DNA of 53,506 bases, taken from IMG/VR virus record IMGVR_UViG_3300040801_002902, positions 1 to 53,506 of that record, one strand, 5' to 3'. Below, piece by piece: positions 1-53,506 of this stretch. Under the pieces are notes generated by a model. It was not told the DNA's origin and made no database searches. It saw nothing but the letters and a program-made list of their open reading frames with translations. The translations under genes were made by a program, and so were the position numbers. Positions within the stretch are counted from its first letter, which is position 1. Each line of letters starts with the position of its first letter. The DNA comes from a virus.

Positions 1-1
1 A

Positions 2-169
2 TCAGGTCTGCAGGACACAATGGGCGACCTGATTGTCGACGTCATCGGCGCGGCATTGGCCAGCTGGCTTGGGTATGTCTACCTGCGGGCCAAAGACCCG
101 TCATTCTGGACATGGCCAATTGACCGGTTCGTGGCACTGAACAAAAAGCTGTTCCGCAAGCTTAGATAG
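2..169 (+). CDS. C-terminal end of a host membrane protein (partial)
   Basis: The reading frame is open from the left edge and stops with TAG at 167-169, so only the last 55 codons are present. The visible part has a D-T-M-G-D-L motif followed by a hydrophobic helix (IGAALASWLGYVYL) and a basic tail. The pattern Asp-Thr-Met-x-Asp-Leu before the last membrane helix is common in small polytopic membrane proteins of the DUF2238/VanZ-like kind, but the fragment is too short to name the family. It is the only probable host gene in the window and lies 11 bases from the displaced tRNA fragment, so it marks the chromosome side of the integration site. Confidence 0.6.
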   Translation, partial: SGLQDTMGDLIVDVIGAALASWLGYVYLRAKDPSFWTWPIDRFVALNKKLFRKLR

Positions 170-180
170 CCAGGTGGTAA

Positions 181-231
181 TGGTGACCCCGGCAGGATTC
201 GAACCTGCAACCTGCCCCTTAGGAGGGAACC
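181..231 (-). repeat. Attachment site: displaced 3' half of tRNA-Arg(CCU), copy A
   Basis: On the minus strand this reads as an anticodon loop CUCCUAA (anticodon CCU), the 3' anticodon strand GGGGC, a variable region, a T arm with the sequence TTCGAAT flanked by GCAGG and CCTGC, the acceptor strand CGGGGTC and the encoded ACCA tail. No 5' acceptor strand (GACCCCG) or D arm follows, so this is not a whole tRNA. It marks the left junction of element 1. Its T stem equals copy C (53311-53356) and differs from copy B (15045-15090). Confidence 0.85.
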
Positions 232-241
232 GTTCATAGCG

Positions 242-1336
242 CTATTCCTTCTTTGATTTCTGCTGCTTGGGTGTTTGTACAGGGTCTTCCTGTACATGGT
301 TTGTACGAAAACGGGCTCTAACGTCGGCCTCATCCGTCTCCGCATGGGCATAAATACGCATGGGTAAATTCGGGTCTGACCAGCGGCCAGCCTTGGCCGC
401 AGTGACTGGATCGACGCCCTGCCTGACCACCAATTCAGTGAAGAACCCGTGTCGCCCCGCTGGGTGGGCTGACAGGTACTGGATGCCCGCACGCTTGCAG
501 ATGGTCTTCCATCGCGTGTTGTAGCCAGTCGAGCTTCCATAGCCGAAAACACGCGGCTTCATGAACTTGCCGGTCTTGCGATTCTTGGGTCGCTTTGGTG
601 GCAAGGCAAGCAACTCGTCCATCATTTCAGGTGAAACGGTAATCCAGCTCTCGGGATGCCCCTTCTTTGCTTTCACCCTGACCTTATTCTCGGCAGACCT
701 CAGATCGTCGGGCTCCAATGATACGGCCTGATCGATCCACGCCGCCGTCTCGAACATGAACCGGACCAGCGCCGCATTGTACGGATCGGCAGCGCTGCAA
801 AATGCCTCGATCCACTCCTTGTCGGCTGGTTTCCGTTCTACCCTGCTCTGCTTCCCGCGCCGCCTGTCCTGAGCAATCCGTTCGAACTTGTCATACGGTT
901 TCACCCTAATCAGCGGCGTCCCTTCGAGCTCATGCGCGTTGTTGATTACCGCGCTGGCAGGCGTCACGATTTCTCGCCACCATGTATCGGTAGACGCTTT
1001 GGGCTTGAGCTTTGGCCCTAACCCTTTCAGCAATGCACCGGAAATCGCTCTGAGAGGTGTATCACCAATCTCCTTCACTATTTTGATCAACTGCTTGGCC
1101 GTTTTCGGAGAGGCGTTGTACAGCATGATGGCATCTGAAAACGTTTTGCTTGGCTCATCTCCGAGCAAGTACTGACGAATTTGATACTCGGTCTCACGCG
1201 CTAGCCAGTCCCGTGCACCTGCTTCTGTAGTCGACCCAGTGCTGTCGCGGTATTTACGTGAGAACGGTCTGCCGTTGTATTCGATCGTCCCATAGACATA
1301 GTAGTATCGGCCCCGCTTATAGATTTTGGTCGGCAT
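242..1336 (-). CDS. int: Tyrosine recombinase (integrase) of element 1, probably impaired
   Basis: This 364-residue phage-type integrase would join the element to the tRNA-Arg site; its stop lies 10 bases from the tRNA fragment, the usual place for an int gene. The N-terminal third has the arm-binding and core-binding layout (start MPTKIYKRG). The C-terminal catalytic part keeps the histidine-arginine box in the form AHPAGRHGF and a tyrosine in RIYAHA (Y329). Where the first catalytic arginine is expected, in a T-A-A-x-I-D-Q-A context, the codon is TGG (W200); one base change from CGG would explain this. The start is the ATG at 1334-1336, inside the upstream xis-like gene. Loss of this Arg normally abolishes strand cleavage, so activity is doubtful. 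Confidence 0.9.
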   Translation of the reverse strand: MPTKIYKRGRYYYVYGTIEYNGRPFSRKYRDSTGSTTEAGARDWLARETEYQIRQYLLGDEPSKTFSDAIMLYNASPKTAKQLIKIVKEIGDTPLRAISGALLKGLGPKLKPKASTDTWWREIVTPASAVINNAHELEGTPLIRVKPYDKFERIAQDRRRGKQSRVERKPADKEWIEAFCSAADPYNAALVRFMFETAAWIDQAVSLEPDDLRSAENKVRVKAKKGHPESWITVSPEMMDELLALPPKRPKNRKTGKFMKPRVFGYGSSTGYNTRWKTICKRAGIQYLSAHPAGRHGFFTELVVRQGVDPVTAAKAGRWSDPNLPMRIYAHAETDEADVRARFRTNHVQEDPVQTPKQQKSKKE

Positions 1337-1557
1337 GACGGGCCTCTCTCAAAAATGGTATCGATCTGTGCGGGTGTTATCAGCATGGTTCGACCCAGCC
1401 GATAGAACGCGCCCGTATCATTTGCCCGTTCGCGCAATGTGCGTTCGGAGATTTCAATCTCTCGCTCTGCCATGATCTCCACCCATTGTGCTGGCGTCTT
1501 GCCAAGCCCTAGGATTTGCGAGCTGTCTGTTTTGTCGATTTCCGCCATTTCAGTCAT
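1201..1557 (-). CDS. Excisionase-like DNA-binding protein overlapping int
   Basis: A 118-residue protein with a start ATG at 1555-1557 preceded by AAGG. The first 75 residues hold a predicted helix-turn-helix (WVEIMAEREIEISERTLRERA) followed by a short basic segment typical of proteins that sit directly upstream of integrases in Rhodobacterales islands. The last 45 codons overlap the start of int by 136 bases in another frame. It probably controls the direction of recombination. An upstream in-frame start at 1653 exists but would run into the divergent promoter region, so the internal ATG is preferred. The assignment rests on position and HTH character rather than a named family. Confidence 0.6.
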   Translation of the reverse strand: MTEMAEIDKTDSSQILGLGKTPAQWVEIMAEREIEISERTLRERANDTGAFYRLGRTMLITPAQIDTIFERGPSCRPKSISGADTTMSMGRSNTTADRSHVNTATALGRLQKQVHGTG

Positions 1558-1703
1558 CCTTATCCGTTCGGGTTGAAATTTCTGTACGCATGGAATCGCT
1601 TGTTCTGCACCTTCTGACGTGGTCAGATGGGTTGAAGCGTAAATATACGTCATTTTGTGCTATGTTTATACAAAACTGCGCAATGGTCAATTAGGAAACT
1701 TGC

Positions 1704-2126
1704 ATGCCGCGAGAAGATGCTGATTTGTTTGCTGAGATAGGCGCGCGCCTAGCGATCTGTCGCAGCGAAATAGGCGTCTCGCAGGCCGCGATGGCCGAAG
1801 CCATTGGGGTCTCGCATAGGGCTTATCACAGCTACGAAAAAGGAAAGCGCGGCGTCCCTGTCGAAGCCCTGGTCAAGATGCAGGACAAATACGAGGTTGA
1901 CGTCGCTTGGTTGCTGCTCGGCACGAAATCAATCCGTGCCGGTCACGATTTCGATGCGCTGAAACGAATTGAGACATCTCTCGATCAGTACCTGGAAAGC
2001 GCCAACATCAAGATCAAAAGTGAGAAGCGCGGGGCAATCGTCGCGCGCTGGTATGAATCACACGTCAAGGGTCGGGAAGTATCAAATGATGAAGTCCACA
2101 CCTGGATTGAATTCGCAAGGGAGTAA
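1704..2126 (+). CDS. XRE-family transcriptional repressor of element 1
   Basis: A 140-residue protein with an N-terminal Cro/C1-type helix-turn-helix at residues about 10-65 (ISQAAMAEAIGVSHRAYHSYEKGKRG-like core, then VDVAWLLLG). The C-terminal half is helical and polar with no recognisable peptidase domain, so it is not a LexA-type autocleaving repressor. It is transcribed divergently from the xis-int pair, with about 145 bases between the starts, a layout typical of a repressor that controls excision. It runs into the next small gene with 4 bases between stop and start. Confidence 0.8.
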   Translation: MPREDADLFAEIGARLAICRSEIGVSQAAMAEAIGVSHRAYHSYEKGKRGVPVEALVKMQDKYEVDVAWLLLGTKSIRAGHDFDALKRIETSLDQYLESANIKIKSEKRGAIVARWYESHVKGREVSNDEVHTWIEFARE

Positions 2127-2130
2127 CCAA

Positions 2131-2427
2131 ATGCAACCACCAAGCGATAACTGGAAGCGTATCCGCCGGGCGACTTTGGAGCGCGCGCAACGAACCGCAA
2201 TCGATCCGCTGTCGCCGCTATACAACATATATTCGGGCGCCTGTGCCCTGTATCTCGCGGGCTTTCTTTATTTCAAATTCTTCGACTACGGTACCGATTT
2301 CAGTTGGTTCACAGCATGCCTAATCATCTGTGTTGCCATTGCCGGGGCACTTGTTCCATTGCTGACAGGCTCAGTTGTTACCTTGCATTTCGCGAGCAAG
2401 AGACTGGAGCGTTTGATTGCTGAGTGA
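2131..2427 (+). CDS. Small membrane protein, unknown function
   Basis: A 98-residue protein starting at the ATG 4 bases after the repressor stop (GGGAG lies upstream). It has a basic N terminus, then two hydrophobic segments at about residues 35-50 and 60-85, and a short charged tail. I do not recognise a family. Tight coupling to the repressor suggests co-transcription and a role tied to maintenance or regulation of the element, but nothing more can be said. Confidence 0.6.
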   Translation: MQPPSDNWKRIRRATLERAQRTAIDPLSPLYNIYSGACALYLAGFLYFKFFDYGTDFSWFTACLIICVAIAGALVPLLTGSVVTLHFASKRLERLIAE

Positions 2428-2529
2428 GCAAAGCACAAAGTGCTGTTTCTCAGATCTTCGGAAATGCGGGAAACTACCCATGACGATTAAGACTTGGCTC
2501 CAACTTGTCTGCTCGGGAGGCCAATTCGC

Positions 2530-3429
2530 GTGACGTTTGGAGTGTTTATTCACCGGACAGACTCAGTCTACGATGACGTCCCGTCGGAACGATACCAGTT
2601 CCCAAAAAAATACCTGACGCGTGTGCAACAGTGTGAAGGCGACTGGATCGTCTACCTTGAACCTACCAAGGTGAAAAACACCAAAGGCTACTTCGCGGTC
2701 GCCAAGGTTCAAGAGATCATCGCAGACCCCCGCAGCGCTGATATGTATTTGGCTGTCATCGAGCCTGGGACCTATCTCGACTTTGGCGATCCGGTTCCAT
2801 TCCGCGATCCTGACGGAATCGTCGAGCAAGGCGTCTTGAACGATCTTGGAAACATTTCCGGCCGCGCTCAGGCCGCGGTACGGCCACTCTCGGCAGGGGA
2901 TTTCGCCCGGATTGTGGAGCGCGGACTTGGGCAAGAGGATGATTTCTTGCCTCGCGTCGATGATGCAAGCCGAATGCCCGGCTTCCAAGACTCGCAGGTA
3001 CCTTTTCAGCATCTCGCAGCGCGAGATCGCGTAAACCAGCTGACCAACCGTGCCGTGCGCGACCGCAACTTCCGAAAGAATGTTCTACGCGCTTATGGCG
3101 AACGTTGCGCGATTACAGGTCTGCGCCTGATCAATGGTGGCGGACGTGCCGAGGTCGAGGCCGCACATATCAGGCCTGTCGAGCGTGACGGGCCCGATAT
3201 AGTGAGCAATGGGTTAGCGTTATCTGGAACCGCGCATTGGATGTTTGACAGAGGCCTAGTAGGGCTCGCCGACGATCTTTCCGTTCTCGTGTCTAGGCAA
3301 AGCAACGACCTAGAAGCCGTATCAGCGATGATCAATTCTTCCGGAAAGCTATTGGCACCTGATCGTCTGGCCAACCGGCCAAGAGCCGAGTTCGTTACTT
3401 GGCATCGAGAGAATTGCTTCAAGCACTAA
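2530..3429 (+). CDS. HNH endonuclease, restriction-type
   Basis: A 299-residue protein. The start chosen is GTG at 2530 because a strong ribosome binding site (GGGAGG, 2515-2520) lies 9 bases upstream and the sequence T-F-G-V-F-I-H-R that follows matches the usual beginning of this family as I recall it; a longer ATG start at 2494 is less likely. The first 150 residues form a beta-rich domain (GDWIVYLEP, GYFAVAKV) of unknown, possibly PUA/EVE-like, fold. Residues about 190-299 hold the HNH nuclease: an RCAITG turn, the A-A-H-I-R-P motif, an N-G-L-A-L-S stretch and H-W-M-F-D-R-G. Such two-domain HNH proteins often occur in defence islands and may cut modified or foreign DNA. It converges on the RES gene with 12 bases between stops. 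Confidence 0.8.
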   Translation: MTFGVFIHRTDSVYDDVPSERYQFPKKYLTRVQQCEGDWIVYLEPTKVKNTKGYFAVAKVQEIIADPRSADMYLAVIEPGTYLDFGDPVPFRDPDGIVEQGVLNDLGNISGRAQAAVRPLSAGDFARIVERGLGQEDDFLPRVDDASRMPGFQDSQVPFQHLAARDRVNQLTNRAVRDRNFRKNVLRAYGERCAITGLRLINGGGRAEVEAAHIRPVERDGPDIVSNGLALSGTAHWMFDRGLVGLADDLSVLVSRQSNDLEAVSAMINSSGKLLAPDRLANRPRAEFVTWHRENCFKH

Positions 3430-3441
3430 CGGCCCAAACCC

Positions 3442-4629
3442 TCATCCATTTTTGATTAGGTGAAGTTCTTTTAAATTTGGCACCGTAATCGACGGCACCG
3501 CCGGAGTGTCATAGGTTACCTTCGCCACGCCCATTACTTGAGAATGCGCGTCCGAAAACTCAAAAGTCGATGGCCTGAAAATGCAGATGTTACTGCCTGA
3601 GGAAACAGAGCTTCTGAAACGCACACCATCAAAGCCTTTTCGAAGCAAAACCTCGGAAAGCAGTTGTGTCAGAAGGTAAGGTGTCTTTTCGTCGGGCGTC
3701 ACAGGTGTGCTCATTAGGCGATCAAACGCTTGAATGGTCGCATACAAGTCAAGGCGATCATCGTTACTTGAAAAGCGTGTGATCGGTGGATCGAAATCAG
3801 CGACTCTGAACGCGGCAACGCTTCGAAATCCACCAACGGAGACGTAGTGACCTGGATGTGGACGGATTTCTGCAACGGCTGTGTATGCATCCGACGCTAG
3901 ATACAGAACTGAAATACCCTGACGGTTTAGCCGCCCTGCGCTCGCAATCAAAGGCGACGGTGCCCCTATGTCCTTTCCCATCCAAGGCTGTCGAACCACG
4001 TTGTTGCCAAAACCTCCGTCAAATCTTTGATAGGTTGCCTGACAACCTTTGCGGGCGCGAAACCAGACTTCATTCTCCGACAATTCAAGCGCCACATCGT
4101 CAATGAAGTTATCAATCATCGCCTCAAGTGCAGGCTCGACGTCAAAGAAGTTTTCATGGTGTAAACGCCTTTGGAGTTTGCTAAATTCTGTCGGATCGGT
4201 TCTAGAAATGGCGCTATTCATGTATCGTGTTCCATCGCCATCAAAGCCTGCGTATACTGCGACCCCTTCGTTCGCAGGTGGATAAGGGGGCCACTCAAGC
4301 AATTCGATAAAGGCATCCAAATGCTCGTCAACTTCTGGAGGCCGTACTACCGGGTTATCCGGTGTCGACAAAAGAGAAAGAACGCTATCGCCACCCCAAT
4401 GTGGGTTGTATTCGAATTCGTCCCAGAAAAACCGAATTAGGGAACGGATCAACATAATCATCGGTTCAAGGTTCTCGGTATTTCTGACTTGAACGTCACA
4501 ACGCCCACACAACGCACAAAGCCCCTGGCAGGAGTCATCTTCGACTAGAGTCTTTAGCTCTGAATGAACCGCGCAGTCGCTGCAGAGACTAATTTTCACT
4601 TCGGAGTCGTCTTCTATTTCGTACGTCAA
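3442..4629 (-). CDS. RES-domain protein with zinc-finger-type N terminus
   Basis: A 395-residue protein. The N terminus has two cysteine pairs (C-S-D-C and C-A-L-C-G-R-C) that fit a zinc-binding RES N-terminal domain, followed by a helical region of about 130 residues. The C-terminal half is a RES domain with the expected Arg (WFRARKG), Glu (VAEIRPH) and the late Ser segment (SSGSNICIF). RES-domain toxins such as ParT and MbcT consume NAD+ by phosphorolysis or transfer ADP-ribose. Here there is no adjacent Xre-type antitoxin; the N-terminal domain may restrain the enzyme, which fits an abortive-infection effector. The start is uncertain: the longest frame uses TTG with a close AGGA; a GTG ten codons later is possible. 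Both keep the cysteines. Confidence 0.75.
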   Translation of the reverse strand: MTYEIEDDSEVKISLCSDCAVHSELKTLVEDDSCQGLCALCGRCDVQVRNTENLEPMIMLIRSLIRFFWDEFEYNPHWGGDSVLSLLSTPDNPVVRPPEVDEHLDAFIELLEWPPYPPANEGVAVYAGFDGDGTRYMNSAISRTDPTEFSKLQRRLHHENFFDVEPALEAMIDNFIDDVALELSENEVWFRARKGCQATYQRFDGGFGNNVVRQPWMGKDIGAPSPLIASAGRLNRQGISVLYLASDAYTAVAEIRPHPGHYVSVGGFRSVAAFRVADFDPPITRFSSNDDRLDLYATIQAFDRLMSTPVTPDEKTPYLLTQLLSEVLLRKGFDGVRFRSSVSSGSNICIFRPSTFEFSDAHSQVMGVAKVTYDTPAVPSITVPNLKELHLIKNG

Positions 4630-4849
4630 AATCCTACACCATTTTCGAGCTGCTAGCCTTACAAACCTGATTTCCTACTTCGTAGCAGGGGCTGATCAGG
4701 TTGTCAGTCAAACAAGCCATTGAACCAGAATATGTCTCTCAGTTCTTGGTTTCCATTTCAATGCCCTTCAATGCAATGTTTCGGCCAATCCGAACCCCTC
4801 AAGCACCATCTTTGTCGCGGAGGCAAAATCCCAGTTCGATCATCGCCGA

Positions 4850-5012
4850 ACCGTTCTGACGTCAAAGTTTTTTGCAACCGCGGCGACTGACGGCTTCCCA
4901 CCAATGCCAATTTTGCGCCTATGTGAATTACGAGAGCTTACTTCGCGAGAAGCTTGGTGTCTCGATTTTTGCAAGGCTGCTTTACGTTGCAAATTGGTCC
5001 GGATAGAAATTT
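4850..5012 (-). pseudogene. Possible remnant with a helix-turn-helix end (recombinase-like)
   Basis: The 440 bases between the RES gene and the STAND gene hold no intact gene. On the minus strand an open stretch of 54 codons without a good start ends in a segment (KPSVAAVAKNFDVRTVRR) that looks like the C-terminal helix-turn-helix of a resolvase or transposase, preceded by a basic Arg/Ser/Lys-rich stretch. It may be the decayed tail of a recombinase left by an earlier insertion, or chance. Nothing else is evident between 4630 and 5069 apart from the promoter that the downstream gene must have. Confidence 0.25.
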
Positions 5013-5069
5013 GTCATTGATTATAAGTGCGTGCGTTGACGCAGAAGCCACTGAACTGGATTAATTTGC

Positions 5070-8000
5070 ATGCCAATTTTCGATATTCCAAGTGACCGTT
5101 TGACCGACCTGACTGACTCCGAGCAACGTGAATTGATAGCGCGGCTCTGCGAGGCAGAGCGCGAGCGACAAGGTGGTCATCGAAACGAAGTTCGGTGGGG
5201 GGGCAGCCAAACCGCCGCTGACGGTGGACTTGATGTGGTCGTTGAACCAGTGGGGCCCTTCACTGTCGCGGGCCCGCTTGCGCGCAGTGACGTTGGGATT
5301 CAGGTCAAAGCGGCAGACTACGCGCCAGCCGCCATTACCGCTGAGATGCGATATGGCGGATCGCTACGGCCTTCAATATCGCGGCTCGCGGGAAAGAGTG
5401 GTGCCTATGTCATTGCAAGCACTGGCGCAAATTGTTCAGAAGCTATGCTTCAACGGCGCATCGATGCGATGCGCGATGCGGCTGCCGATGATCCTAATGG
5501 TTCGGCTTTGGACTTAGTCTTCCTCGACCGTAAAGCGATCAGCCGATGGGTCAGCGCACATCCCTCGGTGGCCGCGTGGTTGCGCTCGCGCTTGATGCTT
5601 CCCACGCTCCAAGGTTGGCAAACCTTCGGTCGCTGGTCCTCAACACCTGCAGGCGCGTCTGATGACCTAATCTGCGAGGAGGGGCTCGCCTTCTACCTTG
5701 AACGCAGAGAGCCCATACGAGCTCTCCCTGAAGCCATTGATGAGATCAGACGTCTTGTCCGTGATGGAACGGGAGCTGTGCGCATCGCTGGCCTGTCGGG
5801 AATTGGAAAAAGCCGCATCGTTCAAGCGCTATTCGAACGGGTCGGCGACGAGCCTGCACTGGCGACTTCACATGCGGTTTATACCGATCTGGGGCATTCA
5901 CCCGACCCGTCGCCTATGGCTATGCTCGAAGCACTCATTGAGGGGGATAATCCAGCAATACTTGTGGTCGACAATTGCCCTCCGGACACCCATCAGTCAT
6001 TGGCGCGCAAATTGGCGCAACGCCCCGGTCCTGTTCGCATGATCACCGTCGAGTATGACGTACGAACTGACCGGCCTGAGGAAACCAATGTCATCCGCAT
6101 TGAGGCTGAAGGCCCAGATATAGTCGAGGCTCTGCTTCGCCGTCGACATGGTGACTTGTCTACCGGTGATGCTCGACGCCTTGCTGAACTTGCCCAAGGA
6201 AATGCGCGATTGGCGTTCGCCCTTGCTCAGGCGGCTCCCCATACCGGAACCCTCTCGACTTTTGACGATACCGCGCTTTTCGATCGCCTGTTCTGGCAGC
6301 GCGAAGAGCGAAACGATGAATTAGCTCGCGCGGCGGAAGTTCTGTCGCTTGTATACTCGTTTGAAGTCGACGGGGAGGAAGAACCTGATGAGCTTACCTT
6401 TCTTGGCACTCTTGCCGAATTATCCCGAGGCGCGATGCACCGGCATGCCGTTACCCTGTCCGCGCGGGGCCTTGCCCAAGCCCGAAGCAGATGGCGCGCA
6501 GTTCTGCCTCACGCTCTCGCAAATCGTCTCGCTGAGCAAGCACTGAGATCAATCCCATGGCGAACAATCGCAGATGGCTTTTCCGAAAAACTCCGCCTCC
6601 GTCGTTCCTTAGCTCGCCGACTTTCCTACCTCCATGACTCCAATGAGGCTCGGAGAATTGTCGCTCGCTGGATAGAGGCTGGAGGACCATTGCATGGCCC
6701 GACGCCCGACATGCAAGTACTCGAGGCCGTGTGTCATGTCGTCCCGGATGAGGCACTACAAGTCGTCGATGCGATGATCACTGCACTTCAGGAGCGACCA
6801 GGAGATTTTCATCATCTCGATAACCTGACCCGAATGATTTCGCGGATCGCTCATTCCGAGGCAATGTTCCCTCGAGCCTGCGAAAGCATGATCACACTGG
6901 CTATTGCGTTCGAAGAACAACAGTCATCGAACGCCGATAATGCATTGAGTAGCCTCTTCGGTCTCTACCTTTCTGGAACGCTGGCTCAGACTGAAACGCG
7001 CGCTCAAGTAGTACGCCAGTACATCTTCGCGAACGACGCGAAGCAAAACGCCCACGGTGTCCGCATGCTTCGCTCGGCATTGCAAACGGGTAATTGGTCC
7101 TCCTCCTTTCTATCCTACGATGACGCCCGCCCCGATGCATTTGGATGGGAACCTCGGGGACCGGAGGTCTTAGCATGGTTCACTGGTTGGCTTGATCTGG
7201 CGGCAGAGGTCGCTCGGGACGCGCCTCCAGAGGTCCAAGACAGCGCCAGAAAGGCTCTGGCAGACGAAATAGATGGGATTTGGAGATGTATGCCATCACT
7301 TCGGCGGCGTATCGAAGAAGTTACGCGAGAACTGCATGCTTCAGCGCCTTGGGCCGAAGGGCGACATGCCCTGAAGCAGATGCTCTATTTTATTCGCCGA
7401 CGAGAAGAACGGTTTCCGACCGGCGAAATTGACAGGGTACGTCAACTCATTAGTGATATGGAGCCAATGGATGTTGAAGCTCGGTTGCATGCCGAACTAG
7501 TAAGAGGATGGGATCTGGATGCCGACACCGATGATGACTTCGATGCTGCAGAGGCTCGGCGAAACCAGCGCTTAGAAGCTCTTGGGCTGGAGTTGGCGAA
7601 CGATCAAAATAGCCTTCGCGCTGTTGGTCGCGCTCTTCTCGAAGCGGAAGGCGGGTCGTTCTATTCACTGGGGGCCGGACTCGCACAAGAGGCCAATAAT
7701 CCCCTCGAGCTATGGGGTATCCTTAGGGATTTATTCTTAGCAGATATCGCCAAATCGCGTCAGACGAGCGTCCTCTCCGGGTTTATTCATCAGCTTGATA
7801 GCTCGAATCCTGAAGTGGCGGCAGAAATCAGGAATGAATGCCGAACCATGCCCGACTTGCGACAGTGTTACAGCATTTTTCTCGCCAGGGGTGCCCTGCC
7901 AGCGGAGGAGTTGGAGCATGTCTATGAAATTGCTGCAGATCCAGAAATTTCAGCTTGGCTATTCAGCGATATATCTTGGCGCGAAGAACGCGAACTGACT

Positions 8001-8831
8001 GATGAAGAGCGGGTGCGACTACTGCGCATCATTTTTGTCAAGGTAGGCGGCCCGGAACAGATTATAGATGCACTGACAATGTTGCGACACGTTGAGGGCA
8101 CTACTCGAGATCAGTGGCCGGAGGAACTTCGGCAGCTTGGGTTGGACGCTATTGATAGGGTTATCAGCGAGGAAAGCCTTAGCGACTTGAAATCCGACCG
8201 TGCTGCTCGCGCTTTGGCGGCTTGTCTGCGCGGTGATGACGGAGCTGGAGCAAATCGCGTATTTGAAGCAATCGTAAACCGTGCAGCAAGAAGGTACGGC
8301 AGCACCTACGACGTCGAGCATTTACTGACCACTTTGGCAGAGCGCGCTCCCACAATCTTTCTTGATCGAGTCTTCTCAGAAAATCCGGATGCGCCAAGAT
8401 TGAGGTTTCGAGATGGACCGCGTCCTGGGCCACTTTCTCATGTCCCAATTGAAGCACTAACTGAATGGTGCAGGCGCGATCCTAACCGTTGGGCACGAGT
8501 TGCTCTTCAGATATCCCCTTTTGCTAGTGCCATTGGCGATGATGGAGCTGGGCAGATTTCTGAATTCGCTACCGCATTCCTCAACGCGGCACCTTCTCCT
8601 GGGGAGGTAGTGGAAGCATACCTCCAGCATCTGAGCCCATCTGGCTGGTCTGGTAGCCGAGCAGAAATTATGGAACGTCGACTGGTTGCGATCGAGGCCT
8701 TAACTGATCATCACACTCCGGATGTGGGCCAAACCATTGCTCGGCTCGCCCCAAACCTTCGCAGCAACATTAATCGCATGCGTCAAGCTGAACAACGAGA
8801 AGATCGTGAGCGCGACGAACGGTTTGAGTGA
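5070..8831 (+). CDS. Avs-like antiphage STAND NTPase with N-terminal nuclease
   Basis: A 1253-residue protein. Residues 1-180 fit a PD-(D/E)xK nuclease: an N-terminal Glu-rich helix, G-G-L-D (D55) and I-Q-V-K (K80). Residues about 215-480 are a STAND-type P-loop NTPase with Walker A GLSGIGKS (241-248) and Walker B ILVVDN (D301), then a helical winged-helix-like part. The remaining 770 residues are helical repeats, the usual sensor of this class. Avs (AVAST) proteins detect phage terminase or portal proteins, oligomerise and switch on the effector; that function is inferred here from architecture. It stands alone with 440 bases upstream and 250 downstream and is not visibly coupled to a partner, which agrees with single-gene Avs systems. 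The sensor domain does not obviously match a characterised Avs. Confidence 0.8.
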   Translation: MPIFDIPSDRLTDLTDSEQRELIARLCEAERERQGGHRNEVRWGGSQTAADGGLDVVVEPVGPFTVAGPLARSDVGIQVKAADYAPAAITAEMRYGGSLRPSISRLAGKSGAYVIASTGANCSEAMLQRRIDAMRDAAADDPNGSALDLVFLDRKAISRWVSAHPSVAAWLRSRLMLPTLQGWQTFGRWSSTPAGASDDLICEEGLAFYLERREPIRALPEAIDEIRRLVRDGTGAVRIAGLSGIGKSRIVQALFERVGDEPALATSHAVYTDLGHSPDPSPMAMLEALIEGDNPAILVVDNCPPDTHQSLARKLAQRPGPVRMITVEYDVRTDRPEETNVIRIEAEGPDIVEALLRRRHGDLSTGDARRLAELAQGNARLAFALAQAAPHTGTLSTFDDTALFDRLFWQREERNDELARAAEVLSLVYSFEVDGEEEPDELTFLGTLAELSRGAMHRHAVTLSARGLAQARSRWRAVLPHALANRLAEQALRSIPWRTIADGFSEKLRLRRSLARRLSYLHDSNEARRIVARWIEAGGPLHGPTPDMQVLEAVCHVVPDEALQVVDAMITALQERPGDFHHLDNLTRMISRIAHSEAMFPRACESMITLAIAFEEQQSSNADNALSSLFGLYLSGTLAQTETRAQVVRQYIFANDAKQNAHGVRMLRSALQTGNWSSSFLSYDDARPDAFGWEPRGPEVLAWFTGWLDLAAEVARDAPPEVQDSARKALADEIDGIWRCMPSLRRRIEEVTRELHASAPWAEGRHALKQMLYFIRRREERFPTGEIDRVRQLISDMEPMDVEARLHAELVRGWDLDADTDDDFDAAEARRNQRLEALGLELANDQNSLRAVGRALLEAEGGSFYSLGAGLAQEANNPLELWGILRDLFLADIAKSRQTSVLSGFIHQLDSSNPEVAAEIRNECRTMPDLRQCYSIFLARGALPAEELEHVYEIAADPEISAWLFSDISWREERELTDEERVRLLRIIFVKVGGPEQIIDALTMLRHVEGTTRDQWPEELRQLGLDAIDRVISEESLSDLKSDRAARALAACLRGDDGAGANRVFEAIVNRAARRYGSTYDVEHLLTTLAERAPTIFLDRVFSENPDAPRLRFRDGPRPGPLSHVPIEALTEWCRRDPNRWARVALQISPFASAIGDDGAGQISEFATAFLNAAPSPGEVVEAYLQHLSPSGWSGSRAEIMERRLVAIEALTDHHTPDVGQTIARLAPNLRSNINRMRQAEQREDRERDERFE

Positions 8832-9035
8832 TCAAAAGAGTGTTTGGATGTTTGCAACCGTCGCACACGACAGAAACGAGGAAACCAGCGCGCGTTACAA
8901 TTGATTATCCCATCTGTCGGGCCTTTCTTTTTTGCTCCGTGGTTGCAGGGATAATTCAGAAGTCGGCGCTGGAGCTTTTGGCCTGCGGTCACAACGTAAT
9001 TTGTTGGTTGGTGTAGTTTGCCGCGCATCCATATA

Positions 9036-9073
9036 TGTATCATATATTGACACATGTATCTTGCTATGATACA
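9036..9073 (+). promoter_or_regulatory. Promoter/operator of higBA
   Basis: An AT-rich stretch directly before higB has the inverted repeat TGTATCATA (9036-9044) and TATGATACA (9065-9073), centred 29 bases apart, plus a partial TGTATC at 9055. A TTGACA hexamer lies between the arms at 9047-9052. This is the expected arrangement for autorepression by HigA or the HigBA complex, with the operator covering the promoter. The -10 box cannot be fixed with confidence. Confidence 0.6.
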
Positions 9074-9081
9074 CACCTTTC

Positions 9082-9363
9082 ATGATCCAAAGCACCAAGG
9101 TCAAACTCGCTGCCAGCGCCTTAAAAGGCAAGTATGGCAAAGGCTTTCCCGGTGACTTGGTGAAGCGCACGCGGGCGATGCTCACGGCGCTGGACGCTGC
9201 GGTTGTTGTGGAGGACTTACGCTTTCCACCTGGCAATCACGTAGAAGAACTGAAAGGCGATCGGGCTGGGCAACATTCTGTGCGGATCAACGCGCAATGG
9301 CGCATTTGCTTTGTCTGGACGCCGAACGGCCCTGCCGATGTTGAGATTGTCGATTACCATTGA
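9082..9363 (+). CDS. higB: HigB-type mRNA interferase toxin
   Basis: A 93-residue RelE/ParE-superfamily protein of the HigB/plasmid-maintenance killer kind. The C-terminal half shows the typical beta strands: LRFPPGNHVEELKGDRAGQHSVRINAQWR, where L-K-G-D and S-V-R-I-N are hallmarks, then I-C-F-V-W. HigB cleaves mRNA on the ribosome. The toxin comes first, followed 12 bases later by the antitoxin, which is the usual reversed higBA order. It lies between two defence-type genes and may stabilise the element or act against phage. Confidence 0.9.
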   Translation: MIQSTKVKLAASALKGKYGKGFPGDLVKRTRAMLTALDAAVVVEDLRFPPGNHVEELKGDRAGQHSVRINAQWRICFVWTPNGPADVEIVDYH

Positions 9364-9375
9364 GAGGATACGCTG

Positions 9376-9666
9376 ATGAGCCTGCTTGAAGAACCAATGC
9401 ACCCTGGCGAAGTCCTAAAAGAGCTTTACCTTGATCCTCTGGACATGGGGGCAATCGCGTTTGCGCGGCGTCTGGGCGTGCCTCGGACGCGGATCGAACG
9501 GTTGATCAAGGGGACCACTGGGATCACGCCTGACACTGCACTGCGGCTCGCGCGCGTTTTCAACACGACCCCAGCCTATTGGGTGAACTTGCAGACGAAT
9601 TTCGATATGGCCGCTGCTGCCAAGGAGATCGACGTGTCTAGCATTGAACCGTTCATCGCTGCTTAG
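9376..9666 (+). CDS. higA: HigA-type XRE antitoxin
   Basis: A 96-residue antitoxin. The start MSLLEEPMHPGEVLKE and the helix-turn-helix region (AFARRLGVPRTRIERLIKG) followed by TPDTALRLARVFNTTPAYWVNLQ are diagnostic of the HigA (VapI) family. It binds and neutralises HigB and represses the operon through the inverted repeat upstream. GAGAGGA precedes the start at a good distance. The 292 bases after it contain no gene and lead to the next transcription unit. Confidence 0.92.
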   Translation: MSLLEEPMHPGEVLKELYLDPLDMGAIAFARRLGVPRTRIERLIKGTTGITPDTALRLARVFNTTPAYWVNLQTNFDMAAAAKEIDVSSIEPFIAA

Positions 9667-9958
9667 CGTGTCAGTTCCCGGTTCATCTCGACCTCACGTG
9701 CTTCTTTCTATCTCTGTCTCAGCCTGTGTTCAAAAGCCTTCCATCATCTAAAACAAACTAGCCGCCAATCCTCGAATCATGCAGTAAACACATCTCATTT
9801 CGGTTTCGCTCCTAAGCTATTGTCCAACAAAAAACGAAGCTTTGAAAAAATAGACTTTGGGGTTACCCTTTCACTAGTTGCGAAATGCCAAGTTTTTTCT
9901 GCAAGCTGTGACTTACAACGACTCGTAGAGGGAGAAGGTATTTTTGGAGGATTCGAAA

Positions 9959-12028
9959 ATGCAGCCGTGGATTGTTGACGCGAAAGACATAACCGACCTT
10001 TCAACCATTTCGCAGTTTGACAAGGGTCTGCTGATTTCTTCACCAGCGATACAATCATTCTTGTCTCCAACTAGTATGGCGACCAACATTGTCTCCGGAC
10101 CAAAGGGGTTTGGCAAAACACTACTGCTAAAGCTGAAGCGTCAATCTTTGGTGGACAGAGGTTACTCCTACATTCCCGAAGACCAATTGGTTGACAAACC
10201 AGTAGGTGTGCCAACGATTCTCTCGAGAAAAACACTTGGTCCCCTTCTGACGTCGACACAGTATTGGAAACAGGTCTGGGAGATCGCGATTTCAGTCGCG
10301 ATTCTGAAGAAAGAAGGCGTGGCAATTCCAACATTCAAATGTGGTGACCTTAAAGATATTTACGCCGATGAACTGCTAACCAGCCCTTGTGATTTATTCG
10401 ATTGTGTTCTTTCTCTTTCGCGCAAGCAGTTTTCCAACGCATTAGAAGATCTAAGGCGCCTCCTCGTGCCAAACCTACGCAAAGTCTCATCTCAGTTTGC
10501 GTTGTTCATCGACAATGTTGACGAATACTTTGAGAGCGCCGCTAGCTACGCAGAATCGGAGAGTTCTCTAGTCACAGGCGATATCCAACTGTGGGTTTTC
10601 GCTCAATGCGGGCTCGTCTCAGCGGCGAGAGAAATCAGCGGGGTAAATAACCACGTTAAGTGTTGGGTGAGCATTAGGTCTGAAGCAATGGAATATTTGC
10701 TAGCTAACGACCCTTTGGCCGCTCAAGTGGGCGGCTCAACAGCATCACTCAGGTACGCAAAAGGTGACCTCGTCGAAATTCTAAAAAAGAATATCTCAAA
10801 TGAAAGTGAAAGCCGCTTGTTTAAGTCAGGTGGAGACGCTTTTGAACGCTTTTTCGGCCCAGAAGCTATGGAAATTGAGAACACTTACGTTGCGGAAAGT
10901 GAAGGGATTGTAGACTATCTTTTGCGGCATACGCTTTCAAGGCCCCGAGATATCGCAATCATTGGCAAAGCAATATCCGATATTCCCCCGAGTAGGCGGA
11001 CAGAGGAGCATGTCTCTCAAACCATAAATGAGAGAGCCACATTTATTGCTCAAACTTATCTTGCTGAATCTCGCGTACACACTCCCGGATTTCACCCCGA
11101 TGTCCTTTTTAGCTTGATCACGTCAAACACGCTTACCCAGAAAGAATTGGTCGATATTTCAAAAGCATACGATGCTTCTTTAGATCAACTCACAGGCGAA
11201 GTGCACGAACGGCACCCTTTCTGCACACTTTATCGACTTGGACTGTTGGGTATTGTTGAAAAGCTGGGAGGCAACCGCGCAGCACATCAACTGTTTCCAT
11301 CACCAGGGGAGGTTGGCTTCCTGACGGAGAACGTACTCCCATCAGCGCCTTTCTACCTTGTGCACCCAGTAATCGTTGGACTTATCGCACGTCGAAACAA
11401 GAACTTCCTCAACAATATTAATCCGCTAAATATTGTTGGAAACGGTCGTCGATGGCACGCAATCAACGATGTTGATTTCGTTTTCAAAGGTGATGTCGTC
11501 GGCTTCAGCAAAATCATGGAGGACCCTGATTTGGCCCCTCGGTTTGCAGCTGCATTTAGCGAGGTTGTTGACAGAGCCAAAGCAAACAATGGTGTGTACG
11601 CTGAGATCAGTGGGGGCGATTCTATATTGCTGCAGGGCAAAGTGCCTGAGAAACTGGTTTCCGCCGTACACGATATTCGTCATGATATGGAGAACAGCCT
11701 ATTCGAGGCCAAGTTCCGCTTTGCAGGAGACGCCGGTCTAATGAGGTTTCGCGATGATGGGAGTGGGCCTCAAATAACCGGTGGCAAGAGTATCCGCGTA
11801 GCTGCCCGCTTGGAACCACGCGTTCGTGAAGACTGGGTCGTGATCACCGACAGATTTCAATATTTTTATGAACAGCAGAAACAATCCCGCTTCAAAAGAC
11901 CGTTCAAAATATCCGAATTGGCCTCGACAGACATACCGGAAGTGCCTTGTCAGGATGGTCAGTTCAATTTGGCTAAGAATGACAGAGAACCAGCAATCTT
12001 GCATCGTCTTTTCCGAATACGCCGATAA
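9959..12028 (+). CDS. P-loop ATPase fused to a class III nucleotide-cyclase-like domain
   Basis: A 689-residue protein; the ATG at 9959 is chosen because GGAGG lies 8 bases upstream, rather than a TTG five codons earlier. The N-terminal half is a P-loop NTPase of KAP/Sll1717/STAND-like character: Walker A GPKGFGKT (47-54), Walker B FIDNVD (D185), then helices with a sensor-like RSEAMEYLL and a winged-helix-like region (TNTLTQKELVDIS). Residues about 502-630 align with class III adenylate/guanylate cyclases: GDVVGFS (metal Asp D512), GGDSILL (second Asp D554), a F-R-F-A-G-D-A-G strand, and SIRVAARLE where the transition-state Asn of V-N-x-A-A-R is Arg613 but Arg617 is kept. Both metal ligands are present; the specificity lysine before the second Asp is not. 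It may be a signalling sensor in phage defence. No effector gene is adjacent. Confidence 0.7.
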   Translation: MQPWIVDAKDITDLSTISQFDKGLLISSPAIQSFLSPTSMATNIVSGPKGFGKTLLLKLKRQSLVDRGYSYIPEDQLVDKPVGVPTILSRKTLGPLLTSTQYWKQVWEIAISVAILKKEGVAIPTFKCGDLKDIYADELLTSPCDLFDCVLSLSRKQFSNALEDLRRLLVPNLRKVSSQFALFIDNVDEYFESAASYAESESSLVTGDIQLWVFAQCGLVSAAREISGVNNHVKCWVSIRSEAMEYLLANDPLAAQVGGSTASLRYAKGDLVEILKKNISNESESRLFKSGGDAFERFFGPEAMEIENTYVAESEGIVDYLLRHTLSRPRDIAIIGKAISDIPPSRRTEEHVSQTINERATFIAQTYLAESRVHTPGFHPDVLFSLITSNTLTQKELVDISKAYDASLDQLTGEVHERHPFCTLYRLGLLGIVEKLGGNRAAHQLFPSPGEVGFLTENVLPSAPFYLVHPVIVGLIARRNKNFLNNINPLNIVGNGRRWHAINDVDFVFKGDVVGFSKIMEDPDLAPRFAAAFSEVVDRAKANNGVYAEISGGDSILLQGKVPEKLVSAVHDIRHDMENSLFEAKFRFAGDAGLMRFRDDGSGPQITGGKSIRVAARLEPRVREDWVVITDRFQYFYEQQKQSRFKRPFKISELASTDIPEVPCQDGQFNLAKNDREPAILHRLFRIRR

Positions 12029-12047
12029 GTGGACCAGCTGTCGCGAC

Positions 12048-13571
12048 CTAATGCGTCAGCCCCCGATCCATCTCGACCTCGCGCTCTTCTAGCTCTGTCT
12101 CAACCTCTCTTCTGCGGCCTTCACTAATTTCAAGCTGGTCTCTAGTTGCGTGCGCAGCCTCCCGTAGTTCGAGCCCTCGCTCAGCAAGCCGTGCAACGCA
12201 GCCACGGACGCCGTTTGCGATTGAATGAGCACCGACACGCAGGCGGCCAATCCATCCATCTGGCTCTGCATCTTGGTCGCCGAGCGTTCCTCTAACCCGC
12301 TCAATTCCTTTGCTGAGACTTCGCAGGCCGTCACCAACCGCTCGACGCAGGCGAGCAAGTCGCGTTCCAAGGCTGTCAGGGGCGTCGTCATCTAATTCTC
12401 CTCGATCTTGATGCAGGTCACTGATCTGTCGCCCAGCGTGCAGGTCCTCAGGCGTGTCTTGGTCGGGTCCAGCACCAGCCATGTCGCGTCCTCCCTGTCG
12501 ATCCGCGTCAGGCCCAGTTCCGTCAGTTCCGAGCTGGACAGCATCTGCGTCCAAAGCAAGCTCGCCGCCATCATCGAGACGATCCCCGCCAAGAATGTCC
12601 CCGTGATCAGCCAGGGCGAGATCGTCAGCCAACTCTTGTTCTGTCGCAGAAAAGTGCGGGTATCGATCTCGATTGTACGCTGCGCGTTGCTCGCAATGCT
12701 GTTCAAATCGGTCCTGAAGCTCTCGAGCTGTGATGCCATCGAGGCGGCGTAGTCCTGCCGGATCGTGTCTAACTCCGCGTTCAGCTTCTCGCTCAGCCGG
12801 GTCGGCTTGCCAGTTTTCATGGAAAATCTCTCCTTTTAAGCGCCAGCGCTCGCCAGTCTCTGGGTCTCGGGCGGTGAGGTAGGCTTTGCCCGCACGCGGG
12901 ATGTCAAAACCCGCATCTGTGAGGGCGTCGAGCATGCTGCCACGGTCAGTGATTAGGCCAATGCTGGCCTGATCCAGAATCCACGCATGCAGCTCATCAC
13001 GACCCTGCGCGCGCGTTGGGGTCTCGATGGTGTCGCGAACCTCTTGGACCCGCTCCAACTCCATCGGATCGGCCCAGCCGTGGCGCTGGTTCATCACATC
13101 GCGCAAGCTGTCGAAGGCGTTCTGATAGCCGGGCGGCGCGATGTTCAGGCTCCGCCCTGAGGTCAGCTCCAAGCGCGGTGTGCAAAAGTGAAGCTCAACG
13201 CGGTCTTCGTGGGTATGTCTGACCCAGAGCACGTCATATTGCGTCGGGTCCAGCCCCGCGAAGGCCAGATGTTCGAAGTGGTCCATGACCTCGGCCTGCT
13301 GCTCCTCGGCCGGGGCGTCGGTGGCGGCAAAGCTGATCACGCCTGCGCGGTAGGTCCACTGATGGCGACTGGCGTCGATCAGAGCCTCGGTGCGGTCGGG
13401 GTTGCCGCGCAGGACCTCGGGCAAGGGTTCGCGCGTGACGGTCATCGGTTGGCCCTCTGCATCGCGGATCAGGTCGCGGTTGTCGTCATAGGCCAGCACC
13501 TTGCCCGCGACGAGGTAGCCCACCGGACCAGCGCCCGCGCCTTTGCCGTTGCGGAAGAACTTGATCAGCAT
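12048..13571 (-). CDS. mobA: Relaxase (ColE1/MbeA-like mobilization protein)
   Basis: A 507-residue relaxase starting at ATG 13571 (MLIKFFRNGKGAG), which overlaps the end of mobC by 7 bases. The N-terminal 250 residues form the DNA-nicking domain; the metal-binding motif is in WVRHTHEDRVELHF, of the form HxHExxxxxH. The C-terminal half is acidic, then coiled-coil (LARLRRAVGD to the end). It would nick the element at oriT and stay bound to the 5' end during transfer. Two complete genes in another frame lie inside its 3' half (12089-12820), exactly as mbeB and mbeD lie within mbeA in ColE1. Confidence 0.85.
   Translation of the reverse strand: MLIKFFRNGKGAGAGPVGYLVAGKVLAYDDNRDLIRDAEGQPMTVTREPLPEVLRGNPDRTEALIDASRHQWTYRAGVISFAATDAPAEEQQAEVMDHFEHLAFAGLDPTQYDVLWVRHTHEDRVELHFCTPRLELTSGRSLNIAPPGYQNAFDSLRDVMNQRHGWADPMELERVQEVRDTIETPTRAQGRDELHAWILDQASIGLITDRGSMLDALTDAGFDIPRAGKAYLTARDPETGERWRLKGEIFHENWQADPAEREAERGVRHDPAGLRRLDGITARELQDRFEQHCEQRAAYNRDRYPHFSATEQELADDLALADHGDILGGDRLDDGGELALDADAVQLGTDGTGPDADRQGGRDMAGAGPDQDTPEDLHAGRQISDLHQDRGELDDDAPDSLGTRLARLRRAVGDGLRSLSKGIERVRGTLGDQDAEPDGWIGRLRVGAHSIANGVRGCVARLAERGLELREAAHATRDQLEISEGRRREVETELEEREVEMDRGLTH
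12089..12391 (-). CDS. MbeD-like small mobilization protein, nested in the relaxase gene
   Basis: A 100-residue, almost wholly helical protein (ALERDLLACVERLVTACEVSAKEL... ending in VKAAEERL). It has its own ribosome binding site (GAGGAG 6 bases before ATG) and starts immediately after the stop of the MbeB-like gene. It is read in a frame different from the surrounding relaxase. In ColE1 the equivalent MbeD is a small coiled-coil protein linked to mobilization and entry exclusion. Resemblance is by size, order and coiled-coil nature. Confidence 0.7.
   Translation of the reverse strand: MTTPLTALERDLLACVERLVTACEVSAKELSGLEERSATKMQSQMDGLAACVSVLIQSQTASVAALHGLLSEGSNYGRLRTQLETSLKLVKAAEERLRQS
12392..12820 (-). 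CDS. MbeB-like membrane mobilization protein, nested in the relaxase gene
   Basis: A 142-residue protein. A strong AAAGGAGA precedes the ATG. Residues 1-60 are a charged coiled coil, residues about 68-92 a membrane helix (WLITGTFLAGIVSMMAASLLW), and the rest a small beta-type domain rich in Thr/Asp with two cysteines. This matches the MbeB/MobB layout, which helps the relaxosome dock with the helper conjugation machine. It is wholly inside the relaxase gene but in another frame. Confidence 0.75.
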   Translation of the reverse strand: MKTGKPTRLSEKLNAELDTIRQDYAASMASQLESFRTDLNSIASNAQRTIEIDTRTFLRQNKSWLTISPWLITGTFLAGIVSMMAASLLWTQMLSSSELTELGLTRIDREDATWLVLDPTKTRLRTCTLGDRSVTCIKIEEN

Positions 13572-14038
13572 CGACGCGCGGCCTCGACGATCTGCGAAAG
13601 TTGGCGCTCGATGGTCAGCAAGCGTCGGGCAACAGTCAGAGCGTCGAGGTCCACACGGCCAGCCAGCATCGCGCGGTTCAGCCATCGCGCGATCTGGTTA
13701 AGGTTGCCGCCGATGCGCCCAACAGCCAGCACCAGCGCCGGATCAACGCGAGGGATGGGCTTGCGACGGCGGGCTTCCGTGAGGCCAAGCGCCTCGCGCA
13801 GCAGGGTCGCAGCGGGCAGACCAGCGGCCTCGGCCTTGGCGCGCAACTGGGCCTTCTCTGCCGCTGTGCACCGAAAGACAAAGGTCTCGGTCAGCGGCTC
13901 TTTGGTGCGGGCATAGCCTGCGCCGGTGGGGTTCGAAGGGGAGGCATGCCGCCCCTCGCAAGGTCCCGTGTCAGAAGCGCCAGCGTATGACATGGGTCGC
14001 CTTGCTATTTGCTCTTCTGTGGGATCGATTGCGGTCAT
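13565..14038 (-). CDS. mobC: Relaxosome accessory protein MobC
   Basis: A 157-residue protein starting at ATG 14038 (MTAIDPTEEQ). Residues 55-155 have the MobC signature: T-F-V-F-R-C-T-A-A-E-K start, an L-R-E-A-L-G helix, a V-G-R-I-G-G-N-L-N-Q-I-A-R-W-L-N motif and a final helix. MobC proteins bind near oriT, open the strands and help the relaxase. The start overlaps the stop of the Rep-like gene (ATGA) and its stop overlaps the relaxase start, so the three genes are translationally coupled. A second ATG at MSYAGASD is possible. Confidence 0.85.
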   Translation of the reverse strand: MTAIDPTEEQIARRPMSYAGASDTGPCEGRHASPSNPTGAGYARTKEPLTETFVFRCTAAEKAQLRAKAEAAGLPAATLLREALGLTEARRRKPIPRVDPALVLAVGRIGGNLNQIARWLNRAMLAGRVDLDALTVARRLLTIERQLSQIVEAARRC

Positions 14039-14889
14039 GATCTGAGGCCTGCAGCTTGGATTTGGGCCTGCGTCACCAGCTTTGAGGCAAGCAATGCAGT
14101 CACTTGCGGAGCCGTGATGTGTTTGCACATCGGGCTGCGATCACTGATCCAGCACGCCAGCCGTGCATGGTGATCGGCCTGTAATGCTGCCGATTTTTCT
14201 CGGTCTTCTGCCTGCTTCTCAACATAGGCCTGCCAGCGCTGCGACTGGAACCAGTTGTCGGAAAAGCAGACCTTGGAACGAGTGAAACCTGCGCTCTCAG
14301 TCGCGTAGGCTTGGACCGCCTGCAACAGTTCCTCCCGTGCGATCCCGTCCGTCATGGCCTCTTCGATCTGGGCAATGCAGGCCGCTTTGCTACGAAGACG
14401 GTCAGGCGGATACGCCGCCAAAATCTTCTCAGCCTCTTCATCCGCCGCTGCCTCGCGCTTGCGCGTAGGTGGTTTATGGATGGTTTTAGGATGGTTTGGG
14501 GGCCGTGGTGGCCCCGGTACCCCGGCCACAGTGGCCCCCGTACCGGGGCCAGACTGGACGGGGGCCACTGTGGACCCCGTCTCAATCTCGGGCTCAAGGG
14601 TAGGGTCCAGCGCCTCAACCTTAGCCAGATCAATCCGGTAGACGACGGTGAAACCGTTCTTGCAGGTCCGCGCGCCGGTCTCGACTAGGATGCCTTCCTT
14701 CAGGAACTCGCGGACGGTTCGCTTGACGGTGGTCTCTCCCAGCTCGGTGTGCCGCTGGATCGTACCCTTGGAACACCAGATACCCGAACCATCGTCGCTC
14801 GCCTTGTCCGCCAAAAACATGATGATCTGCTTGCGCGTCGCGCTGCCGAACTTTCGTTCCGCGCATGTGTTTGCAACCCGCCAGCTCAT
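14035..14889 (-). CDS. Winged-helix Rep-like protein of the mobilization operon
   Basis: A 284-residue protein, start set at ATG 14889 (MSWRVANTCAERKFG). Residues 1-90 are a winged helix-turn-helix (KQIIMFLADKASDDGSGIWCSKGTIQRHTELG then TVKRTVREFLKEGILVETG). A Gly/Pro/Val linker at about 105-135 is encoded by palindromic DNA (see the repeat entry). The C-terminal 150 residues are helical with a basic, Trp-containing segment (FSDNWFQSQRWQAYVEKQ). The layout, wHTH plus repeat-coded linker, resembles plasmid and phage replication initiators, so it may start replication of the excised circle. A longer start at 14955 cannot be excluded. Confidence 0.6.
   Translation of the reverse strand: MSWRVANTCAERKFGSATRKQIIMFLADKASDDGSGIWCSKGTIQRHTELGETTVKRTVREFLKEGILVETGARTCKNGFTVVYRIDLAKVEALDPTLEPEIETGSTVAPVQSGPGTGATVAGVPGPPRPPNHPKTIHKPPTRKREAAADEEAEKILAAYPPDRLRSKAACIAQIEEAMTDGIAREELLQAVQAYATESAGFTRSKVCFSDNWFQSQRWQAYVEKQAEDREKSAALQADHHARLACWISDRSPMCKHITAPQVTALLASKLVTQAQIQAAGLRS
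14498..14578. repeat. Cluster of GC palindromes inside the Rep-like gene
   Basis: Three related palindromes lie close together: GGGGCCGTGGTGGCCCC (about 14499-14515), the perfect GGCCACAGTGGCC (14524-14536) and GGGGCCACTGTGGACCCC (14561-14578), with GGTACC-centred pairs between them. They encode the protein linker T-V-A-P-V/A-T-V-A-G-V. Position and pattern are like origins located within initiator genes; the alternative is simple codon-level repetition of a low-complexity linker. Confidence 0.5.
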
Positions 14890-15044
14890 TGGAGTGCCCC
14901 AAAAGACGCGAAGACGTGCGAATTTTGTACAGGTTTTGTACGAGATTTCTGCCATTCCCGCCGAATTCGATGCGAAAGCTCGCGGGACTTTCCGCAAGCT
15001 TCTGCACAAAGCCCTGTAAATAAGCCATATTTTGTAGGTGTTTT

Positions 15045-15090
15045 TGGTGACCCCGATTGGATTCGAACCAATAACCTGCCCCTTAGGAGG
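15045..15090 (-). repeat. Attachment site: 3' half of tRNA-Arg(CCU), copy B (element 1 / prophage junction)
   Basis: Minus-strand sequence CCTCCTAAGGGGCAGG leads into a T arm with stem ATTGG/CCAAT, the acceptor strand CGGGGTC and ACCA. The T-stem bases differ from copies A and C, so this copy was probably carried in by an element rather than being the original host end. The following bases (TAGCAGCACC) do not form a 5' tRNA half. This is the junction between element 1 and the prophage. Confidence 0.8.
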
Positions 15091-15106
15091 TAGCAGCACC
15101 CCGCGC

Positions 15107-15141
15107 AAAATAAGGGCAAGCTTGCAAAAAGCCTGCCCTTA
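15107..15141 (-). terminator. Terminator of the late operon, inside the left att arm
   Basis: On the minus strand TAAGGGCA (15141-15134) pairs with TGCCCTTA (15118-15111), with an inner GGCTT/AAGC pairing, and is followed by TTTT. It lies at the end of the leftward lysis operon. A second copy with a weakened stem occurs at 53372-53408. Confidence 0.6.
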
Positions 15142-15231
15142 GAACGGCGTTTTTAACGGTTTGTGCAGTGTTTGTTCCTGTTCGCAGGTTCGGTGAACCA
15201 AAGAGCATACCCCATCTGTCCCCGGGGCGGG

Positions 15232-15308
15232 GCCGCGTCGGGACTCGAACCCGAACGACACAAGGTCTCCAGCTTGCGCTGGTGCGTCTACCCATTTCGC
15301 CACGCGGC
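15232..15308 (-). tRNA. Class II tRNA-Leu-like gene with abnormal anticodon arm
   Basis: On the minus strand the acceptor arms GCCGCGT and ACGCGGC pair fully. A D arm of the tRNA-Leu type (GGCGAAATGGGTAGACGC), a long variable region with GAC/GTC pairing, and a T arm CGGG-TTCGAGT-CCCG are all present. The anticodon arm is not normal: CCAG and CTGG flank only six bases (CGCAAG), so the loop is one base short and lacks U33; a CAA anticodon would be the nearest reading. CCA is not encoded. It may be a decayed tRNA, or a tRNA-like structure. The sequence at the right edge of the window (ending 53506) begins a second copy. Confidence 0.5.
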
Positions 15309-15327
15309 CACCGTCACTCCCCGAAGC

Positions 15328-15690
15328 TCACTTGCGCAGCCGGTCGATCCCCAGCACGCCAAAGATTGCCATCACGATCAGACCCGCCCATTCGTCAAGC
15401 GGCACAGGCAGGGCAGCCACAGTCCAGTCCTGGGGATAGGCACACCCTGCGCACCAGAACACCGAATACAGCAGTACAGCCGACCACCAGAACGCCAGAG
15501 GCAGGGCAAAGATCAGCATCAGCCAGAAACCACCAGCGCGCATGAAGTCGGGCCGCGTGCGATAATGTTCCCGGATGATATCCGCCTTCAGCTTTGCGCG
15601 GTCTGTCTCTGCCGCGACACTTCGATCGACAGTTGTCAGCACGCGATCAAGCACACCGCCGGTCAGCCATTTGAGCAATGTCTGGATCAT
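15328..15690 (-). CDS. Holin-like protein (GTA-type 3TM holin)
   Basis: A 120-residue protein with an N-terminal amphipathic stretch (IQTLLKWLTGGVLDRVLTTVDR), then hydrophobic segments at about residues 52-80 and 98-115, ending in DRLRK. Length, helical N terminus and segment order match the three-TM holin family of alphaproteobacterial gene-transfer agents and phages. It would form inner-membrane lesions that let the lysozyme out. Its start overlaps the upstream stop (ATGA). Confidence 0.7.
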   Translation of the reverse strand: MIQTLLKWLTGGVLDRVLTTVDRSVAAETDRAKLKADIIREHYRTRPDFMRAGGFWLMLIFALPLAFWWSAVLLYSVFWCAGCAYPQDWTVAALPVPLDEWAGLIVMAIFGVLGIDRLRK

Positions 15691-15860
15691 GACAGCATCC
15701 AGCCGAGTGTCAGACCAAACGACAGCACCGACGATGCGCCCGCAAAGAAGAGCACGGAAGGCTCTGTCCAGCTAAAGCGCGTGACGGCCAGCAGCAGGCC
15801 ACAGATCCAGACCACACCTGCCACACCCAAGGCGACGGCCAGGTCAGCCAGCAGCGCCAT
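15687..15860 (-). CDS. Small two-helix membrane protein of the lysis cassette
   Basis: A 57-residue protein made almost entirely of two membrane helices (VALGVAGVVWICGLLLAV and VLFFAGASSVLSFGLTLGW). The start is placed at 15860 because its ATG overlaps the stop of the upstream gene (TGATG). It is not a recognised family; by place and topology it may be a holin partner or antiholin. Confidence 0.55.
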   Translation of the reverse strand: MALLADLAVALGVAGVVWICGLLLAVTRFSWTEPSVLFFAGASSVLSFGLTLGWMLS

Positions 15861-16075
15861 CAGTCTTTGCCCCACTTGCGCCACACGGCGATTGCTGCCA
15901 TCCCGTTTGCAAGACCCGCACTGATAATCCCTGCGACTTGCGGAATGCTGATGGGGTGAGGGTCAAACAGGCCGGTTGCCGCGTCATAGGTTCCCCAGCC
16001 ACCCATTGCCGCCAGTCCGGCAAGCAAAGCCAGAAAAGCTGCAATGTAGGTTGTAAGGCGTACTGTGTTCCACAT
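15860..16075 (-). CDS. Small membrane protein of the lysis cassette
   Basis: A 71-residue protein with two hydrophobic segments (TYIAAFLALLAGLAAMGGW and VAGIISAGLANGMAAIAVW) and a basic C terminus (RKWGKD). It lies 3 bases downstream of the lysozyme gene and is coupled to the next gene. It could be a class II holin; the function is inferred only from context and topology. Confidence 0.6.
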   Translation of the reverse strand: MWNTVRLTTYIAAFLALLAGLAAMGGWGTYDAATGLFDPHPISIPQVAGIISAGLANGMAAIAVWRKWGKD

Positions 16076-16078
16076 GGT

Positions 16079-16744
16079 TTAGTTCCTTCTAAGAATTGCC
16101 TGCCAAAAGGCGGCGATGATGCCCGATAACGTCCATGCTGGGCGGATCGACGTTGCCGGGGTGTGCTTTGCGCCGGCCTTCTTCATCAGCACGGCAAGTT
16201 GCGCGCCGCTGATAGTCATGCGGTGCCGGATGCGGCCATTACCTAATGCGTCATAGACGGGTATACGATCGCCGTTCGCGTCGTAGTTGCCGGTCTCAAA
16301 CAGCAACTTTTCAGCCTCACGCCGCTTGCGGATTTCAGGTGGCTTTAGCCAACCCATAAAATGCCGAGACGCCTTTTTATCATACGCGTTGATCGCTGCG
16401 GTCAGCTTGGCACGGTAGATGCCTCCAGTATTTAGATCGAAGGACACCAAGGCATCGAGCTGATGCTGTGCAAGCGGCACCTTCACTGCACTGTTTACGC
16501 GGTTTTCGTATGTTTCTAGGTCCTCGTCAAAGACCTTCAGTGCAGTCAGCAATTCCCGATCAACCTTTTCTTGTGACCAGCCACGCGTGTCGACTTTGGT
16601 CATCTTGTTGGGGTCGAGACCACCTGCTGCCGCTGTGTGACCTACATACACCGTCCAGACGTTGGCGCTGCACAGATACGGACCAAGCACGATGCCCTCA
16701 TGCTCCGCAATTTCTAGTTGGCCTTTAGGCGATACAGTTTGCAT
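16079..16744 (-). CDS. Phage endolysin, GH24 lysozyme
   Basis: A 221-residue muramidase that cleaves the MurNAc-GlcNAc bond of peptidoglycan. The start ATG 16744 (MQTVSPKGQ) has GGAG 8 bases upstream. The T4-type catalytic triad is spaced exactly as E-x8-C-x5-T: Glu16 in EHEG, Cys25, Thr31. Cys replaces the usual Asp, as known for P1 Lyz-type enzymes. V-S-F-D-L-N-T-G-G then R-K-R-R-E-A-E-K-L-L complete the fold. There is no N-terminal signal-anchor segment, so release should depend on a holin. The C-terminal 20 residues are hydrophobic (TLSGIIAAFWQAIL). Confidence 0.9.
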   Translation of the reverse strand: MQTVSPKGQLEIAEHEGIVLGPYLCSANVWTVYVGHTAAAGGLDPNKMTKVDTRGWSQEKVDRELLTALKVFDEDLETYENRVNSAVKVPLAQHQLDALVSFDLNTGGIYRAKLTAAINAYDKKASRHFMGWLKPPEIRKRREAEKLLFETGNYDANGDRIPVYDALGNGRIRHRMTISGAQLAVLMKKAGAKHTPATSIRPAWTLSGIIAAFWQAILRRN

Positions 16745-16760
16745 GCACGTTCTCCGATAC

Positions 16761-16784
16761 AAAAAAGCCCGCCAATGGCGGGTG
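16761..16784 (-). terminator. Rho-independent terminator before the lysozyme gene
   Basis: On the minus strand a perfect stem CCCGCC-ATT-GGCGGG is followed by CTTTTTTG. It lies between the tail-fibre genes and the lysozyme gene, inside the leftward late transcription unit, so it may reduce read-through into the lysis genes or be ignored by antiterminated polymerase. Confidence 0.7.
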
Positions 16785-16899
16785 AGGGCAGTGTTGAATG
16801 TTGTGAGTGGTTATGGGCCTGGTTTGTTGCGGGTAATGTAGGCGGTCAGCAGGCGGAAAACGGCGGGCGCCTTGATAGCGTTTTCAAGGCCTGCGATGT

Positions 16900-17085
16900 T
16901 TATGATACAACCGCCAACTTAAGCATCACATCCGTCACCGCGTTGTAATAATACAGATCGCCCGTATCCTCGCAGTAGTGCAACTCCCCGCCTAGGGCAG
17001 TCGCTTTTGTCTCTGTGCTGTTTACGTCAGCCGATTGGCCGGATCGCGGCTTCATTCGCAATGTGCCGTTGCTTAGGCGCTTCAT
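16900..17085 (-). CDS. Small phage protein, unknown
   Basis: A 61-residue protein with a basic N terminus, a Ser/Thr-rich middle and the C-terminal segment GGELHYCEDTGDLYYYNAVTDVMLKLAVVS, which looks like one beta-rich module of the kind seen in tail or baseplate appendages. Its position just past the fibre genes supports a structural or accessory role. I do not recognise a family. Confidence 0.5.
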   Translation of the reverse strand: MKRLSNGTLRMKPRSGQSADVNSTETKATALGGELHYCEDTGDLYYYNAVTDVMLKLAVVS

Positions 17086-17160
17086 AGGCTACCCGTCCCG
17101 ATGCAAGGACTTGCGGGGCGCAAGCGGAAGTTGCCGTTGTCAGGGTCCACAAATAGCGGG

Positions 17161-17304
17161 TCAGTAGTAATCATGTTCGTGCCAGTCTGATTGTAGTTGA
17201 CATTGTGAACGCAAGAATTTTGACCGACGAATACAAACCCCGCCAAAACAGCCACTCAGCAACGTCATCATCGCTAGGCTCTTGAGCATCCCGCCTCGCT
17301 TCAT
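17161..17304 (-). CDS. Possible Rz1-like outer spanin embedded in the Rz-like gene
   Basis: A 47-residue frame on the minus strand, out of frame with the Rz-like sequence, begins MKRGGMLKSLAMM and has the lipobox L-S-G-C, as an outer-membrane spanin would. Embedding of Rz1 within Rz is standard in lambda. The mature part is very short and lacks the usual prolines, and the frame is constrained by the other gene, so the lipobox may be chance. Confidence 0.25.
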   Translation of the reverse strand: MKRGGMLKSLAMMTLLSGCFGGVCIRRSKFLRSQCQLQSDWHEHDYY

Positions 17305-17459
17305 CCATCCGCTTGCGCGTTTCGATGTAGTCGTCTTGCTCTTGTAATGTGTTTGCATTGTCTGCATCCTTTCGGCCCTTAGCGTATAGCGCAGCGATTG
17401 CTGCCTAGTCCAATGAAGGCGAAAAACGCATAGGCATAGGCTTTGATCGCGCTCAGCAT
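17171..17459 (-). pseudogene. Rz-like inner spanin gene split by a frameshift
   Basis: The ATG at 17459 opens a membrane anchor (MLSAIKAYAYAFFAFIGLG) but the frame stops after 26 codons. One base forward, the frame continues without stop as a helical, charged domain (YAKGRKDADNANTLQEQDDY, then TRKRMDEARRDAQEP) ending at 17171. Joined, they make a single-pass protein with a periplasmic coiled coil, the usual i-spanin plan, in the expected neighbourhood of lysis genes. The total length is 3n+1, so a single-base change separates the halves near 17400-17405. It is either a disabled gene or a sequencing error. Confidence 0.6.
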
Positions 17460-17510
17460 TAGAAGCCCACCCGAGCGGGTCGGCGCGAAAGTCCGATGGT
17501 GTGATCCGGC

Positions 17511-19736
17511 TCATGCGAACAGCGCTCCGTTTAGGGTGCGCGTCGGTGCGGCCCAGACAGCGCCTGCGATTGCGCCCTCGTTGATTTCAGCTTCCTGTTG
17601 CGTCCACGGCGATGTGCAAAGAATTACACCCGCCCCGTTTGGCCTGACGGGCCTTGCGCCATCAATGGGCGACTGGATGACGACAGGGACGCTCACGCCG
17701 CGATCCGGTACGGTCAGCGACACACCCCACGCCTCCGATGGCTGTGCAAAGAACCCGGCAGTGTTGATCGTGACGCGGCCACGTGAGAACGACACGATGT
17801 CGGCCTGCCCCGTTTCCAGCAATGCTGCGAAGTAGCTGCCACCTTCCGTGACCAACCAGTATTGTAGTCCAGCAACCACGGCGTCAGGCGTGTATGCTGA
17901 CAGGTCAGCGCCGATCAGCAGGCTCACCTCGCCTTCTGTGGTGACATAGCTGTCCACGGTTCCTGCCAGCGCGTCCAGCGTGGCTTGCGGCGTTGTTATG
18001 TCTACGGCGGGTGCAGGGTCAAGCGCGAAGGTCGCCTGCGCCACCAGCGCAGCCCCTGTCGTGTCGATCACCCGTGCCTGCCGTCCAAAGGCGGCTATGG
18101 CGATGCGCACGGTGTCTGTAGTCTGCACTGTAACAGGTAGACCTGTGACGCCGTGCGCGGTGTCCTGCGTCACGCCATTGATCGCCAGACGGGCTGTGAA
18201 TGCCGTGCCGCTTTCAGTGCGGATCGTGACGCGTGAGCCGGACGCGTCGGTGTAGCTGCCGACGATCTCGCCGTCACCCGATACGGCCCCTGTCGTCACG
18301 AAATTCGCGGTCAGCGTTGCGCCCGCGCTCACGACGACATCCCACGCGCCGATGTTGAGCGTTGCCCCGTCGAATGTCCAAGTATCGTTGCTGTCGAAAT
18401 TCGCGGTTTGGCTGATCCACTGGCGGTAGTAGTGCCAGAGGTCGGATGCAGTGACGGTGCCGCTGACGGTCACGGTGCCGCCCGTCGCGCCGGATGCGGT
18501 CAGCGCGATACCCGTCAGCGCCGCCGCTTGCGCTTGGGTCAGCGTCAGGTGCGGCACGTCAAGCATCTGGACCTCTTCCGAGTAGCCAGCGCTCATATCG
18601 ACGCTGTGCTGATACAAGACCCGGCTTGCGAAGAACGTCTCCCCAGCGGTGCGGCGGTCATATGTGCGGGCTTTGGCGGTCCAGTTGAAGCGCTCGATGT
18701 TGAAGCGATCCGTGCCAGCGCGATATGCATCCAGCAAGTTCACATCCGAAAAAGTCCCTTCCGCGTCGCTGATAGCTGTCAAAACGGCATCGTCAGGATC
18801 GGCCCACGTTGGCAGTGACGGGTTCGCCGTGATGCTCTCCCGCGCCCGGGTGAACCGGACATTGACGCCCTCGACGGCAGTCAGACCAGATCGAAAGGCG
18901 CTTACATAGCTGTATTGCAAAGAAAAGCGGCTACCTGTGTTTACATCTGGGTTCCATTCCACTAGCCCATTCCAGCAATTATTCAGGAACGTTGGGTTGT
19001 TCAGGGTTGCAATCGCCCCGCGAAACCCACCACTAAAAGCGGCAGGGGTAGCTTGGTAATATGTCGGTCTGTTTTGAACGATAGGGAGGTTTGCATTTTC
19101 GCTGGTCATACTTAACTGCTCAAAATAAAAGTCATTATATGTTGAATTGCACTGTTGTGCTTTTGCAGCATTGAAAAACCGGACGTTGTTTGCCGATGTA
19201 ATGGCAGCAGTTCCGAAATAGATTTTCAGGTTTCTTGGGGCAGAAAGATCGCCATAAATGTCTAGCCCATCAATGATAACTTTGGCGGGCGCTTGACCCA
19301 GCAAAATGGTTGGATAATCGTGACGGAAAAACGATTTGTAAACGATTTTAGGATTTGGGTCGTTAGGCCGCTGGCGACGACAAATTAGTGACGATCCCGA
19401 TTCAAAATTTAAATCGTTATCAGTTCGTTCTATCCCGGTCGAGTTGACGATGTATGTCGAGCGCCAGTCGTGAATGACGCCGCCATTTTTGGGGTCAACA
19501 TACGCCGAACCTTTGGCCTCAATTGTGCAGTCGGGATCGAAGCGGAAAAAAGACCCGCCAGATGTCGTCACGATTACATCGCTAAACCACGCCACCAGCC
19601 CATTCCGATACCCCCGCGCCGGGTTCGCAGCCTGCACAACCGCAATGCCAGCAAGCAGGCTATCAGGGCTGCCCTCAGTCGCGCCCGTAGAAGTCAGGAC
19701 ACCGGGGGTCACGCTGTCGTTGTATGTCCAAGCCAT
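17511..19736 (-). CDS. Tail fibre / receptor-binding protein, beta-rich
   Basis: A 741-residue protein. The first 60 residues (MAWTYNDSVTPGVLT) resemble the particle-binding start of fibres. The middle to about residue 370 is beta-strand rich with Asn/Gly/Thr turns, like a right-handed beta-helix. Residues 370-720 are Thr/Ala/Val-rich repeats of Ig-like or beta-sandwich type. No catalytic motif for a depolymerase is obvious. It is the distal gene in the fibre cluster, behind the collagen-like gene with 3 bases between them, so it may form the outermost host-contact part. Confidence 0.6.
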   Translation of the reverse strand: MAWTYNDSVTPGVLTSTGATEGSPDSLLAGIAVVQAANPARGYRNGLVAWFSDVIVTTSGGSFFRFDPDCTIEAKGSAYVDPKNGGVIHDWRSTYIVNSTGIERTDNDLNFESGSSLICRRQRPNDPNPKIVYKSFFRHDYPTILLGQAPAKVIIDGLDIYGDLSAPRNLKIYFGTAAITSANNVRFFNAAKAQQCNSTYNDFYFEQLSMTSENANLPIVQNRPTYYQATPAAFSGGFRGAIATLNNPTFLNNCWNGLVEWNPDVNTGSRFSLQYSYVSAFRSGLTAVEGVNVRFTRARESITANPSLPTWADPDDAVLTAISDAEGTFSDVNLLDAYRAGTDRFNIERFNWTAKARTYDRRTAGETFFASRVLYQHSVDMSAGYSEEVQMLDVPHLTLTQAQAAALTGIALTASGATGGTVTVSGTVTASDLWHYYRQWISQTANFDSNDTWTFDGATLNIGAWDVVVSAGATLTANFVTTGAVSGDGEIVGSYTDASGSRVTIRTESGTAFTARLAINGVTQDTAHGVTGLPVTVQTTDTVRIAIAAFGRQARVIDTTGAALVAQATFALDPAPAVDITTPQATLDALAGTVDSYVTTEGEVSLLIGADLSAYTPDAVVAGLQYWLVTEGGSYFAALLETGQADIVSFSRGRVTINTAGFFAQPSEAWGVSLTVPDRGVSVPVVIQSPIDGARPVRPNGAGVILCTSPWTQQEAEINEGAIAGAVWAAPTRTLNGALFA

Positions 19737-19739
19737 CTG

Positions 19740-20618
19740 TCAGCCCCTCGCTGTAATCAGGCCGGACAGAACGCCGCCTGTGAATGTTGTATAAAATGCA
19801 TCCGTCGCTGGATCGTATGGCGCTGGGATCAAGCGGTAGACCGTCACGCCCTGCCGTGTGTGCGACCGGACAACGCCAGCGGCAACGGTGCCAGCCTCAG
19901 CGGACGGCCACGCGGCGTAGTCCATCCATGAAGTGCCGCCGCCAGTGATCCATTCGGTGTCAAAGTCGGCACTGGACGCCTTTGCAAGAACTTGTCCAGT
20001 TGTGCCGCCGACCGGGACGCCCTGCCCGTCAGCGCCATCGGCACCGGGCGAACCATCAGCGCCGGTTGGGCCTGCGGGGCCTTCAGGTCCGGTTGAGCCT
20101 GTCTCACCTACTGGACCTGCCGGACCAGTTGCACCGTCAGCGCCTGCGGGACCCTGCGGACCAGCGGGGCCGGCTGGACCGGTAGCGCCATCGTTGCCGG
20201 GGTCACCCTGCGGCCCTTGCGCACCTGTGGCACCTGCCGGACCAGCGGGGCCGGTTTCACCTTGGACGCCCTGCGGACCTTCAGGGCCGGTTGGGCCTTG
20301 CGGGCCAGCGGGTCCGGTTGGGCCTTGCGGACCAGTTGCTCCCGTCGGGCCTTGCGGACCAGTTGCTCCCGTCGGGCCTTGCGGACCAGTGTCTCCTTGA
20401 GGGCCGACATCGCCCGCCTCGCCTTGAGGGCCTTGTGGCCCTGTCTCACCTACTGGACCTTGTGGGCCCTCCGGCCCCACATCGCCTTGATCGCCCTTAA
20501 CGCCAGCCTGCGCAACGTCAACGGTTACAATTTCAGGCGGGATAACATTAACCGTGATCGTCTCAGGCGAAGTAACCGTAATCGTCTGCGCAGTGACAAC
20601 TACCGTATCAGATGACAT
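19740..20618 (-). CDS. Collagen-like tail fibre protein
   Basis: A 292-residue protein. Residues 1-40 are Thr/Val-rich beta strands, residues about 41-205 are some 55 uninterrupted Gly-X-Y triplets ([10 protein letters not shown]-type), and the C-terminal 85 residues form a globular tip beginning [12 protein letters not shown], a motif common at the end of phage fibre stalks. The collagen-like part should form a trimeric rod. The DNA beneath it is highly repetitive, which makes it prone to length change. It overlaps the upstream gene by 11 bases. Confidence 0.85.
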
Positions 20619-20895
20619 TGATAATCACCAGCTTACTTGCCAGAGTATTGCCGCCCGACAATGTCACCTGCAACCGTAACGCATATCGACCAATCGGCAT
20701 AGGATCAGTGCCTTCTATAAGCACCGAAACCAACCCGCCTGCGCCGTCCGTAAGGGTGGTAGTCAGACGGTTTTCCAGTGCGCCATCCGCGGTAATTACT
20801 GCCGGGTCAGACACGGAAAGGGCCGTTCCTGCGCCATCCTTGAACGCGAACTGCAATGTTGCGTCCGATCCGCTTGTTATTTCCACTTTATTCAT
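20608..20895 (-). CDS. Small Ig-like phage structural protein
   Basis: A 95-residue beta-rich protein ([19 protein letters not shown] then [25 protein letters not shown]) that looks like one bacterial-Ig/BppU-type module, a class that often sits on baseplates or fibres. It starts the fibre sub-operon with the collagen-like gene. Family assignment is tentative. Confidence 0.5.
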
Positions 20896-20952
20896 CAGCT
20901 AAACGTCCTTGCTACACGATCCAATATTGTCTTCGATTTCCATGGCCGGCCT

Positions 20953-21567
20953 CTATCTGTGAACTGTGATTTGGAACCAGGGCGACTGGCGCGGGATAGG
21001 CTCCAAAGACCATACGCAGCTCGGGTAAATGTTGATGAAGCGATACTCGTGTGTGCCGTCCGCGATGTAGTCCTGGATCACAAGCGGCACGATGAAGTTG
21101 CGCCCGGTCAGTGTCGCGTCGGCAGGCTCGAAGCCGGCACCGAATTGCAGATCGAAGAGCTGGCCGCTATTGCCAATCTTGATCTCGGCCGTGGCGGTTG
21201 GAACACCGCAGTTCTGGCCATAGGCCGTCCGCGAAATGTTGTGCAGCACGCGGCAATCATCCGGTGTGCAGTCACCCAGCTGGCGATTGAAATTCCAGTT
21301 GGCAACCCGTGGCGGCGCGATGTTCTGCTCGATGAACTCCAGTCGCAGATTTGTGCGACTGAACAGCTCTTCCATCTTTTCTGACAGCTCGTTGCTGCCC
21401 GACATTTCGCGCACGACATATGTGATGCCGGGCCCAAGAAACTGCGCCCATGCAGCGACCAGCAAAGCCATCAGCCAGGCAAGGTTTCTTAAAGGTTTGG
21501 TGATCGCCTCCAACCGATCCGTTGCATTCTTGTAGTTTTGTTTTGCGTGATCGGTCATATCGCTCAT
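20953..21567 (-). CDS. Membrane-anchored protein of unknown function (possible moron)
   Basis: A 204-residue protein with a cytoplasmic helix at 1-25, a membrane segment at about 27-50 (NLAWLMALLVAAWAQFLGPGI), a short coiled coil and a C-terminal domain with four cysteines (GDCTPDDC, GQNCGVP, PSCVW) that would lie in the periplasm and may form disulfides. It is not a structural phage family I know. Placed between fibre genes and small membrane genes, it could be a lysogenic-conversion or exclusion factor. Confidence 0.5.
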   Translation of the reverse strand: MSDMTDHAKQNYKNATDRLEAITKPLRNLAWLMALLVAAWAQFLGPGITYVVREMSGSNELSEKMEELFSRTNLRLEFIEQNIAPPRVANWNFNRQLGDCTPDDCRVLHNISRTAYGQNCGVPTATAEIKIGNSGQLFDLQFGAGFEPADATLTGRNFIVPLVIQDYIADGTHEYRFINIYPSCVWSLEPIPRQSPWFQITVHR

Positions 21568-21631
21568 GTTTAATAACCCTTAGAAGATAAGTCTCTATTT
21601 GGCGGACGGCACGCTGATTGTGTCCAATTCA

Positions 21632-21970
21632 TCAATAGTGCCCTTCGTCTTGCCGGTTCAGAAATCCGCCAAGCATGTCCGCCAGTTCGCGGCGCCCTGC
21701 TTTTGGTGATTGCTTCCACCGCCGCAACCGTGACGTGGTGAACAGTTCCCGTGGTAATTCAGAGAACAGGATCGTGCAGACAACCAGGTTGTGCGCGATG
21801 TTCACGAGGCCGAACAGCACCGCATACGGGTAGACAATGATGCGCGGAAAGCCTTGATATTGCATCCAGTAACCAAAGGAATAGAGCGCATAGACACCCG
21901 CCACGACAGGGCCGAGCACCATAAGCGCAAAGACGCGCCAAAAGCCTATGTGATCCGTCTCCGACACCAT
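21632..21970 (-). CDS. Three-helix membrane protein, unknown
   Basis: A 112-residue protein starting at ATG 21970, which overlaps the upstream stop as TAATG; a GTG four codons earlier is less likely. Segments FWRVFALMVLGPVVAGVYALYSF and YPYAVLFGLVNIAHNLVVCTIL are hydrophobic; the C terminus (SRLRRWKQSPKAGRRELADMLGGFL) is basic and cytoplasmic. The family is not recognised. It may form a pair with the membrane protein at 20953-21567. Confidence 0.5.
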   Translation of the reverse strand: MVSETDHIGFWRVFALMVLGPVVAGVYALYSFGYWMQYQGFPRIIVYPYAVLFGLVNIAHNLVVCTILFSELPRELFTTSRLRRWKQSPKAGRRELADMLGGFLNRQDEGHY

Positions 21971-22434
21971 TAGTCCGACCACCCGAACATGGCATCAACA
22001 TCAGCGTCAGTCAGCGGCGAAAGCGGGATCAGGGCCAAAAGGATGGGATGCAGGCGACGGACACGTGCCGTCGATGCCCAAATGATTTGCGCCTCGTCCG
22101 GGTCAATCGGCAAGTTGGAAACAGCACTTGCAAACGTCGCGGGCCACTCGCCCTTGGACGCAGCGACGGCCTCTTGCGGCGGCAGGACACCCGCCCGCAT
22201 CAGACCGATACAGAACGCGCCCTTGTCCATGTCGGCAGTCTCGCGCCACGCGGCTAGGGTTTCAGCGGGATCCGGTTGTGGGGTTACCCACTTGCCGTTG
22301 ATCAACACATCGCCAATGTTGCCGCCTGTCTCGCTGAGGCTGTAGCCTTCACCAACATCGGGCAGGCTTTGCGGGTCCACCACGATCACATTCACAATCG
22401 TCTGCGTCGCGTCATCAATCACAAAGCGTTTCAT
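21970..22434 (-). CDS. Tail fibre assembly-like protein
   Basis: A 154-residue protein. The N-terminal 60 residues (DATQTIVNVIVVDP then GYSLSETGGNIGDVLINGKWV) match the beta-rich start of proteins that follow Gly-rich tail tips and read I-x-N-V-I-V-V-D; the rest is helical. Its place directly after the fibre gene at 22436 supports a fibre chaperone or accessory role. It overlaps the next gene by one base. Confidence 0.5.
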   Translation of the reverse strand: MKRFVIDDATQTIVNVIVVDPQSLPDVGEGYSLSETGGNIGDVLINGKWVTPQPDPAETLAAWRETADMDKGAFCIGLMRAGVLPPQEAVAASKGEWPATFASAVSNLPIDPDEAQIIWASTARVRRLHPILLALIPLSPLTDADVDAMFGWSD

Positions 22435-22435
22435 A

Positions 22436-23434
22436 TCAAGACTCCCTCATGCACCAAACACGCACGACACCGTCGCCGCCATTTCCGCCGCGAATGTCAC
22501 CAGAAACGCGAAGGTCAATGCCTGCACCGCCGCCGCCAGGAAACTGACCGTCAAGCAACACCGCGTTAAACGAGCCGCCATCATCCGTGCCAAGACCCCC
22601 AGACCCAGCGTAAGCAGAAAGCCCGCCCTGCACACCTTGTGGGTCACCTCCTGAACCAGCACCGCCGCCGCCGCCAAAAATGGATGACTTGCCAAAGTCA
22701 CCACCATCATAGCCTAAAAGTGGTTGGGCTGTGGATTGCGAACCAGTGTCATATTGTTTGACGCGGCCACCTGATGAACCACTACCTCCGCCCGCCCACA
22801 AAAAAGACCTTGTCTGCAAAGCACCGAAGCTACTTGCGCCGCCGGAGGACGTGGACTCATTAGTGCTGCCAGCACCACCCGCACCGACAACAACGGATGC
22901 AGTTGATGGGACCTCATCCACGTCAAAACGTTTGATTATTCCGCCGCCGCCGGATGCTCCTGCCCCCGGATTGCCAACGCTAGCACCCCTTGCCCCGCCG
23001 CCGCCTCCGCCCACGACTTGAACGACAATAATGTCACCAGTTGCAGCATTGGCAGGCTTTATCCAAGTGCCTGACGCTTTGAACTCCTGGTAGTCGTAGA
23101 CGAATGACGACACCAAGCTCGGGAACTGCGCGGCCAATTGTTGCGCCAACCTTTGCCCGCTGACCATACCAAAGACGGTGCTTGCCGCATCTTCTACCTG
23201 CGCCTGTGTCAGGCGCGGCGGTTCAAATGTGACCCAATCGCTATTTGCCACATTGCGCTGGCGCAGTGTTGGCGGCGTCGTCGAAGTATCCCACCACCAC
23301 ATCCCGGGGAACGTCTCGGTCGGGGCGGTTGCGCCGGCGTTGTTCGTCGCGATTGCCTGAAACACAGCATTGAAAAACGCGAACGCCTCGGCCTTTTCAT
23401 GCACGATATCTGGGACGTAGGTGGCTTGTGCCAT
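22436..23434 (-). CDS. Glycine-rich tail tip adhesin
   Basis: A 332-residue protein. Residues 1-135 form an attachment region (EKAEAFAFFNAVFQAIATNN, PGMWWWDTSTTPPTLRQRN) ending in W-I-K-P-A-N-A, after which about 190 residues are packed with poly-Gly runs (VVGGGGGGARG, GAGASGGGG, GGGGGAGSGG). This is the polyglycine sandwich style of host-range adhesins and of glycine-rich phage tip domains, in which surface loops vary. It probably makes first contact with the cell surface, so the loops should be hypervariable among related phages. Confidence 0.75.
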   Translation of the reverse strand: MAQATYVPDIVHEKAEAFAFFNAVFQAIATNNAGATAPTETFPGMWWWDTSTTPPTLRQRNVANSDWVTFEPPRLTQAQVEDAASTVFGMVSGQRLAQQLAAQFPSLVSSFVYDYQEFKASGTWIKPANAATGDIIVVQVVGGGGGGARGASVGNPGAGASGGGGIIKRFDVDEVPSTASVVVGAGGAGSTNESTSSGGASSFGALQTRSFLWAGGGSGSSGGRVKQYDTGSQSTAQPLLGYDGGDFGKSSIFGGGGGAGSGGDPQGVQGGLSAYAGSGGLGTDDGGSFNAVLLDGQFPGGGGAGIDLRVSGDIRGGNGGDGVVRVWCMRES

Positions 23435-23441
23435 TGTTACC

Positions 23442-25976
23442 TCACATTGCTTGAATTGCTGTCACACCAAGCGCCAGAACGCTGATGCTGAAATCTGTAT
23501 CTTCAACAGACAAAAGTGCGCGCAACCGGAACGCGCGGCCTTCAAAGTCAGCCGCGTCCACGCTTTGCCATTCCGACCAATCCGGGGTGCCTGAAGGATC
23601 GTCGTCAGTAAACTGCACTTGCACGTCGACATCGCCGAAAGCGCCAGAGTTTGTCCAGAACCGGTCGCCGGGTACGTCCCAGAAACTTTCCGCGGCCGGC
23701 TGCCAGAACAGGTCACTCGCACCTGACACCAGAACACTGACAAGCGTGATCAAACGCACCGTCTGTACTGTGGTCAGGTCGATTATTCCGTCAAAGTCAT
23801 AGGTTGCAACCAGCTCGCCCGGATTGATCACCAGCGTGCCGCCCGAGACTGTACAGCCTGTTGCCGTGCCAGCAAATGTCGGGCTTTCCGTAATGGAAGC
23901 CACCGTAACGGTGGGCAGGATATTCGCAGCCCGCGTCACAATTGAGGACACCGGGCCTCTGATGCCTTGCGCGTCGTAGGCGCGGGCCAGATAGGTGCCG
24001 GGCTTCAGCGGCAATGCCGCTTCTGTTGTGCCGCCGTTGACTGCGATCCCGATGCTGGTCGAAGTCTGCCATGTTGCTCCCGCAAATGCCGCAGAGTGAC
24101 GGAACTCGATGCGACCACCTTGCCGGACGTCAAGCGATGGGTGGCGTTGCCAGCGCAGCATCGCCACTGCGCCACCCGCCGCCTGAACAGAAAGGCCGGA
24201 AATAGCGACAGGGACTGCGTTGATCCCGGTGATCGGCGACGGATTGGAAAACACCCAGTCCGACACCACTCCCAGCCGTGTTGTGGTGCGGACCCCGAAA
24301 ATGTAGGTGCCGGGCACCAGGTCCTCAATCAGCGTGACCGGTGTCTGCGTCTGACCGCCAATCACAGCATCTTCAGGCGATTCCGACGACAGCCGGTGCG
24401 AAAACTGGAACGTCGCCACAAACGGGTTGTCCGACACCGTGCTGACCAGCGCGCGCACCTTGATCCCGCCACCGCCGCGCGTTTCATAGAGTTCCTCGAT
24501 TGCCGTGGGCGGCGAGGGCGGATCAGTGTCAAAGGCGCTTGGCAGGCTGGTGCGGGGCGCGGCCGCGTAGATCTCGAACTCGGATGCGTCGGAATCATAG
24601 ACCAGCGGTGAGGTTTCCTGCAGCGTCAGATCCGGCAGCAGCGCGGTGCCACCGGATGCGGATCCCAGATCAAGGCTCATGTTCTCGACGTAGAACGGTT
24701 TGGCATCCATGCCCCAGCGCGGATAGTCCAACAGCACGGTCTCGCCGGTAGACACGCGCCATGCCTTCAGCTTGCCAGCCATCCGTACCGTCAACTGCCG
24801 GCGCTGCTTCTCCAGCGTGATTTTTGCCAGACGCTGCGCTGTATCCGGGCTGGTGGTAAACGGAAGCGCAATGTCAGCATAGCGCCGCTCTCCGCCATCC
24901 TCGGCCAGATAGACGTCGCTGGCATAGGCGGGAAAGTCATCCGGCTGCCAGTCGTTTTCCGGGCTGATAAACGTGCCGCGCACCGCGTTGAAGTTCGCCG
25001 ACATGCTTACCCGCGTCGACATGCTGAAACCGCGATCGCGCGCATCCTCGCCGCTCAGCGTATGGGTCGGGATCTGGTACGCGCCCGCCTGCAAACGCCA
25101 CTGCCCGGCCTGCCAAATGAACCGGCCCGCCATGGCCGTCAGCAGCGCCTCGATCGACGACTTGGGATCTTCCGCCAGGGACAGGACACCGTTGCAGGTA
25201 TAGCGCGGCTCCGTGCCTCCTTCGACCTTGTCGACCACTTCATCGCAAATGTTCGCTGCGGCGATCACGCTGTCTTCGTTAATGCCGTCAACCGCACCAA
25301 TCTGCGCACCAATGCCATAGGGATCGAGTGAGGCATAATCGGCGGCACACAGCGCTGCATTCTGGCTGTAGCCCCGCAATCCTGTGCGCGGATCAAGGAT
25401 ATCGTTCTTGCCCTCGATGTCGACGGTGATGTTTGGCACGCCACTGGGGTATACCTCTGCATCGAATGTCAGACGCAAGTGGATAGCTGCAACGCCGCGC
25501 AGACGGTGGCTGGTGGTCCACAGGTTAAACTGCGATTGCCGCAACTCTGGGAACGCGGACTGGTTGGCAGAGCCCAAGGCCCGCTCCACGCGGGCGCGGT
25601 TGGCATATTTGCCGATGCCCGTGACCTCGCCCGCCTCGATCACCTTTTCGCCGTTAAAGTAAATCGCCCCGATCGACTGCACTTCGTGACCGGCCAGCGC
25701 GATGATCAGATCTAACGTTCGCCCATTGTCGCCCGACTTGTGCATGAAGATCGTGATGCCGCCCTTGCGGGTTGCGCCATAGACAAGATCGCGCGCGGCG
25801 ACGGGTTCCCGCACGGTGACAGTACGGCTTTGCACGCCCATCTTGGGCTTCGGCCCCAGCTTGCGCGCCGCTGCGGACAACAGCAGCGATGCTCCCAGTT
25901 GCACGATAAACGAATTAAACGCACTGGCGGCGGCGAATGTGCTGATCGCCGTGAATACTGGCGCGAGGAATGGCAT
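23442..25976 (-). CDS. Tail tip attachment protein J-like (host specificity)
   Basis: An 844-residue central tail-tip protein. After a hydrophobic start (MPFLAPVFTAISTFAAASAF) come P-V-A-A-R-D-L-V-Y-G and G-x-I-F-M-H, then the L-T-F-D-A-E-V-Y-P-S-G-V-P-N-I stretch; these fit the lambda gpJ family. Residues about 480-680 contain fibronectin-type repeats, and the end is a beta domain with paired Trp motifs. It builds the hub below the tape measure and takes part in receptor recognition and DNA entry. It starts one base into the upstream stop (TGATG). Confidence 0.8.
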   Translation of the reverse strand: MPFLAPVFTAISTFAAASAFNSFIVQLGASLLLSAAARKLGPKPKMGVQSRTVTVREPVAARDLVYGATRKGGITIFMHKSGDNGRTLDLIIALAGHEVQSIGAIYFNGEKVIEAGEVTGIGKYANRARVERALGSANQSAFPELRQSQFNLWTTSHRLRGVAAIHLRLTFDAEVYPSGVPNITVDIEGKNDILDPRTGLRGYSQNAALCAADYASLDPYGIGAQIGAVDGINEDSVIAAANICDEVVDKVEGGTEPRYTCNGVLSLAEDPKSSIEALLTAMAGRFIWQAGQWRLQAGAYQIPTHTLSGEDARDRGFSMSTRVSMSANFNAVRGTFISPENDWQPDDFPAYASDVYLAEDGGERRYADIALPFTTSPDTAQRLAKITLEKQRRQLTVRMAGKLKAWRVSTGETVLLDYPRWGMDAKPFYVENMSLDLGSASGGTALLPDLTLQETSPLVYDSDASEFEIYAAAPRTSLPSAFDTDPPSPPTAIEELYETRGGGGIKVRALVSTVSDNPFVATFQFSHRLSSESPEDAVIGGQTQTPVTLIEDLVPGTYIFGVRTTTRLGVVSDWVFSNPSPITGINAVPVAISGLSVQAAGGAVAMLRWQRHPSLDVRQGGRIEFRHSAAFAGATWQTSTSIGIAVNGGTTEAALPLKPGTYLARAYDAQGIRGPVSSIVTRAANILPTVTVASITESPTFAGTATGCTVSGGTLVINPGELVATYDFDGIIDLTTVQTVRLITLVSVLVSGASDLFWQPAAESFWDVPGDRFWTNSGAFGDVDVQVQFTDDDPSGTPDWSEWQSVDAADFEGRAFRLRALLSVEDTDFSISVLALGVTAIQAM

Positions 25977-26377
25977 CAGACCCTCCAGGCCAGCTGGCAG
26001 GATTTCAACGGGCGGTACGTAAGGCCTGCTTGCAGAAGGAACGCCGCCTCTGCGCCGATGCAGATGCCAAGCGCCGGATCCTCGCCACCCAGCACAATGT
26101 CGCCACGCTGTGCCAGCAGGACCGCAGGCCGCGGATCGCCCAGCAGGTTGCGTGCCAGCGCCTCCATGCTGCCGCCGTTACGCTTGATCACACCCATTGC
26201 CCCGCGCAGCGTTTTGTACTTGCCACGATATGGCCAGCCGTCATGGCCGGTCAGCGTAAGCCGGACGTCGAACGCCCACGTCGCGCAGTCGCGCGCTCCC
26301 CAGGCAAAGGTCCCGCCTTGTGCTGCGGCGATCGCTTCGGCCAACCTGATTTCCCATTGCGGTAGCCTCTTGGTCAT
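25976..26377 (-). CDS. NlpC/P60-like tail assembly peptidase (DUF6950-like)
   Basis: A 133-residue protein starting at ATG 26377, which overlaps the stop before it (ATGA). The active-site Cys is expected in W-G-A-R-D-C31 followed by A-T-W-A-F-D; downstream GDIVLGG and the last strand give the small papain-like fold. In lambdoid tails the equivalent domain (gpK) sits between the distal tail protein and J and may cut peptidoglycan during entry. The catalytic His is not certain in this copy. Confidence 0.7.
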   Translation of the reverse strand: MTKRLPQWEIRLAEAIAAAQGGTFAWGARDCATWAFDVRLTLTGHDGWPYRGKYKTLRGAMGVIKRNGGSMEALARNLLGDPRPAVLLAQRGDIVLGGEDPALGICIGAEAAFLLQAGLTYRPLKSCQLAWRV

Positions 26378-26934
26378 CCGGTGCCCCACTGGATGTCTTT
26401 GTCCTGGATTGTCGTGACGTATTCAAAGCCGCGATCGCCTGGGAAAAGCACCTGCTGGCTTTCGTCTGTGTACCGCCATTCGCGCGCCTGAAGCAGGCCA
26501 ATCAAACGCCCCTCATAGGTGATCGTGATCGAACAGGTGTCCTCCGAATCTTCCAGGTTTGGAACGTCGAGCCTGCCGGACGTGGCAAGGATCGGGTCAC
26601 CAATAAGCGTCCGGTCTTCTTCCATCAGCCCGACCCACACTTTGCCAGGCAAGCCCTGCTGTGCCTCCTCGATGCAAAGCTGCACCAGGTCCAGCGGGAT
26701 CCCCGACAGCTTGATGCTGGTCCCGTAGGCCTCGATCTTGTCGCCCTCTTCGATCGCACCCATGCCAAGCAGCGTGCCCGCGCCAGTCCATGTTTCGTCA
26801 TTCCAGACGATGTCACCAAGGCCCGACCACAGCCGCAACACGCCTGACGCGAACGTGCCCTCATAGAATATCACAGGACGAACGCTGCGATCCGCCAGGG
26901 CCGCTGCAAATTCCGGTGTCATGCCACGGCTCAT
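26374..26934 (-). CDS. Tail tip protein (baseplate hub component)
   Basis: A 186-residue beta-rich protein (VIFYEGTFASGVLRLWSGLGDI, then SITITYEGRLIGLLQAREWRYTDESQ). Its C terminus, with R-Y-T-D-E-S-Q and G-F-E-Y-V, is typical of the short proteins between distal tail protein and the NlpC gene in alphaproteobacterial siphophages, filling the place of lambda gpL. Overlaps of four bases on both sides show a translationally coupled tail-tip operon. Confidence 0.65.
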   Translation of the reverse strand: MSRGMTPEFAAALADRSVRPVIFYEGTFASGVLRLWSGLGDIVWNDETWTGAGTLLGMGAIEEGDKIEAYGTSIKLSGIPLDLVQLCIEEAQQGLPGKVWVGLMEEDRTLIGDPILATSGRLDVPNLEDSEDTCSITITYEGRLIGLLQAREWRYTDESQQVLFPGDRGFEYVTTIQDKDIQWGTG

Positions 26935-27515
26935 ATCGCCTCCCTTGCAGCAAACGTGACGTTGAACTTGTCACCGCGCGCGATGCTGACCGGCACAGAT
27001 TGGCCCAGGCGCAGCAGCACCTTTGGCGATACGACTTCGACAGGCGCGGCGTTGATCGGCGAATACCGTAGTGCTGGCACAAAGTGCAGGGTCGCGGCAC
27101 CAGCCGTGACAGTTACATCCTGCGTCAGCTGGTGCATGCGTGTTTCGGCACCGGTCCCTATCTGGAAGAAATCGCCAGCCAGAAGGTTCTGCTCAACAAG
27201 TCCACTTACGTTCAGCTGGTTGCCCGACTGTGCCGCACCGGCAACCACTACATCGCCCGACTGCGCGGGGTTTTCGATGCTGGTATCCGACATCAGGAAC
27301 CGGCCGCGCTTACCCCCCAGCTGGGCGAAGAACGCCGACATTCTTCGGGCGTCGCGCCCATACTGCGTTGCGATGGTGATGTCATATTCCCACCACTCGC
27401 CACCCCAGTCCTGTATCTGTTCAGTCCCGGCAAACGGCGATGCTACTGCGGCAGATGTTTCCGCCAGACGCCGCGTGATGTTGGCGATCAAGCTTGTCGG
27501 CAATTCAAGGATCAT
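26931..27515 (-). CDS. Distal tail protein-like component
   Basis: A 194-residue protein, directly after the tape measure gene, as lambda gpM or Dit proteins are. Strands such as WEYDITIATQYGRDARRMSAFFAQLGGKRGRFLMSD and the C-terminal VLLRLGQSVPVSIARGDKFNVTF resemble the beta-barrel of distal tail proteins that cap the tube. ATG overlaps the tape measure stop (TGATG). Confidence 0.65.
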   Translation of the reverse strand: MILELPTSLIANITRRLAETSAAVASPFAGTEQIQDWGGEWWEYDITIATQYGRDARRMSAFFAQLGGKRGRFLMSDTSIENPAQSGDVVVAGAAQSGNQLNVSGLVEQNLLAGDFFQIGTGAETRMHQLTQDVTVTAGAATLHFVPALRYSPINAAPVEVVSPKVLLRLGQSVPVSIARGDKFNVTFAAREAI

Positions 27516-30253
27516 CAGCTGCGTCCCCGGCCCTGCGCGTCAGCGACCGCGGCAACCACTGTCTTCGAAATCTCCGGCAGCTGCTGGCGGATTTGGCGGT
27601 TGACCTGTTCGGCAACCCCGTCAACTGCACCGCGGGCATCGATGTTGACAGCCACAGTCACGCCACCCCCACCCTGTGCCTTGGTATGATCAATCACGGT
27701 TTCTTGCGGGTGCATCATCGCGAGGAATCCACCTTTGCCATCCAGCCCGCCCGAGCGCGGGGCATTGCCCGTATAGCCACCCCCATCCATACTGGGGACG
27801 GATGCCGCAGACCCGCCACCAAAGACCGCACCAGCAAAGGCGCTGAATGCGCTACCGCCGCCACCGCCACCGCCACCGAACATCCCGCTGACCAGCGACT
27901 CGAATGCCGCATTGGCGGCCATGTCTGCCAGAGATGAAAGCAGGCCTGCAACAGCTTCACGGGCCGAGCTGGCGCCAGTGACAAACGACGCAAAGGCCGA
28001 CTGCGCACTGCTTTCGATGGCTTCCATCGCAGTGGCTGTACGCGCCTGCTGGGATTCCATTCTTGAAAGCTCCTCAACCATATCGGCAATGGCCTGACCC
28101 TCCGTCGAGTAAAGCTCGACGCCTGCTCTTTTCAGTTCATCATAGGTGCGGCGCGCTTCTTCAGCCATGGCGATCGTGTTGATTTCGTCTTGCAACGCTT
28201 CGGTCACAGTGCGGATCGCCTCAGCTTGCCGCTCGGCTTCGCTCTTGCCACCTGACCGACCACCTCCGCCACCTCCGGTTTGATTTCTGTCTGGCGAACT
28301 CCAGGTCGATACAACGTCCGTCAAAACCCCGCCGATGCGACCCTCGTTTTGCAATGAAGCAATAGCGCCGTCTGGACCGGAAACGCCAGTGCGGGACTCC
28401 TTGGACATGTTCTGGATACTCATGGCGGTCGCAAGCGAAATGCCAAGTTGCTCTGCCATCTCGCGTGCTGCGGCCGCAGCGCTTTCAAACTTAATGTTTT
28501 GCGCATGCAGCGCCAGCTGCTCAGTATCATCCGCAGCGTCACCTGCCGCGCCTCCCAGGGTGACAGTCTCACCTGTTGCGTTCTCTAAAGCAGCCTGCAG
28601 CAGAGCAATCTGGGCTTGTGCTTCCGTGTACTCTGCTGACGTTTCGCTGACCTCTGCCAACAGCTCTTGCTGAACAGCCACTGCAGTCTGAATACCTTCA
28701 ATGTAGGTTCTCAGTCGCTCAGCGTCGGCGCGGCCCTCCTCTTCACCGGCTTGGGCTGCTTGCTCACGGAATTCATAATACTGCCGAACCAGCTCGTTAC
28801 CTTGGCGCTGCAACTCGACCTGTCGCTGAAAGGCCTCGGAAGCTTTGACGTCTTGGATTGCCTCCTGCCGCATGGCGTCTACGACAGCAAGATGGGCTTG
28901 AGCTTGAGCGAGCTTCACGTTTGCCGTTTCGATGGACATTGTGCGACCGGCCGTCAGTGAACCGCTCAAAATATCGGACTTGGCAATCTCTTCATTCATC
29001 GCAGTGGCGACCGCATCAGCGGCTTCTGCCAGTTCACGCTGTGCAGCACCCATGCCCAAAAACTCGGCGATATAGCCTGGCACAGACGCGATCGCGTCAA
29101 CCATCGCAGTAAAGCCGCGCGTCACCATTGTTATCGTTTGGACCATACCACGCAGGATCGCCGTCAGACCCGCATCGCCGAGCGCAATGATCAGGCCTTG
29201 TGCTGCAGAGAACGCGCTGTCCAGATCGCCGCGCAGGTCATCGCGCATCGTGGTGGCCATATCGAATGCCGCGCCGTCGACGTCCCTCAATTCATCGGTA
29301 AGGCGGGCGAGATTTGCAGACTGGCTGGTCAGCGCCAGAATGGCAGGGCCGCCTCGATCTCCAAAGATCGCCATGGCGTCAGCTGCATCAAGCCCCGCAT
29401 CGGACAGTGTCTGCATGATGTCAGTGAGTGAATTGGTTTCTGGGTTCACCTGATCAAGGGTGAGCCCCATGTCCTTAATCGCAGTGGCAGCCGCACCAAC
29501 AGGCTTGACCAGGCTGGAAAGGATTTGCCGGAGTGACGTACCCGCCATGCTGCCCTGGATACCGGCATCGGACAGCACACCGATTGCGGCGGCGGCATCG
29601 CTCATCGAGATATCAAGCGCGGATGCAATAGGGCCAACATAGGTCATCGCATCGCCGAGCTGCTGCACGTCCGTATTGGATCGCGAGGCGGCAGCCGCCA
29701 ACACGTCCGCTGCAGATGCAGCATCAGTTGCCGCAATACCAAATGCTGACATGATGTTTGAGGAAATATCGGCAGCGCGGCCAAGGTCCATCCCCGAAGC
29801 AGTCGCAAGGTCCAGAACCGCGGGGATCGCAGCCATGCTTTCTTGCGCGCTGAACCCGGCGCGTGCGAGAAACGTCAGGCCGTCGGCAGCTTGCCGGGCC
29901 GTGAATTCCGTAGACGCGCCCATATCCTTTGCGACATCGCGCAGATCCGCAAGGTCGGAAGATGTGGCGCGTGTCACCGCTGCAAGCTCCGACATGCCAC
30001 GGTCGAATTCGGAAATCACGGTGACAGCGGTGCCCATCGACAGCAGCGCTGCCGCAGCGGCAGCCGCCGCCTTGGCAACGAGACCAAGACCAGCTGGTCC
30101 GGCCAGTCGTCCCATGCGCCCCGTCAGGCCATCCGCTTCGGTCGATGCTTTCTTGAAGCTCTGGGCACCAGTATTGCCAATGCCCTCGAACTCGGCCTTG
30201 ACCTGCCCGCCACCTTCCGCAACGAGGCGGACGGATACCTTTTTCTGCGCCAT
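27515..30253 (-). CDS. Tail tape measure protein (TP901 type)
   Basis: A 912-residue protein. After an 80-residue N terminus and an Ala-rich hydrophobic segment (AAAAAAAALLSMGTAVTVI), residues about 80-310 are the TP901 tape-measure core (M-S-E-L-A-A-V-T-R, LARAGFSAQESM, GTSLRQILSSLVKP). Long helices and coiled coils follow, with another hydrophobic patch near 350-390, then a Gly-rich stretch (MFGGGGGGGGSAF). It sets tail length and helps the genome cross the inner membrane. At roughly 1.5 angstrom per residue the tail would be near 130-140 nm, in the siphovirus range. Confidence 0.9.
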   Translation of the reverse strand: MAQKKVSVRLVAEGGGQVKAEFEGIGNTGAQSFKKASTEADGLTGRMGRLAGPAGLGLVAKAAAAAAAALLSMGTAVTVISEFDRGMSELAAVTRATSSDLADLRDVAKDMGASTEFTARQAADGLTFLARAGFSAQESMAAIPAVLDLATASGMDLGRAADISSNIMSAFGIAATDAASAADVLAAAASRSNTDVQQLGDAMTYVGPIASALDISMSDAAAAIGVLSDAGIQGSMAGTSLRQILSSLVKPVGAAATAIKDMGLTLDQVNPETNSLTDIMQTLSDAGLDAADAMAIFGDRGGPAILALTSQSANLARLTDELRDVDGAAFDMATTMRDDLRGDLDSAFSAAQGLIIALGDAGLTAILRGMVQTITMVTRGFTAMVDAIASVPGYIAEFLGMGAAQRELAEAADAVATAMNEEIAKSDILSGSLTAGRTMSIETANVKLAQAQAHLAVVDAMRQEAIQDVKASEAFQRQVELQRQGNELVRQYYEFREQAAQAGEEEGRADAERLRTYIEGIQTAVAVQQELLAEVSETSAEYTEAQAQIALLQAALENATGETVTLGGAAGDAADDTEQLALHAQNIKFESAAAAAREMAEQLGISLATAMSIQNMSKESRTGVSGPDGAIASLQNEGRIGGVLTDVVSTWSSPDRNQTGGGGGGRSGGKSEAERQAEAIRTVTEALQDEINTIAMAEEARRTYDELKRAGVELYSTEGQAIADMVEELSRMESQQARTATAMEAIESSAQSAFASFVTGASSAREAVAGLLSSLADMAANAAFESLVSGMFGGGGGGGGSAFSAFAGAVFGGGSAASVPSMDGGGYTGNAPRSGGLDGKGGFLAMMHPQETVIDHTKAQGGGGVTVAVNIDARGAVDGVAEQVNRQIRQQLPEISKTVVAAVADAQGRGRS

Positions 30254-30256
30254 GTT

Positions 30257-30571
30257 CTAGCCCGTCCTCATCGCTTCGTTAATCTTGGGAATAGCGATGC
30301 TTTCGATCGCCGGCAGGAGATGTGCCACAGCGACAGGGCACACCCCCAACGCTGTCGCAAAGGCGAATGCGGCATTCATGTCAAAGCCGATCACGCGGTT
30401 TTCAGAGGTGCGCAACTGGCCCCCCATTTTCATGGCAAGGTCCCAAACCTGCGCGCCCTCATATGTCAGGGGCGCGTTTTCGCGCGACGGGCACTCTTCG
30501 CAGGTGCCTTCGCACCCTTTGCAGTATTCCGCGCCGCCGCCGTAGTGCCAGTCAGCGAGGGCGCAGAGCCG
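30257..30571 (-). CDS. GT extension of the tail assembly chaperone (-1 frame)
   Basis: This 104-codon frame has no good start of its own near its beginning. It is entered from the upstream gene by a -1 slip at A-AAA-AAC and ends at TAG 30257, just before the tape measure start. The translation begins RLCALADWHYGGGAEYCKG and continues with C-E-G-T-C-E-E-C, so four cysteines form a compact putative zinc cluster, followed by TYEGAQVWDLAMKMGGQL and RVIGFDMNAAF. This matches the lambda G/GT plan, in which the T part brings the chaperone to the tape measure. An internal ATG at 30433 could also give a short separate product. Confidence 0.8.
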   Translation of the reverse strand, partial: RLCALADWHYGGGAEYCKGCEGTCEECPSRENAPLTYEGAQVWDLAMKMGGQLRTSENRVIGFDMNAAFAFATALGVCPVAVAHLLPAIESIAIPKINEAMRTG

Positions 30572-30915
30572 TTTTTTTCCATGACCAACGCCATCCCGAC
30601 GTTGATGTATTTCTTTTGGAAGGCCGTGAATATCGGGAACACACGCATCAGCGCGTCAATGCCCTCCGCACTGACAGACACCGCCTTGCCCGCCTCATCG
30701 CCAACGCCGGTCCAGTCTGTGATGGCACGGCGTGCCACTGCCGCCGCAAAATTGACGGTAGTGTCGGCCAGGCTTTCGTCTGTTTCTTCCGACACTGCTG
30801 CGCGATCACTTTGGGCTTCGAGCATCAGCTGTGTGGTCATTGGCTTGACCTTGACCTTCACCCCGTGGCCAAGATCAAGCCAGCGCTCTTTGTTTGACAG
30901 ATCGAGCTTCAGCAT
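30466..30915 (-). CDS. Tail assembly chaperone (gpG-like)
   Basis: A 149-residue protein (MLKLDLSNKERWLDLGHGVKVKVKPMTTQ) whose N-terminal part is the usual substrate-like beta segment of phage tail chaperones, followed by helices up to about residue 110 and a low-complexity Ala/Lys tail (TAKGAKAPAKSARRAK). That tail lies after the slippery site, so only the unshifted product carries it. It lies between tail tube and tape measure, the conserved location. Start overlaps the tube protein stop (TGATG). Confidence 0.8.
   Translation of the reverse strand: MLKLDLSNKERWLDLGHGVKVKVKPMTTQLMLEAQSDRAAVSEETDESLADTTVNFAAAVARRAITDWTGVGDEAGKAVSVSAEGIDALMRVFPIFTAFQKKYINVGMALVMEKNGSAPSLTGTTAAARNTAKGAKAPAKSARRAKTRP
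30571..30577 (-). promoter_or_regulatory. Programmed -1 ribosomal frameshift site A AAA AAC
   Basis: In the reading frame of the chaperone the codons ATG GAA AAA AAC GGC occur, so the heptamer is A-AAA-AAC in the X-XXY-YYZ register, the most efficient bacterial -1 slip sequence. Slipping leads directly into the open 104-codon frame that ends at 30257. GC-rich sequence follows and may fold into a stimulatory structure. Confidence 0.85.
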
Positions 30916-31856
30916 CAGTATGTCGCCACTTCATTAACAAGCGTTGCCGTCAGCATTGGGCCGCCATCGGCCTGCTGCGCAGCCTGCCAATCGAAGGTGA
31001 CCTGAATGCCAGCGGGACCAGGAACAGTTACCTTGGGAACTGGCAAGTAGACGCGCGGCACACTGAATGTCAGCGACTCGCCGGATGCCAGGGTATAGTC
31101 AAACTCCAGCGCTGCCGGTGTGCCGTTGGTGGCAAGCGTCAGGAGCGCCTGACTTTCAAAGCGAACCACCAGTGAGCCGCTCAGCATTGCCATTGAGGGA
31201 TCAGCACCGGAAATCTTGCCATCTGACCGGATGACCTCGATCCGGTCCAAGTTGTTATTGTAATTGATCTGGGCCGAAATGACATTGCCAAGAGCTGATC
31301 CGTCGCGGCTGATGGACCCGTTGAAGTGACCAAAGCGGATCAGATCAAAGGCAGTTGGCGTCCCGGCTGCTGTTGTGCTTGCCACGCTCTCTCCCTGGGC
31401 AATCATGCCAACGGTCGCAGTCAACAACCCCGACCGTGCCATTGTCCAGGATAGCGTGTTGACCATGCAACCGGTTGCCATTGCAAAGTGTGGCACCTCG
31501 GGCAGGGCGGTTTCGATTGACATGCTGGGCAATGACCAGCTGCCTGATTCAAAGACATGCGTATACTCGCCGGTATCTTCGGTTGTCTCCGGAGCACCCA
31601 TCGCGCCCTTCAGCCAAACACCAAAAGACTCGGCATCGATCGGAACGGCCACATCGCCGTCAGCCGTCACGACATCCTTTGTGGGTGCGAGCGGATCGCG
31701 GCCGTAGCCAAGCAGCTCGTTTTCCAGCAGCGGCTGCGATTGGCCAAGCGTAGAGCTGGCGAACGGCATTGCCAAAAACCCGCTTGCGGGCGCGGTGCCG
31801 TATACTGTTTCAAAGGCGAGCGCCATTCGCGCCCGCGCCCCTTGTGCACGTGCCAT
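30915..31856 (-). CDS. Major tail tube protein
   Basis: A 313-residue protein (MARAQGARARMALAFETVYGTAP). The opening with T-V-Y-G-T, the L-L-x-N-E-x-L-G-Y-G-R-D motif and alternating beta strands are typical of the tube_2 family. Residues 215-313 look like an extra Ig-like surface domain. It polymerises into the non-contractile tube. It lies between the tail terminator and chaperone genes. Confidence 0.85.
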   Translation of the reverse strand: MARAQGARARMALAFETVYGTAPASGFLAMPFASSTLGQSQPLLENELLGYGRDPLAPTKDVVTADGDVAVPIDAESFGVWLKGAMGAPETTEDTGEYTHVFESGSWSLPSMSIETALPEVPHFAMATGCMVNTLSWTMARSGLLTATVGMIAQGESVASTTAAGTPTAFDLIRFGHFNGSISRDGSALGNVISAQINYNNNLDRIEVIRSDGKISGADPSMAMLSGSLVVRFESQALLTLATNGTPAALEFDYTLASGESLTFSVPRVYLPVPKVTVPGPAGIQVTFDWQAAQQADGGPMLTATLVNEVATY

Positions 31857-31878
31857 TTCAGATTCCTTTATCGTTGTT

Positions 31879-32304
31879 TCAGTTCAGCGGGCTCAATGTT
31901 GCGTAGTGCAGAATGACCTGCACGATTGCGGCTTTGATGGTGTCTGCACCTTCAAATGCCAGGTCTTCACTTGTCGGGGCCTCTGCCTCTACCCAGTCAC
32001 ACAGGCCACCCAATGTCCGGTCTGCCTCGATGACAGTGCCGATCTCTTGTAGAAGCGCATCCAGCTTTGCCGCCCGATCGCTGTAGCCTTCGACGAACAC
32101 TTCGATTTCTGCGCGGTGTTCGTAGTGATAGCGCAACGGTGACATGGTCACCTCCGGTTCTCCGGGATCTCCGTCACGCACGATCAACAAACCTGTGGCA
32201 GTCAATTGTTCAGGCAACACCTCGTCGCGCAGCACTTCGGCTGAACTGCCCGCCGCGATCGCATTGAACAATGCGGTGATGATTTGCTCGCGTTGCGATG
32301 GCAT
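31879..32304 (-). CDS. Tail terminator protein (gpU-like)
   Basis: A 141-residue protein. It has the pattern R-E-Q-I-I-T-A-L-F-N-A-I, then strands around VTMSPLRYHYEHRAEIEVFVEG, A-A-K-L-D-A-L-L-Q-E-I-G and D-T-I-K-A-A-I-V-Q-V-I-L-H-Y. This is the size and order of lambda gpU-like proteins, which cap the tail tube so that it can join the head. It is coupled by a one-base overlap to the gene before it. Confidence 0.75.
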   Translation of the reverse strand: MPSQREQIITALFNAIAAGSSAEVLRDEVLPEQLTATGLLIVRDGDPGEPEVTMSPLRYHYEHRAEIEVFVEGYSDRAAKLDALLQEIGTVIEADRTLGGLCDWVEAEAPTSEDLAFEGADTIKAAIVQVILHYATLSPLN

Positions 32305-32930
32305 CAGTCGATCTCTTTCCAGTTTCTGGCCAACCGGTCCGGAATGGACCGGGCGGCACGGACAGCGTCACGGGCGAGGTTCAGCCGCTTGCTGAGTTTC
32401 ACCTGCGGCAACAAGACAAAGATCGGCACAGTCGCCACATTGCGACCAGTTTTCGATCGAGATTTCAGCGCCTGCCCCCGCGCTGACAGTCTCGCCTCTG
32501 CAACAAGCAAGCTGGGCTGGTTGCGACGGTAGATAAACCGCAGCTTGATCCCGCGCTTTTGTTCCCACTGTTCTGGCGTCAACTTGGCACCGCGACGGCC
32601 TTTACCCGCAGCTTCGGTCGGAATCGCCAGAAAAAAATTGTTCTTGCTCTTGATCATTGCACCTTCGTCGTGGGCACTTATGATCTTCGGGGCCTTGCTC
32701 CACACCAGCGCCGCAGCATTCAAGCTGGCACCGCGTTCGGGAAATGATTTGCTGCGAATACTGTTCGCAAGTTTGCGACCCAGTCCGGCGCGTGTGATCT
32801 GGCCACGCCAGTCGTTTTTCAGTTCCACCGACACCTGCTTGAACGTCAGCGTCGACGCGCGCTCACCAGCTGTCAGTTCTTTCGCCAGGATCGAACCGAT
32901 CGTTGGCGATGTTGTCATGCGCACCTTCAT
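32304..32930 (-). CDS. Head-tail or tail protein of the DUF6441 type
   Basis: A 208-residue basic protein. The pattern L-K-N-D-W-R-G-Q-I-T-R-A-G-L-G, then P-T-E-A-A-G-K-G-R-R-G and a C-terminal S-I-P-D-R-L-A-R-N-W is characteristic of DUF6441 proteins, which take the place of lambda gpZ between connector and tail terminator genes. It likely takes part in joining or completing the tail. It overlaps the neighbours by 1 and 4 bases. Confidence 0.75.
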   Translation of the reverse strand: MKVRMTTSPTIGSILAKELTAGERASTLTFKQVSVELKNDWRGQITRAGLGRKLANSIRSKSFPERGASLNAAALVWSKAPKIISAHDEGAMIKSKNNFFLAIPTEAAGKGRRGAKLTPEQWEQKRGIKLRFIYRRNQPSLLVAEARLSARGQALKSRSKTGRNVATVPIFVLLPQVKLSKRLNLARDAVRAARSIPDRLARNWKEID

Positions 32931-33223
32931 GCCGGTCGCAAGTCACAGGCCCAGATCAGCCGCTCGGTATCGCGCTGCGGCGTCCCCTGGACGATAAAGT
33001 GTTCATCACCGATCGACACAAGGTCGCCTTTTTCAGGCGATGGCACTTCGCTGACGCGCACATCGACAAGCGTTGTGGCCGAGGTCACGCGCCCCCCGCC
33101 AAAATCCCTGATGCCGTCCGGGGCCCGGCGCATCACACGCACCGGCACACCCTGCCACAGCGCATCCGCCGCCATATTCTGATCTGTAAAGATCATATCA
33201 ACGGCGGCGGAAAACGCGCTCAT
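32927..33223 (-). CDS. Head-tail connector protein (gpFII-like)
   Basis: A 98-residue protein (FTDQNMAADALWQGVPVRVMRRAPDG..., GDLVSIGDEHFIVQGTPQRDTERLIW). Strands around E-H-F-I-V-Q-G-T-P and W-x-x-D-L-R-P are the usual C terminus of FII-like attachment proteins. It would form the ring at the head neck that receives the tail. It starts one base before the stop of the decoration-protein gene. Confidence 0.75.
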   Translation of the reverse strand: MSAFSAAVDMIFTDQNMAADALWQGVPVRVMRRAPDGIRDFGGGRVTSATTLVDVRVSEVPSPEKGDLVSIGDEHFIVQGTPQRDTERLIWACDLRPA

Positions 33224-33570
33224 TAGGTTGCAGCCGCAGGTGCCGCGCCATTCAGGCGCACGATGCCGGTCGCGCTTGGGTTTGCGGCGGCTTCAATCGC
33301 AACACCGACAAGAATGTTGCCAGTAGTCGTGGCTGTCGTGCACAGGCCAGTGGCGGGGATCATGTAGATTGCAGCACCGACGGTCCAGGCTTGCGCAGAT
33401 GTCTTTGGCAACTCAAAGACGCCGCTTGTCTTGATCGCGACTTCTTCGCCGCTCAGCGCGTCGGTACCAGCGACGCCAACCAGCAGACCAGCGTTGACCA
33501 GCTGGCCGGACGTCACGTCTGCAGCTGCGGTGATGGTGACAGTGTCACCGGGTTGAACGTAGTTTTTCAT
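33223..33570 (-). CDS. Capsid decoration / DUF2190-type protein
   Basis: A 115-residue protein (MKNYVQPGDTVTITAAADVTSGQL..., AIYMIPATGLCTTATTTGNILVGVAIEAA). P-G-D-T-V-T, the S-G-Q-L-V turn and the late G-x-A-x-E-A-A segment define DUF2190, small beta-rich proteins that coat or stabilise the capsid. In lambda the equivalent place, after the protease, holds the decoration protein D. The 88 bases before the capsid gene carry no other gene. Confidence 0.8.
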   Translation of the reverse strand: MKNYVQPGDTVTITAAADVTSGQLVNAGLLVGVAGTDALSGEEVAIKTSGVFELPKTSAQAWTVGAAIYMIPATGLCTTATTTGNILVGVAIEAAANPSATGIVRLNGAAPAAAT

Positions 33571-33658
33571 GGGAATGTCCCTCCAATACTGGGTCGCGGG
33601 AATCGCGATCCCTGAAAGCCTGAAGGCGAACTGGCCGCCTTCAGGTCAGATTGATCGC

Positions 33659-35731
33659 TTATGCAGGTGCGGCACCGGGGTTCTTGTAGATGCCCTTGCT
33701 GTCAATCGCTTTGGCCGCAAAGTCGTGGCGCGCCTTGATTTCCAGACCGTCAACCTCGAACCCGGTGCGGGTCTCGGTGTAAACGCCTTCCTGTCCGTCG
33801 AGATACGCGTATTCGATCGTATCGATGCGGGCAGCGTCAGCAGCAAGGAACCAGGGATCCTGCCCCGACGCGGGGATCAGGCGTGGCTCTTCGATCACCT
33901 CAAGCCGTCCGGCAAACGTGTTGACATCGGCAGAGCTGTTCGGTGTCGTTGCAGTCACCTGCTTGCGCGCTTCAATCGAACGCACGCCTGGCGGCACCAG
34001 GATGAAGCGTGGCAGGATTGAGATCAGACGCTTTTCGAGGCCCTTCTGCTTACCAAACGCACGGTATGCAGCAGCTAGTGCTGCTTCGGAAATAACCGAC
34101 GCAGTGCCGAGGTTGCCGTGATCGGCATGGAACAGTGGTGTGCCATCAGCCATGTTCGGGTTCTGCATCAGGATCTGGTAGACGATGTCGCTTTCCAGAT
34201 CCGCGGCTGCTGCACCAAAGGATGCAGGCACACGTGTAAACGCATCAAGGTCGTCGTTGATCAGCGTCTGGCGCGTGATTGCAACGATACGACCATAGGT
34301 CGCCAGTGCGTAACCTTCCTTGCCCTCGCCGATGTCGCCGTATTTGAATTCGCCATTTTCCAGAACTTTCTGCAGATCCGGAGCGCCGCCCAGCTGGGCA
34401 CGTGACACAGGCTTGAAGTCGGTGATCGTCGCGCGACGGGCAAATGTCGTGAACGTCCGCTGTGTGCTGTCATAGGCAGCACGCAAGGTCTTGCCAGCCA
34501 CGTTTGCAAGAATGGCAGGAAAATCGCTGGTAGAATGCATGCCAGCAGAACGCATGGAAAATACTTCACCAGCCAACTCCATCTTGGACATGCCACGTGT
34601 ATTGACCCCGCGCCGCTCCAATGCAGCGCGACCCATTTCGATCAGCGACATGCCGCGGAATTCGCGGCCATCATCGCTCAGCTGATGGGCGCTGGGATTA
34701 TGGCGGTGCATCAGCGCGTTCGTCAGTGCATCGCGGTAAGCCACTTCCTGCGTACCACCATCGCGCGCCTGCGCCGGTGCGCGCTCTGCAACGCGGCCCG
34801 CCGGATCGTTCGACGCCAGCTTGTCCAGAATGGCAGCACGTGCAGCATCGATGCTGACACCGCGCGCAATCAGGTCGGCAGTGAATGCGCCGTCGAGACC
34901 ATGACGCTGGCCAAGTGCATTGATATCAGCTGCACGCTGGCGCTCTTCCGCACGAATGGCATCGGCGTTGACTTGCTGGGTTGTACCCGCGCCGGCATTG
35001 TCAGCTGCGCGGGTTTGCACTGCAGTATCTGCAGCCCGGGTTGTGTCTGCGGGATCCGCAGCACGGGTGTTGTCGGCATTCGTGGCAGCCGCCGCCGTGG
35101 TCTTGTCAGTCATGTTTTTACCTTCATCGGTGGCCGCAGCTGCGGCGTTGTCATCCTGCCGGATCAGGACACAGGTATTGACCGCAGCGGACTGGCTTAC
35201 GCCCGACCGAACTTGCGATCCCGGATCAGCGCCAATTGCGACAGCTGAAATTTCCATTGGTTCCCAGTCGACGGCGCGCCAGTGTTCGCGCTGGCCGTCT
35301 TTCTTGGTGATTTCATACCGGTGGACCTGATATCCGACCGACACGTTGCGCAGCGTCTTTTCCAGAATGCGCTGCACAATGTCGGCAGCATCCGACGCAT
35401 CGGTCAGCTGGATCGTAGCATAACCCATCCCGCCTTCGATCCGTGCAGATCCCGGCACGACGACGCCCAACACGTTTTCCACGCGATAGGCGGAGTGCGC
35501 ATTCAGAAACGGTGCACCTGCGTTCAGTCGTTCGAGACGCACCGATCCTTCGTCTACGACCAGTTCTTCGTCGTACTCGACACGGTCATCCCAGCCTTCC
35601 CAGCGGACACGCTGAACGGTTGCGCCTGTGGTCCAGACCACTTCGATGGTGCGCGCCTCGCGATCGATGCTGTCAGGGCGCACCTCTGCATTCCGCCCGA
35701 TCAAGGGCAGTTGAACTGTATCTTTGGGCAT
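33659..35731 (-). CDS. Prohead protease fused to HK97-fold major capsid protein
   Basis: A 690-residue protein. Residues 1-180 form a phage prohead serine protease, with His79 in NAHSAYRVENVLG and Ser131 in RNVSVGYQVH. Residues about 185-330 are a low-complexity, Ala/Thr/Asp-rich scaffold-like linker (T-R-A-A-D repeats). Residues about 390-690 are the HK97-type capsid, with conserved F-x-R-R-A-T-I-T-D-F and P-x-F-H-A-D-H-G-N. Such fusion proteins process themselves: the protease and linker are removed on maturation, leaving a shell subunit near 30-33 kDa. Confidence 0.85.
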   Translation of the reverse strand: MPKDTVQLPLIGRNAEVRPDSIDREARTIEVVWTTGATVQRVRWEGWDDRVEYDEELVVDEGSVRLERLNAGAPFLNAHSAYRVENVLGVVVPGSARIEGGMGYATIQLTDASDAADIVQRILEKTLRNVSVGYQVHRYEITKKDGQREHWRAVDWEPMEISAVAIGADPGSQVRSGVSQSAAVNTCVLIRQDDNAAAAATDEGKNMTDKTTAAAATNADNTRAADPADTTRAADTAVQTRAADNAGAGTTQQVNADAIRAEERQRAADINALGQRHGLDGAFTADLIARGVSIDAARAAILDKLASNDPAGRVAERAPAQARDGGTQEVAYRDALTNALMHRHNPSAHQLSDDGREFRGMSLIEMGRAALERRGVNTRGMSKMELAGEVFSMRSAGMHSTSDFPAILANVAGKTLRAAYDSTQRTFTTFARRATITDFKPVSRAQLGGAPDLQKVLENGEFKYGDIGEGKEGYALATYGRIVAITRQTLINDDLDAFTRVPASFGAAAADLESDIVYQILMQNPNMADGTPLFHADHGNLGTASVISEAALAAAYRAFGKQKGLEKRLISILPRFILVPPGVRSIEARKQVTATTPNSSADVNTFAGRLEVIEEPRLIPASGQDPWFLAADAARIDTIEYAYLDGQEGVYTETRTGFEVDGLEIKARHDFAAKAIDSKGIYKNPGAAPA

Positions 35732-35749
35732 CTGTTTCTCCGTGAACGG

Positions 35750-37285
35750 TTAGGTGTCGCCAGACGCATCAGGTGCGTTTGGGTCGCTGGTATGCGCTTG
35801 ACCAACCTTGGTGACCTTGCGCGGATCGCTGTCAAAGATCAGCGACTGCGCGTCGACCTTTGTTGTGAATTCGGCCCATTCGCCGATTACCTTGTCGGGA
35901 TCATATCCGCGCTTTGCGATCTGCTGCTGAGGCGTTGCAAAGCCTGCGCGCGTTTCAAGCAGGTCGGCCTGCGCATCTTGCAGTGGGTTTACACTTTCAA
36001 AACGTGGCGGTGCCCACTCTGCCGTGATCGGCGCACCCATTGGCAGATCGCCATTGGTCTGGGCCATCTCGATGAACCACTCCCAGATCGGCTGGCAGAA
36101 CATTGGGATCACCGTCTGCCACTGCAGCTGGTCGATCATCCGGCGGAACTCGTTCAGGCCAACGCGACTTGATGCAAAGTTTGCTTGGCTCATGTCGCCC
36201 GTCATCAGCGCATAAGGCACACGAAAGCCAGCCGCGATGATGTGCAGCTGCACCCTGTGCCATTCATAGACACCGCCAGCATTCGCAGGTTGGTTGAACT
36301 TGATGTCGCGCCCGCCGCGTGCATATGCCACCAAACCCGGCGACCATTCCTCGATCGCATTTCCGTCCGCATCGGTAACCGCAGCAGTGACGCCGCTGTC
36401 CATGTCTTCATCGCCGAACACAACGCCGACAAGGCAGGCTTCAGTTTTCTTGCGGGTCAGCTCGGCGTGTTGCCAATCGTCCACGTCGCGAATGGCCCGC
36501 ATTGCTGGCACACCCCAGGGCGCACCGCGGGACTGAACCCGCTGCCGCTCGAACAGATGCGCGACCCGATCGGCAGGAATGCGCACTGATTCCAGCCGCC
36601 TGGTAAAGATCGGCGAGTTATCACCGGGATGATCCGGAAACATCCAGTACCCGGCGCGCTGCCCGTTTTCGCCGTATTCGATCCCCTGCGAAATCCGTCC
36701 GCCCTCGGGACGGTTGTCAAACCGGCTGGCATCGAGGTGATCAGCTTCGCGTAGCTCCACCTTCAAAGGAACCCCGCCCTGCCGTGTGCGACTCTGCGGA
36801 CGCTTCACGGCAAAGAGATCACCGCCCTCAATCATTTCCCGCACCGCCAGTGCGGTCAGGCCGTGAAAATCGGTATGGCCATGGGCGTCACATTTCTGCG
36901 ACCACTCGGCCCATAGCTTGTCGACCTTTTTGTTCAGCTCATCATTGCCGGTGCTGGCGCGGGGCCGAATGCCAGGGCCGACGATGTTGTTGACCAGAAC
37001 CTGCACGGCCTGTGCAGCCATCGGGTTATTCCGTGTCAGATCGCGCATGCGGTTGCGCAAGATACCACCAGCTGCACTGATTTCCGCGTCGGCAGAGGAA
37101 CCCGTCGCGCGCCATCCATCTGTTCCACGACCCTTTGACGCGGCATCATAGGCCCGCCGCAAGCTTGCCAGCTTGACCCGCGCGCTGTATCTGCGAACGG
37201 CGAGGTTCGGCGCAAAGCGCGATAGCGCCTTGTCCATAAGGCCGAACCGCGCCAAGGCGTCCGCGTCTTTGTCTGCGCCACTCAT
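35750..37285 (-). CDS. Portal protein (lambda gpB-like)
   Basis: A 511-residue protein with the lambda-portal pattern: R-R-Y-x-A-A, N-P-M-A-A-Q-A-V-Q-V-L-V-N-N-I-V-G-P-G-I, a M-I-E-G-G-D-L-F motif, D-H-P-G-D-N-S and R-x-P-Y-A-L-M-T-G-D-M. Twelve copies form the ring through which DNA enters and leaves the head. The protein ends with an acidic Asp/Ala tail. Start overlaps the gpW-like gene (ATGA). Confidence 0.9.
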   Translation of the reverse strand: MSGADKDADALARFGLMDKALSRFAPNLAVRRYSARVKLASLRRAYDAASKGRGTDGWRATGSSADAEISAAGGILRNRMRDLTRNNPMAAQAVQVLVNNIVGPGIRPRASTGNDELNKKVDKLWAEWSQKCDAHGHTDFHGLTALAVREMIEGGDLFAVKRPQSRTRQGGVPLKVELREADHLDASRFDNRPEGGRISQGIEYGENGQRAGYWMFPDHPGDNSPIFTRRLESVRIPADRVAHLFERQRVQSRGAPWGVPAMRAIRDVDDWQHAELTRKKTEACLVGVVFGDEDMDSGVTAAVTDADGNAIEEWSPGLVAYARGGRDIKFNQPANAGGVYEWHRVQLHIIAAGFRVPYALMTGDMSQANFASSRVGLNEFRRMIDQLQWQTVIPMFCQPIWEWFIEMAQTNGDLPMGAPITAEWAPPRFESVNPLQDAQADLLETRAGFATPQQQIAKRGYDPDKVIGEWAEFTTKVDAQSLIFDSDPRKVTKVGQAHTSDPNAPDASGDT

Positions 37286-37485
37286 GAGCGAGTAAACTTC
37301 ACAAAAGTGGACTTGTGACGCGGCTTACCAGCAGCAGCGGACAGTTCGCCCTGAATGAACTTGATACGCGCCAGCAGGTTTGCGCCAGTGTCGTATTCGG
37401 TTGTCTTGCCGTCATAGGTCACGCGGGTGACGCCGCGGGCATATGCCTGCTGCAATGCGTCAAGCTCGCTCTGCGTGAATGCCAT
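37282..37485 (-). CDS. Head completion protein (gpW-like)
   Basis: A 67-residue protein, start set at ATG 37485 because it overlaps the terminase stop (TGATG). FTQSELDALQQAYARGVTRV then YDGKTTEYDTGANLLARI is the compact alpha-beta fold of gpW, which seals the portal before tail joining. Its place between terminase and portal is the same as in lambda. Confidence 0.85.
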   Translation of the reverse strand: MAFTQSELDALQQAYARGVTRVTYDGKTTEYDTGANLLARIKFIQGELSAAAGKPRHKSTFVKFTRS

Positions 37486-39515
37486 CAAAACCACCTTTTC
37501 TTTTTCGACTTGCCATTGATCCAGTTGCCATCACGGCGTTTGGCTGGCGCTTTCTCTTTTGCCTGGTCGGGCTTTGCCGCAGGCAACGATGCAGGAACCA
37601 CGCTGACTGTGCTGTCAAACAGATCAGCCTGGTCATCGTCAGGCACAGCCGATCGCTGTGCCGTCAGCACGGCCCATTGTTCTTCGGTCATCGATGACCA
37701 GCCTTTGCGGCGTGCTGCCGCTTCGGCGTAGTTCATCGTATCAAGACCCTCGTTGCGGCGACCCGGCTCGGACAGCTCCCACGCACTGGTGACAACGCCC
37801 GAGCGGCTACGCTTAAGCACTCGGACTTCCGACGTGATCTGGCGGAAATACTCATCCCCCAGCCCACGTGCAAAATGCACATAGCCGCGTTCAAGCGGAT
37901 CATCCTTGCCGAGCCATCCGTAGAAGTCAGCCTTCAGCTGGCTGACGTTCAGCATGAACGCCCGCTTTTGGGCCCGCTTGGCGCGCCCGTCCGTCCGGCG
38001 CTCAAACCGCATCGGGGCCAGAACCGGCCCTGACTGTGTCGATGCACCCTTGACCAGAATGACCCGAGACCAGGGATGCCGCTTACCCCATGACCATACG
38101 TCTTCAGTGTACGTGCCAACGTCGACCGCAAGCATATCAAGCGGCAGCTTCAATCCGTTTTCTGTGCGCCATGTCGATTTCAACAGCGCGTCCAGTGCCT
38201 GGCGCCCTTCGTCGTCACCGATGTGATGCGGGATCACCCGATAATCGATGGCCCACCGCTGATAGTTCTGACCGAAGGCTACGATGTGCACCTCGATCCG
38301 GTCCAGCTGACAGTCAACACCAGCCGTCAGGATCACGCCCTTCGCTGGCACAACGCCGACCGGCAGCACATCGCCCTCGGCCGCATTCTCTACGCGGTCA
38401 CGCAACGCTTCCCAATTCGGTCCTGCGCTGGCCTGCTCAAACGGCAGCCCCAACACATCGTTGTAAAACGTCTGTTCCGTTTCCGCTTCGACTTGGCGGG
38501 CAAGGGCCGCTTCTGTCTGCTGCGTCACATGCAGGCCGGTCCATCCCATGACCTGCGCATAGTCCACTGCGATCGATGCCCAGTCACGCTGTGGTGCATA
38601 GGCGCGCCACAGATGAAATCCGGGATGATCACCCCGTGGATTGTGCGCGACCCACCTACCCGCCGCTACGATCTGTTCCTTGTGCGCATGCATGATTGCG
38701 CAACCGCAGCTGTCGCAGGTGAAGTGGGCGGCATGCAGCCGTTCCGGATCGATGCTGCGCCGAAAGTTCTCCCAAGTAAGTGGAGCCTCTTCACCGCAGT
38801 GTGGGCATGGTACGTGATAAAACCGCTGGTCACTTCGGCTGAACGATCGGGTTATGCGGCAGGTTCCGGCAACTAGTGGCGTCGAAACCTTTAAAATCTT
38901 TGCGTCTTCAAAACCCGACGCGCGGCTGGTGGCAAGCGCTTCCGGGTCGCCTTTGTCTGTCTGCTCGAACTTTGACAGGTCATCCATGATGACCAATCGC
39001 CGTGACGTTCCTGTCAGGTCGGCTGGCGATCCTGCGCTTGCGACCTTCAACGAACCGTTGCGCGCCAACGTTTCCTGATTGAACTTCGCGTCCTTGTTAT
39101 CGCCGCCCCCGGTGCCAAATATCGAACGCAGCCCTTCTGCCTGCCTGCGCATTGGCAACCACTTGTTGTCGACCCACTCGGTCGCAGCCGACATGGTCGG
39201 GTGGACGACCAGGCTGTCGAGTGGCACGTGCTCATGCCAGGCACCCAGCACCGGCTGGATGATCGACACTGTCTTGCCCCACTGCGCAGATCCCCTGATC
39301 GTCACTTCCCGACTCGGGTGCTCTGGCGACAGAACCTCATGGATCTCGCGCAAGAACGGAAAGCGCAGAATGCTGAAGGGCCCCGGCATGGGTGAGCGTT
39401 CATCGAAAACAATGTTCTGTTCACACCATCGCGTGATGTCCGGCGGCGGCGGTGGCAGCATCGCGGCCGCAGCTGCCCGACCGACAATGGCAGCAGCTGG
39501 CGCGAGAAAGCCCAT
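37485..39515 (-). CDS. Terminase large subunit (gpA-like)
   Basis: A 676-residue packaging motor. Residues about 45-290 are the ATPase with Walker A GSAQWGKT (75-82) and the acidic region I-M-D-D-L-S-K-F. A CxxC...CxxC pair (CPHCGEE, CDSCGC) follows as a zinc knuckle, and residues 380-600 form the RNase-H-like nuclease that cuts concatemers (V-D-C-Q-L-D, A-V-D-V-G-T). The lambda-gpA type implies cos-style cutting. ATG 39515 overlaps the small-subunit stop. Confidence 0.92.
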   Translation of the reverse strand: MGFLAPAAAIVGRAAAAAMLPPPPPDITRWCEQNIVFDERSPMPGPFSILRFPFLREIHEVLSPEHPSREVTIRGSAQWGKTVSIIQPVLGAWHEHVPLDSLVVHPTMSAATEWVDNKWLPMRRQAEGLRSIFGTGGGDNKDAKFNQETLARNGSLKVASAGSPADLTGTSRRLVIMDDLSKFEQTDKGDPEALATSRASGFEDAKILKVSTPLVAGTCRITRSFSRSDQRFYHVPCPHCGEEAPLTWENFRRSIDPERLHAAHFTCDSCGCAIMHAHKEQIVAAGRWVAHNPRGDHPGFHLWRAYAPQRDWASIAVDYAQVMGWTGLHVTQQTEAALARQVEAETEQTFYNDVLGLPFEQASAGPNWEALRDRVENAAEGDVLPVGVVPAKGVILTAGVDCQLDRIEVHIVAFGQNYQRWAIDYRVIPHHIGDDEGRQALDALLKSTWRTENGLKLPLDMLAVDVGTYTEDVWSWGKRHPWSRVILVKGASTQSGPVLAPMRFERRTDGRAKRAQKRAFMLNVSQLKADFYGWLGKDDPLERGYVHFARGLGDEYFRQITSEVRVLKRSRSGVVTSAWELSEPGRRNEGLDTMNYAEAAARRKGWSSMTEEQWAVLTAQRSAVPDDDQADLFDSTVSVVPASLPAAKPDQAKEKAPAKRRDGNWINGKSKKKRWF

Positions 39516-40153
39516 CAAATGTCCTCGTTCAATTCAGCGGCGGTCTTTGATGCCTCTTGTGCAAACTTTTCCAAAACATCCGCCCGGCCGGATCGATGCG
39601 CGCGCCATGTCTCGGTCAGGAGCTGACGCACCGACTTGTAATCGACGCCCAAGCTGTCCGCGACTTTTCTGGCGCCCTCGCGCAAGACACTGTCAACCTC
39701 GGCGATCTCTTGCGCCATAACCTTGGCCACTTGCCGTTCCACTTCGCTGGCCAGCACGTAGGTGCCTTCAGCTTCGGCATTCTGGCGGCGCAGGCGGCGG
39801 GCTTCTTCCTCGGCCTTTTGCGTGCGCGCCATTTCGTAGCGGTCAGGATCCTTTTGCGGCAACTCCGATGCGCCTGCTGCCGGTTCCTTTGGCGCGGCGG
39901 TTGCCGCTTTGGTATCGCCTTTGCCTGCCTGAACCGCATCAAGGGCGCGCCTGGTCTCTGCGCCGTTCCCTAGCATCTGGCCGCGATCAAGTTTGCGGCC
40001 CAGTGCTTCCACGCATTTCCCTAGGTCGAACCGGCGAGCGCGGCCTGTCCCTGAATAGCATCCATCCAGCTTGCCCTCGGCCACATACTGGCTGACCCGT
40101 CCGGGTGTGACCTGCAGTTTCTGAGCAAGTGTTGATGCGTTGATCTGGGTCAT
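39515..40153 (-). CDS. Terminase small subunit (Nu1-like)
   Basis: A 212-residue protein. Residues 1-50 form a winged helix (NASTLAQKLQVTPGRVSQYVAEGKL) of the Nu1/DUF1441 type that binds the cos region. A charged Ala/Lys linker and a long coiled coil (RYEMARTQKAEEEARRLRRQ) lead to a C-terminal part that binds the large subunit. It is the first gene of the late operon, 156 bases downstream of a tRNA-Met-like gene. Confidence 0.75.
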   Translation of the reverse strand: MTQINASTLAQKLQVTPGRVSQYVAEGKLDGCYSGTGRARRFDLGKCVEALGRKLDRGQMLGNGAETRRALDAVQAGKGDTKAATAAPKEPAAGASELPQKDPDRYEMARTQKAEEEARRLRRQNAEAEGTYVLASEVERQVAKVMAQEIAEVDSVLREGARKVADSLGVDYKSVRQLLTETWRAHRSGRADVLEKFAQEASKTAAELNEDI

Positions 40154-40308
40154 GGTCCTCTTTAGGGCAGGTGCTTGTTTAGCCCTTTCAGGTTTAGGCT
40201 TTCATTTAGGTTTAGGGATGCGAAACACGCGCGCTTAGCCGCCCCGTATACAATCAGGCCCCAGGAGGACCCAAAGTGGGGGGGATGGTGCGTCCCTAAC
40301 CGGTGATC

Positions 40309-40385
40309 TGGTTGCGCGGGCCGGATTTGAACCGACGATCTTCGGGATATGACCCCGACGGGATAGACCTCTTCCCCACCGCGAC
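40309..40385 (-). tRNA. Initiator-like tRNA-Met(CAU) carried by the prophage
   Basis: A 77-base cloverleaf on the minus strand with encoded ACCA. Arms: acceptor GTCGCGG/CCGCGCA, D stem GGGA/TCCC, anticodon stem TCGGG/CCCGA with loop GUCAUAU (anticodon CAU), T stem GTCGG/CCGGC with TTCAAAT. Positions 1-72 (G-A) and 2-71 (U-C) do not pair, and the anticodon stem has three G-C pairs (29-31 with 39-41). These two traits define initiator tRNAs. The G32 and U38 of the loop are unusual. It lies in the leader between the putative late promoter and the terminase gene. Confidence 0.8.
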
Positions 40386-40455
40386 ATGAATGCTGGTCTA
40401 TCCCAGCAGTCATGGGCTATCAGGCCAACCCCATGTCAGGCCCATCAATAGGAAA

Positions 40456-40483
40456 CGCCCGCAGCGGTGGTGACCGGCGGGCG
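40456..40483 (-). terminator. Terminator-like hairpin in the late leader
   Basis: CGCCCGC (40456-40462) and GCGGGCG (40477-40483) form a perfect 7-bp stem with a 14-base loop; on the minus strand TTTCC follows. It lies just downstream of the promoter-like sequence at 40503-40543, as the early terminator tR' does behind the lambda late promoter. The T run is short, so its strength is doubtful. Confidence 0.4.
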
Positions 40484-40502
40484 CAACTGTAGATGATGAC
40501 AA

Positions 40503-40543
40503 AAGATGTAGGTTCTGATGACCCCTGCTGTCAACTACATCTT
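40503..40543 (-). promoter_or_regulatory. Putative late promoter with inverted repeat
   Basis: AAGATGTAG (40503-40511) and CTACATCTT (40535-40543) form a 9-base inverted repeat. On the minus strand TTGACA (40534-40529) is a perfect -35 box; TACATC at an 18-base spacing is a weak -10. It stands at the end of the gene at 40550-41251 and reads toward tRNA-Met and terminase. A weak -10 is common where an activator or antiterminator is needed. Confidence 0.45.
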
Positions 40544-40549
40544 GTGCCT

Positions 40550-41251
40550 CTAATCACGGTAACCCTGCATCCGGTCGAGTGCGTCGCAAAGCGCGCGCCT
40601 TGTTTCCTTGACCCGCGTGGTTTTTGGACGCCACCCAAACTTCTGTAACAATTGCCCGATCGTCAGGCCTTGGACACAGACGCCATGCACCAAGTTGGAC
40701 GCGCGAACGATCTTGCCGGCTGGATCTGCATTGGCTTGCGAACGACGTGGAGAAAGCACTACCGCCGCCCCCACTAAGTGATTCAGTTCAGCTAGCCTGG
40801 CCAGGTCGAAGCTGACAGCTTCGCTATATGAGCCTTGTCCGCCACCGCCACCCAACGCCTCAAGTGAGGAACAACGTACACCAGCAGCGGCGCATCTTTC
40901 ATAGAGGGCGGCATATTCTCTGCCGACGTTGACCTGTCCTACCGTGAACAACGGCGCGGCATCCTTACCCCCGCGACCACGGGCCTTTTGCTGCATGACA
41001 TCGAACGCATCGGCGCGCGCCAAAGCATCGTGGCCATTGTGACCATCCCGCCTCACGCGCAACTGACCACTCGCACCGCGCACAACAGCGCGCGGCTGGA
41101 ACCGGCGCACCGCACCACGACCAGGTGCAACGTCCACGATCTCAGACCCACAGCCTTCAGGGCGCGCGGCATCCGCTTTCATTCGAGCAATGCGTTCCGC
41201 CTCTTGCTGAAGCCTGCTGCGTGCTGCCGATGTGTCGCGTTTTGCCGCCAT
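40550..41251 (-). CDS. Possible late-gene regulator (Q position), family not recognised
   Basis: A 233-residue basic protein. The N-terminal 30 residues are a charged helix (RSRLQQEAERIARMKADAAR), the middle has Arg-rich beta strands and a Gly run (LGGGGGQGSYSE), and the end shows a helix-turn-helix-like part (LTIGQLLQKFGWRPKTTRVKETRRALCDALDRM). I know no named family. Its position after the replication genes and directly before the late promoter and terminase is that of lambda gene Q, so an antitermination or activator role is a reasonable guess only. Confidence 0.45.
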   Translation of the reverse strand: MAAKRDTSAARSRLQQEAERIARMKADAARPEGCGSEIVDVAPGRGAVRRFQPRAVVRGASGQLRVRRDGHNGHDALARADAFDVMQQKARGRGGKDAAPLFTVGQVNVGREYAALYERCAAAGVRCSSLEALGGGGGQGSYSEAVSFDLARLAELNHLVGAAVVLSPRRSQANADPAGKIVRASNLVHGVCVQGLTIGQLLQKFGWRPKTTRVKETRRALCDALDRMQGYRD

Positions 41252-41919
41252 CAGATTGCACCTCCAGAACTGGATGTCGCATGATCCGCAAAGCCGCGGC
41301 GCGCCCGCTCTTCACGCATCAGGTCAGTCGCAACTGCCAGCTGCTTGCCATACCAATCTTCGAAAGCCAGATCATCGGCGTCAACAGCAACGCCTCTTTC
41401 ACGCCGCTCCGAAATGATCTGCAGCCGCCGCTTGTTCTCTGCGGCGCGCGAGACTACGGCCTGCCGCGCGGTATCGCTGACCGGGGGCATTTTGCGGCTG
41501 ATGATAAACTGCATCGTTTCCACCAAAGTGCCCTCTTTCTCAGCTTTCGGCCCCTCGATCGACCCAAACCAGCTAGCTAAGCCCGGCAGATCACGCAACG
41601 GACGCCGCTGGACAATCTCTGCAAACCCCAGAAAGGTCGCGCGGTCGGGCCAGAAGTTGCGCGATGAACCTTCACCCTTGGTCCGCAGAATATCGCAGAC
41701 TGCGGCAAGACTGTCGTCGCTCAGATACGCCAATTCGTCCGCAATGCGATTAAGCGTGGACTTGGCAACTTCAGGATCCGTGCCCCGTGGAAAACGAAAG
41801 CCGAGCCGATCAAACAGCTTCACTCGAATGCGGTCCCGATTGCTCTGGGTGACAGACCCGTCTCCAGTTTCTGGAGTCGGCTTTGCTTCTATTCGTGATT
41901 TTTTGACGTCCTGATCCAT
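41251..41919 (-). CDS. Replication-module protein, unknown family
   Basis: A 222-residue, mainly helical protein directly after the initiator-like gene with a one-base overlap. Segments GFRFPRGTDPEVAKSTLNRIAD, LRTKGEGSSRNFWPDRATFLGFAEIV and a basic C-terminal coil suggest a DNA- or helicase-interacting protein; position recalls lambda P, the helicase loader, but no motif proves it. Its first 15 codons contain one more copy of the repeat found inside the initiator gene (41858-41880). Confidence 0.5.
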   Translation of the reverse strand: MDQDVKKSRIEAKPTPETGDGSVTQSNRDRIRVKLFDRLGFRFPRGTDPEVAKSTLNRIADELAYLSDDSLAAVCDILRTKGEGSSRNFWPDRATFLGFAEIVQRRPLRDLPGLASWFGSIEGPKAEKEGTLVETMQFIISRKMPPVSDTARQAVVSRAAENKRRLQIISERRERGVAVDADDLAFEDWYGKQLAVATDLMREERARRGFADHATSSSGGAI

Positions 41920-42593
41920 CAGCTGATTACCCCCGCTGCTCGAAGTTGCTCTGGCTTCACCAAATCCATTCTCAGCATCCGCTGGGCCATCGTCGAAGAA
42001 ATCGCGGTGGTTGGAATGCGTTTCCCAGCTGCAATCTGCTCGGCCCAGAATTGGGCTGTCAGGTCAGCTTTCTTTTCCGAAAAACCATCATCGGTTGATG
42101 GCGGCTTTTTTTTGAAATCCGGTTTTTCAGATGAACGCGACTTGGTTCTTTTTTGGTTACTTACAGGTTCCTCTCCAGTGGGCTGGAGACGGGTTGCCCC
42201 CGAAATTGGAGACGGGTCGCCCTCTAAATTGGAGACGGCTCCGTCTCCAGTTTTTGGAGTCGGGTCAGGGGTGTTTCCGTCTCCAGATTTTGGAGACGGA
42301 TCGGGCGCTTCAGCCATCTCGAACGCAAGAATATACCGGGTCGGCTTCTGGCGCTTTGACACGCCGTCACGCGTCCTGTGGCGACGGATCAACCCCTTGG
42401 CTTCCAGTGCGTTCAGGGCGTTGTTGACAGTGCCATTTGAAGCACCTGTCTTATCCATGAGATAAGCTTGCGTCGGAAAGCAACCGCGCGCCGCATTGTG
42501 GCAGTCACAGAGGTGAAACAGCACGCGAAACTCGCTCGCACCCACCTGCGACGCCTCAAGCTCTGACAGCCAGTTTGTTGCTTTATGGCTCAT
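41919..42593 (-). CDS. Winged-helix replication initiator-like protein
   Basis: A 224-residue protein with the lambda-O-like plan. Residues 1-90 are a winged helix (FRVLFHLCDCHNAARGCFPTQ, NGTVNNALNALEAKGLIRRHR). Residues about 95-145 are a low-complexity linker with T/S-G-D-G repeats, coded by the repeat array at 42173-42300. Residues 150-224 are basic, then helical (FWAEQIAAGKRIPTTAI, AQRMLRMDLVKPEQLRAAG). It would bind the repeats in its own gene and load the host helicase, with the next gene as possible partner. Confidence 0.65.
   Translation of the reverse strand: MSHKATNWLSELEASQVGASEFRVLFHLCDCHNAARGCFPTQAYLMDKTGASNGTVNNALNALEAKGLIRRHRTRDGVSKRQKPTRYILAFEMAEAPDPSPKSGDGNTPDPTPKTGDGAVSNLEGDPSPISGATRLQPTGEEPVSNQKRTKSRSSEKPDFKKKPPSTDDGFSEKKADLTAQFWAEQIAAGKRIPTTAISSTMAQRMLRMDLVKPEQLRAAGVIS
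42173..42300. repeat. Iteron-like repeats inside the initiator gene (putative phage origin)
   Basis: The motif TTGGAGACGG and its complement CCGTCTCCAA/G recur: TCTCCAGTGGGCTGGAGA at 42173-42190, ATTGGAGACGGG at about 42205, ATTGGAGACGGCTCCGTCTCC at 42229-42248 (GGAGACGG-ct-CCGTCTCC is perfect), a TCTCCAG...TTGGAGTCGG pair at 42241-42264 and CCGTCTCCAG...TGGAGACGG at 42277-42299. Another copy is at 41858-41880 in the next gene. Iterons within an initiator gene define the lambda-type origin; no AT-rich unwinding tract is plain here. Confidence 0.6.
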
Positions 42594-42630
42594 TGTGCCC
42601 CCTGTTGTTTATTGCATCACGCGACAAGGC

Positions 42631-43131
42631 TCATGCCGCGCGGCGCCCGCTCTCTGTTGTTTTCGTTGAATACCGCATCACCGCAGCCAGAAGCCGCTCC
42701 TGGCCGCGCCGGCTGTTTCGGCGCCTGACCTGGCGAATGAAACCCCGCGGCAAACCAAGATCACGCTCGGCTTGCGCATGAGAAGGCCAGCTATGGCCCT
42801 GATAGACAAAGGGCTTAGATGTGGCGCCATTGTATGTCAGCGGCTTGCCGATCCGGTCCGGGTTGCCATCGTTGATGGCTTTGTAAATCGCGCCTTTGCT
42901 GCATTTAAAATGCTTTGCAGCCCGCGCGACGGTCGGAAAGGTCCGGCCACCAACATGGCATGGCATGGGCCTTGGATGTGACCGGCCTGTTCCGCACGTC
43001 TCCAAGGTGCCATTGCGCGCAGCCAGCATGACCGTAGCGTCCGAAACACCAAGCGCCGCTGCTGCTTCTTGCGCGGTCGCATAGACCACGCCGCGAATGC
43101 TGATGTCGCGATACTTGCGCTGCCCCATCAT
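42631..43131 (-). CDS. Triple-repeat helix-turn-helix protein (NUMOD1-like)
   Basis: A 166-residue basic protein made of three copies of one DNA-binding module: VVYATAQEAAAALGVSDATV (about residues 15-45), RTFPTVARAAKHFKCSKGAI (63-95) and HSWPSHAQAERDLGLPRGFI (113-145). Each has the strand-helix-turn-helix plan of NUMOD1 domains known from homing endonucleases, yet no nuclease domain is attached. Three modules in a row suggest recognition of a long or repeated site. It lies just upstream of the initiator. Confidence 0.65.
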   Translation of the reverse strand: MMGQRKYRDISIRGVVYATAQEAAAALGVSDATVMLAARNGTLETCGTGRSHPRPMPCHVGGRTFPTVARAAKHFKCSKGAIYKAINDGNPDRIGKPLTYNGATSKPFVYQGHSWPSHAQAERDLGLPRGFIRQVRRRNSRRGQERLLAAVMRYSTKTTESGRRAA

Positions 43132-43436
43132 TCAACCCCCTGCTCACGTCGCATGCGGCGCACGCAGCGCATCATGATCTTGGTGCGCTCGGCCCGTAAG
43201 TCATTGATCGCCTGTTGCCGCCGCGTGATACGGCCCTCCAGACAGCCAAGACGCCGCAACTCGTCGTTGCTTGCATAAGCCGTCCAAGGCGCGCCCGATT
43301 GAAAGATGGCAGGCTTGACGGGCGGTCTGGGACCAAGTGCGCGCGCAATGGCCTCAGCCAGATCAGGGCCACCGTTGTGACCAATCTGTGCAGTAGGAAT
43401 GACTGCACAAAGAGGGTGTTTGAAAGGTGCCGTCAT
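43128..43436 (-). CDS. Small early phage protein, unknown
   Basis: A 102-residue protein with start ATG 43436, overlapping the preceding stop (ATGA). It opens MTAPFKHPLCAVIPTAQIGHNGGPDL; I-G-H-N-G-G-P is a frequent motif in small Rhodobacterales phage proteins next to replication genes. The C-terminal half is a basic helix (RRQQAINDLRAERTKIMMRCVRRMRREQ). Function unknown, perhaps nucleic-acid binding. Confidence 0.6.
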   Translation of the reverse strand: MTAPFKHPLCAVIPTAQIGHNGGPDLAEAIARALGPRPPVKPAIFQSGAPWTAYASNDELRRLGCLEGRITRRQQAINDLRAERTKIMMRCVRRMRREQGVE

Positions 43437-43924
43437 GCCACCCCCCGCTGGCCTCTCTGGGGCCCACGCACGGGTTCCAGACGCTTGGCAATCTCGGCAA
43501 CGCGTGCCGGATCGGTCAGGCGGTCCGCCAGGGCAACGCCATCGAACCCCGCAAGCGCGCACATTGTGTGGAAGTCTTTCGTCTGGAACCACGACAGCGA
43601 CACTGTCCGCGTGTTTTTGGCATCGTTGGCACCGATCGCACCCAATGCCGAGCGGATGCATGCAAGCAAAGCTGCACCCCAGAGCGCACGGCACGCGGCA
43701 ATCTGCCCGCTGTCGGTATAGTCGAACCAGTCATCAGGCCAGTTCAGACGCGCAGGATCCGCAGCACATTGCTCGGCCAGCATCGCCCGCAGATCAGGGC
43801 GCAGCGTGGTGTCCGGCGTGACCGCAGCCGACGGTGCAGACCGCGATGGCCGCGCGTCATCTGCTGCCGCCATGTAGTCCGCAAGAATAACAGCGAGGGC
43901 GTCATCGGCTTCCATCGCAGGCAT
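43433..43924 (-). CDS. Early phage protein, unknown
   Basis: A 163-residue protein, start at ATG 43924 in a TGATG overlap with the ParB-like gene. It is mostly helical; the middle, RLNWPDDWFDYTDSGQIAACRALWGAALLACI, then a Asp/Ala helix and the C-terminal VAEIAKRLEP. No family recognised. The coupled row of small genes from 45730 down to 42631 indicates one early operon. Confidence 0.55.
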   Translation of the reverse strand: MPAMEADDALAVILADYMAAADDARPSRSAPSAAVTPDTTLRPDLRAMLAEQCAADPARLNWPDDWFDYTDSGQIAACRALWGAALLACIRSALGAIGANDAKNTRTVSLSWFQTKDFHTMCALAGFDGVALADRLTDPARVAEIAKRLEPVRGPQRGQRGVA

Positions 43925-44760
43925 CAGGATCCGCCCTCGTTGAGCCATTTGTTGAGAAGGGCCGCCCAGGTGCTCTGCATCAGCTTGACACGACTGACAT
44001 TGCGGTAAGCATCGGTCGCACGCATGCGGTCAACGTTGCGCTCGATCAACAGCGGATCATTGGCCGCCATAAAACCGGACAGATCACGCTTTTGCGCGCG
44101 CGGATTGTTCTGCAGCACCGACAGCCAGGGCGCGAGAATGGTATTGGACCAGACGCGTGCATCGGCGCAACTCGGCGCGGACCACAGAGCCTTCAGCGCA
44201 GTTGTGACAACAGCACCACGACCGGCTTCCACATGCTTTCGAATCAGGCTGATTGTGTAAATATCGCCAGCCTTTTTTGCGGCCTGCGAACCTTTGCCCT
44301 TCATCAACCGTGCCCCCGCGTCAGCGACGACCTGCTCGCAAGCAATAGCCCAAGGCGCACGGGCAACTAAAGCGGCGGCATAAATGTTATAGGTGCTGAT
44401 CGCGGTCACCTGCCCGTTAATCGCACCAAAGGCTGCGGCCTGCTCGGGCACAGTCAGATCGACGCACATGCATGGCACATAGCTGATGCCCGCCAGCTTG
44501 GCCCCGTGGCAGCGGTGCTGGCCATCGATGATGCTGAACCGGCCGTCACCGATCGGCGCGACAACGACAGGGGTGAACTTGGACCAGCTGAAGGCCTCGG
44601 CGATCTTATGGATCGAAATCCAGTTGGTGCGGCCAAGGGGACGCTGGAAGTCATTGTCGATCACCAGCGCATCAAGCGGCAGCCACAGCAGCTCGGGTTT
44701 GGCGCCGGCATCACGGGGTGTGACCTTGCGGTCAGCGATATCGATCGGGCGATAGTTCAT
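43924..44760 (-). CDS. ParB/Srx-fold protein with DGQHR motif
   Basis: A 278-residue protein starting at ATG 44760 (MNYRPIDIADRKV), overlapping the methyltransferase stop (ATGA). Residues 20-115 match the ParB N-terminal domain, with L-P-L-D-A-L-V-I-D, then I-I-D-G-Q-H-R (DGQHR 79-83), a signature of the DGQHR/Srx-like branch. In true ParB this fold binds CTP or acts as nuclease. The rest is helical. There is no ParA partner, so partition is unlikely; coupling to a DNA methyltransferase suggests a DNA-modification or replication role. Confidence 0.75.
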   Translation of the reverse strand: MNYRPIDIADRKVTPRDAGAKPELLWLPLDALVIDNDFQRPLGRTNWISIHKIAEAFSWSKFTPVVVAPIGDGRFSIIDGQHRCHGAKLAGISYVPCMCVDLTVPEQAAAFGAINGQVTAISTYNIYAAALVARAPWAIACEQVVADAGARLMKGKGSQAAKKAGDIYTISLIRKHVEAGRGAVVTTALKALWSAPSCADARVWSNTILAPWLSVLQNNPRAQKRDLSGFMAANDPLLIERNVDRMRATDAYRNVSRVKLMQSTWAALLNKWLNEGGS

Positions 44761-45413
44761 GACGGGACTCCCTCTTGCGGCATATCGAGCTTGCCGGTTT
44801 CGTTGCCCCACGCGGACCAGCCAGGGCGGTTCTTGCGGCTGAAAAGTTCAAGCTTGCGGGCGCCGGGCATCAGACCGTCGCAAGCGGCGTATCCCTCTTC
44901 GGGTTTCTCGGAATGCGCGCCGACACGGCCCTCGATCGTGATCGATCCGGCAGGCCAATCGCCGCCATTGGCCACCGAATGAAACCCGTCGTCATATGTC
45001 GGGATCGTCGATCTGGTCGATCGGGTCGTTTTGGGTGCGCGACGTGTGGCAATCAAAAAGGGTTCATTTGCTGACCGCAGGACGTAGCCGGTGCCGAAGG
45101 CATCCTTGCCGCGCGTTGTGCGCTTCACCCATGTGCCGGCCGTCTTGTAGGTAAACCCCCAGGCATCGATGCAGGCAAGCGCCTCGGGCAGCATCGGATT
45201 GGTGGCCCACAGCCACAGCAGGCAATCTGGTGCCGCCAGTGCCGAGACGGGCAGGGACTTGATCCAGTCAATGCCCTCACACCCATAATGCGCAGTGGCG
45301 TTCTTTTCTTCGCCCGCTTCTGACCAGTTGTCGAAACGCCAGGGCGGATCAGCCATGATCAGCGAAAAGCCACCTGACGGTCGCAGGTCTATGAAAGACT
45401 GCAGCACATTCAT
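44757..45413 (-). CDS. MT-A70 family adenine methyltransferase
   Basis: A 218-residue enzyme with the catalytic D-P-P-W motif at 22-25 (MADPPWRFDNWS), then D-C-L-L-W-L-W-A-T-N-P-M and W-G-F-T-Y-K-T-A-G-T-W-V-K typical of MT-A70. A later S-x-K-P-E-E motif and E-L-F-S-R-K complete the fold. MT-A70 phage enzymes methylate N6 of adenine in DNA and can shield the genome from restriction. It is coupled by 4-base overlaps on both sides. Confidence 0.88.
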   Translation of the reverse strand: MNVLQSFIDLRPSGGFSLIMADPPWRFDNWSEAGEEKNATAHYGCEGIDWIKSLPVSALAAPDCLLWLWATNPMLPEALACIDAWGFTYKTAGTWVKRTTRGKDAFGTGYVLRSANEPFLIATRRAPKTTRSTRSTIPTYDDGFHSVANGGDWPAGSITIEGRVGAHSEKPEEGYAACDGLMPGARKLELFSRKNRPGWSAWGNETGKLDMPQEGVPS

Positions 45414-45730
45414 GCGTCCACCTCTTCAGGCAGATCGGCAAGTATCTCTTCAAGGATCTCCATGCCGCGGGGCTTGTGCAGGCGGTATGCCACAATCGGG
45501 GCATAGGCTGGGTCATCACAGACCCTGACATAACGGACTGGTTGCCACGGCCAGCGCCAACCCGGCGCAGGCTTCATGCGCCAGTACAGACCGGGCCAGC
45601 TCAAAGGTATCGCGGCGCCATTGACGGGCTTGATGCCGCCGCCATCAAATCGCAGCAACAGACGCCTGTCCTGTGGAATGACACCTTTCGGGCCAGCGCC
45701 ATCATAGTAAATCCACGGACCCCAAGCCAT
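45410..45730 (-). CDS. Small early phage protein, unknown
   Basis: A 106-residue protein starting at ATG 45730 (MAWGPWIYYDGAGPKGV). Rich in Trp, Tyr and Pro, with strands I-Y-Y-D-G-A-G-P and W-R-W-P-W-Q-P-V-R-Y; the C-terminal helix MEILEEILADLPEEVDA is acidic. Beta-rich phage proteins of this shape are common in Rhodobacterales prophages near methyltransferases. Function unknown. It is the first gene of the coupled early block. Confidence 0.55.
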   Translation of the reverse strand: MAWGPWIYYDGAGPKGVIPQDRRLLLRFDGGGIKPVNGAAIPLSWPGLYWRMKPAPGWRWPWQPVRYVRVCDDPAYAPIVAYRLHKPRGMEILEEILADLPEEVDA

Positions 45731-45950
45731 CACGCCACTCCCGAAAAGACGGGGACGGACACCGCCCGCCCCCGCAGTCCAACAGGAAGAATAGGGGGCA
45801 CATGACGCAGCCCACTACGCCCCCCCGGTATAGTGTCGAGAGGCAAAAAGGACGGCCTTGGCTGCATGTTCTGAAAAGCGGATCCGGCACCCCCCACAGG
45901 CAGACCGGATCCGCAGTTGGCCGCGCCTGAGGAGGACGCGCGACCGGCAA

Positions 45951-45996
45951 AACCGGACAGACAAGCACCTGGGGAGGAAGACAGGGCTGTCCGGTT
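45951..45996. repeat. Inverted repeat in a 340-base gene-free region
   Basis: Between the divergent genes at 45730 and 46070 no gene is convincing. The stretch holds a perfect 10-base inverted repeat AACCGGACAG (45951-45960) and CTGTCCGGTT (45987-45996), separated by 26 purine-rich bases with two AGGAGG/GGGGAGGAAG tracts, and a TTGACA at 46013-46018. It probably contains the promoters of the two divergent units; the repeat may be an operator or hairpin. Confidence 0.4.
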
Positions 45997-46069
45997 TATT
46001 GGGAATGCACCGTTGACAGCACTGTCGGCGCTGCGTTCACTGCGGCGCACAGCCGAAAAAGGACACATC

Positions 46070-46360
46070 ATGAGCGACCCGGACAGCTTCATAACCACCG
46101 ACGATGGGTTACTAACCGACAGTGAAGGCATGGCCTTGGCCACCTTCGTCGATAGCTTCAAGCTGCTGGAAATGCATTTCCCTGAGGCATCAGTCATTTT
46201 GCTGCGCCTTTTTGAAAAGGAAACAACCGCGCCCGGACAACGCGTGTCAGCCAGAGAGGCCAATCAGGTTCGGATGTCTGCACAGTCCGCGCGCCGTCTG
46301 GCAAAGCTATTAAATCAGGCTGCCGACGACCTTGAGGGCACTCAGCAACCTCGCCAATAA
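46070..46360 (+). CDS. Small acidic phage protein, unknown
   Basis: A 96-residue protein with AAGGA 7 bases upstream of ATG. The N-terminal half is acidic (SDPDSFITTDDGLLTDSEG), then a helix (LATFVDSFKLLEMHFPEA) and a basic-Gln/Ala helix (MSAQSARRLAKLLNQAADDL). It is one of few plus-strand genes in the left early region. No family recognised. A minus-strand frame overlaps its 3' part. Confidence 0.6.
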   Translation: MSDPDSFITTDDGLLTDSEGMALATFVDSFKLLEMHFPEASVILLRLFEKETTAPGQRVSAREANQVRMSAQSARRLAKLLNQAADDLEGTQQPRQ

Positions 46361-46454
46361 GCGGTGTAATCGCCAGCGGCGCACCTTGTGTCTGTGCCTT
46401 GATGCGGCTCTCGCGACGCGCAGCTGGTGATACGGATCGGATAAAAGCAAGCAT
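46194..46454 (-). CDS. Doubtful small gene overlapping the gene at 46070
   Basis: An 86-codon frame whose ATG overlaps the stop of the HTH-like gene (TGATG), the style of coupling seen throughout this prophage. It starts MLAFIRSVSPAARRESRIKAQ. Its last 167 bases are antisense to the plus-strand gene ending at 46360, so at most one of the two is conserved over that stretch. Listed mainly because the coupling is suggestive. Confidence 0.3.
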   Translation of the reverse strand: MLAFIRSVSPAARRESRIKAQTQGAPLAITPLIGEVAECPQGRRQPDLIALPDGARTVQTSEPDWPLWLTRVVRARLFPFQKGAAK

Positions 46455-46804
46455 CACTTGGCCTCCCATTCCTGCATGAACCATGCAGCGGCATCGGGGA
46501 ACGTCATGAACAGACGGGCCACGGCATCACCCGAGGCGCGGCTGTCACCGTTCCACCAGTTCCAGGCGGTGCTGTTGCGCACGTTGAACGCGGCGGCAAC
46601 CTGCTCGGGGTTGGCAAAATGGGCGCGCAGGTAGAGCGAAAAGGCAGGGGCGAACCACGCCTTGAAATCGGCACCACGCCACGCGGGCAGATACAGCACG
46701 TTTCCAAAACTTTGGACCGAAACTTCGGACCGGGACACGGGACGGGCGACCGGCCTAGCCTGGGACACAGACGGCGAATCAAAAGAGGCACGCAATGCAG
46801 ACAT
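46454..46804 (-). CDS. HTH-like regulatory protein
   Basis: A 116-residue protein, start ATG 46804 (MSALRASFDSPSVSQARPVARP). After a flexible Ser/Arg/Pro-rich N terminus, residues 65-110 hold a helix-turn-helix-like unit (ANPEQVAAAFNVRNSTAWNWWNGDSRASGDAVARLF). Two Trp in the recognition helix are unusual. It lies in the left early region and may act in early gene control. Confidence 0.6.
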   Translation of the reverse strand: MSALRASFDSPSVSQARPVARPVSRSEVSVQSFGNVLYLPAWRGADFKAWFAPAFSLYLRAHFANPEQVAAAFNVRNSTAWNWWNGDSRASGDAVARLFMTFPDAAAWFMQEWEAK

Positions 46805-46888
46805 CACATCACCCCCAGGAAATAGCGGCTGGCACTGCGGGCTCCCGAACGCAGGCCAGCCTTCACCACACAGCAAAGGACAAAAGCC

Positions 46889-47197
46889 ATGGATGAATTG
46901 AAAGAAGAGATCGCAGCATTGAACGAAGAGATCGCCGAGTTGCACGGACTGGTGGCAGGGCTGGCATCGGATCTGTCAGCCACGCAATTCGCTTTCATCA
47001 ATGGGCTTACCGCACTGCGAGAAGTGTTCCCCGAACAGGTCAACCCGATCATCACAATGATGCGCGACGACCTGATGGAACAGGGGCGCAAACTGCAGCG
47101 ACCCGAAGATGACGACGATGACGAGATAGACGAAGCAGATGCATATTTCGAGCTATCCGCGCGCCTGCATTTTGTGAACAACAAGCCCATCAGATAG
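46889..47197 (+). CDS. Coiled-coil acidic protein, unknown
   Basis: A 102-residue protein beginning MDELKEEIAALNEEIAELHG, a clear heptad coiled coil, and later an extremely acidic stretch (PEDDDDDEIDEADAYFE). GCAAAGGA precedes the start. Acidic helical phage proteins of this size can imitate DNA, but this is guesswork. It converges with the gene at 47190-47507, overlapping by 8 bases. Confidence 0.6.
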   Translation: MDELKEEIAALNEEIAELHGLVAGLASDLSATQFAFINGLTALREVFPEQVNPIITMMRDDLMEQGRKLQRPEDDDDDEIDEADAYFELSARLHFVNNKPIR

Positions 47198-47507
47198 GAC
47201 CCTCGGCAGATGCAGCATCCTCGGCAGCCTTTTCCATCTTTGCGAACGCGGCCTCGGCCTGCGCGGTATAAGCCGCATCATGCTGGCGTTGGATTGCATC
47301 AGCCGCGTCATACGCACGCCGCTCCCGATCAGTCTTCACGTTCAGAAACGCAGCGCGCGTGTTGTACACCAGATCGCTCAACGACACATCGATCAGGTAA
47401 TACGCACCATCCCAGCCCTGAAACTCCAGCACCACGCGATCGGCACCAAAGTCCTGTGCATGGATGGCCGTGCGGCGGACGCGCAATGTGTCACCAGGGG
47501 CGATCAT
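47190..47507 (-). CDS. Small early phage protein, unknown
   Basis: A 105-residue protein coupled (ATGA) to the cro-like gene. The first half is beta-rich (GDTLRVRRTAIHAQDFGADRVVLEFQGWDGAYYLIDVSLSDL), the second an Ala-rich charged helix. It is the second gene of the leftward early transcript. Family not recognised. Confidence 0.55.
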   Translation of the reverse strand: MIAPGDTLRVRRTAIHAQDFGADRVVLEFQGWDGAYYLIDVSLSDLVYNTRAAFLNVKTDRERRAYDAADAIQRQHDAAYTAQAEAAFAKMEKAAEDAASAEGPI

Positions 47508-47728
47508 GCGGCGTCACCTTGTTCGGCGGATACGGTTGCGGGGTCGATCCAATAAACCGCTGGCACAAGGCCATCAGTTTCGCGCTCGATCTTAACGGCA
47601 AGCACAAGACTGGGCGTCATCGAGCGGCTGACCAGCCGAGAAATAATGCTCGGATCAACACCAATCGTCACAGCAAAGGTGCGCTGACTGATCTTATTCG
47701 AGGTCAAATATGATTGAAGTTTGTTCAT
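47504..47728 (-). CDS. Cro-like XRE repressor
   Basis: A 74-residue helix-turn-helix protein (SYLTSNKISQRTFAVTIGVDPSIISRLVSRSMTPSLVLAVKIERET) of the size and position of Cro. It is transcribed divergently from the cI-like gene across three operators. It would repress cI and tune early genes upon induction. It is the first gene of the leftward early operon. Confidence 0.8.
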   Translation of the reverse strand: MNKLQSYLTSNKISQRTFAVTIGVDPSIISRLVSRSMTPSLVLAVKIERETDGLVPAVYWIDPATVSAEQGDAA

Positions 47729-47739
47729 GCAGACCTTGT

Positions 47740-47821
47740 TGCACCATGTGCATCAGGCTGTCAATCGTCAAAATGCACATCGTGCATTTGCCAAAATCAC
47801 CGGAGTGTTGCACCTCATGCA
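47740..47821. promoter_or_regulatory. Three-site cI/cro operator region
   Basis: Three 13-base palindrome-like sites of consensus TGCAY-NNN-RTGCA: TGCACCATGTGCA (47740-47752), TGCACATCGTGCA (47774-47786) and TGCACCTCATGCA (47809-47821). Centres are 34 and 35 bases apart, so they lie on about the same helix face. The last one ends one base before the cI start codon, pointing to autoregulation. Confidence 0.85.
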
Positions 47822-47822
47822 C

Positions 47823-48149
47823 ATGAAGCTTGCACAGATTAGAACCTTACGCGGACTGACCCAGAGGAATTTGGGCGAGATGATTGGTATGGATGCCGCA
47901 ACGGTGCAGAGGGCTGAGGTGGGCGCACCATCGGCCAAGCTGGAAACATATAGGAAATGTGCCGAAGTCTTGGGCGTTACACTTTCAGACATCTTTTGCG
48001 ATGACATGTCTTCCATCGAACGCGAGCTTATTAACGTGTTTCGTCAGATCCCTGAATCGAAGCATCAGCAGCTGCTGGGTCTTCTGAAACTAGCGCAGGA
48101 AGATGTTGCGCAAGCAGCGCCAAAAAGTGATCCATCTGCCGAGGGTTGA
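47823..48149 (+). CDS. cI-like prophage repressor (XRE)
   Basis: A 108-residue protein. The helix-turn-helix is at residues 3-60 (RTLRGLTQRNLGEMIGMDAATVQRAEVG, then KLETYRKCAEVLGVTLSDIF). The C-terminal part (ERELINVFRQIPESKHQQLLGLLKLAQ) is a short dimerisation helix; there is no LexA-like peptidase domain, so induction should not depend on RecA cleavage of this protein. The start MKLAQIRT is used since a longer frame to 47721 would cover the operators. It keeps the lytic genes off. Confidence 0.8.
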   Translation: MKLAQIRTLRGLTQRNLGEMIGMDAATVQRAEVGAPSAKLETYRKCAEVLGVTLSDIFCDDMSSIERELINVFRQIPESKHQQLLGLLKLAQEDVAQAAPKSDPSAEG

Positions 48150-48186
48150 GTGAACGGAAATACGCGATAAACTGATCTTCGGTCAT
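48031..48186 (-). CDS. Possible small gene antisense to the end of cI
   Basis: A 51-codon frame starting at ATG 48186 with AAGGGAG upstream, reading MTEDQFIAYFRSLNPRQMDH then FLALLAQHLPALV, an amphipathic helical protein-like sequence. It runs antisense over the last 119 bases of the cI-like gene. If expressed, it could act as antisense RNA or as a small regulator of the switch. Evidence is only the start site and composition. Confidence 0.3.
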   Translation of the reverse strand: MTEDQFIAYFRSLNPRQMDHFLALLAQHLPALVSEDPAAADASIQGSDETR

Positions 48187-48272
48187 TGTATTAAATTTCT
48201 CCCTTTAGAACATATGACGAACATTGGACATTTGGACAATAACTTTCAAGGATCGGTCAAAGGTATATCCCC

Positions 48273-48677
48273 ATGAATGAACTTAGAATTACAGCTTCAA
48301 TCCTCCGTATAATCGAAATTGCTGCATGGCTTGCGGTCGCTGCGACGCTTCCGATTGCTGGGTATATGTTTGATGCTTGGCCGCGTAATCTCGCAATGAT
48401 CGGCACGCTGGGTTACTTCTTGTCCAGCCTGGCCTACGTCGCATTGATCAGGACCGGTCGCGCTATTGTTGTAATCGCGCAAACCACATTACAAGGCGCA
48501 GCAGGCGCGGAGCAAAGTAACGCAAAACCGAGTGCGCCCACCAGCAGGACGAAGGCAGGGACAAAGATCAAAACCTACAAAGGCGTCGATATTCTTTGGT
48601 CCGAGTCTGGCGTGACGGCAGCAGGGCAATCATTTGATGGTGTTCTGGCCGCAGAACGGCATATCGACAGACTCTAA
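48273..48677 (+). CDS. Membrane protein co-directional with cI, unknown
   Basis: A 134-residue protein with two membrane segments (EIAAWLAVAATLPIAGYMF and LAMIGTLGYFLSSLAYVALI), then a Ser/Thr/Lys-rich linker and a C-terminal module (KTYKGVDILWSESGVTAAGQSFDGVLAAERHIDRL). Expressed with or near the repressor and closed by a terminator, it is likely made in the lysogen; superinfection exclusion is a reasonable but unproven idea. AAAGG precedes the start. Confidence 0.6.
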   Translation: MNELRITASILRIIEIAAWLAVAATLPIAGYMFDAWPRNLAMIGTLGYFLSSLAYVALIRTGRAIVVIAQTTLQGAAGAEQSNAKPSAPTSRTKAGTKIKTYKGVDILWSESGVTAAGQSFDGVLAAERHIDRL

Positions 48678-48700
48678 GCCCTTAATCAAACGATTACTGC

Positions 48701-48730
48701 AAAGCCTGCCAGAAATGGCGGGCTTTTTTA
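48701..48730 (+). terminator. Rho-independent terminator after the immunity genes
   Basis: AAAGCCTGCC-AGAAAT-GGCGGGCTTTTTT forms a stable stem with one G-T pair and a T run, directly after the stop at 48677. It separates the lysogeny unit from the rightward early operon. Confidence 0.85.
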
Positions 48731-48792
48731 TGTGCGAACCGACTGCATGCAACAGTGATTCTGTCACAAGGTCACCGGCAATCTCCTTTTGT

Positions 48793-48839
48793 TGCATGAT
48801 ATGCAATATTGTGATTGACGGCGTGATGCACAATATGCA
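48793..48839. promoter_or_regulatory. Two-site operator of the rightward early operon
   Basis: TGCATGATATGCA (48793-48805) and TGCACAATATGCA (48827-48839) fit the same TGCAY-NNN-RTGCA consensus as the cI/cro sites and are again 34 bases apart centre to centre. TTGACG (48815-48820) lies between them. The first gene of the operon starts 38 bases downstream. The cI-like or Cro-like protein should therefore control this operon from a distance of 1 kb. Confidence 0.8.
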
Positions 48840-48877
48840 ACAAACGGCCCCATCAAGCAACCGATGGAGCTTTCACA

Positions 48878-49111
48878 ATGTCCACACTCTGCCCCTTCCC
48901 GCAGCACCGTCAGCTGGTCGCCGATGCGCTGGCCATTGTGCTGGCCCCGGAACCCGCCCGCCCGCAGCAACGGCTGCTTGCTTGGGCTGCATTGAAAACC
49001 GCCCGCGGACAGCGCATGTCGCAAACCGCCCTTGGCCGCCTGCAGAACGAACAGCGCAGCAAGGAAACACTTTTGCTGCGGATCGCCGACCGGATCGGGG
49101 GTGCAGCATGA
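48878..49111 (+). CDS. First gene of the rightward early operon, unknown
   Basis: A 77-residue protein (MSTLCPFPQHRQLVADALAIVLAPEPARPQQRLLAWAALKTARGQR...). It is Ala/Leu/Arg-rich and helical, with a possible DNA-binding helix pair near the end (SQTALGRLQNEQRSKETLLLRIADRI). GGAG precedes ATG. As the first gene after the operators it may be an early regulator. Confidence 0.55.
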   Translation: MSTLCPFPQHRQLVADALAIVLAPEPARPQQRLLAWAALKTARGQRMSQTALGRLQNEQRSKETLLLRIADRIGGAA

Positions 49112-49278
49112 AGATCCGCCATGACACCTTCATCGTGGAACGCTTCCCCGAGTATCAAAAACTGCTCGACCGCGACATCCGCGATCACCGCCGCAACATC
49201 GCCATCCGCTGGGTGTTCTTCACCTGCGTCCTGATCTTCGGCATGTGGTGCGCGATCGAGTTCGGAGGTGCGTCATGA
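49108..49278 (+). CDS. Small single-pass membrane protein
   Basis: A 56-residue protein coupled to the gene before it (ATGA). A charged N-terminal half (YQKLLDRDIRDHRRNIAIRW) leads to one membrane segment (VFFTCVLIFGMWCAIEF). Function unknown; cytoplasmic domain first, so N-in topology is likely. Confidence 0.5.
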   Translation: MKIRHDTFIVERFPEYQKLLDRDIRDHRRNIAIRWVFFTCVLIFGMWCAIEFGGAS

Positions 49279-49568
49279 GCAGGCCCATCGCTAACTCATT
49301 CTACGCCGAACTCGAATGGGCCGTCCTATATGCGCTCTTTGATTGGCTCGATGAGCACCGGGTGCCTTCGCAAGCGATTGCCGATGCCGTCGCCCTGCCC
49401 GTTTCGGTGACAAAAGCCATTCTTCGAGAACTGATTAACGCAGGCTTGGTCACCTACGGCGCTGCATACGACGACGAAGGTATGCTTTGCGGCTCAGGAT
49501 ACTCTCTTAGCCCAAGGACGCGCTTTGCCATCACGGCCAAGCAGCCCGCCATGCTGGAGCGCGAATAA
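49275..49568 (+). CDS. Winged-helix DNA-binding protein
   Basis: A 97-residue protein. Residues 15-75 look like a winged helix: VLYALFDWLDEHRVPSQAIADAVALPVSVTKAILRELINAGLVTY, followed by a small wing. It may regulate the operon or replication. Overlaps of 4 and 1 base with neighbours show coupling. Confidence 0.6.
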   Translation: MSRPIANSFYAELEWAVLYALFDWLDEHRVPSQAIADAVALPVSVTKAILRELINAGLVTYGAAYDDEGMLCGSGYSLSPRTRFAITAKQPAMLERE

Positions 49569-49915
49569 TGCCTGCAATCTTACCCAATACAGAACACTTT
49601 GAACTGGCTGCACAGCTGGGCCTCGATCTGGTTGCCATGACAGCGCACGTCCGCGCCGGTCTGGCCGACAAACTGGCAACAGCGCATGACCCCGAACCGG
49701 TGCTGCGCGACGCGGTGCTGCACTATGGCGGAACACTGATGGAACCCACCAGCAATCCCGCCGACGCGAACCGCATCTCGAACTGGGGCCCGGGCGATTA
49801 CCAGCTGGCGCTACTGGACTGCAGCGGCACAGGCACAACGATTGCCGAGGTCGCTGCAGACTGGGCGAAGGCCGCACGCCGCATGAGCGAAACCCCCGAT
49901 CGGAATGCCGCATGA
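49568..49915 (+). CDS. Early phage protein, unknown
   Basis: A 115-residue protein, start in a TAATG overlap. Helical first half (LAAQLGLDLVAMTAHVRAGLADKLAT), then PTSNPADANRISNWGPGDYQLALLD and a final helix. No family or motif recognised. Confidence 0.5.
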   Translation: MPAILPNTEHFELAAQLGLDLVAMTAHVRAGLADKLATAHDPEPVLRDAVLHYGGTLMEPTSNPADANRISNWGPGDYQLALLDCSGTGTTIAEVAADWAKAARRMSETPDRNAA

Positions 49916-50133
49916 AATCGGCGTCGCACAAGAACCTGTCACGCGAACAGCGCCTGGCCTGGGCGCGCGGGATTCTCGCAGAGCATGACCAGCACTCCGA
50001 TGCCCGCGTGCGCCGCGCCTGCAAGACGGTGCTGAACCATGCGCCAAGCTATGAGTTCGAGGAACTGCTGAACGCGAACGTCTTGCTCGATGCGCTGGAA
50101 CCCGCCCCGCAAAGCCAAGAGGCAACGTCATGA
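49912..50133 (+). CDS. Early phage protein, unknown
   Basis: A 73-residue, helical and charged protein (KNLSREQRLAWARGILAEHD, ARVRRACKTVLNHAPSYEF). Coupled by 4-base overlaps on both ends. Function unknown. Confidence 0.5.
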   Translation: MKSASHKNLSREQRLAWARGILAEHDQHSDARVRRACKTVLNHAPSYEFEELLNANVLLDALEPAPQSQEATS

Positions 50134-50336
50134 CCTACACACGCCCTGACCCGAGCAATGCGATTTGCCCGCCCTGCAACGGGCGCTGCGATCAGCGCCG
50201 CCTGTGCCCCGCACGGATGCGCATCGAGCGCAGCCGCGACCGCAACAGCGGCCGCATGGTGATCACCATCACGATGCTGTCCGCGATATCCTCCGTCGCT
50301 ATTGCGGCGAGCCTTCTCTGGGTTCTGCTGCCCTGA
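50130..50336 (+). CDS. Cys-rich small membrane protein
   Basis: A 68-residue protein. The N-terminal half has four cysteines (ICPPCNGRCDQRRLCPAR) that could bind zinc, followed by a basic stretch and one C-terminal membrane helix (VITITMLSAISSVAIAASLLWVLL). Unknown function. It ends 14 bases before the three tandem repeats. Confidence 0.5.
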   Translation: MTYTRPDPSNAICPPCNGRCDQRRLCPARMRIERSRDRNSGRMVITITMLSAISSVAIAASLLWVLLP

Positions 50337-50349
50337 TCCACCCCGTTTC

Positions 50350-50409
50350 GTAACGAGTAGCCCTGTTTTGTGCCGTAACGAGTGACCTTGTTTTGTTTTG
50401 TAACGAGTA
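50350..50409. repeat. Three 25-bp tandem repeats (GTAACGAGTA)
   Basis: GTAACGAGTA begins at 50350, GTAACGAGTG at 50375 and GTAACGAGTA at 50400, an exact 25-base period, with CCYTG and TTTTGT shared in the spacers. They fill the only real gap in the otherwise coupled rightward operon. Possible roles are binding sites for a regulator or the integrase/excisionase, an RNA signal for antitermination, or an origin element. Confidence 0.75.
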
Positions 50410-50440
50410 CCTTTTTTCCCAACCTGACAAAGGAAACCCC

Positions 50441-50731
50441 ATGAAAAACCTGATGATGACCGCGGTGATCGCCGCACTGACAGCGACGACCGCCGCAGCT
50501 GAAGGCATTAAGCCCCAGCCCGAACCAGTCAAGCCGCCTGTCGTCGAAGAGCCAGCGCAATCCGGCGGCGGCGATGACCTACTGCCGATCCTGCTGGGCG
50601 TGATCCTTGTAGGTATTGTCGCAAGCAACCGCCAGGCATCTGACCTGTCAGAGCGTCGGCCATTGGTACGGCCTCAGACCTGCATGAGCAAAGTCGGCGG
50701 CGTCGATATGATCGTGGCCTGCGATGACTGA
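50441..50731 (+). CDS. Exported small protein with signal peptide and membrane helix
   Basis: A 96-residue protein, start ATG 50441 with AAAGGAA upstream. Residues 1-20 are a Sec signal peptide (MKNLMMTAVIAALTATTAAA), then a Pro/Glu-rich stretch and a second hydrophobic helix (LLPILLGVILVGIVA) before a short tail with two cysteines. Similar small Rhodobacterales proteins with the D-x-L-x-P-I-L-L pattern exist as host genes. It lies directly downstream of the tandem repeats. Confidence 0.6.
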   Translation: MKNLMMTAVIAALTATTAAAEGIKPQPEPVKPPVVEEPAQSGGGDDLLPILLGVILVGIVASNRQASDLSERRPLVRPQTCMSKVGGVDMIVACDD

Positions 50732-51497
50732 TCGCCCCATCATATTCAGCGGCCCGATGGTGCGCGCCCTGCTTGACGGGCGGAAGACTCAAACGCGGCG
50801 TATCATCAAGGATCGCGGTGCCTTACCTGAATTTTGCGGCGGCAGACACGACGACAAGAATGATCCCGCTGTGTGGGGCTGGGCAGATACCGACCAAGGC
50901 TGCTGGATCACGCTAGACCAGTTTCCCACCTATCGCTTTGTGCCAATCGCCACCGGTGACCGGCTCTGGGTGCGGGAGGCTTGGCGTGTCGGAGCGTGGC
51001 ACTACCACAACGCCGAAGTTGCAATCGACTATTGCGACGGGCCACGCAAAGAATGGCTTGGCGTGGATGATCCCGATATGCTGCACCGCCTGATCGACCA
51101 GTCGCGCGCCGACGCCAAGAAGGCAGGTAGTCCGCTGCGCGACAGCTATTACGAATATTCATGGTCGCCGGGTGACAGCCCATGCCGCTGGCGCCCATCC
51201 ATTTTCATGCCCCGCTGGGCGTCGAGGCTGACGCTGACCGTCACCGATGTGCGGGTGCAGCGGTTGCAGGATATAAGCGAGGCGGATGCGGTGGCGGAAG
51301 GAATCCAGCCGCTGAACTCTGGTTTCGGTTACTATGACCCTACCGGCAGCCAAGGTGCCGCGTTTACTTGGGCGGCTGATGCTTTTGGCCATCTGTGGAA
51401 CAGTCTGCACGGCCCCGACGCATGGGATAAGAACCCTTGGGTTGCGGCCTACACCTTCACCGTCCAGCACGGGAACATCGACGAGGTGGAAGCATGA
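50724..51497 (+). CDS. PUA/ASCH-like phage protein
   Basis: A 257-residue protein opening R-P-I-I-F-S-G-P-M-V-R-A-L-L-D-G-R-K-T-Q-T-R-R, the standard start of a widespread phage family with an ASCH/PUA-like fold, often annotated loosely as morphogenetic. G-D-R-L-W-V-R-E and P-S-I-F-M-P-R-W-A-S-R are also typical, as is W-N-S-L-H at the end. The fold suggests RNA or modified-base binding; function unproven. It overlaps the gene before it by 8 bases. Confidence 0.8.
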   Translation: MTDRPIIFSGPMVRALLDGRKTQTRRIIKDRGALPEFCGGRHDDKNDPAVWGWADTDQGCWITLDQFPTYRFVPIATGDRLWVREAWRVGAWHYHNAEVAIDYCDGPRKEWLGVDDPDMLHRLIDQSRADAKKAGSPLRDSYYEYSWSPGDSPCRWRPSIFMPRWASRLTLTVTDVRVQRLQDISEADAVAEGIQPLNSGFGYYDPTGSQGAAFTWAADAFGHLWNSLHGPDAWDKNPWVAAYTFTVQHGNIDEVEA

Positions 51498-51835
51498 CAA
51501 ATCAACTGACCTTCGCTCAATTGATGCGCTCTGTTTACATCGACTTGAAGTTGCAATGTGGACCTTTGAACAGAAGTGATATCGCTTCCGCATTCCAAAT
51601 TTCAATTCCGCAAGCATCGAACGACATTTTGACTTTCCAGACAGCTTACCCGCAGCTGATCGCCTACGATCCTCGAAAGCGCCAATACTACAGACCACCT
51701 AATCAGGCAGCGGCTTACCCTTCGGCCTTGCGTCTGCAAGTGCAGCAAATGGTCATTGCCATTGCAATTTACCGCGACCATGGCAGCAAACCCAACACCC
51801 ACCGCCAGCGCGGCGGATATACGGGGGGCGTGTGA
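51494..51835 (+). CDS. Helix-turn-helix protein
   Basis: A 113-residue protein. Residues 1-75 are a winged helix (LKLQCGPLNRSDIASAFQISIPQASNDILTFQTAYPQLIAYDPRKRQYY) of the kind found at the start of WYL regulators, but no WYL domain follows. The tail is basic and flexible. Coupled by ATGA to the upstream gene. Confidence 0.6.
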   Translation: MTNQLTFAQLMRSVYIDLKLQCGPLNRSDIASAFQISIPQASNDILTFQTAYPQLIAYDPRKRQYYRPPNQAAAYPSALRLQVQQMVIAIAIYRDHGSKPNTHRQRGGYTGGV

Positions 51836-51836
51836 C

Positions 51837-52103
51837 ATGACCCACGGCCCCATCCAAAAGCAATACCACGCCAAGATGAACAAGCTCGCCCGCGTGATCG
51901 ACGAGTGGTTCAATGGCAAGCGCAAGCCCAACCGACAGCCCAAGGTAGGCTTCATCTTGTTGACGGCTGAGTTCGGCAAGATCGAAGGCGGTCGCGTCAA
52001 CTACATCAGCAACGGCAACCGTGAAGACATGCTGGCCATGATGCGCGAGTATCTGGCCCGTGCTGAAGGACGGTATCAGGACGGACCGGAGACAAAGCAA
52101 TGA
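51837..52103 (+). CDS. Early phage protein, unknown
   Basis: An 88-residue protein, ATG 51837 one base after the previous stop; an upstream in-frame ATG at 51780 would overlap the previous gene. The segment NKLARVIDEWFNGKRKPNRQ then VGFILLTAEFGKIEGGRVNYISNGNREDM is a compact alpha-beta unit seen in small phage proteins of this group. Function unknown. Confidence 0.6.
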   Translation: MTHGPIQKQYHAKMNKLARVIDEWFNGKRKPNRQPKVGFILLTAEFGKIEGGRVNYISNGNREDMLAMMREYLARAEGRYQDGPETKQ

Positions 52104-52387
52104 CCCAGCCACGCCCTTTCACTGCCGAAGCCTTGGCCGAACGCTGGGAATGCTCTGCGGAAACTGTCCGGCAGATGATCCGCGACGGCCGCTTGCCAGC
52201 CTTCCGTGTCGGGCGCATGATGCGGGTCACTCATGAAGTGGTGGAGCAATACGAATGCGGGACTATAGAATCGGACGCCTCAAGGGGCGCTTCGTCGTCA
52301 TGTGGAACGAACCAGACGGCGCGCGGCGACGTTATCGCCTTGCGGCTGACACGCCCAAGGAAGCGGAACGCGAAGCCCGCGACCTGA
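52100..52387 (+). CDS. xis: Excisionase (MerR/Xis-type HTH)
   Basis: A 95-residue protein. Residues 5-55 are a winged helix of the excisionase class (FTAEALAERWECSAETVRQMIRDGRLPAFRVGRMMRV, then V-V-E-Q-Y-E-C). The basic tail is read through the start of int, overlapping by 133 bases. Together with integrase it would direct excision. Confidence 0.75.
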   Translation: MTQPRPFTAEALAERWECSAETVRQMIRDGRLPAFRVGRMMRVTHEVVEQYECGTIESDASRGASSSCGTNQTARGDVIALRLTRPRKRNAKPAT

Positions 52388-53247
52388 TCCTGCAGATCGA
52401 TGCGCCCCGATCGGGGATGACGATCGCGCAGATATGGGATGCTTACCAGACAGAGATGGGCGAACGGCGGCAGGCGGCAAAGCTGGCACAGACAGGCCGC
52501 AACGTTCTGCCCGAGCTGGGCCACCTGACCGCCGAGAACATCACAGCCGATGATTGCCGCACCTACGCAGACAAGCGCCGCAAGGCAGACCGCATGGACG
52601 GCACCATCCGCACCGAACTGGGGTGCCTGCGGTCCGCCCTGATCTGGGGTCAGAAGAGCAAACTGATCCGGACCGCCCCGACGATCGTCATGCCACCCGC
52701 ACCGCCACCCCGTGAACGCTACCTGACCAGGGCAGAGGTCGCTGCACTGATCGATGCTGCCGTTGAACCACACATCCGGCTGGCGCTGCTGCTGATGCTG
52801 ACAACAGCAGGCCGGTCCGGCGCGCTGTTCGATCTGACATGGAACCGCGTGGATCTCGACCGCCGGGTGATCAAGCTGTCAAAAAGCGACATCGGCCCGC
52901 GCAAGGGCAGGGCAACAGTCCCGATCAACGACACGCTCCTGGTCGCGCTGCAGTCAGCACAGCGTGCCGCCCTGTCCGACTATGTGATTGAATGGGGCGG
53001 GCGTCGGGTGTCATCGATCAAGACCGGCTTCAAGGCTGCGGTCGCGCGTGCCGGCATCGAGCACTGCACCCCGCACGATCTACGCCGCACAGCTGGCCGC
53101 TTCATGGCCGAGGCAGGGATCCCGATCGAAGAGATTGCCCAGTATCTCGGCCATACAAACCCGAATATCACCCGCGCAACCTACAGCCAGTTCTCGCCAT
53201 CCTACCTGCGCAAAGCAGCTGATGCGCTGGAGTTGTCAGGCCGTTAG
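52255..53247 (+). CDS. int: Tyrosine recombinase (phage integrase)
   Basis: A 330-residue integrase with all catalytic residues: Arg187 in TTAGRSGAL, His274-x-x-Arg277 in PHDLRRT, His300 in YLGHTN and Tyr310 in RATYSQF. The N-terminal 60 residues bind arm sites and residues 60-150 the core. It recombines attP with the tRNA-Arg site; its stop lies 63 bases from the tRNA fragment C. It is the last gene of the rightward operon controlled by the two-site operator. Confidence 0.93.
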   Translation: MRDYRIGRLKGRFVVMWNEPDGARRRYRLAADTPKEAEREARDLILQIDAPRSGMTIAQIWDAYQTEMGERRQAAKLAQTGRNVLPELGHLTAENITADDCRTYADKRRKADRMDGTIRTELGCLRSALIWGQKSKLIRTAPTIVMPPAPPPRERYLTRAEVAALIDAAVEPHIRLALLLMLTTAGRSGALFDLTWNRVDLDRRVIKLSKSDIGPRKGRATVPINDTLLVALQSAQRAALSDYVIEWGGRRVSSIKTGFKAAVARAGIEHCTPHDLRRTAGRFMAEAGIPIEEIAQYLGHTNPNITRATYSQFSPSYLRKAADALELSGR

Positions 53248-53310
53248 GTTCAACGAACCAAAGAGAAAACCCTTGAAAAAATCCAAGTCATTGTTTTGAA
53301 AAGATTGTAT

Positions 53311-53356
53311 TGGTGACCCCGGCAGGATTCGAACCTGCAACCTGCCCCTTAGGAGG
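53311..53356 (-). repeat. Attachment site: 3' half of tRNA-Arg(CCU), copy C
   Basis: The sequence is the same as copy A (181-226) over the whole 46-base fragment, including the GCAGG/CCTGC T stem. It follows the prophage integrase and forms the right junction. No 5' tRNA half follows; instead TAGCAGCACC, the same sequence that follows copy B, begins. Confidence 0.85.
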
Positions 53357-53506
53357 TAGCAGCACCCCGCGCAAAATAAGGGAAAACTTGCAAGAAGCCT
53401 GCCCTTAGAATGGCGTTTATCGTGGTTTGTGCAGCGTTTGTTCCTGTTCACAGGTTCGGTGAACCAAAGAGCATACCCCATTTGCCCCCGGGGCGGGGCC
53501 GCGTCG
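53357..53506. repeat. Second copy of the prophage left arm (start of a third element)
   Basis: These 150 bases match 15091-15240 with about 12 differences (near 92 percent identity) and stop, at the window edge, just inside the T arm of the tRNA-Leu-like gene. Because the copies differ, this is not a circle closing on itself. The likely explanation is another, related prophage or remnant lying next in the array. Confidence 0.75.

Follow-up and report, generated by a model that had tools for sequence, protein, structure and literature searches.

Lone tRNA-Met/fMet(CAU) genes have already been listed in the phiLM21-like prophages of Sinorhizobium, in an account that remarks on neither an acceptor-stem signature nor the placement of the gene (PMC12429752), and tRNA-Met genes are also present in Rhizobium phages RR1-A and RHph_TM3_3_3. 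The published annotation of phiLM21 and RHph_TM3_3_3 gives the order NusG-like antiterminator, tRNA-Met, terminase. Phage tRNAs considered to escape host nucleases differ from the host copy, are mostly elongators, belong to large virulent phages and carry their changes in the loop (PMC10264068, PMC11555353). A comparable late leader is that of pR' in lambdoid phages, in which a regulator gene, a terminator-like hairpin and the first late gene follow one another and to which a lambda cos belongs.

The gene analysed here lies in a prophage within the window, by which the whole stretch of 53,506 nucleotides, an IMG/VR record, is meant throughout. Its tRNA shares with phiLM21 a GUC/GCA acceptor signature (5'-G1U2C3 with G70C71A72), the phiLM21 tRNA being 100% identical to a 77-nt query from L084, and the position of the phiLM21 gene between a NusG-like antiterminator and terminase genes is one found in the window's tRNA family; phiLM21 nevertheless represents another phage lineage with another terminase, and has an HNH gene between antiterminator and tRNA. 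In the phiLM21 record (L429:4501-4577), the tRNA-Met is annotated opposite to the strand of the matching sequence, which is probably an annotation slip. The tRNA-Met of RHph_TM3_3_3 is of the same type, as is that of RR1-A, which has the full signature but whose neighbours are a DNA methylase gene and unknown genes; within 6 kb of it no terminase was recognised. Like the nuclease-escape tRNAs, the window tRNA is changed against the host copy, but it is a single initiator changed in the acceptor stem. An account of the acceptor signature or of a fixed late-operon position was not found in the open-access literature searched. A sequence-only reading had called phage initiator tRNAs rarely reported, which is true of annotation only: 252 phage records, usually labelled tRNA-Met, match the window tRNA type, and the phiLM21-like cases were already on record. 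The features of the locus, in the order of transcription and with the evidence for each, are as follows.

41919 to 42593, minus strand: replication initiation O-like protein, upstream of the tRNA and transcribed in the same direction (phrog_270, E 1e-18)
40550 to 41251, minus strand: gene just upstream of the tRNA, family g233, candidate late regulator (position; weak fold matches)
40455 to 40484, minus strand: GC-rich hairpin with a weak T-rich tail, terminator-like, between the upstream gene and the tRNA (-19.8 kcal/mol)
40386, minus strand: U(-1), candidate pair with A72 if U2 is bulged and possible true tRNA 5' end (T at -1 in the family; fold energy)
40309 to 40385, minus strand: initiator-type tRNA-Met(CAU), CCA encoded (ARAGORN; Rfam RF00005; family covariance model)
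40238 to 40272, minus strand: predicted lambda-type cos core (cosQ-like GGGTCCT at 40266-40272; cosN-like GTATACGGGGCGGC at 40238-40251)
40187 to 40216, minus strand: two 12-nt direct repeats (CCTAAACCTRAA), possible terminase-binding (cosB-like) sites
39515 to 40153, minus strand: small terminase subunit, Nu1-type (phrog_57, E 3e-17)
37485 to 39518, minus strand: large terminase subunit, lambda gpA-type (phrog_15, E 5e-177)

ARAGORN placed a tRNA-Met(CAU) at exactly 40309-40385 on the minus strand, the Rfam tRNA model scored 44.2 bits (cut-off 29) and the family covariance model, whose training set includes the window sequence, scored 89.6 bits. The tRNA reads GUCGCGG UG GGGA AGAGGUCUA UCCC G UCGGG GUCAUAU CCCGA AGAUC GUCGG UUCAAAU CCGGC CCGCGCA ACCA, with the CAU anticodon in a cloverleaf ending in CCA. 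Position 1-72 lacks a strong Watson-Crick pair (G1.A72, or a weak U-1:A72 if U2 is bulged), 2-71 is U.C, and the D stem has a purine 11 opposite a pyrimidine 24 (G11-C24). The anticodon stem (29-31/39-41) is GGG/CCC, so that all three initiator G-C pairs are present, and positions 32/38 of the loop are G/U. The initiator signs first noticed, namely the unpaired 1-72 and the three G-C pairs, are thus in the sequence as described, and so are the letters that had been called odd (G32, U38 and the 2-71 mismatch). The gene is genuine and initiator-type. The minimum free energy of the lone tRNA against shuffles was uninformative (z -1.05). A search for an exact copy of the tRNA sequence elsewhere gave no match, and relatives were therefore sought through the terminase and with degenerate patterns.

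For comparison with host tRNAs, Rhodobacteraceae carrying related prophages served as stand-in hosts, which may differ from the host of the window. Their three CAU tRNAs are an initiator (CGCGGGA...), an elongator Met (GGCGGAG...) and an Ile2 (GGGCCTG...), to which the phage tRNA is 72%, 60% and 56% identical, respectively, indicating that it is of the initiator type. An elongator tRNA-Met was ruled out, as the paired 1-72, the pyrimidine 11 opposite a purine 24 and the missing G-C triplet expected of one are not found, and tRNA-Ile2(CAU) was ruled out likewise, its acceptor and D arm being unlike those of the window tRNA; a better match to either, which had been named as grounds for giving up the initiator assignment, did not emerge, and fMet is the nearest host CAU tRNA. 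With the chromosomal fMet of Rhodobacteraceae the window tRNA has in common the CAU anticodon, the lack of a strong 1-72 pair, purine 11 with pyrimidine 24, G30-C40, G31-C39 and the A72A73CCA end. It differs in its 5' end, which is GUC (G1.A72 with U2.C71, or a bulged U) instead of CGC, in G32/U38, in its genomic place and in having G29-C41 where the initiators of the two Rhodobacteraceae hosts checked have A29-U41 (anticodon stem AGG/CCU). Judged by its letters, the phage anticodon stem is more canonical than that of the stand-in host initiators.

Relatives of the large terminase carry tRNA-Met genes at the same place, and these likewise begin with 5'-GUC and end in GCA-ACCA. Scanning viral contigs with a pattern returned 102 stretches, and the scans together with phage and genome loci yielded 80 distinct true phage or prophage tRNAs with the full signature, which define a predicted phage tRNA family of at least 80 members sharing the acceptor-stem defect. 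A second scan that left the anticodon free found CAU in 73/73 true tRNAs, two further matches not being tRNAs. When 5'-GUC was fixed and positions 70-72 were left free in a third scan, these were GCA in 71 of 81 tRNAs, GCC in 8, GCT in 1 and GTA in 1, and the pairing GAC occurred in none of the 81. Across 31 aligned members, stems were paired in 98.9% of cells, two-sided changes numbered 110 against 28 in shuffles, and covariation was seen in the acceptor, D, anticodon and T stems. Pair C3:G70 is invariant in the family and 11-24 is A-U or G-C in 78/80 members, while the full GGG/CCC anticodon stem is found in only three of the 80, the window included. Of the letters regarded as odd, the 2-71 mismatch proves to be an invariant hallmark of the family and no noise, whereas G32/U38 is indeed peculiar, being private to the window tRNA; 66/80 members have the ordinary C32/A38 and 11 relatives have U32/C38.

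Of 296 Rhodobacteraceae genomes, 5 had the signature, and no other case came from 240 genomes drawn from the class Alphaproteobacteria, a rarity showing that it does not belong to an ordinary chromosomal initiator, and it was absent from the chromosomal initiators of the two hosts checked. The family spans phages of Rhodobacteraceae and of rhizobia, and suggests that many Alphaproteobacteria phages bring their own translation-start tRNA. Among the 104 matches listed for other phage initiator-like tRNAs, 1-72 was C.A in 33, U.A in 21, U.U in 12, A.A in 11, C.U in 9 and other combinations in the rest, and G2-C71 was paired nearly always, again among the matches listed. Many viral contigs (L289 to about L404) have initiator-like CAU tRNAs with unusual 1-72 combinations (U.U, A.A, C.U, A.C) among the matches listed, several of which, within the same matches, sit directly upstream of an HNH gene and a terminase. 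In the tRNA-Met of Mesorhizobium phage Cp1R7A-A1 (L003:5990-6067), an apparent bulged base on the 3' side of the acceptor stem seems to be an independent instance of such a bulge among initiator-like phage tRNAs.

The acceptor stem can be read in two ways. A T precedes G1 in 64/71 family members, compared with 81/154 other phage initiator-like tRNAs among the matches listed, and pairing U-1:A72, G1:C71 and C3:G70 with U2 bulged gives a seven-pair acceptor stem, which the energy model favours by 1.5 kcal/mol. The double mismatch at 1-72 and 2-71 may therefore be a single bulged U in an otherwise paired stem. Formylation is aided by disruption of 1-72, by G2:C71, by C3:G70 and by A11:U24 (PMC7949028); in the bulged reading, and only there, the window tRNA would have G2:C71, which would leave the known formylation determinants in place, while a U2.C71 mismatch, if real, should weaken formylation. 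Another possible reading of the T/A-rich consensus upstream of the gene is an RNase P leader. Under both readings the acceptor end is disturbed, which is the primary mark of an initiator.

Downstream of the tRNA and on its strand lie the Nu1-type small terminase and the gpA-type large terminase, followed by the portal gene. The placement in the leader of the late operon, as first proposed, is borne out by these same-strand terminases and is conserved in relatives: a large terminase gene was found within 3 kb downstream on the same strand at 31 of the 52 family loci whose downstream sequence reaches 3 kb or more, and upstream at none. Four terminase sets accompany the family, three of them confirmed by PHROG (gpA, phrog_15; phrog_9; phrog_2/3717) and the fourth assigned from its sequence. 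The upstream neighbour belongs to one of three unrelated families, namely a NusG-like antiterminator (phrog_25909, PF02357) in the rhizobial group, g233 or phrog_9306. The g233 gene of the window gave no match in Pfam or PHROG and no homologue in the PDB, and its weak structural matches are to DUF6456 and to sigma-region-like viral proteins; its position and these matches make it a candidate late regulator. The similarity of phrog_9306 to the Q21 antiterminator is weak and non-significant (E 1.3). In the window's terminase lineage, the unrelated g233 and phrog_9306 (L048:4224-4958) alternate just upstream of cos and the small terminase, with or without the tRNA. The tRNA itself is present at 7/56 small-terminase loci of close relatives, and a covariance search of 64 relative loci found no decayed copies. 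Its absence from most close relatives marks it as an accessory gene that is not needed for the lytic cycle as such.

A hairpin of -10 kcal/mol or stronger occurs within 140 nt upstream of the tRNA in 38/77 family members, compared with 15% of shuffles, and in the Rhodobacteraceae group the tRNA is immediately preceded by a strong GC-rich hairpin with T after it. No sigma-70 promoter-like site was found in the leader of the window tRNA. A leader switch acting through the D arm (10-nt perfect complement, 40395-40404 with 40360-40369) was rejected, since the complement is not conserved in relatives (mean longest 6.4, against 6.2 in shuffles). On the other side of the tRNA, cosQ and cosN motifs upstream of the Nu1-type small terminase predict a lambda-type cos. 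Local alignment of the window to the lambda cos junction was better than that of 500/500 shuffles. Packaged DNA is predicted to have its right end at about 40245, which leaves 64 bp between that end and the tRNA 3' end. The arrangement GGGTCCT...GTATACGGG upstream of the small terminase is kept in 34/56 relatives, and cos is conserved both with and without the tRNA. The role of the 12-nt repeats as cosB-like sites is a possibility suggested by their position. The order of candidate regulator gene, terminator-like hairpin and first late gene and the lambda-like cos resemble the lambdoid late leader with its Q antiterminator, from which the window differs in that its g233 regulator candidate has no sequence homology to Q and that no lysis genes lie between regulator and cos.

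The reading that we favour, with a probability of roughly 0.6, is that of a working phage initiator tRNA, produced along with the late genes, which would add to or replace the host initiator. The tRNA would be the first product of the late (packaging) transcript, lying behind the terminator-like hairpin and just ahead of cos. A late antiterminator or activator would overcome the hairpin, the tRNA would be co-made with the terminase and virion genes, and RNase P and 3' processing enzymes would cut it out of the transcript. Host MetRS would charge it through the CAU anticodon, and the disturbed acceptor end would keep it from elongation and open to formylation. The benefit would lie in extra fMet-tRNA at the peak of late translation, or in a substitute when the host initiator is depleted. 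More speculative, and put forward tentatively, is that these tRNAs form a dedicated initiator class of Alphaproteobacteria temperate phages with a bulged or doubly mismatched acceptor stem, which might behave unlike the host initiator in late phage translation, either by resisting a host defence aimed at tRNAs or by being handled differently by formyltransferase, IF2 or peptidyl-tRNA hydrolase. If so, their unbulged ancestor would be found among the other phage initiator-like tRNAs with varied 1-72 pairs. How fast and how accurately translation starts depends on initiator tRNA, which toxins are known to target. An initiator tRNA that recurs in phages, with its stem anomaly invariant and its late-operon place fixed, would make phage control of initiation itself testable, as well as the question of why exactly tRNA-Met is the tRNA of some single-tRNA phages; in databases, many such genes bear just the label tRNA-Met and pass unnoticed.

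The main rival is counter-defence, in which a tRNA-targeting toxin (VapC-type, GNAT-type or other) would cleave or modify the host initiator and the phage tRNA would replace it, being itself a poor target through its altered acceptor stem, anticodon stem-loop or both. We consider this possible, though clearly short of probable. VapCs that cut tRNA-fMet occur in Alphaproteobacteria; one from Bosea cleaves initiator tRNA, and in E. coli growth is restored in part by additional initiator tRNA (PMC8522696). Changes in the anticodon loop have been proposed to let phage tRNAs escape VapC-type nucleases (PMC10264068), and both G32/U38 of the window and U32/C38 of the 11 relatives depart from the host C32/A38. 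However, the host-like loop letters are retained in 66/80 members, for which reason escape from anticodon cleavage through loop changes cannot explain the family and was rejected as its purpose; if defence is involved, the cause possibly lies in the acceptor stem. Even there, the part of the acceptor stem that AtaT mainly reads, its lower G-C pairs, is kept in the family, no toxin partner was identified, and Shigella phages avoid encoding tRNA-fMet (PMC10264068).

That the gene might be a passenger (moron) or relic, a host initiator copy caught by transduction or recombination beside cos and kept without selection, is suggested by its patchy presence and its similarity to host fMet, and the region beside cos is a common site of accessory DNA. 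We nevertheless think this improbable, given the deep divergence with compensatory changes in all stems, the invariant derived signature that the two hosts checked do not have, the lack of decayed remnants at the 64 relative loci and the occurrence of the family in both Rhodobacteraceae and rhizobial phages. Slightly less credit still is given to the idea that the tRNA fold serves structure or processing in the late leader or the cos region (as a transcript-start mark, an RNase P cleavage site or an insulator of cos) and does not act in translation. The fixed position of the tRNA between a terminator-like hairpin and cos or terminase in unrelated packaging modules, and the short distance to the predicted DNA end, would fit such a use, but CAU, CCA and the initiator-specific 11-24 are kept although structure needs none of them, and a CAU found in every true tRNA of a scan that did not demand it favours decoding over a purely structural role. 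Moreover, the same cos lacks the tRNA in most relatives, and in phiLM21 and RHph_TM3_3_3 the tRNA is well away from the small terminase.

Tandem elements were recognised from three copies of the 3' part of tRNA-Arg(CCU) (177-226, 15036-15240 and 53307-53506), which mark an island of about 15 kb (integrase 242-1336) and a prophage of about 38 kb (integrase 52255-53247). The outer repeat of the prophage (15044-15240 and 53310-53506) is 91% identical over 197 bp. In known cases, integration destroys a host tRNA and a tRNA of the phage repairs or replaces it (PMC10865867), and such tRNA-dependent lysogeny, or a remnant of an attachment site, could in principle account for a phage tRNA-Met. For the window prophage, an attachment-site origin is refuted by these direct repeats, which lie over the 3' part of tRNA-Arg(CCU) beside the integrase, an isotype other than Met and about 13 kb away from the tRNA-Met, and phiLM21-like prophages likewise have no isotype match (PMC12429752); we regard this explanation as extremely improbable.

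A tRNA with leucine-like sequence and an irregular anticodon reading (15229-15309) adjoins the att repeat, and the right end of the window contains its 3' end a second time. The two tandem elements have one O-like replication initiation gene each (14035-15108 and 41919-42593). Within 1704-13685, the left island contains a PD-Lambda-4 defence protein (5070-8831, E 7e-283), of which the gene at 9944-12028 may be the partner, in addition to an HNH endonuclease, a RES-domain protein (3442-4629), an HTH protein and a weak relaxase match.
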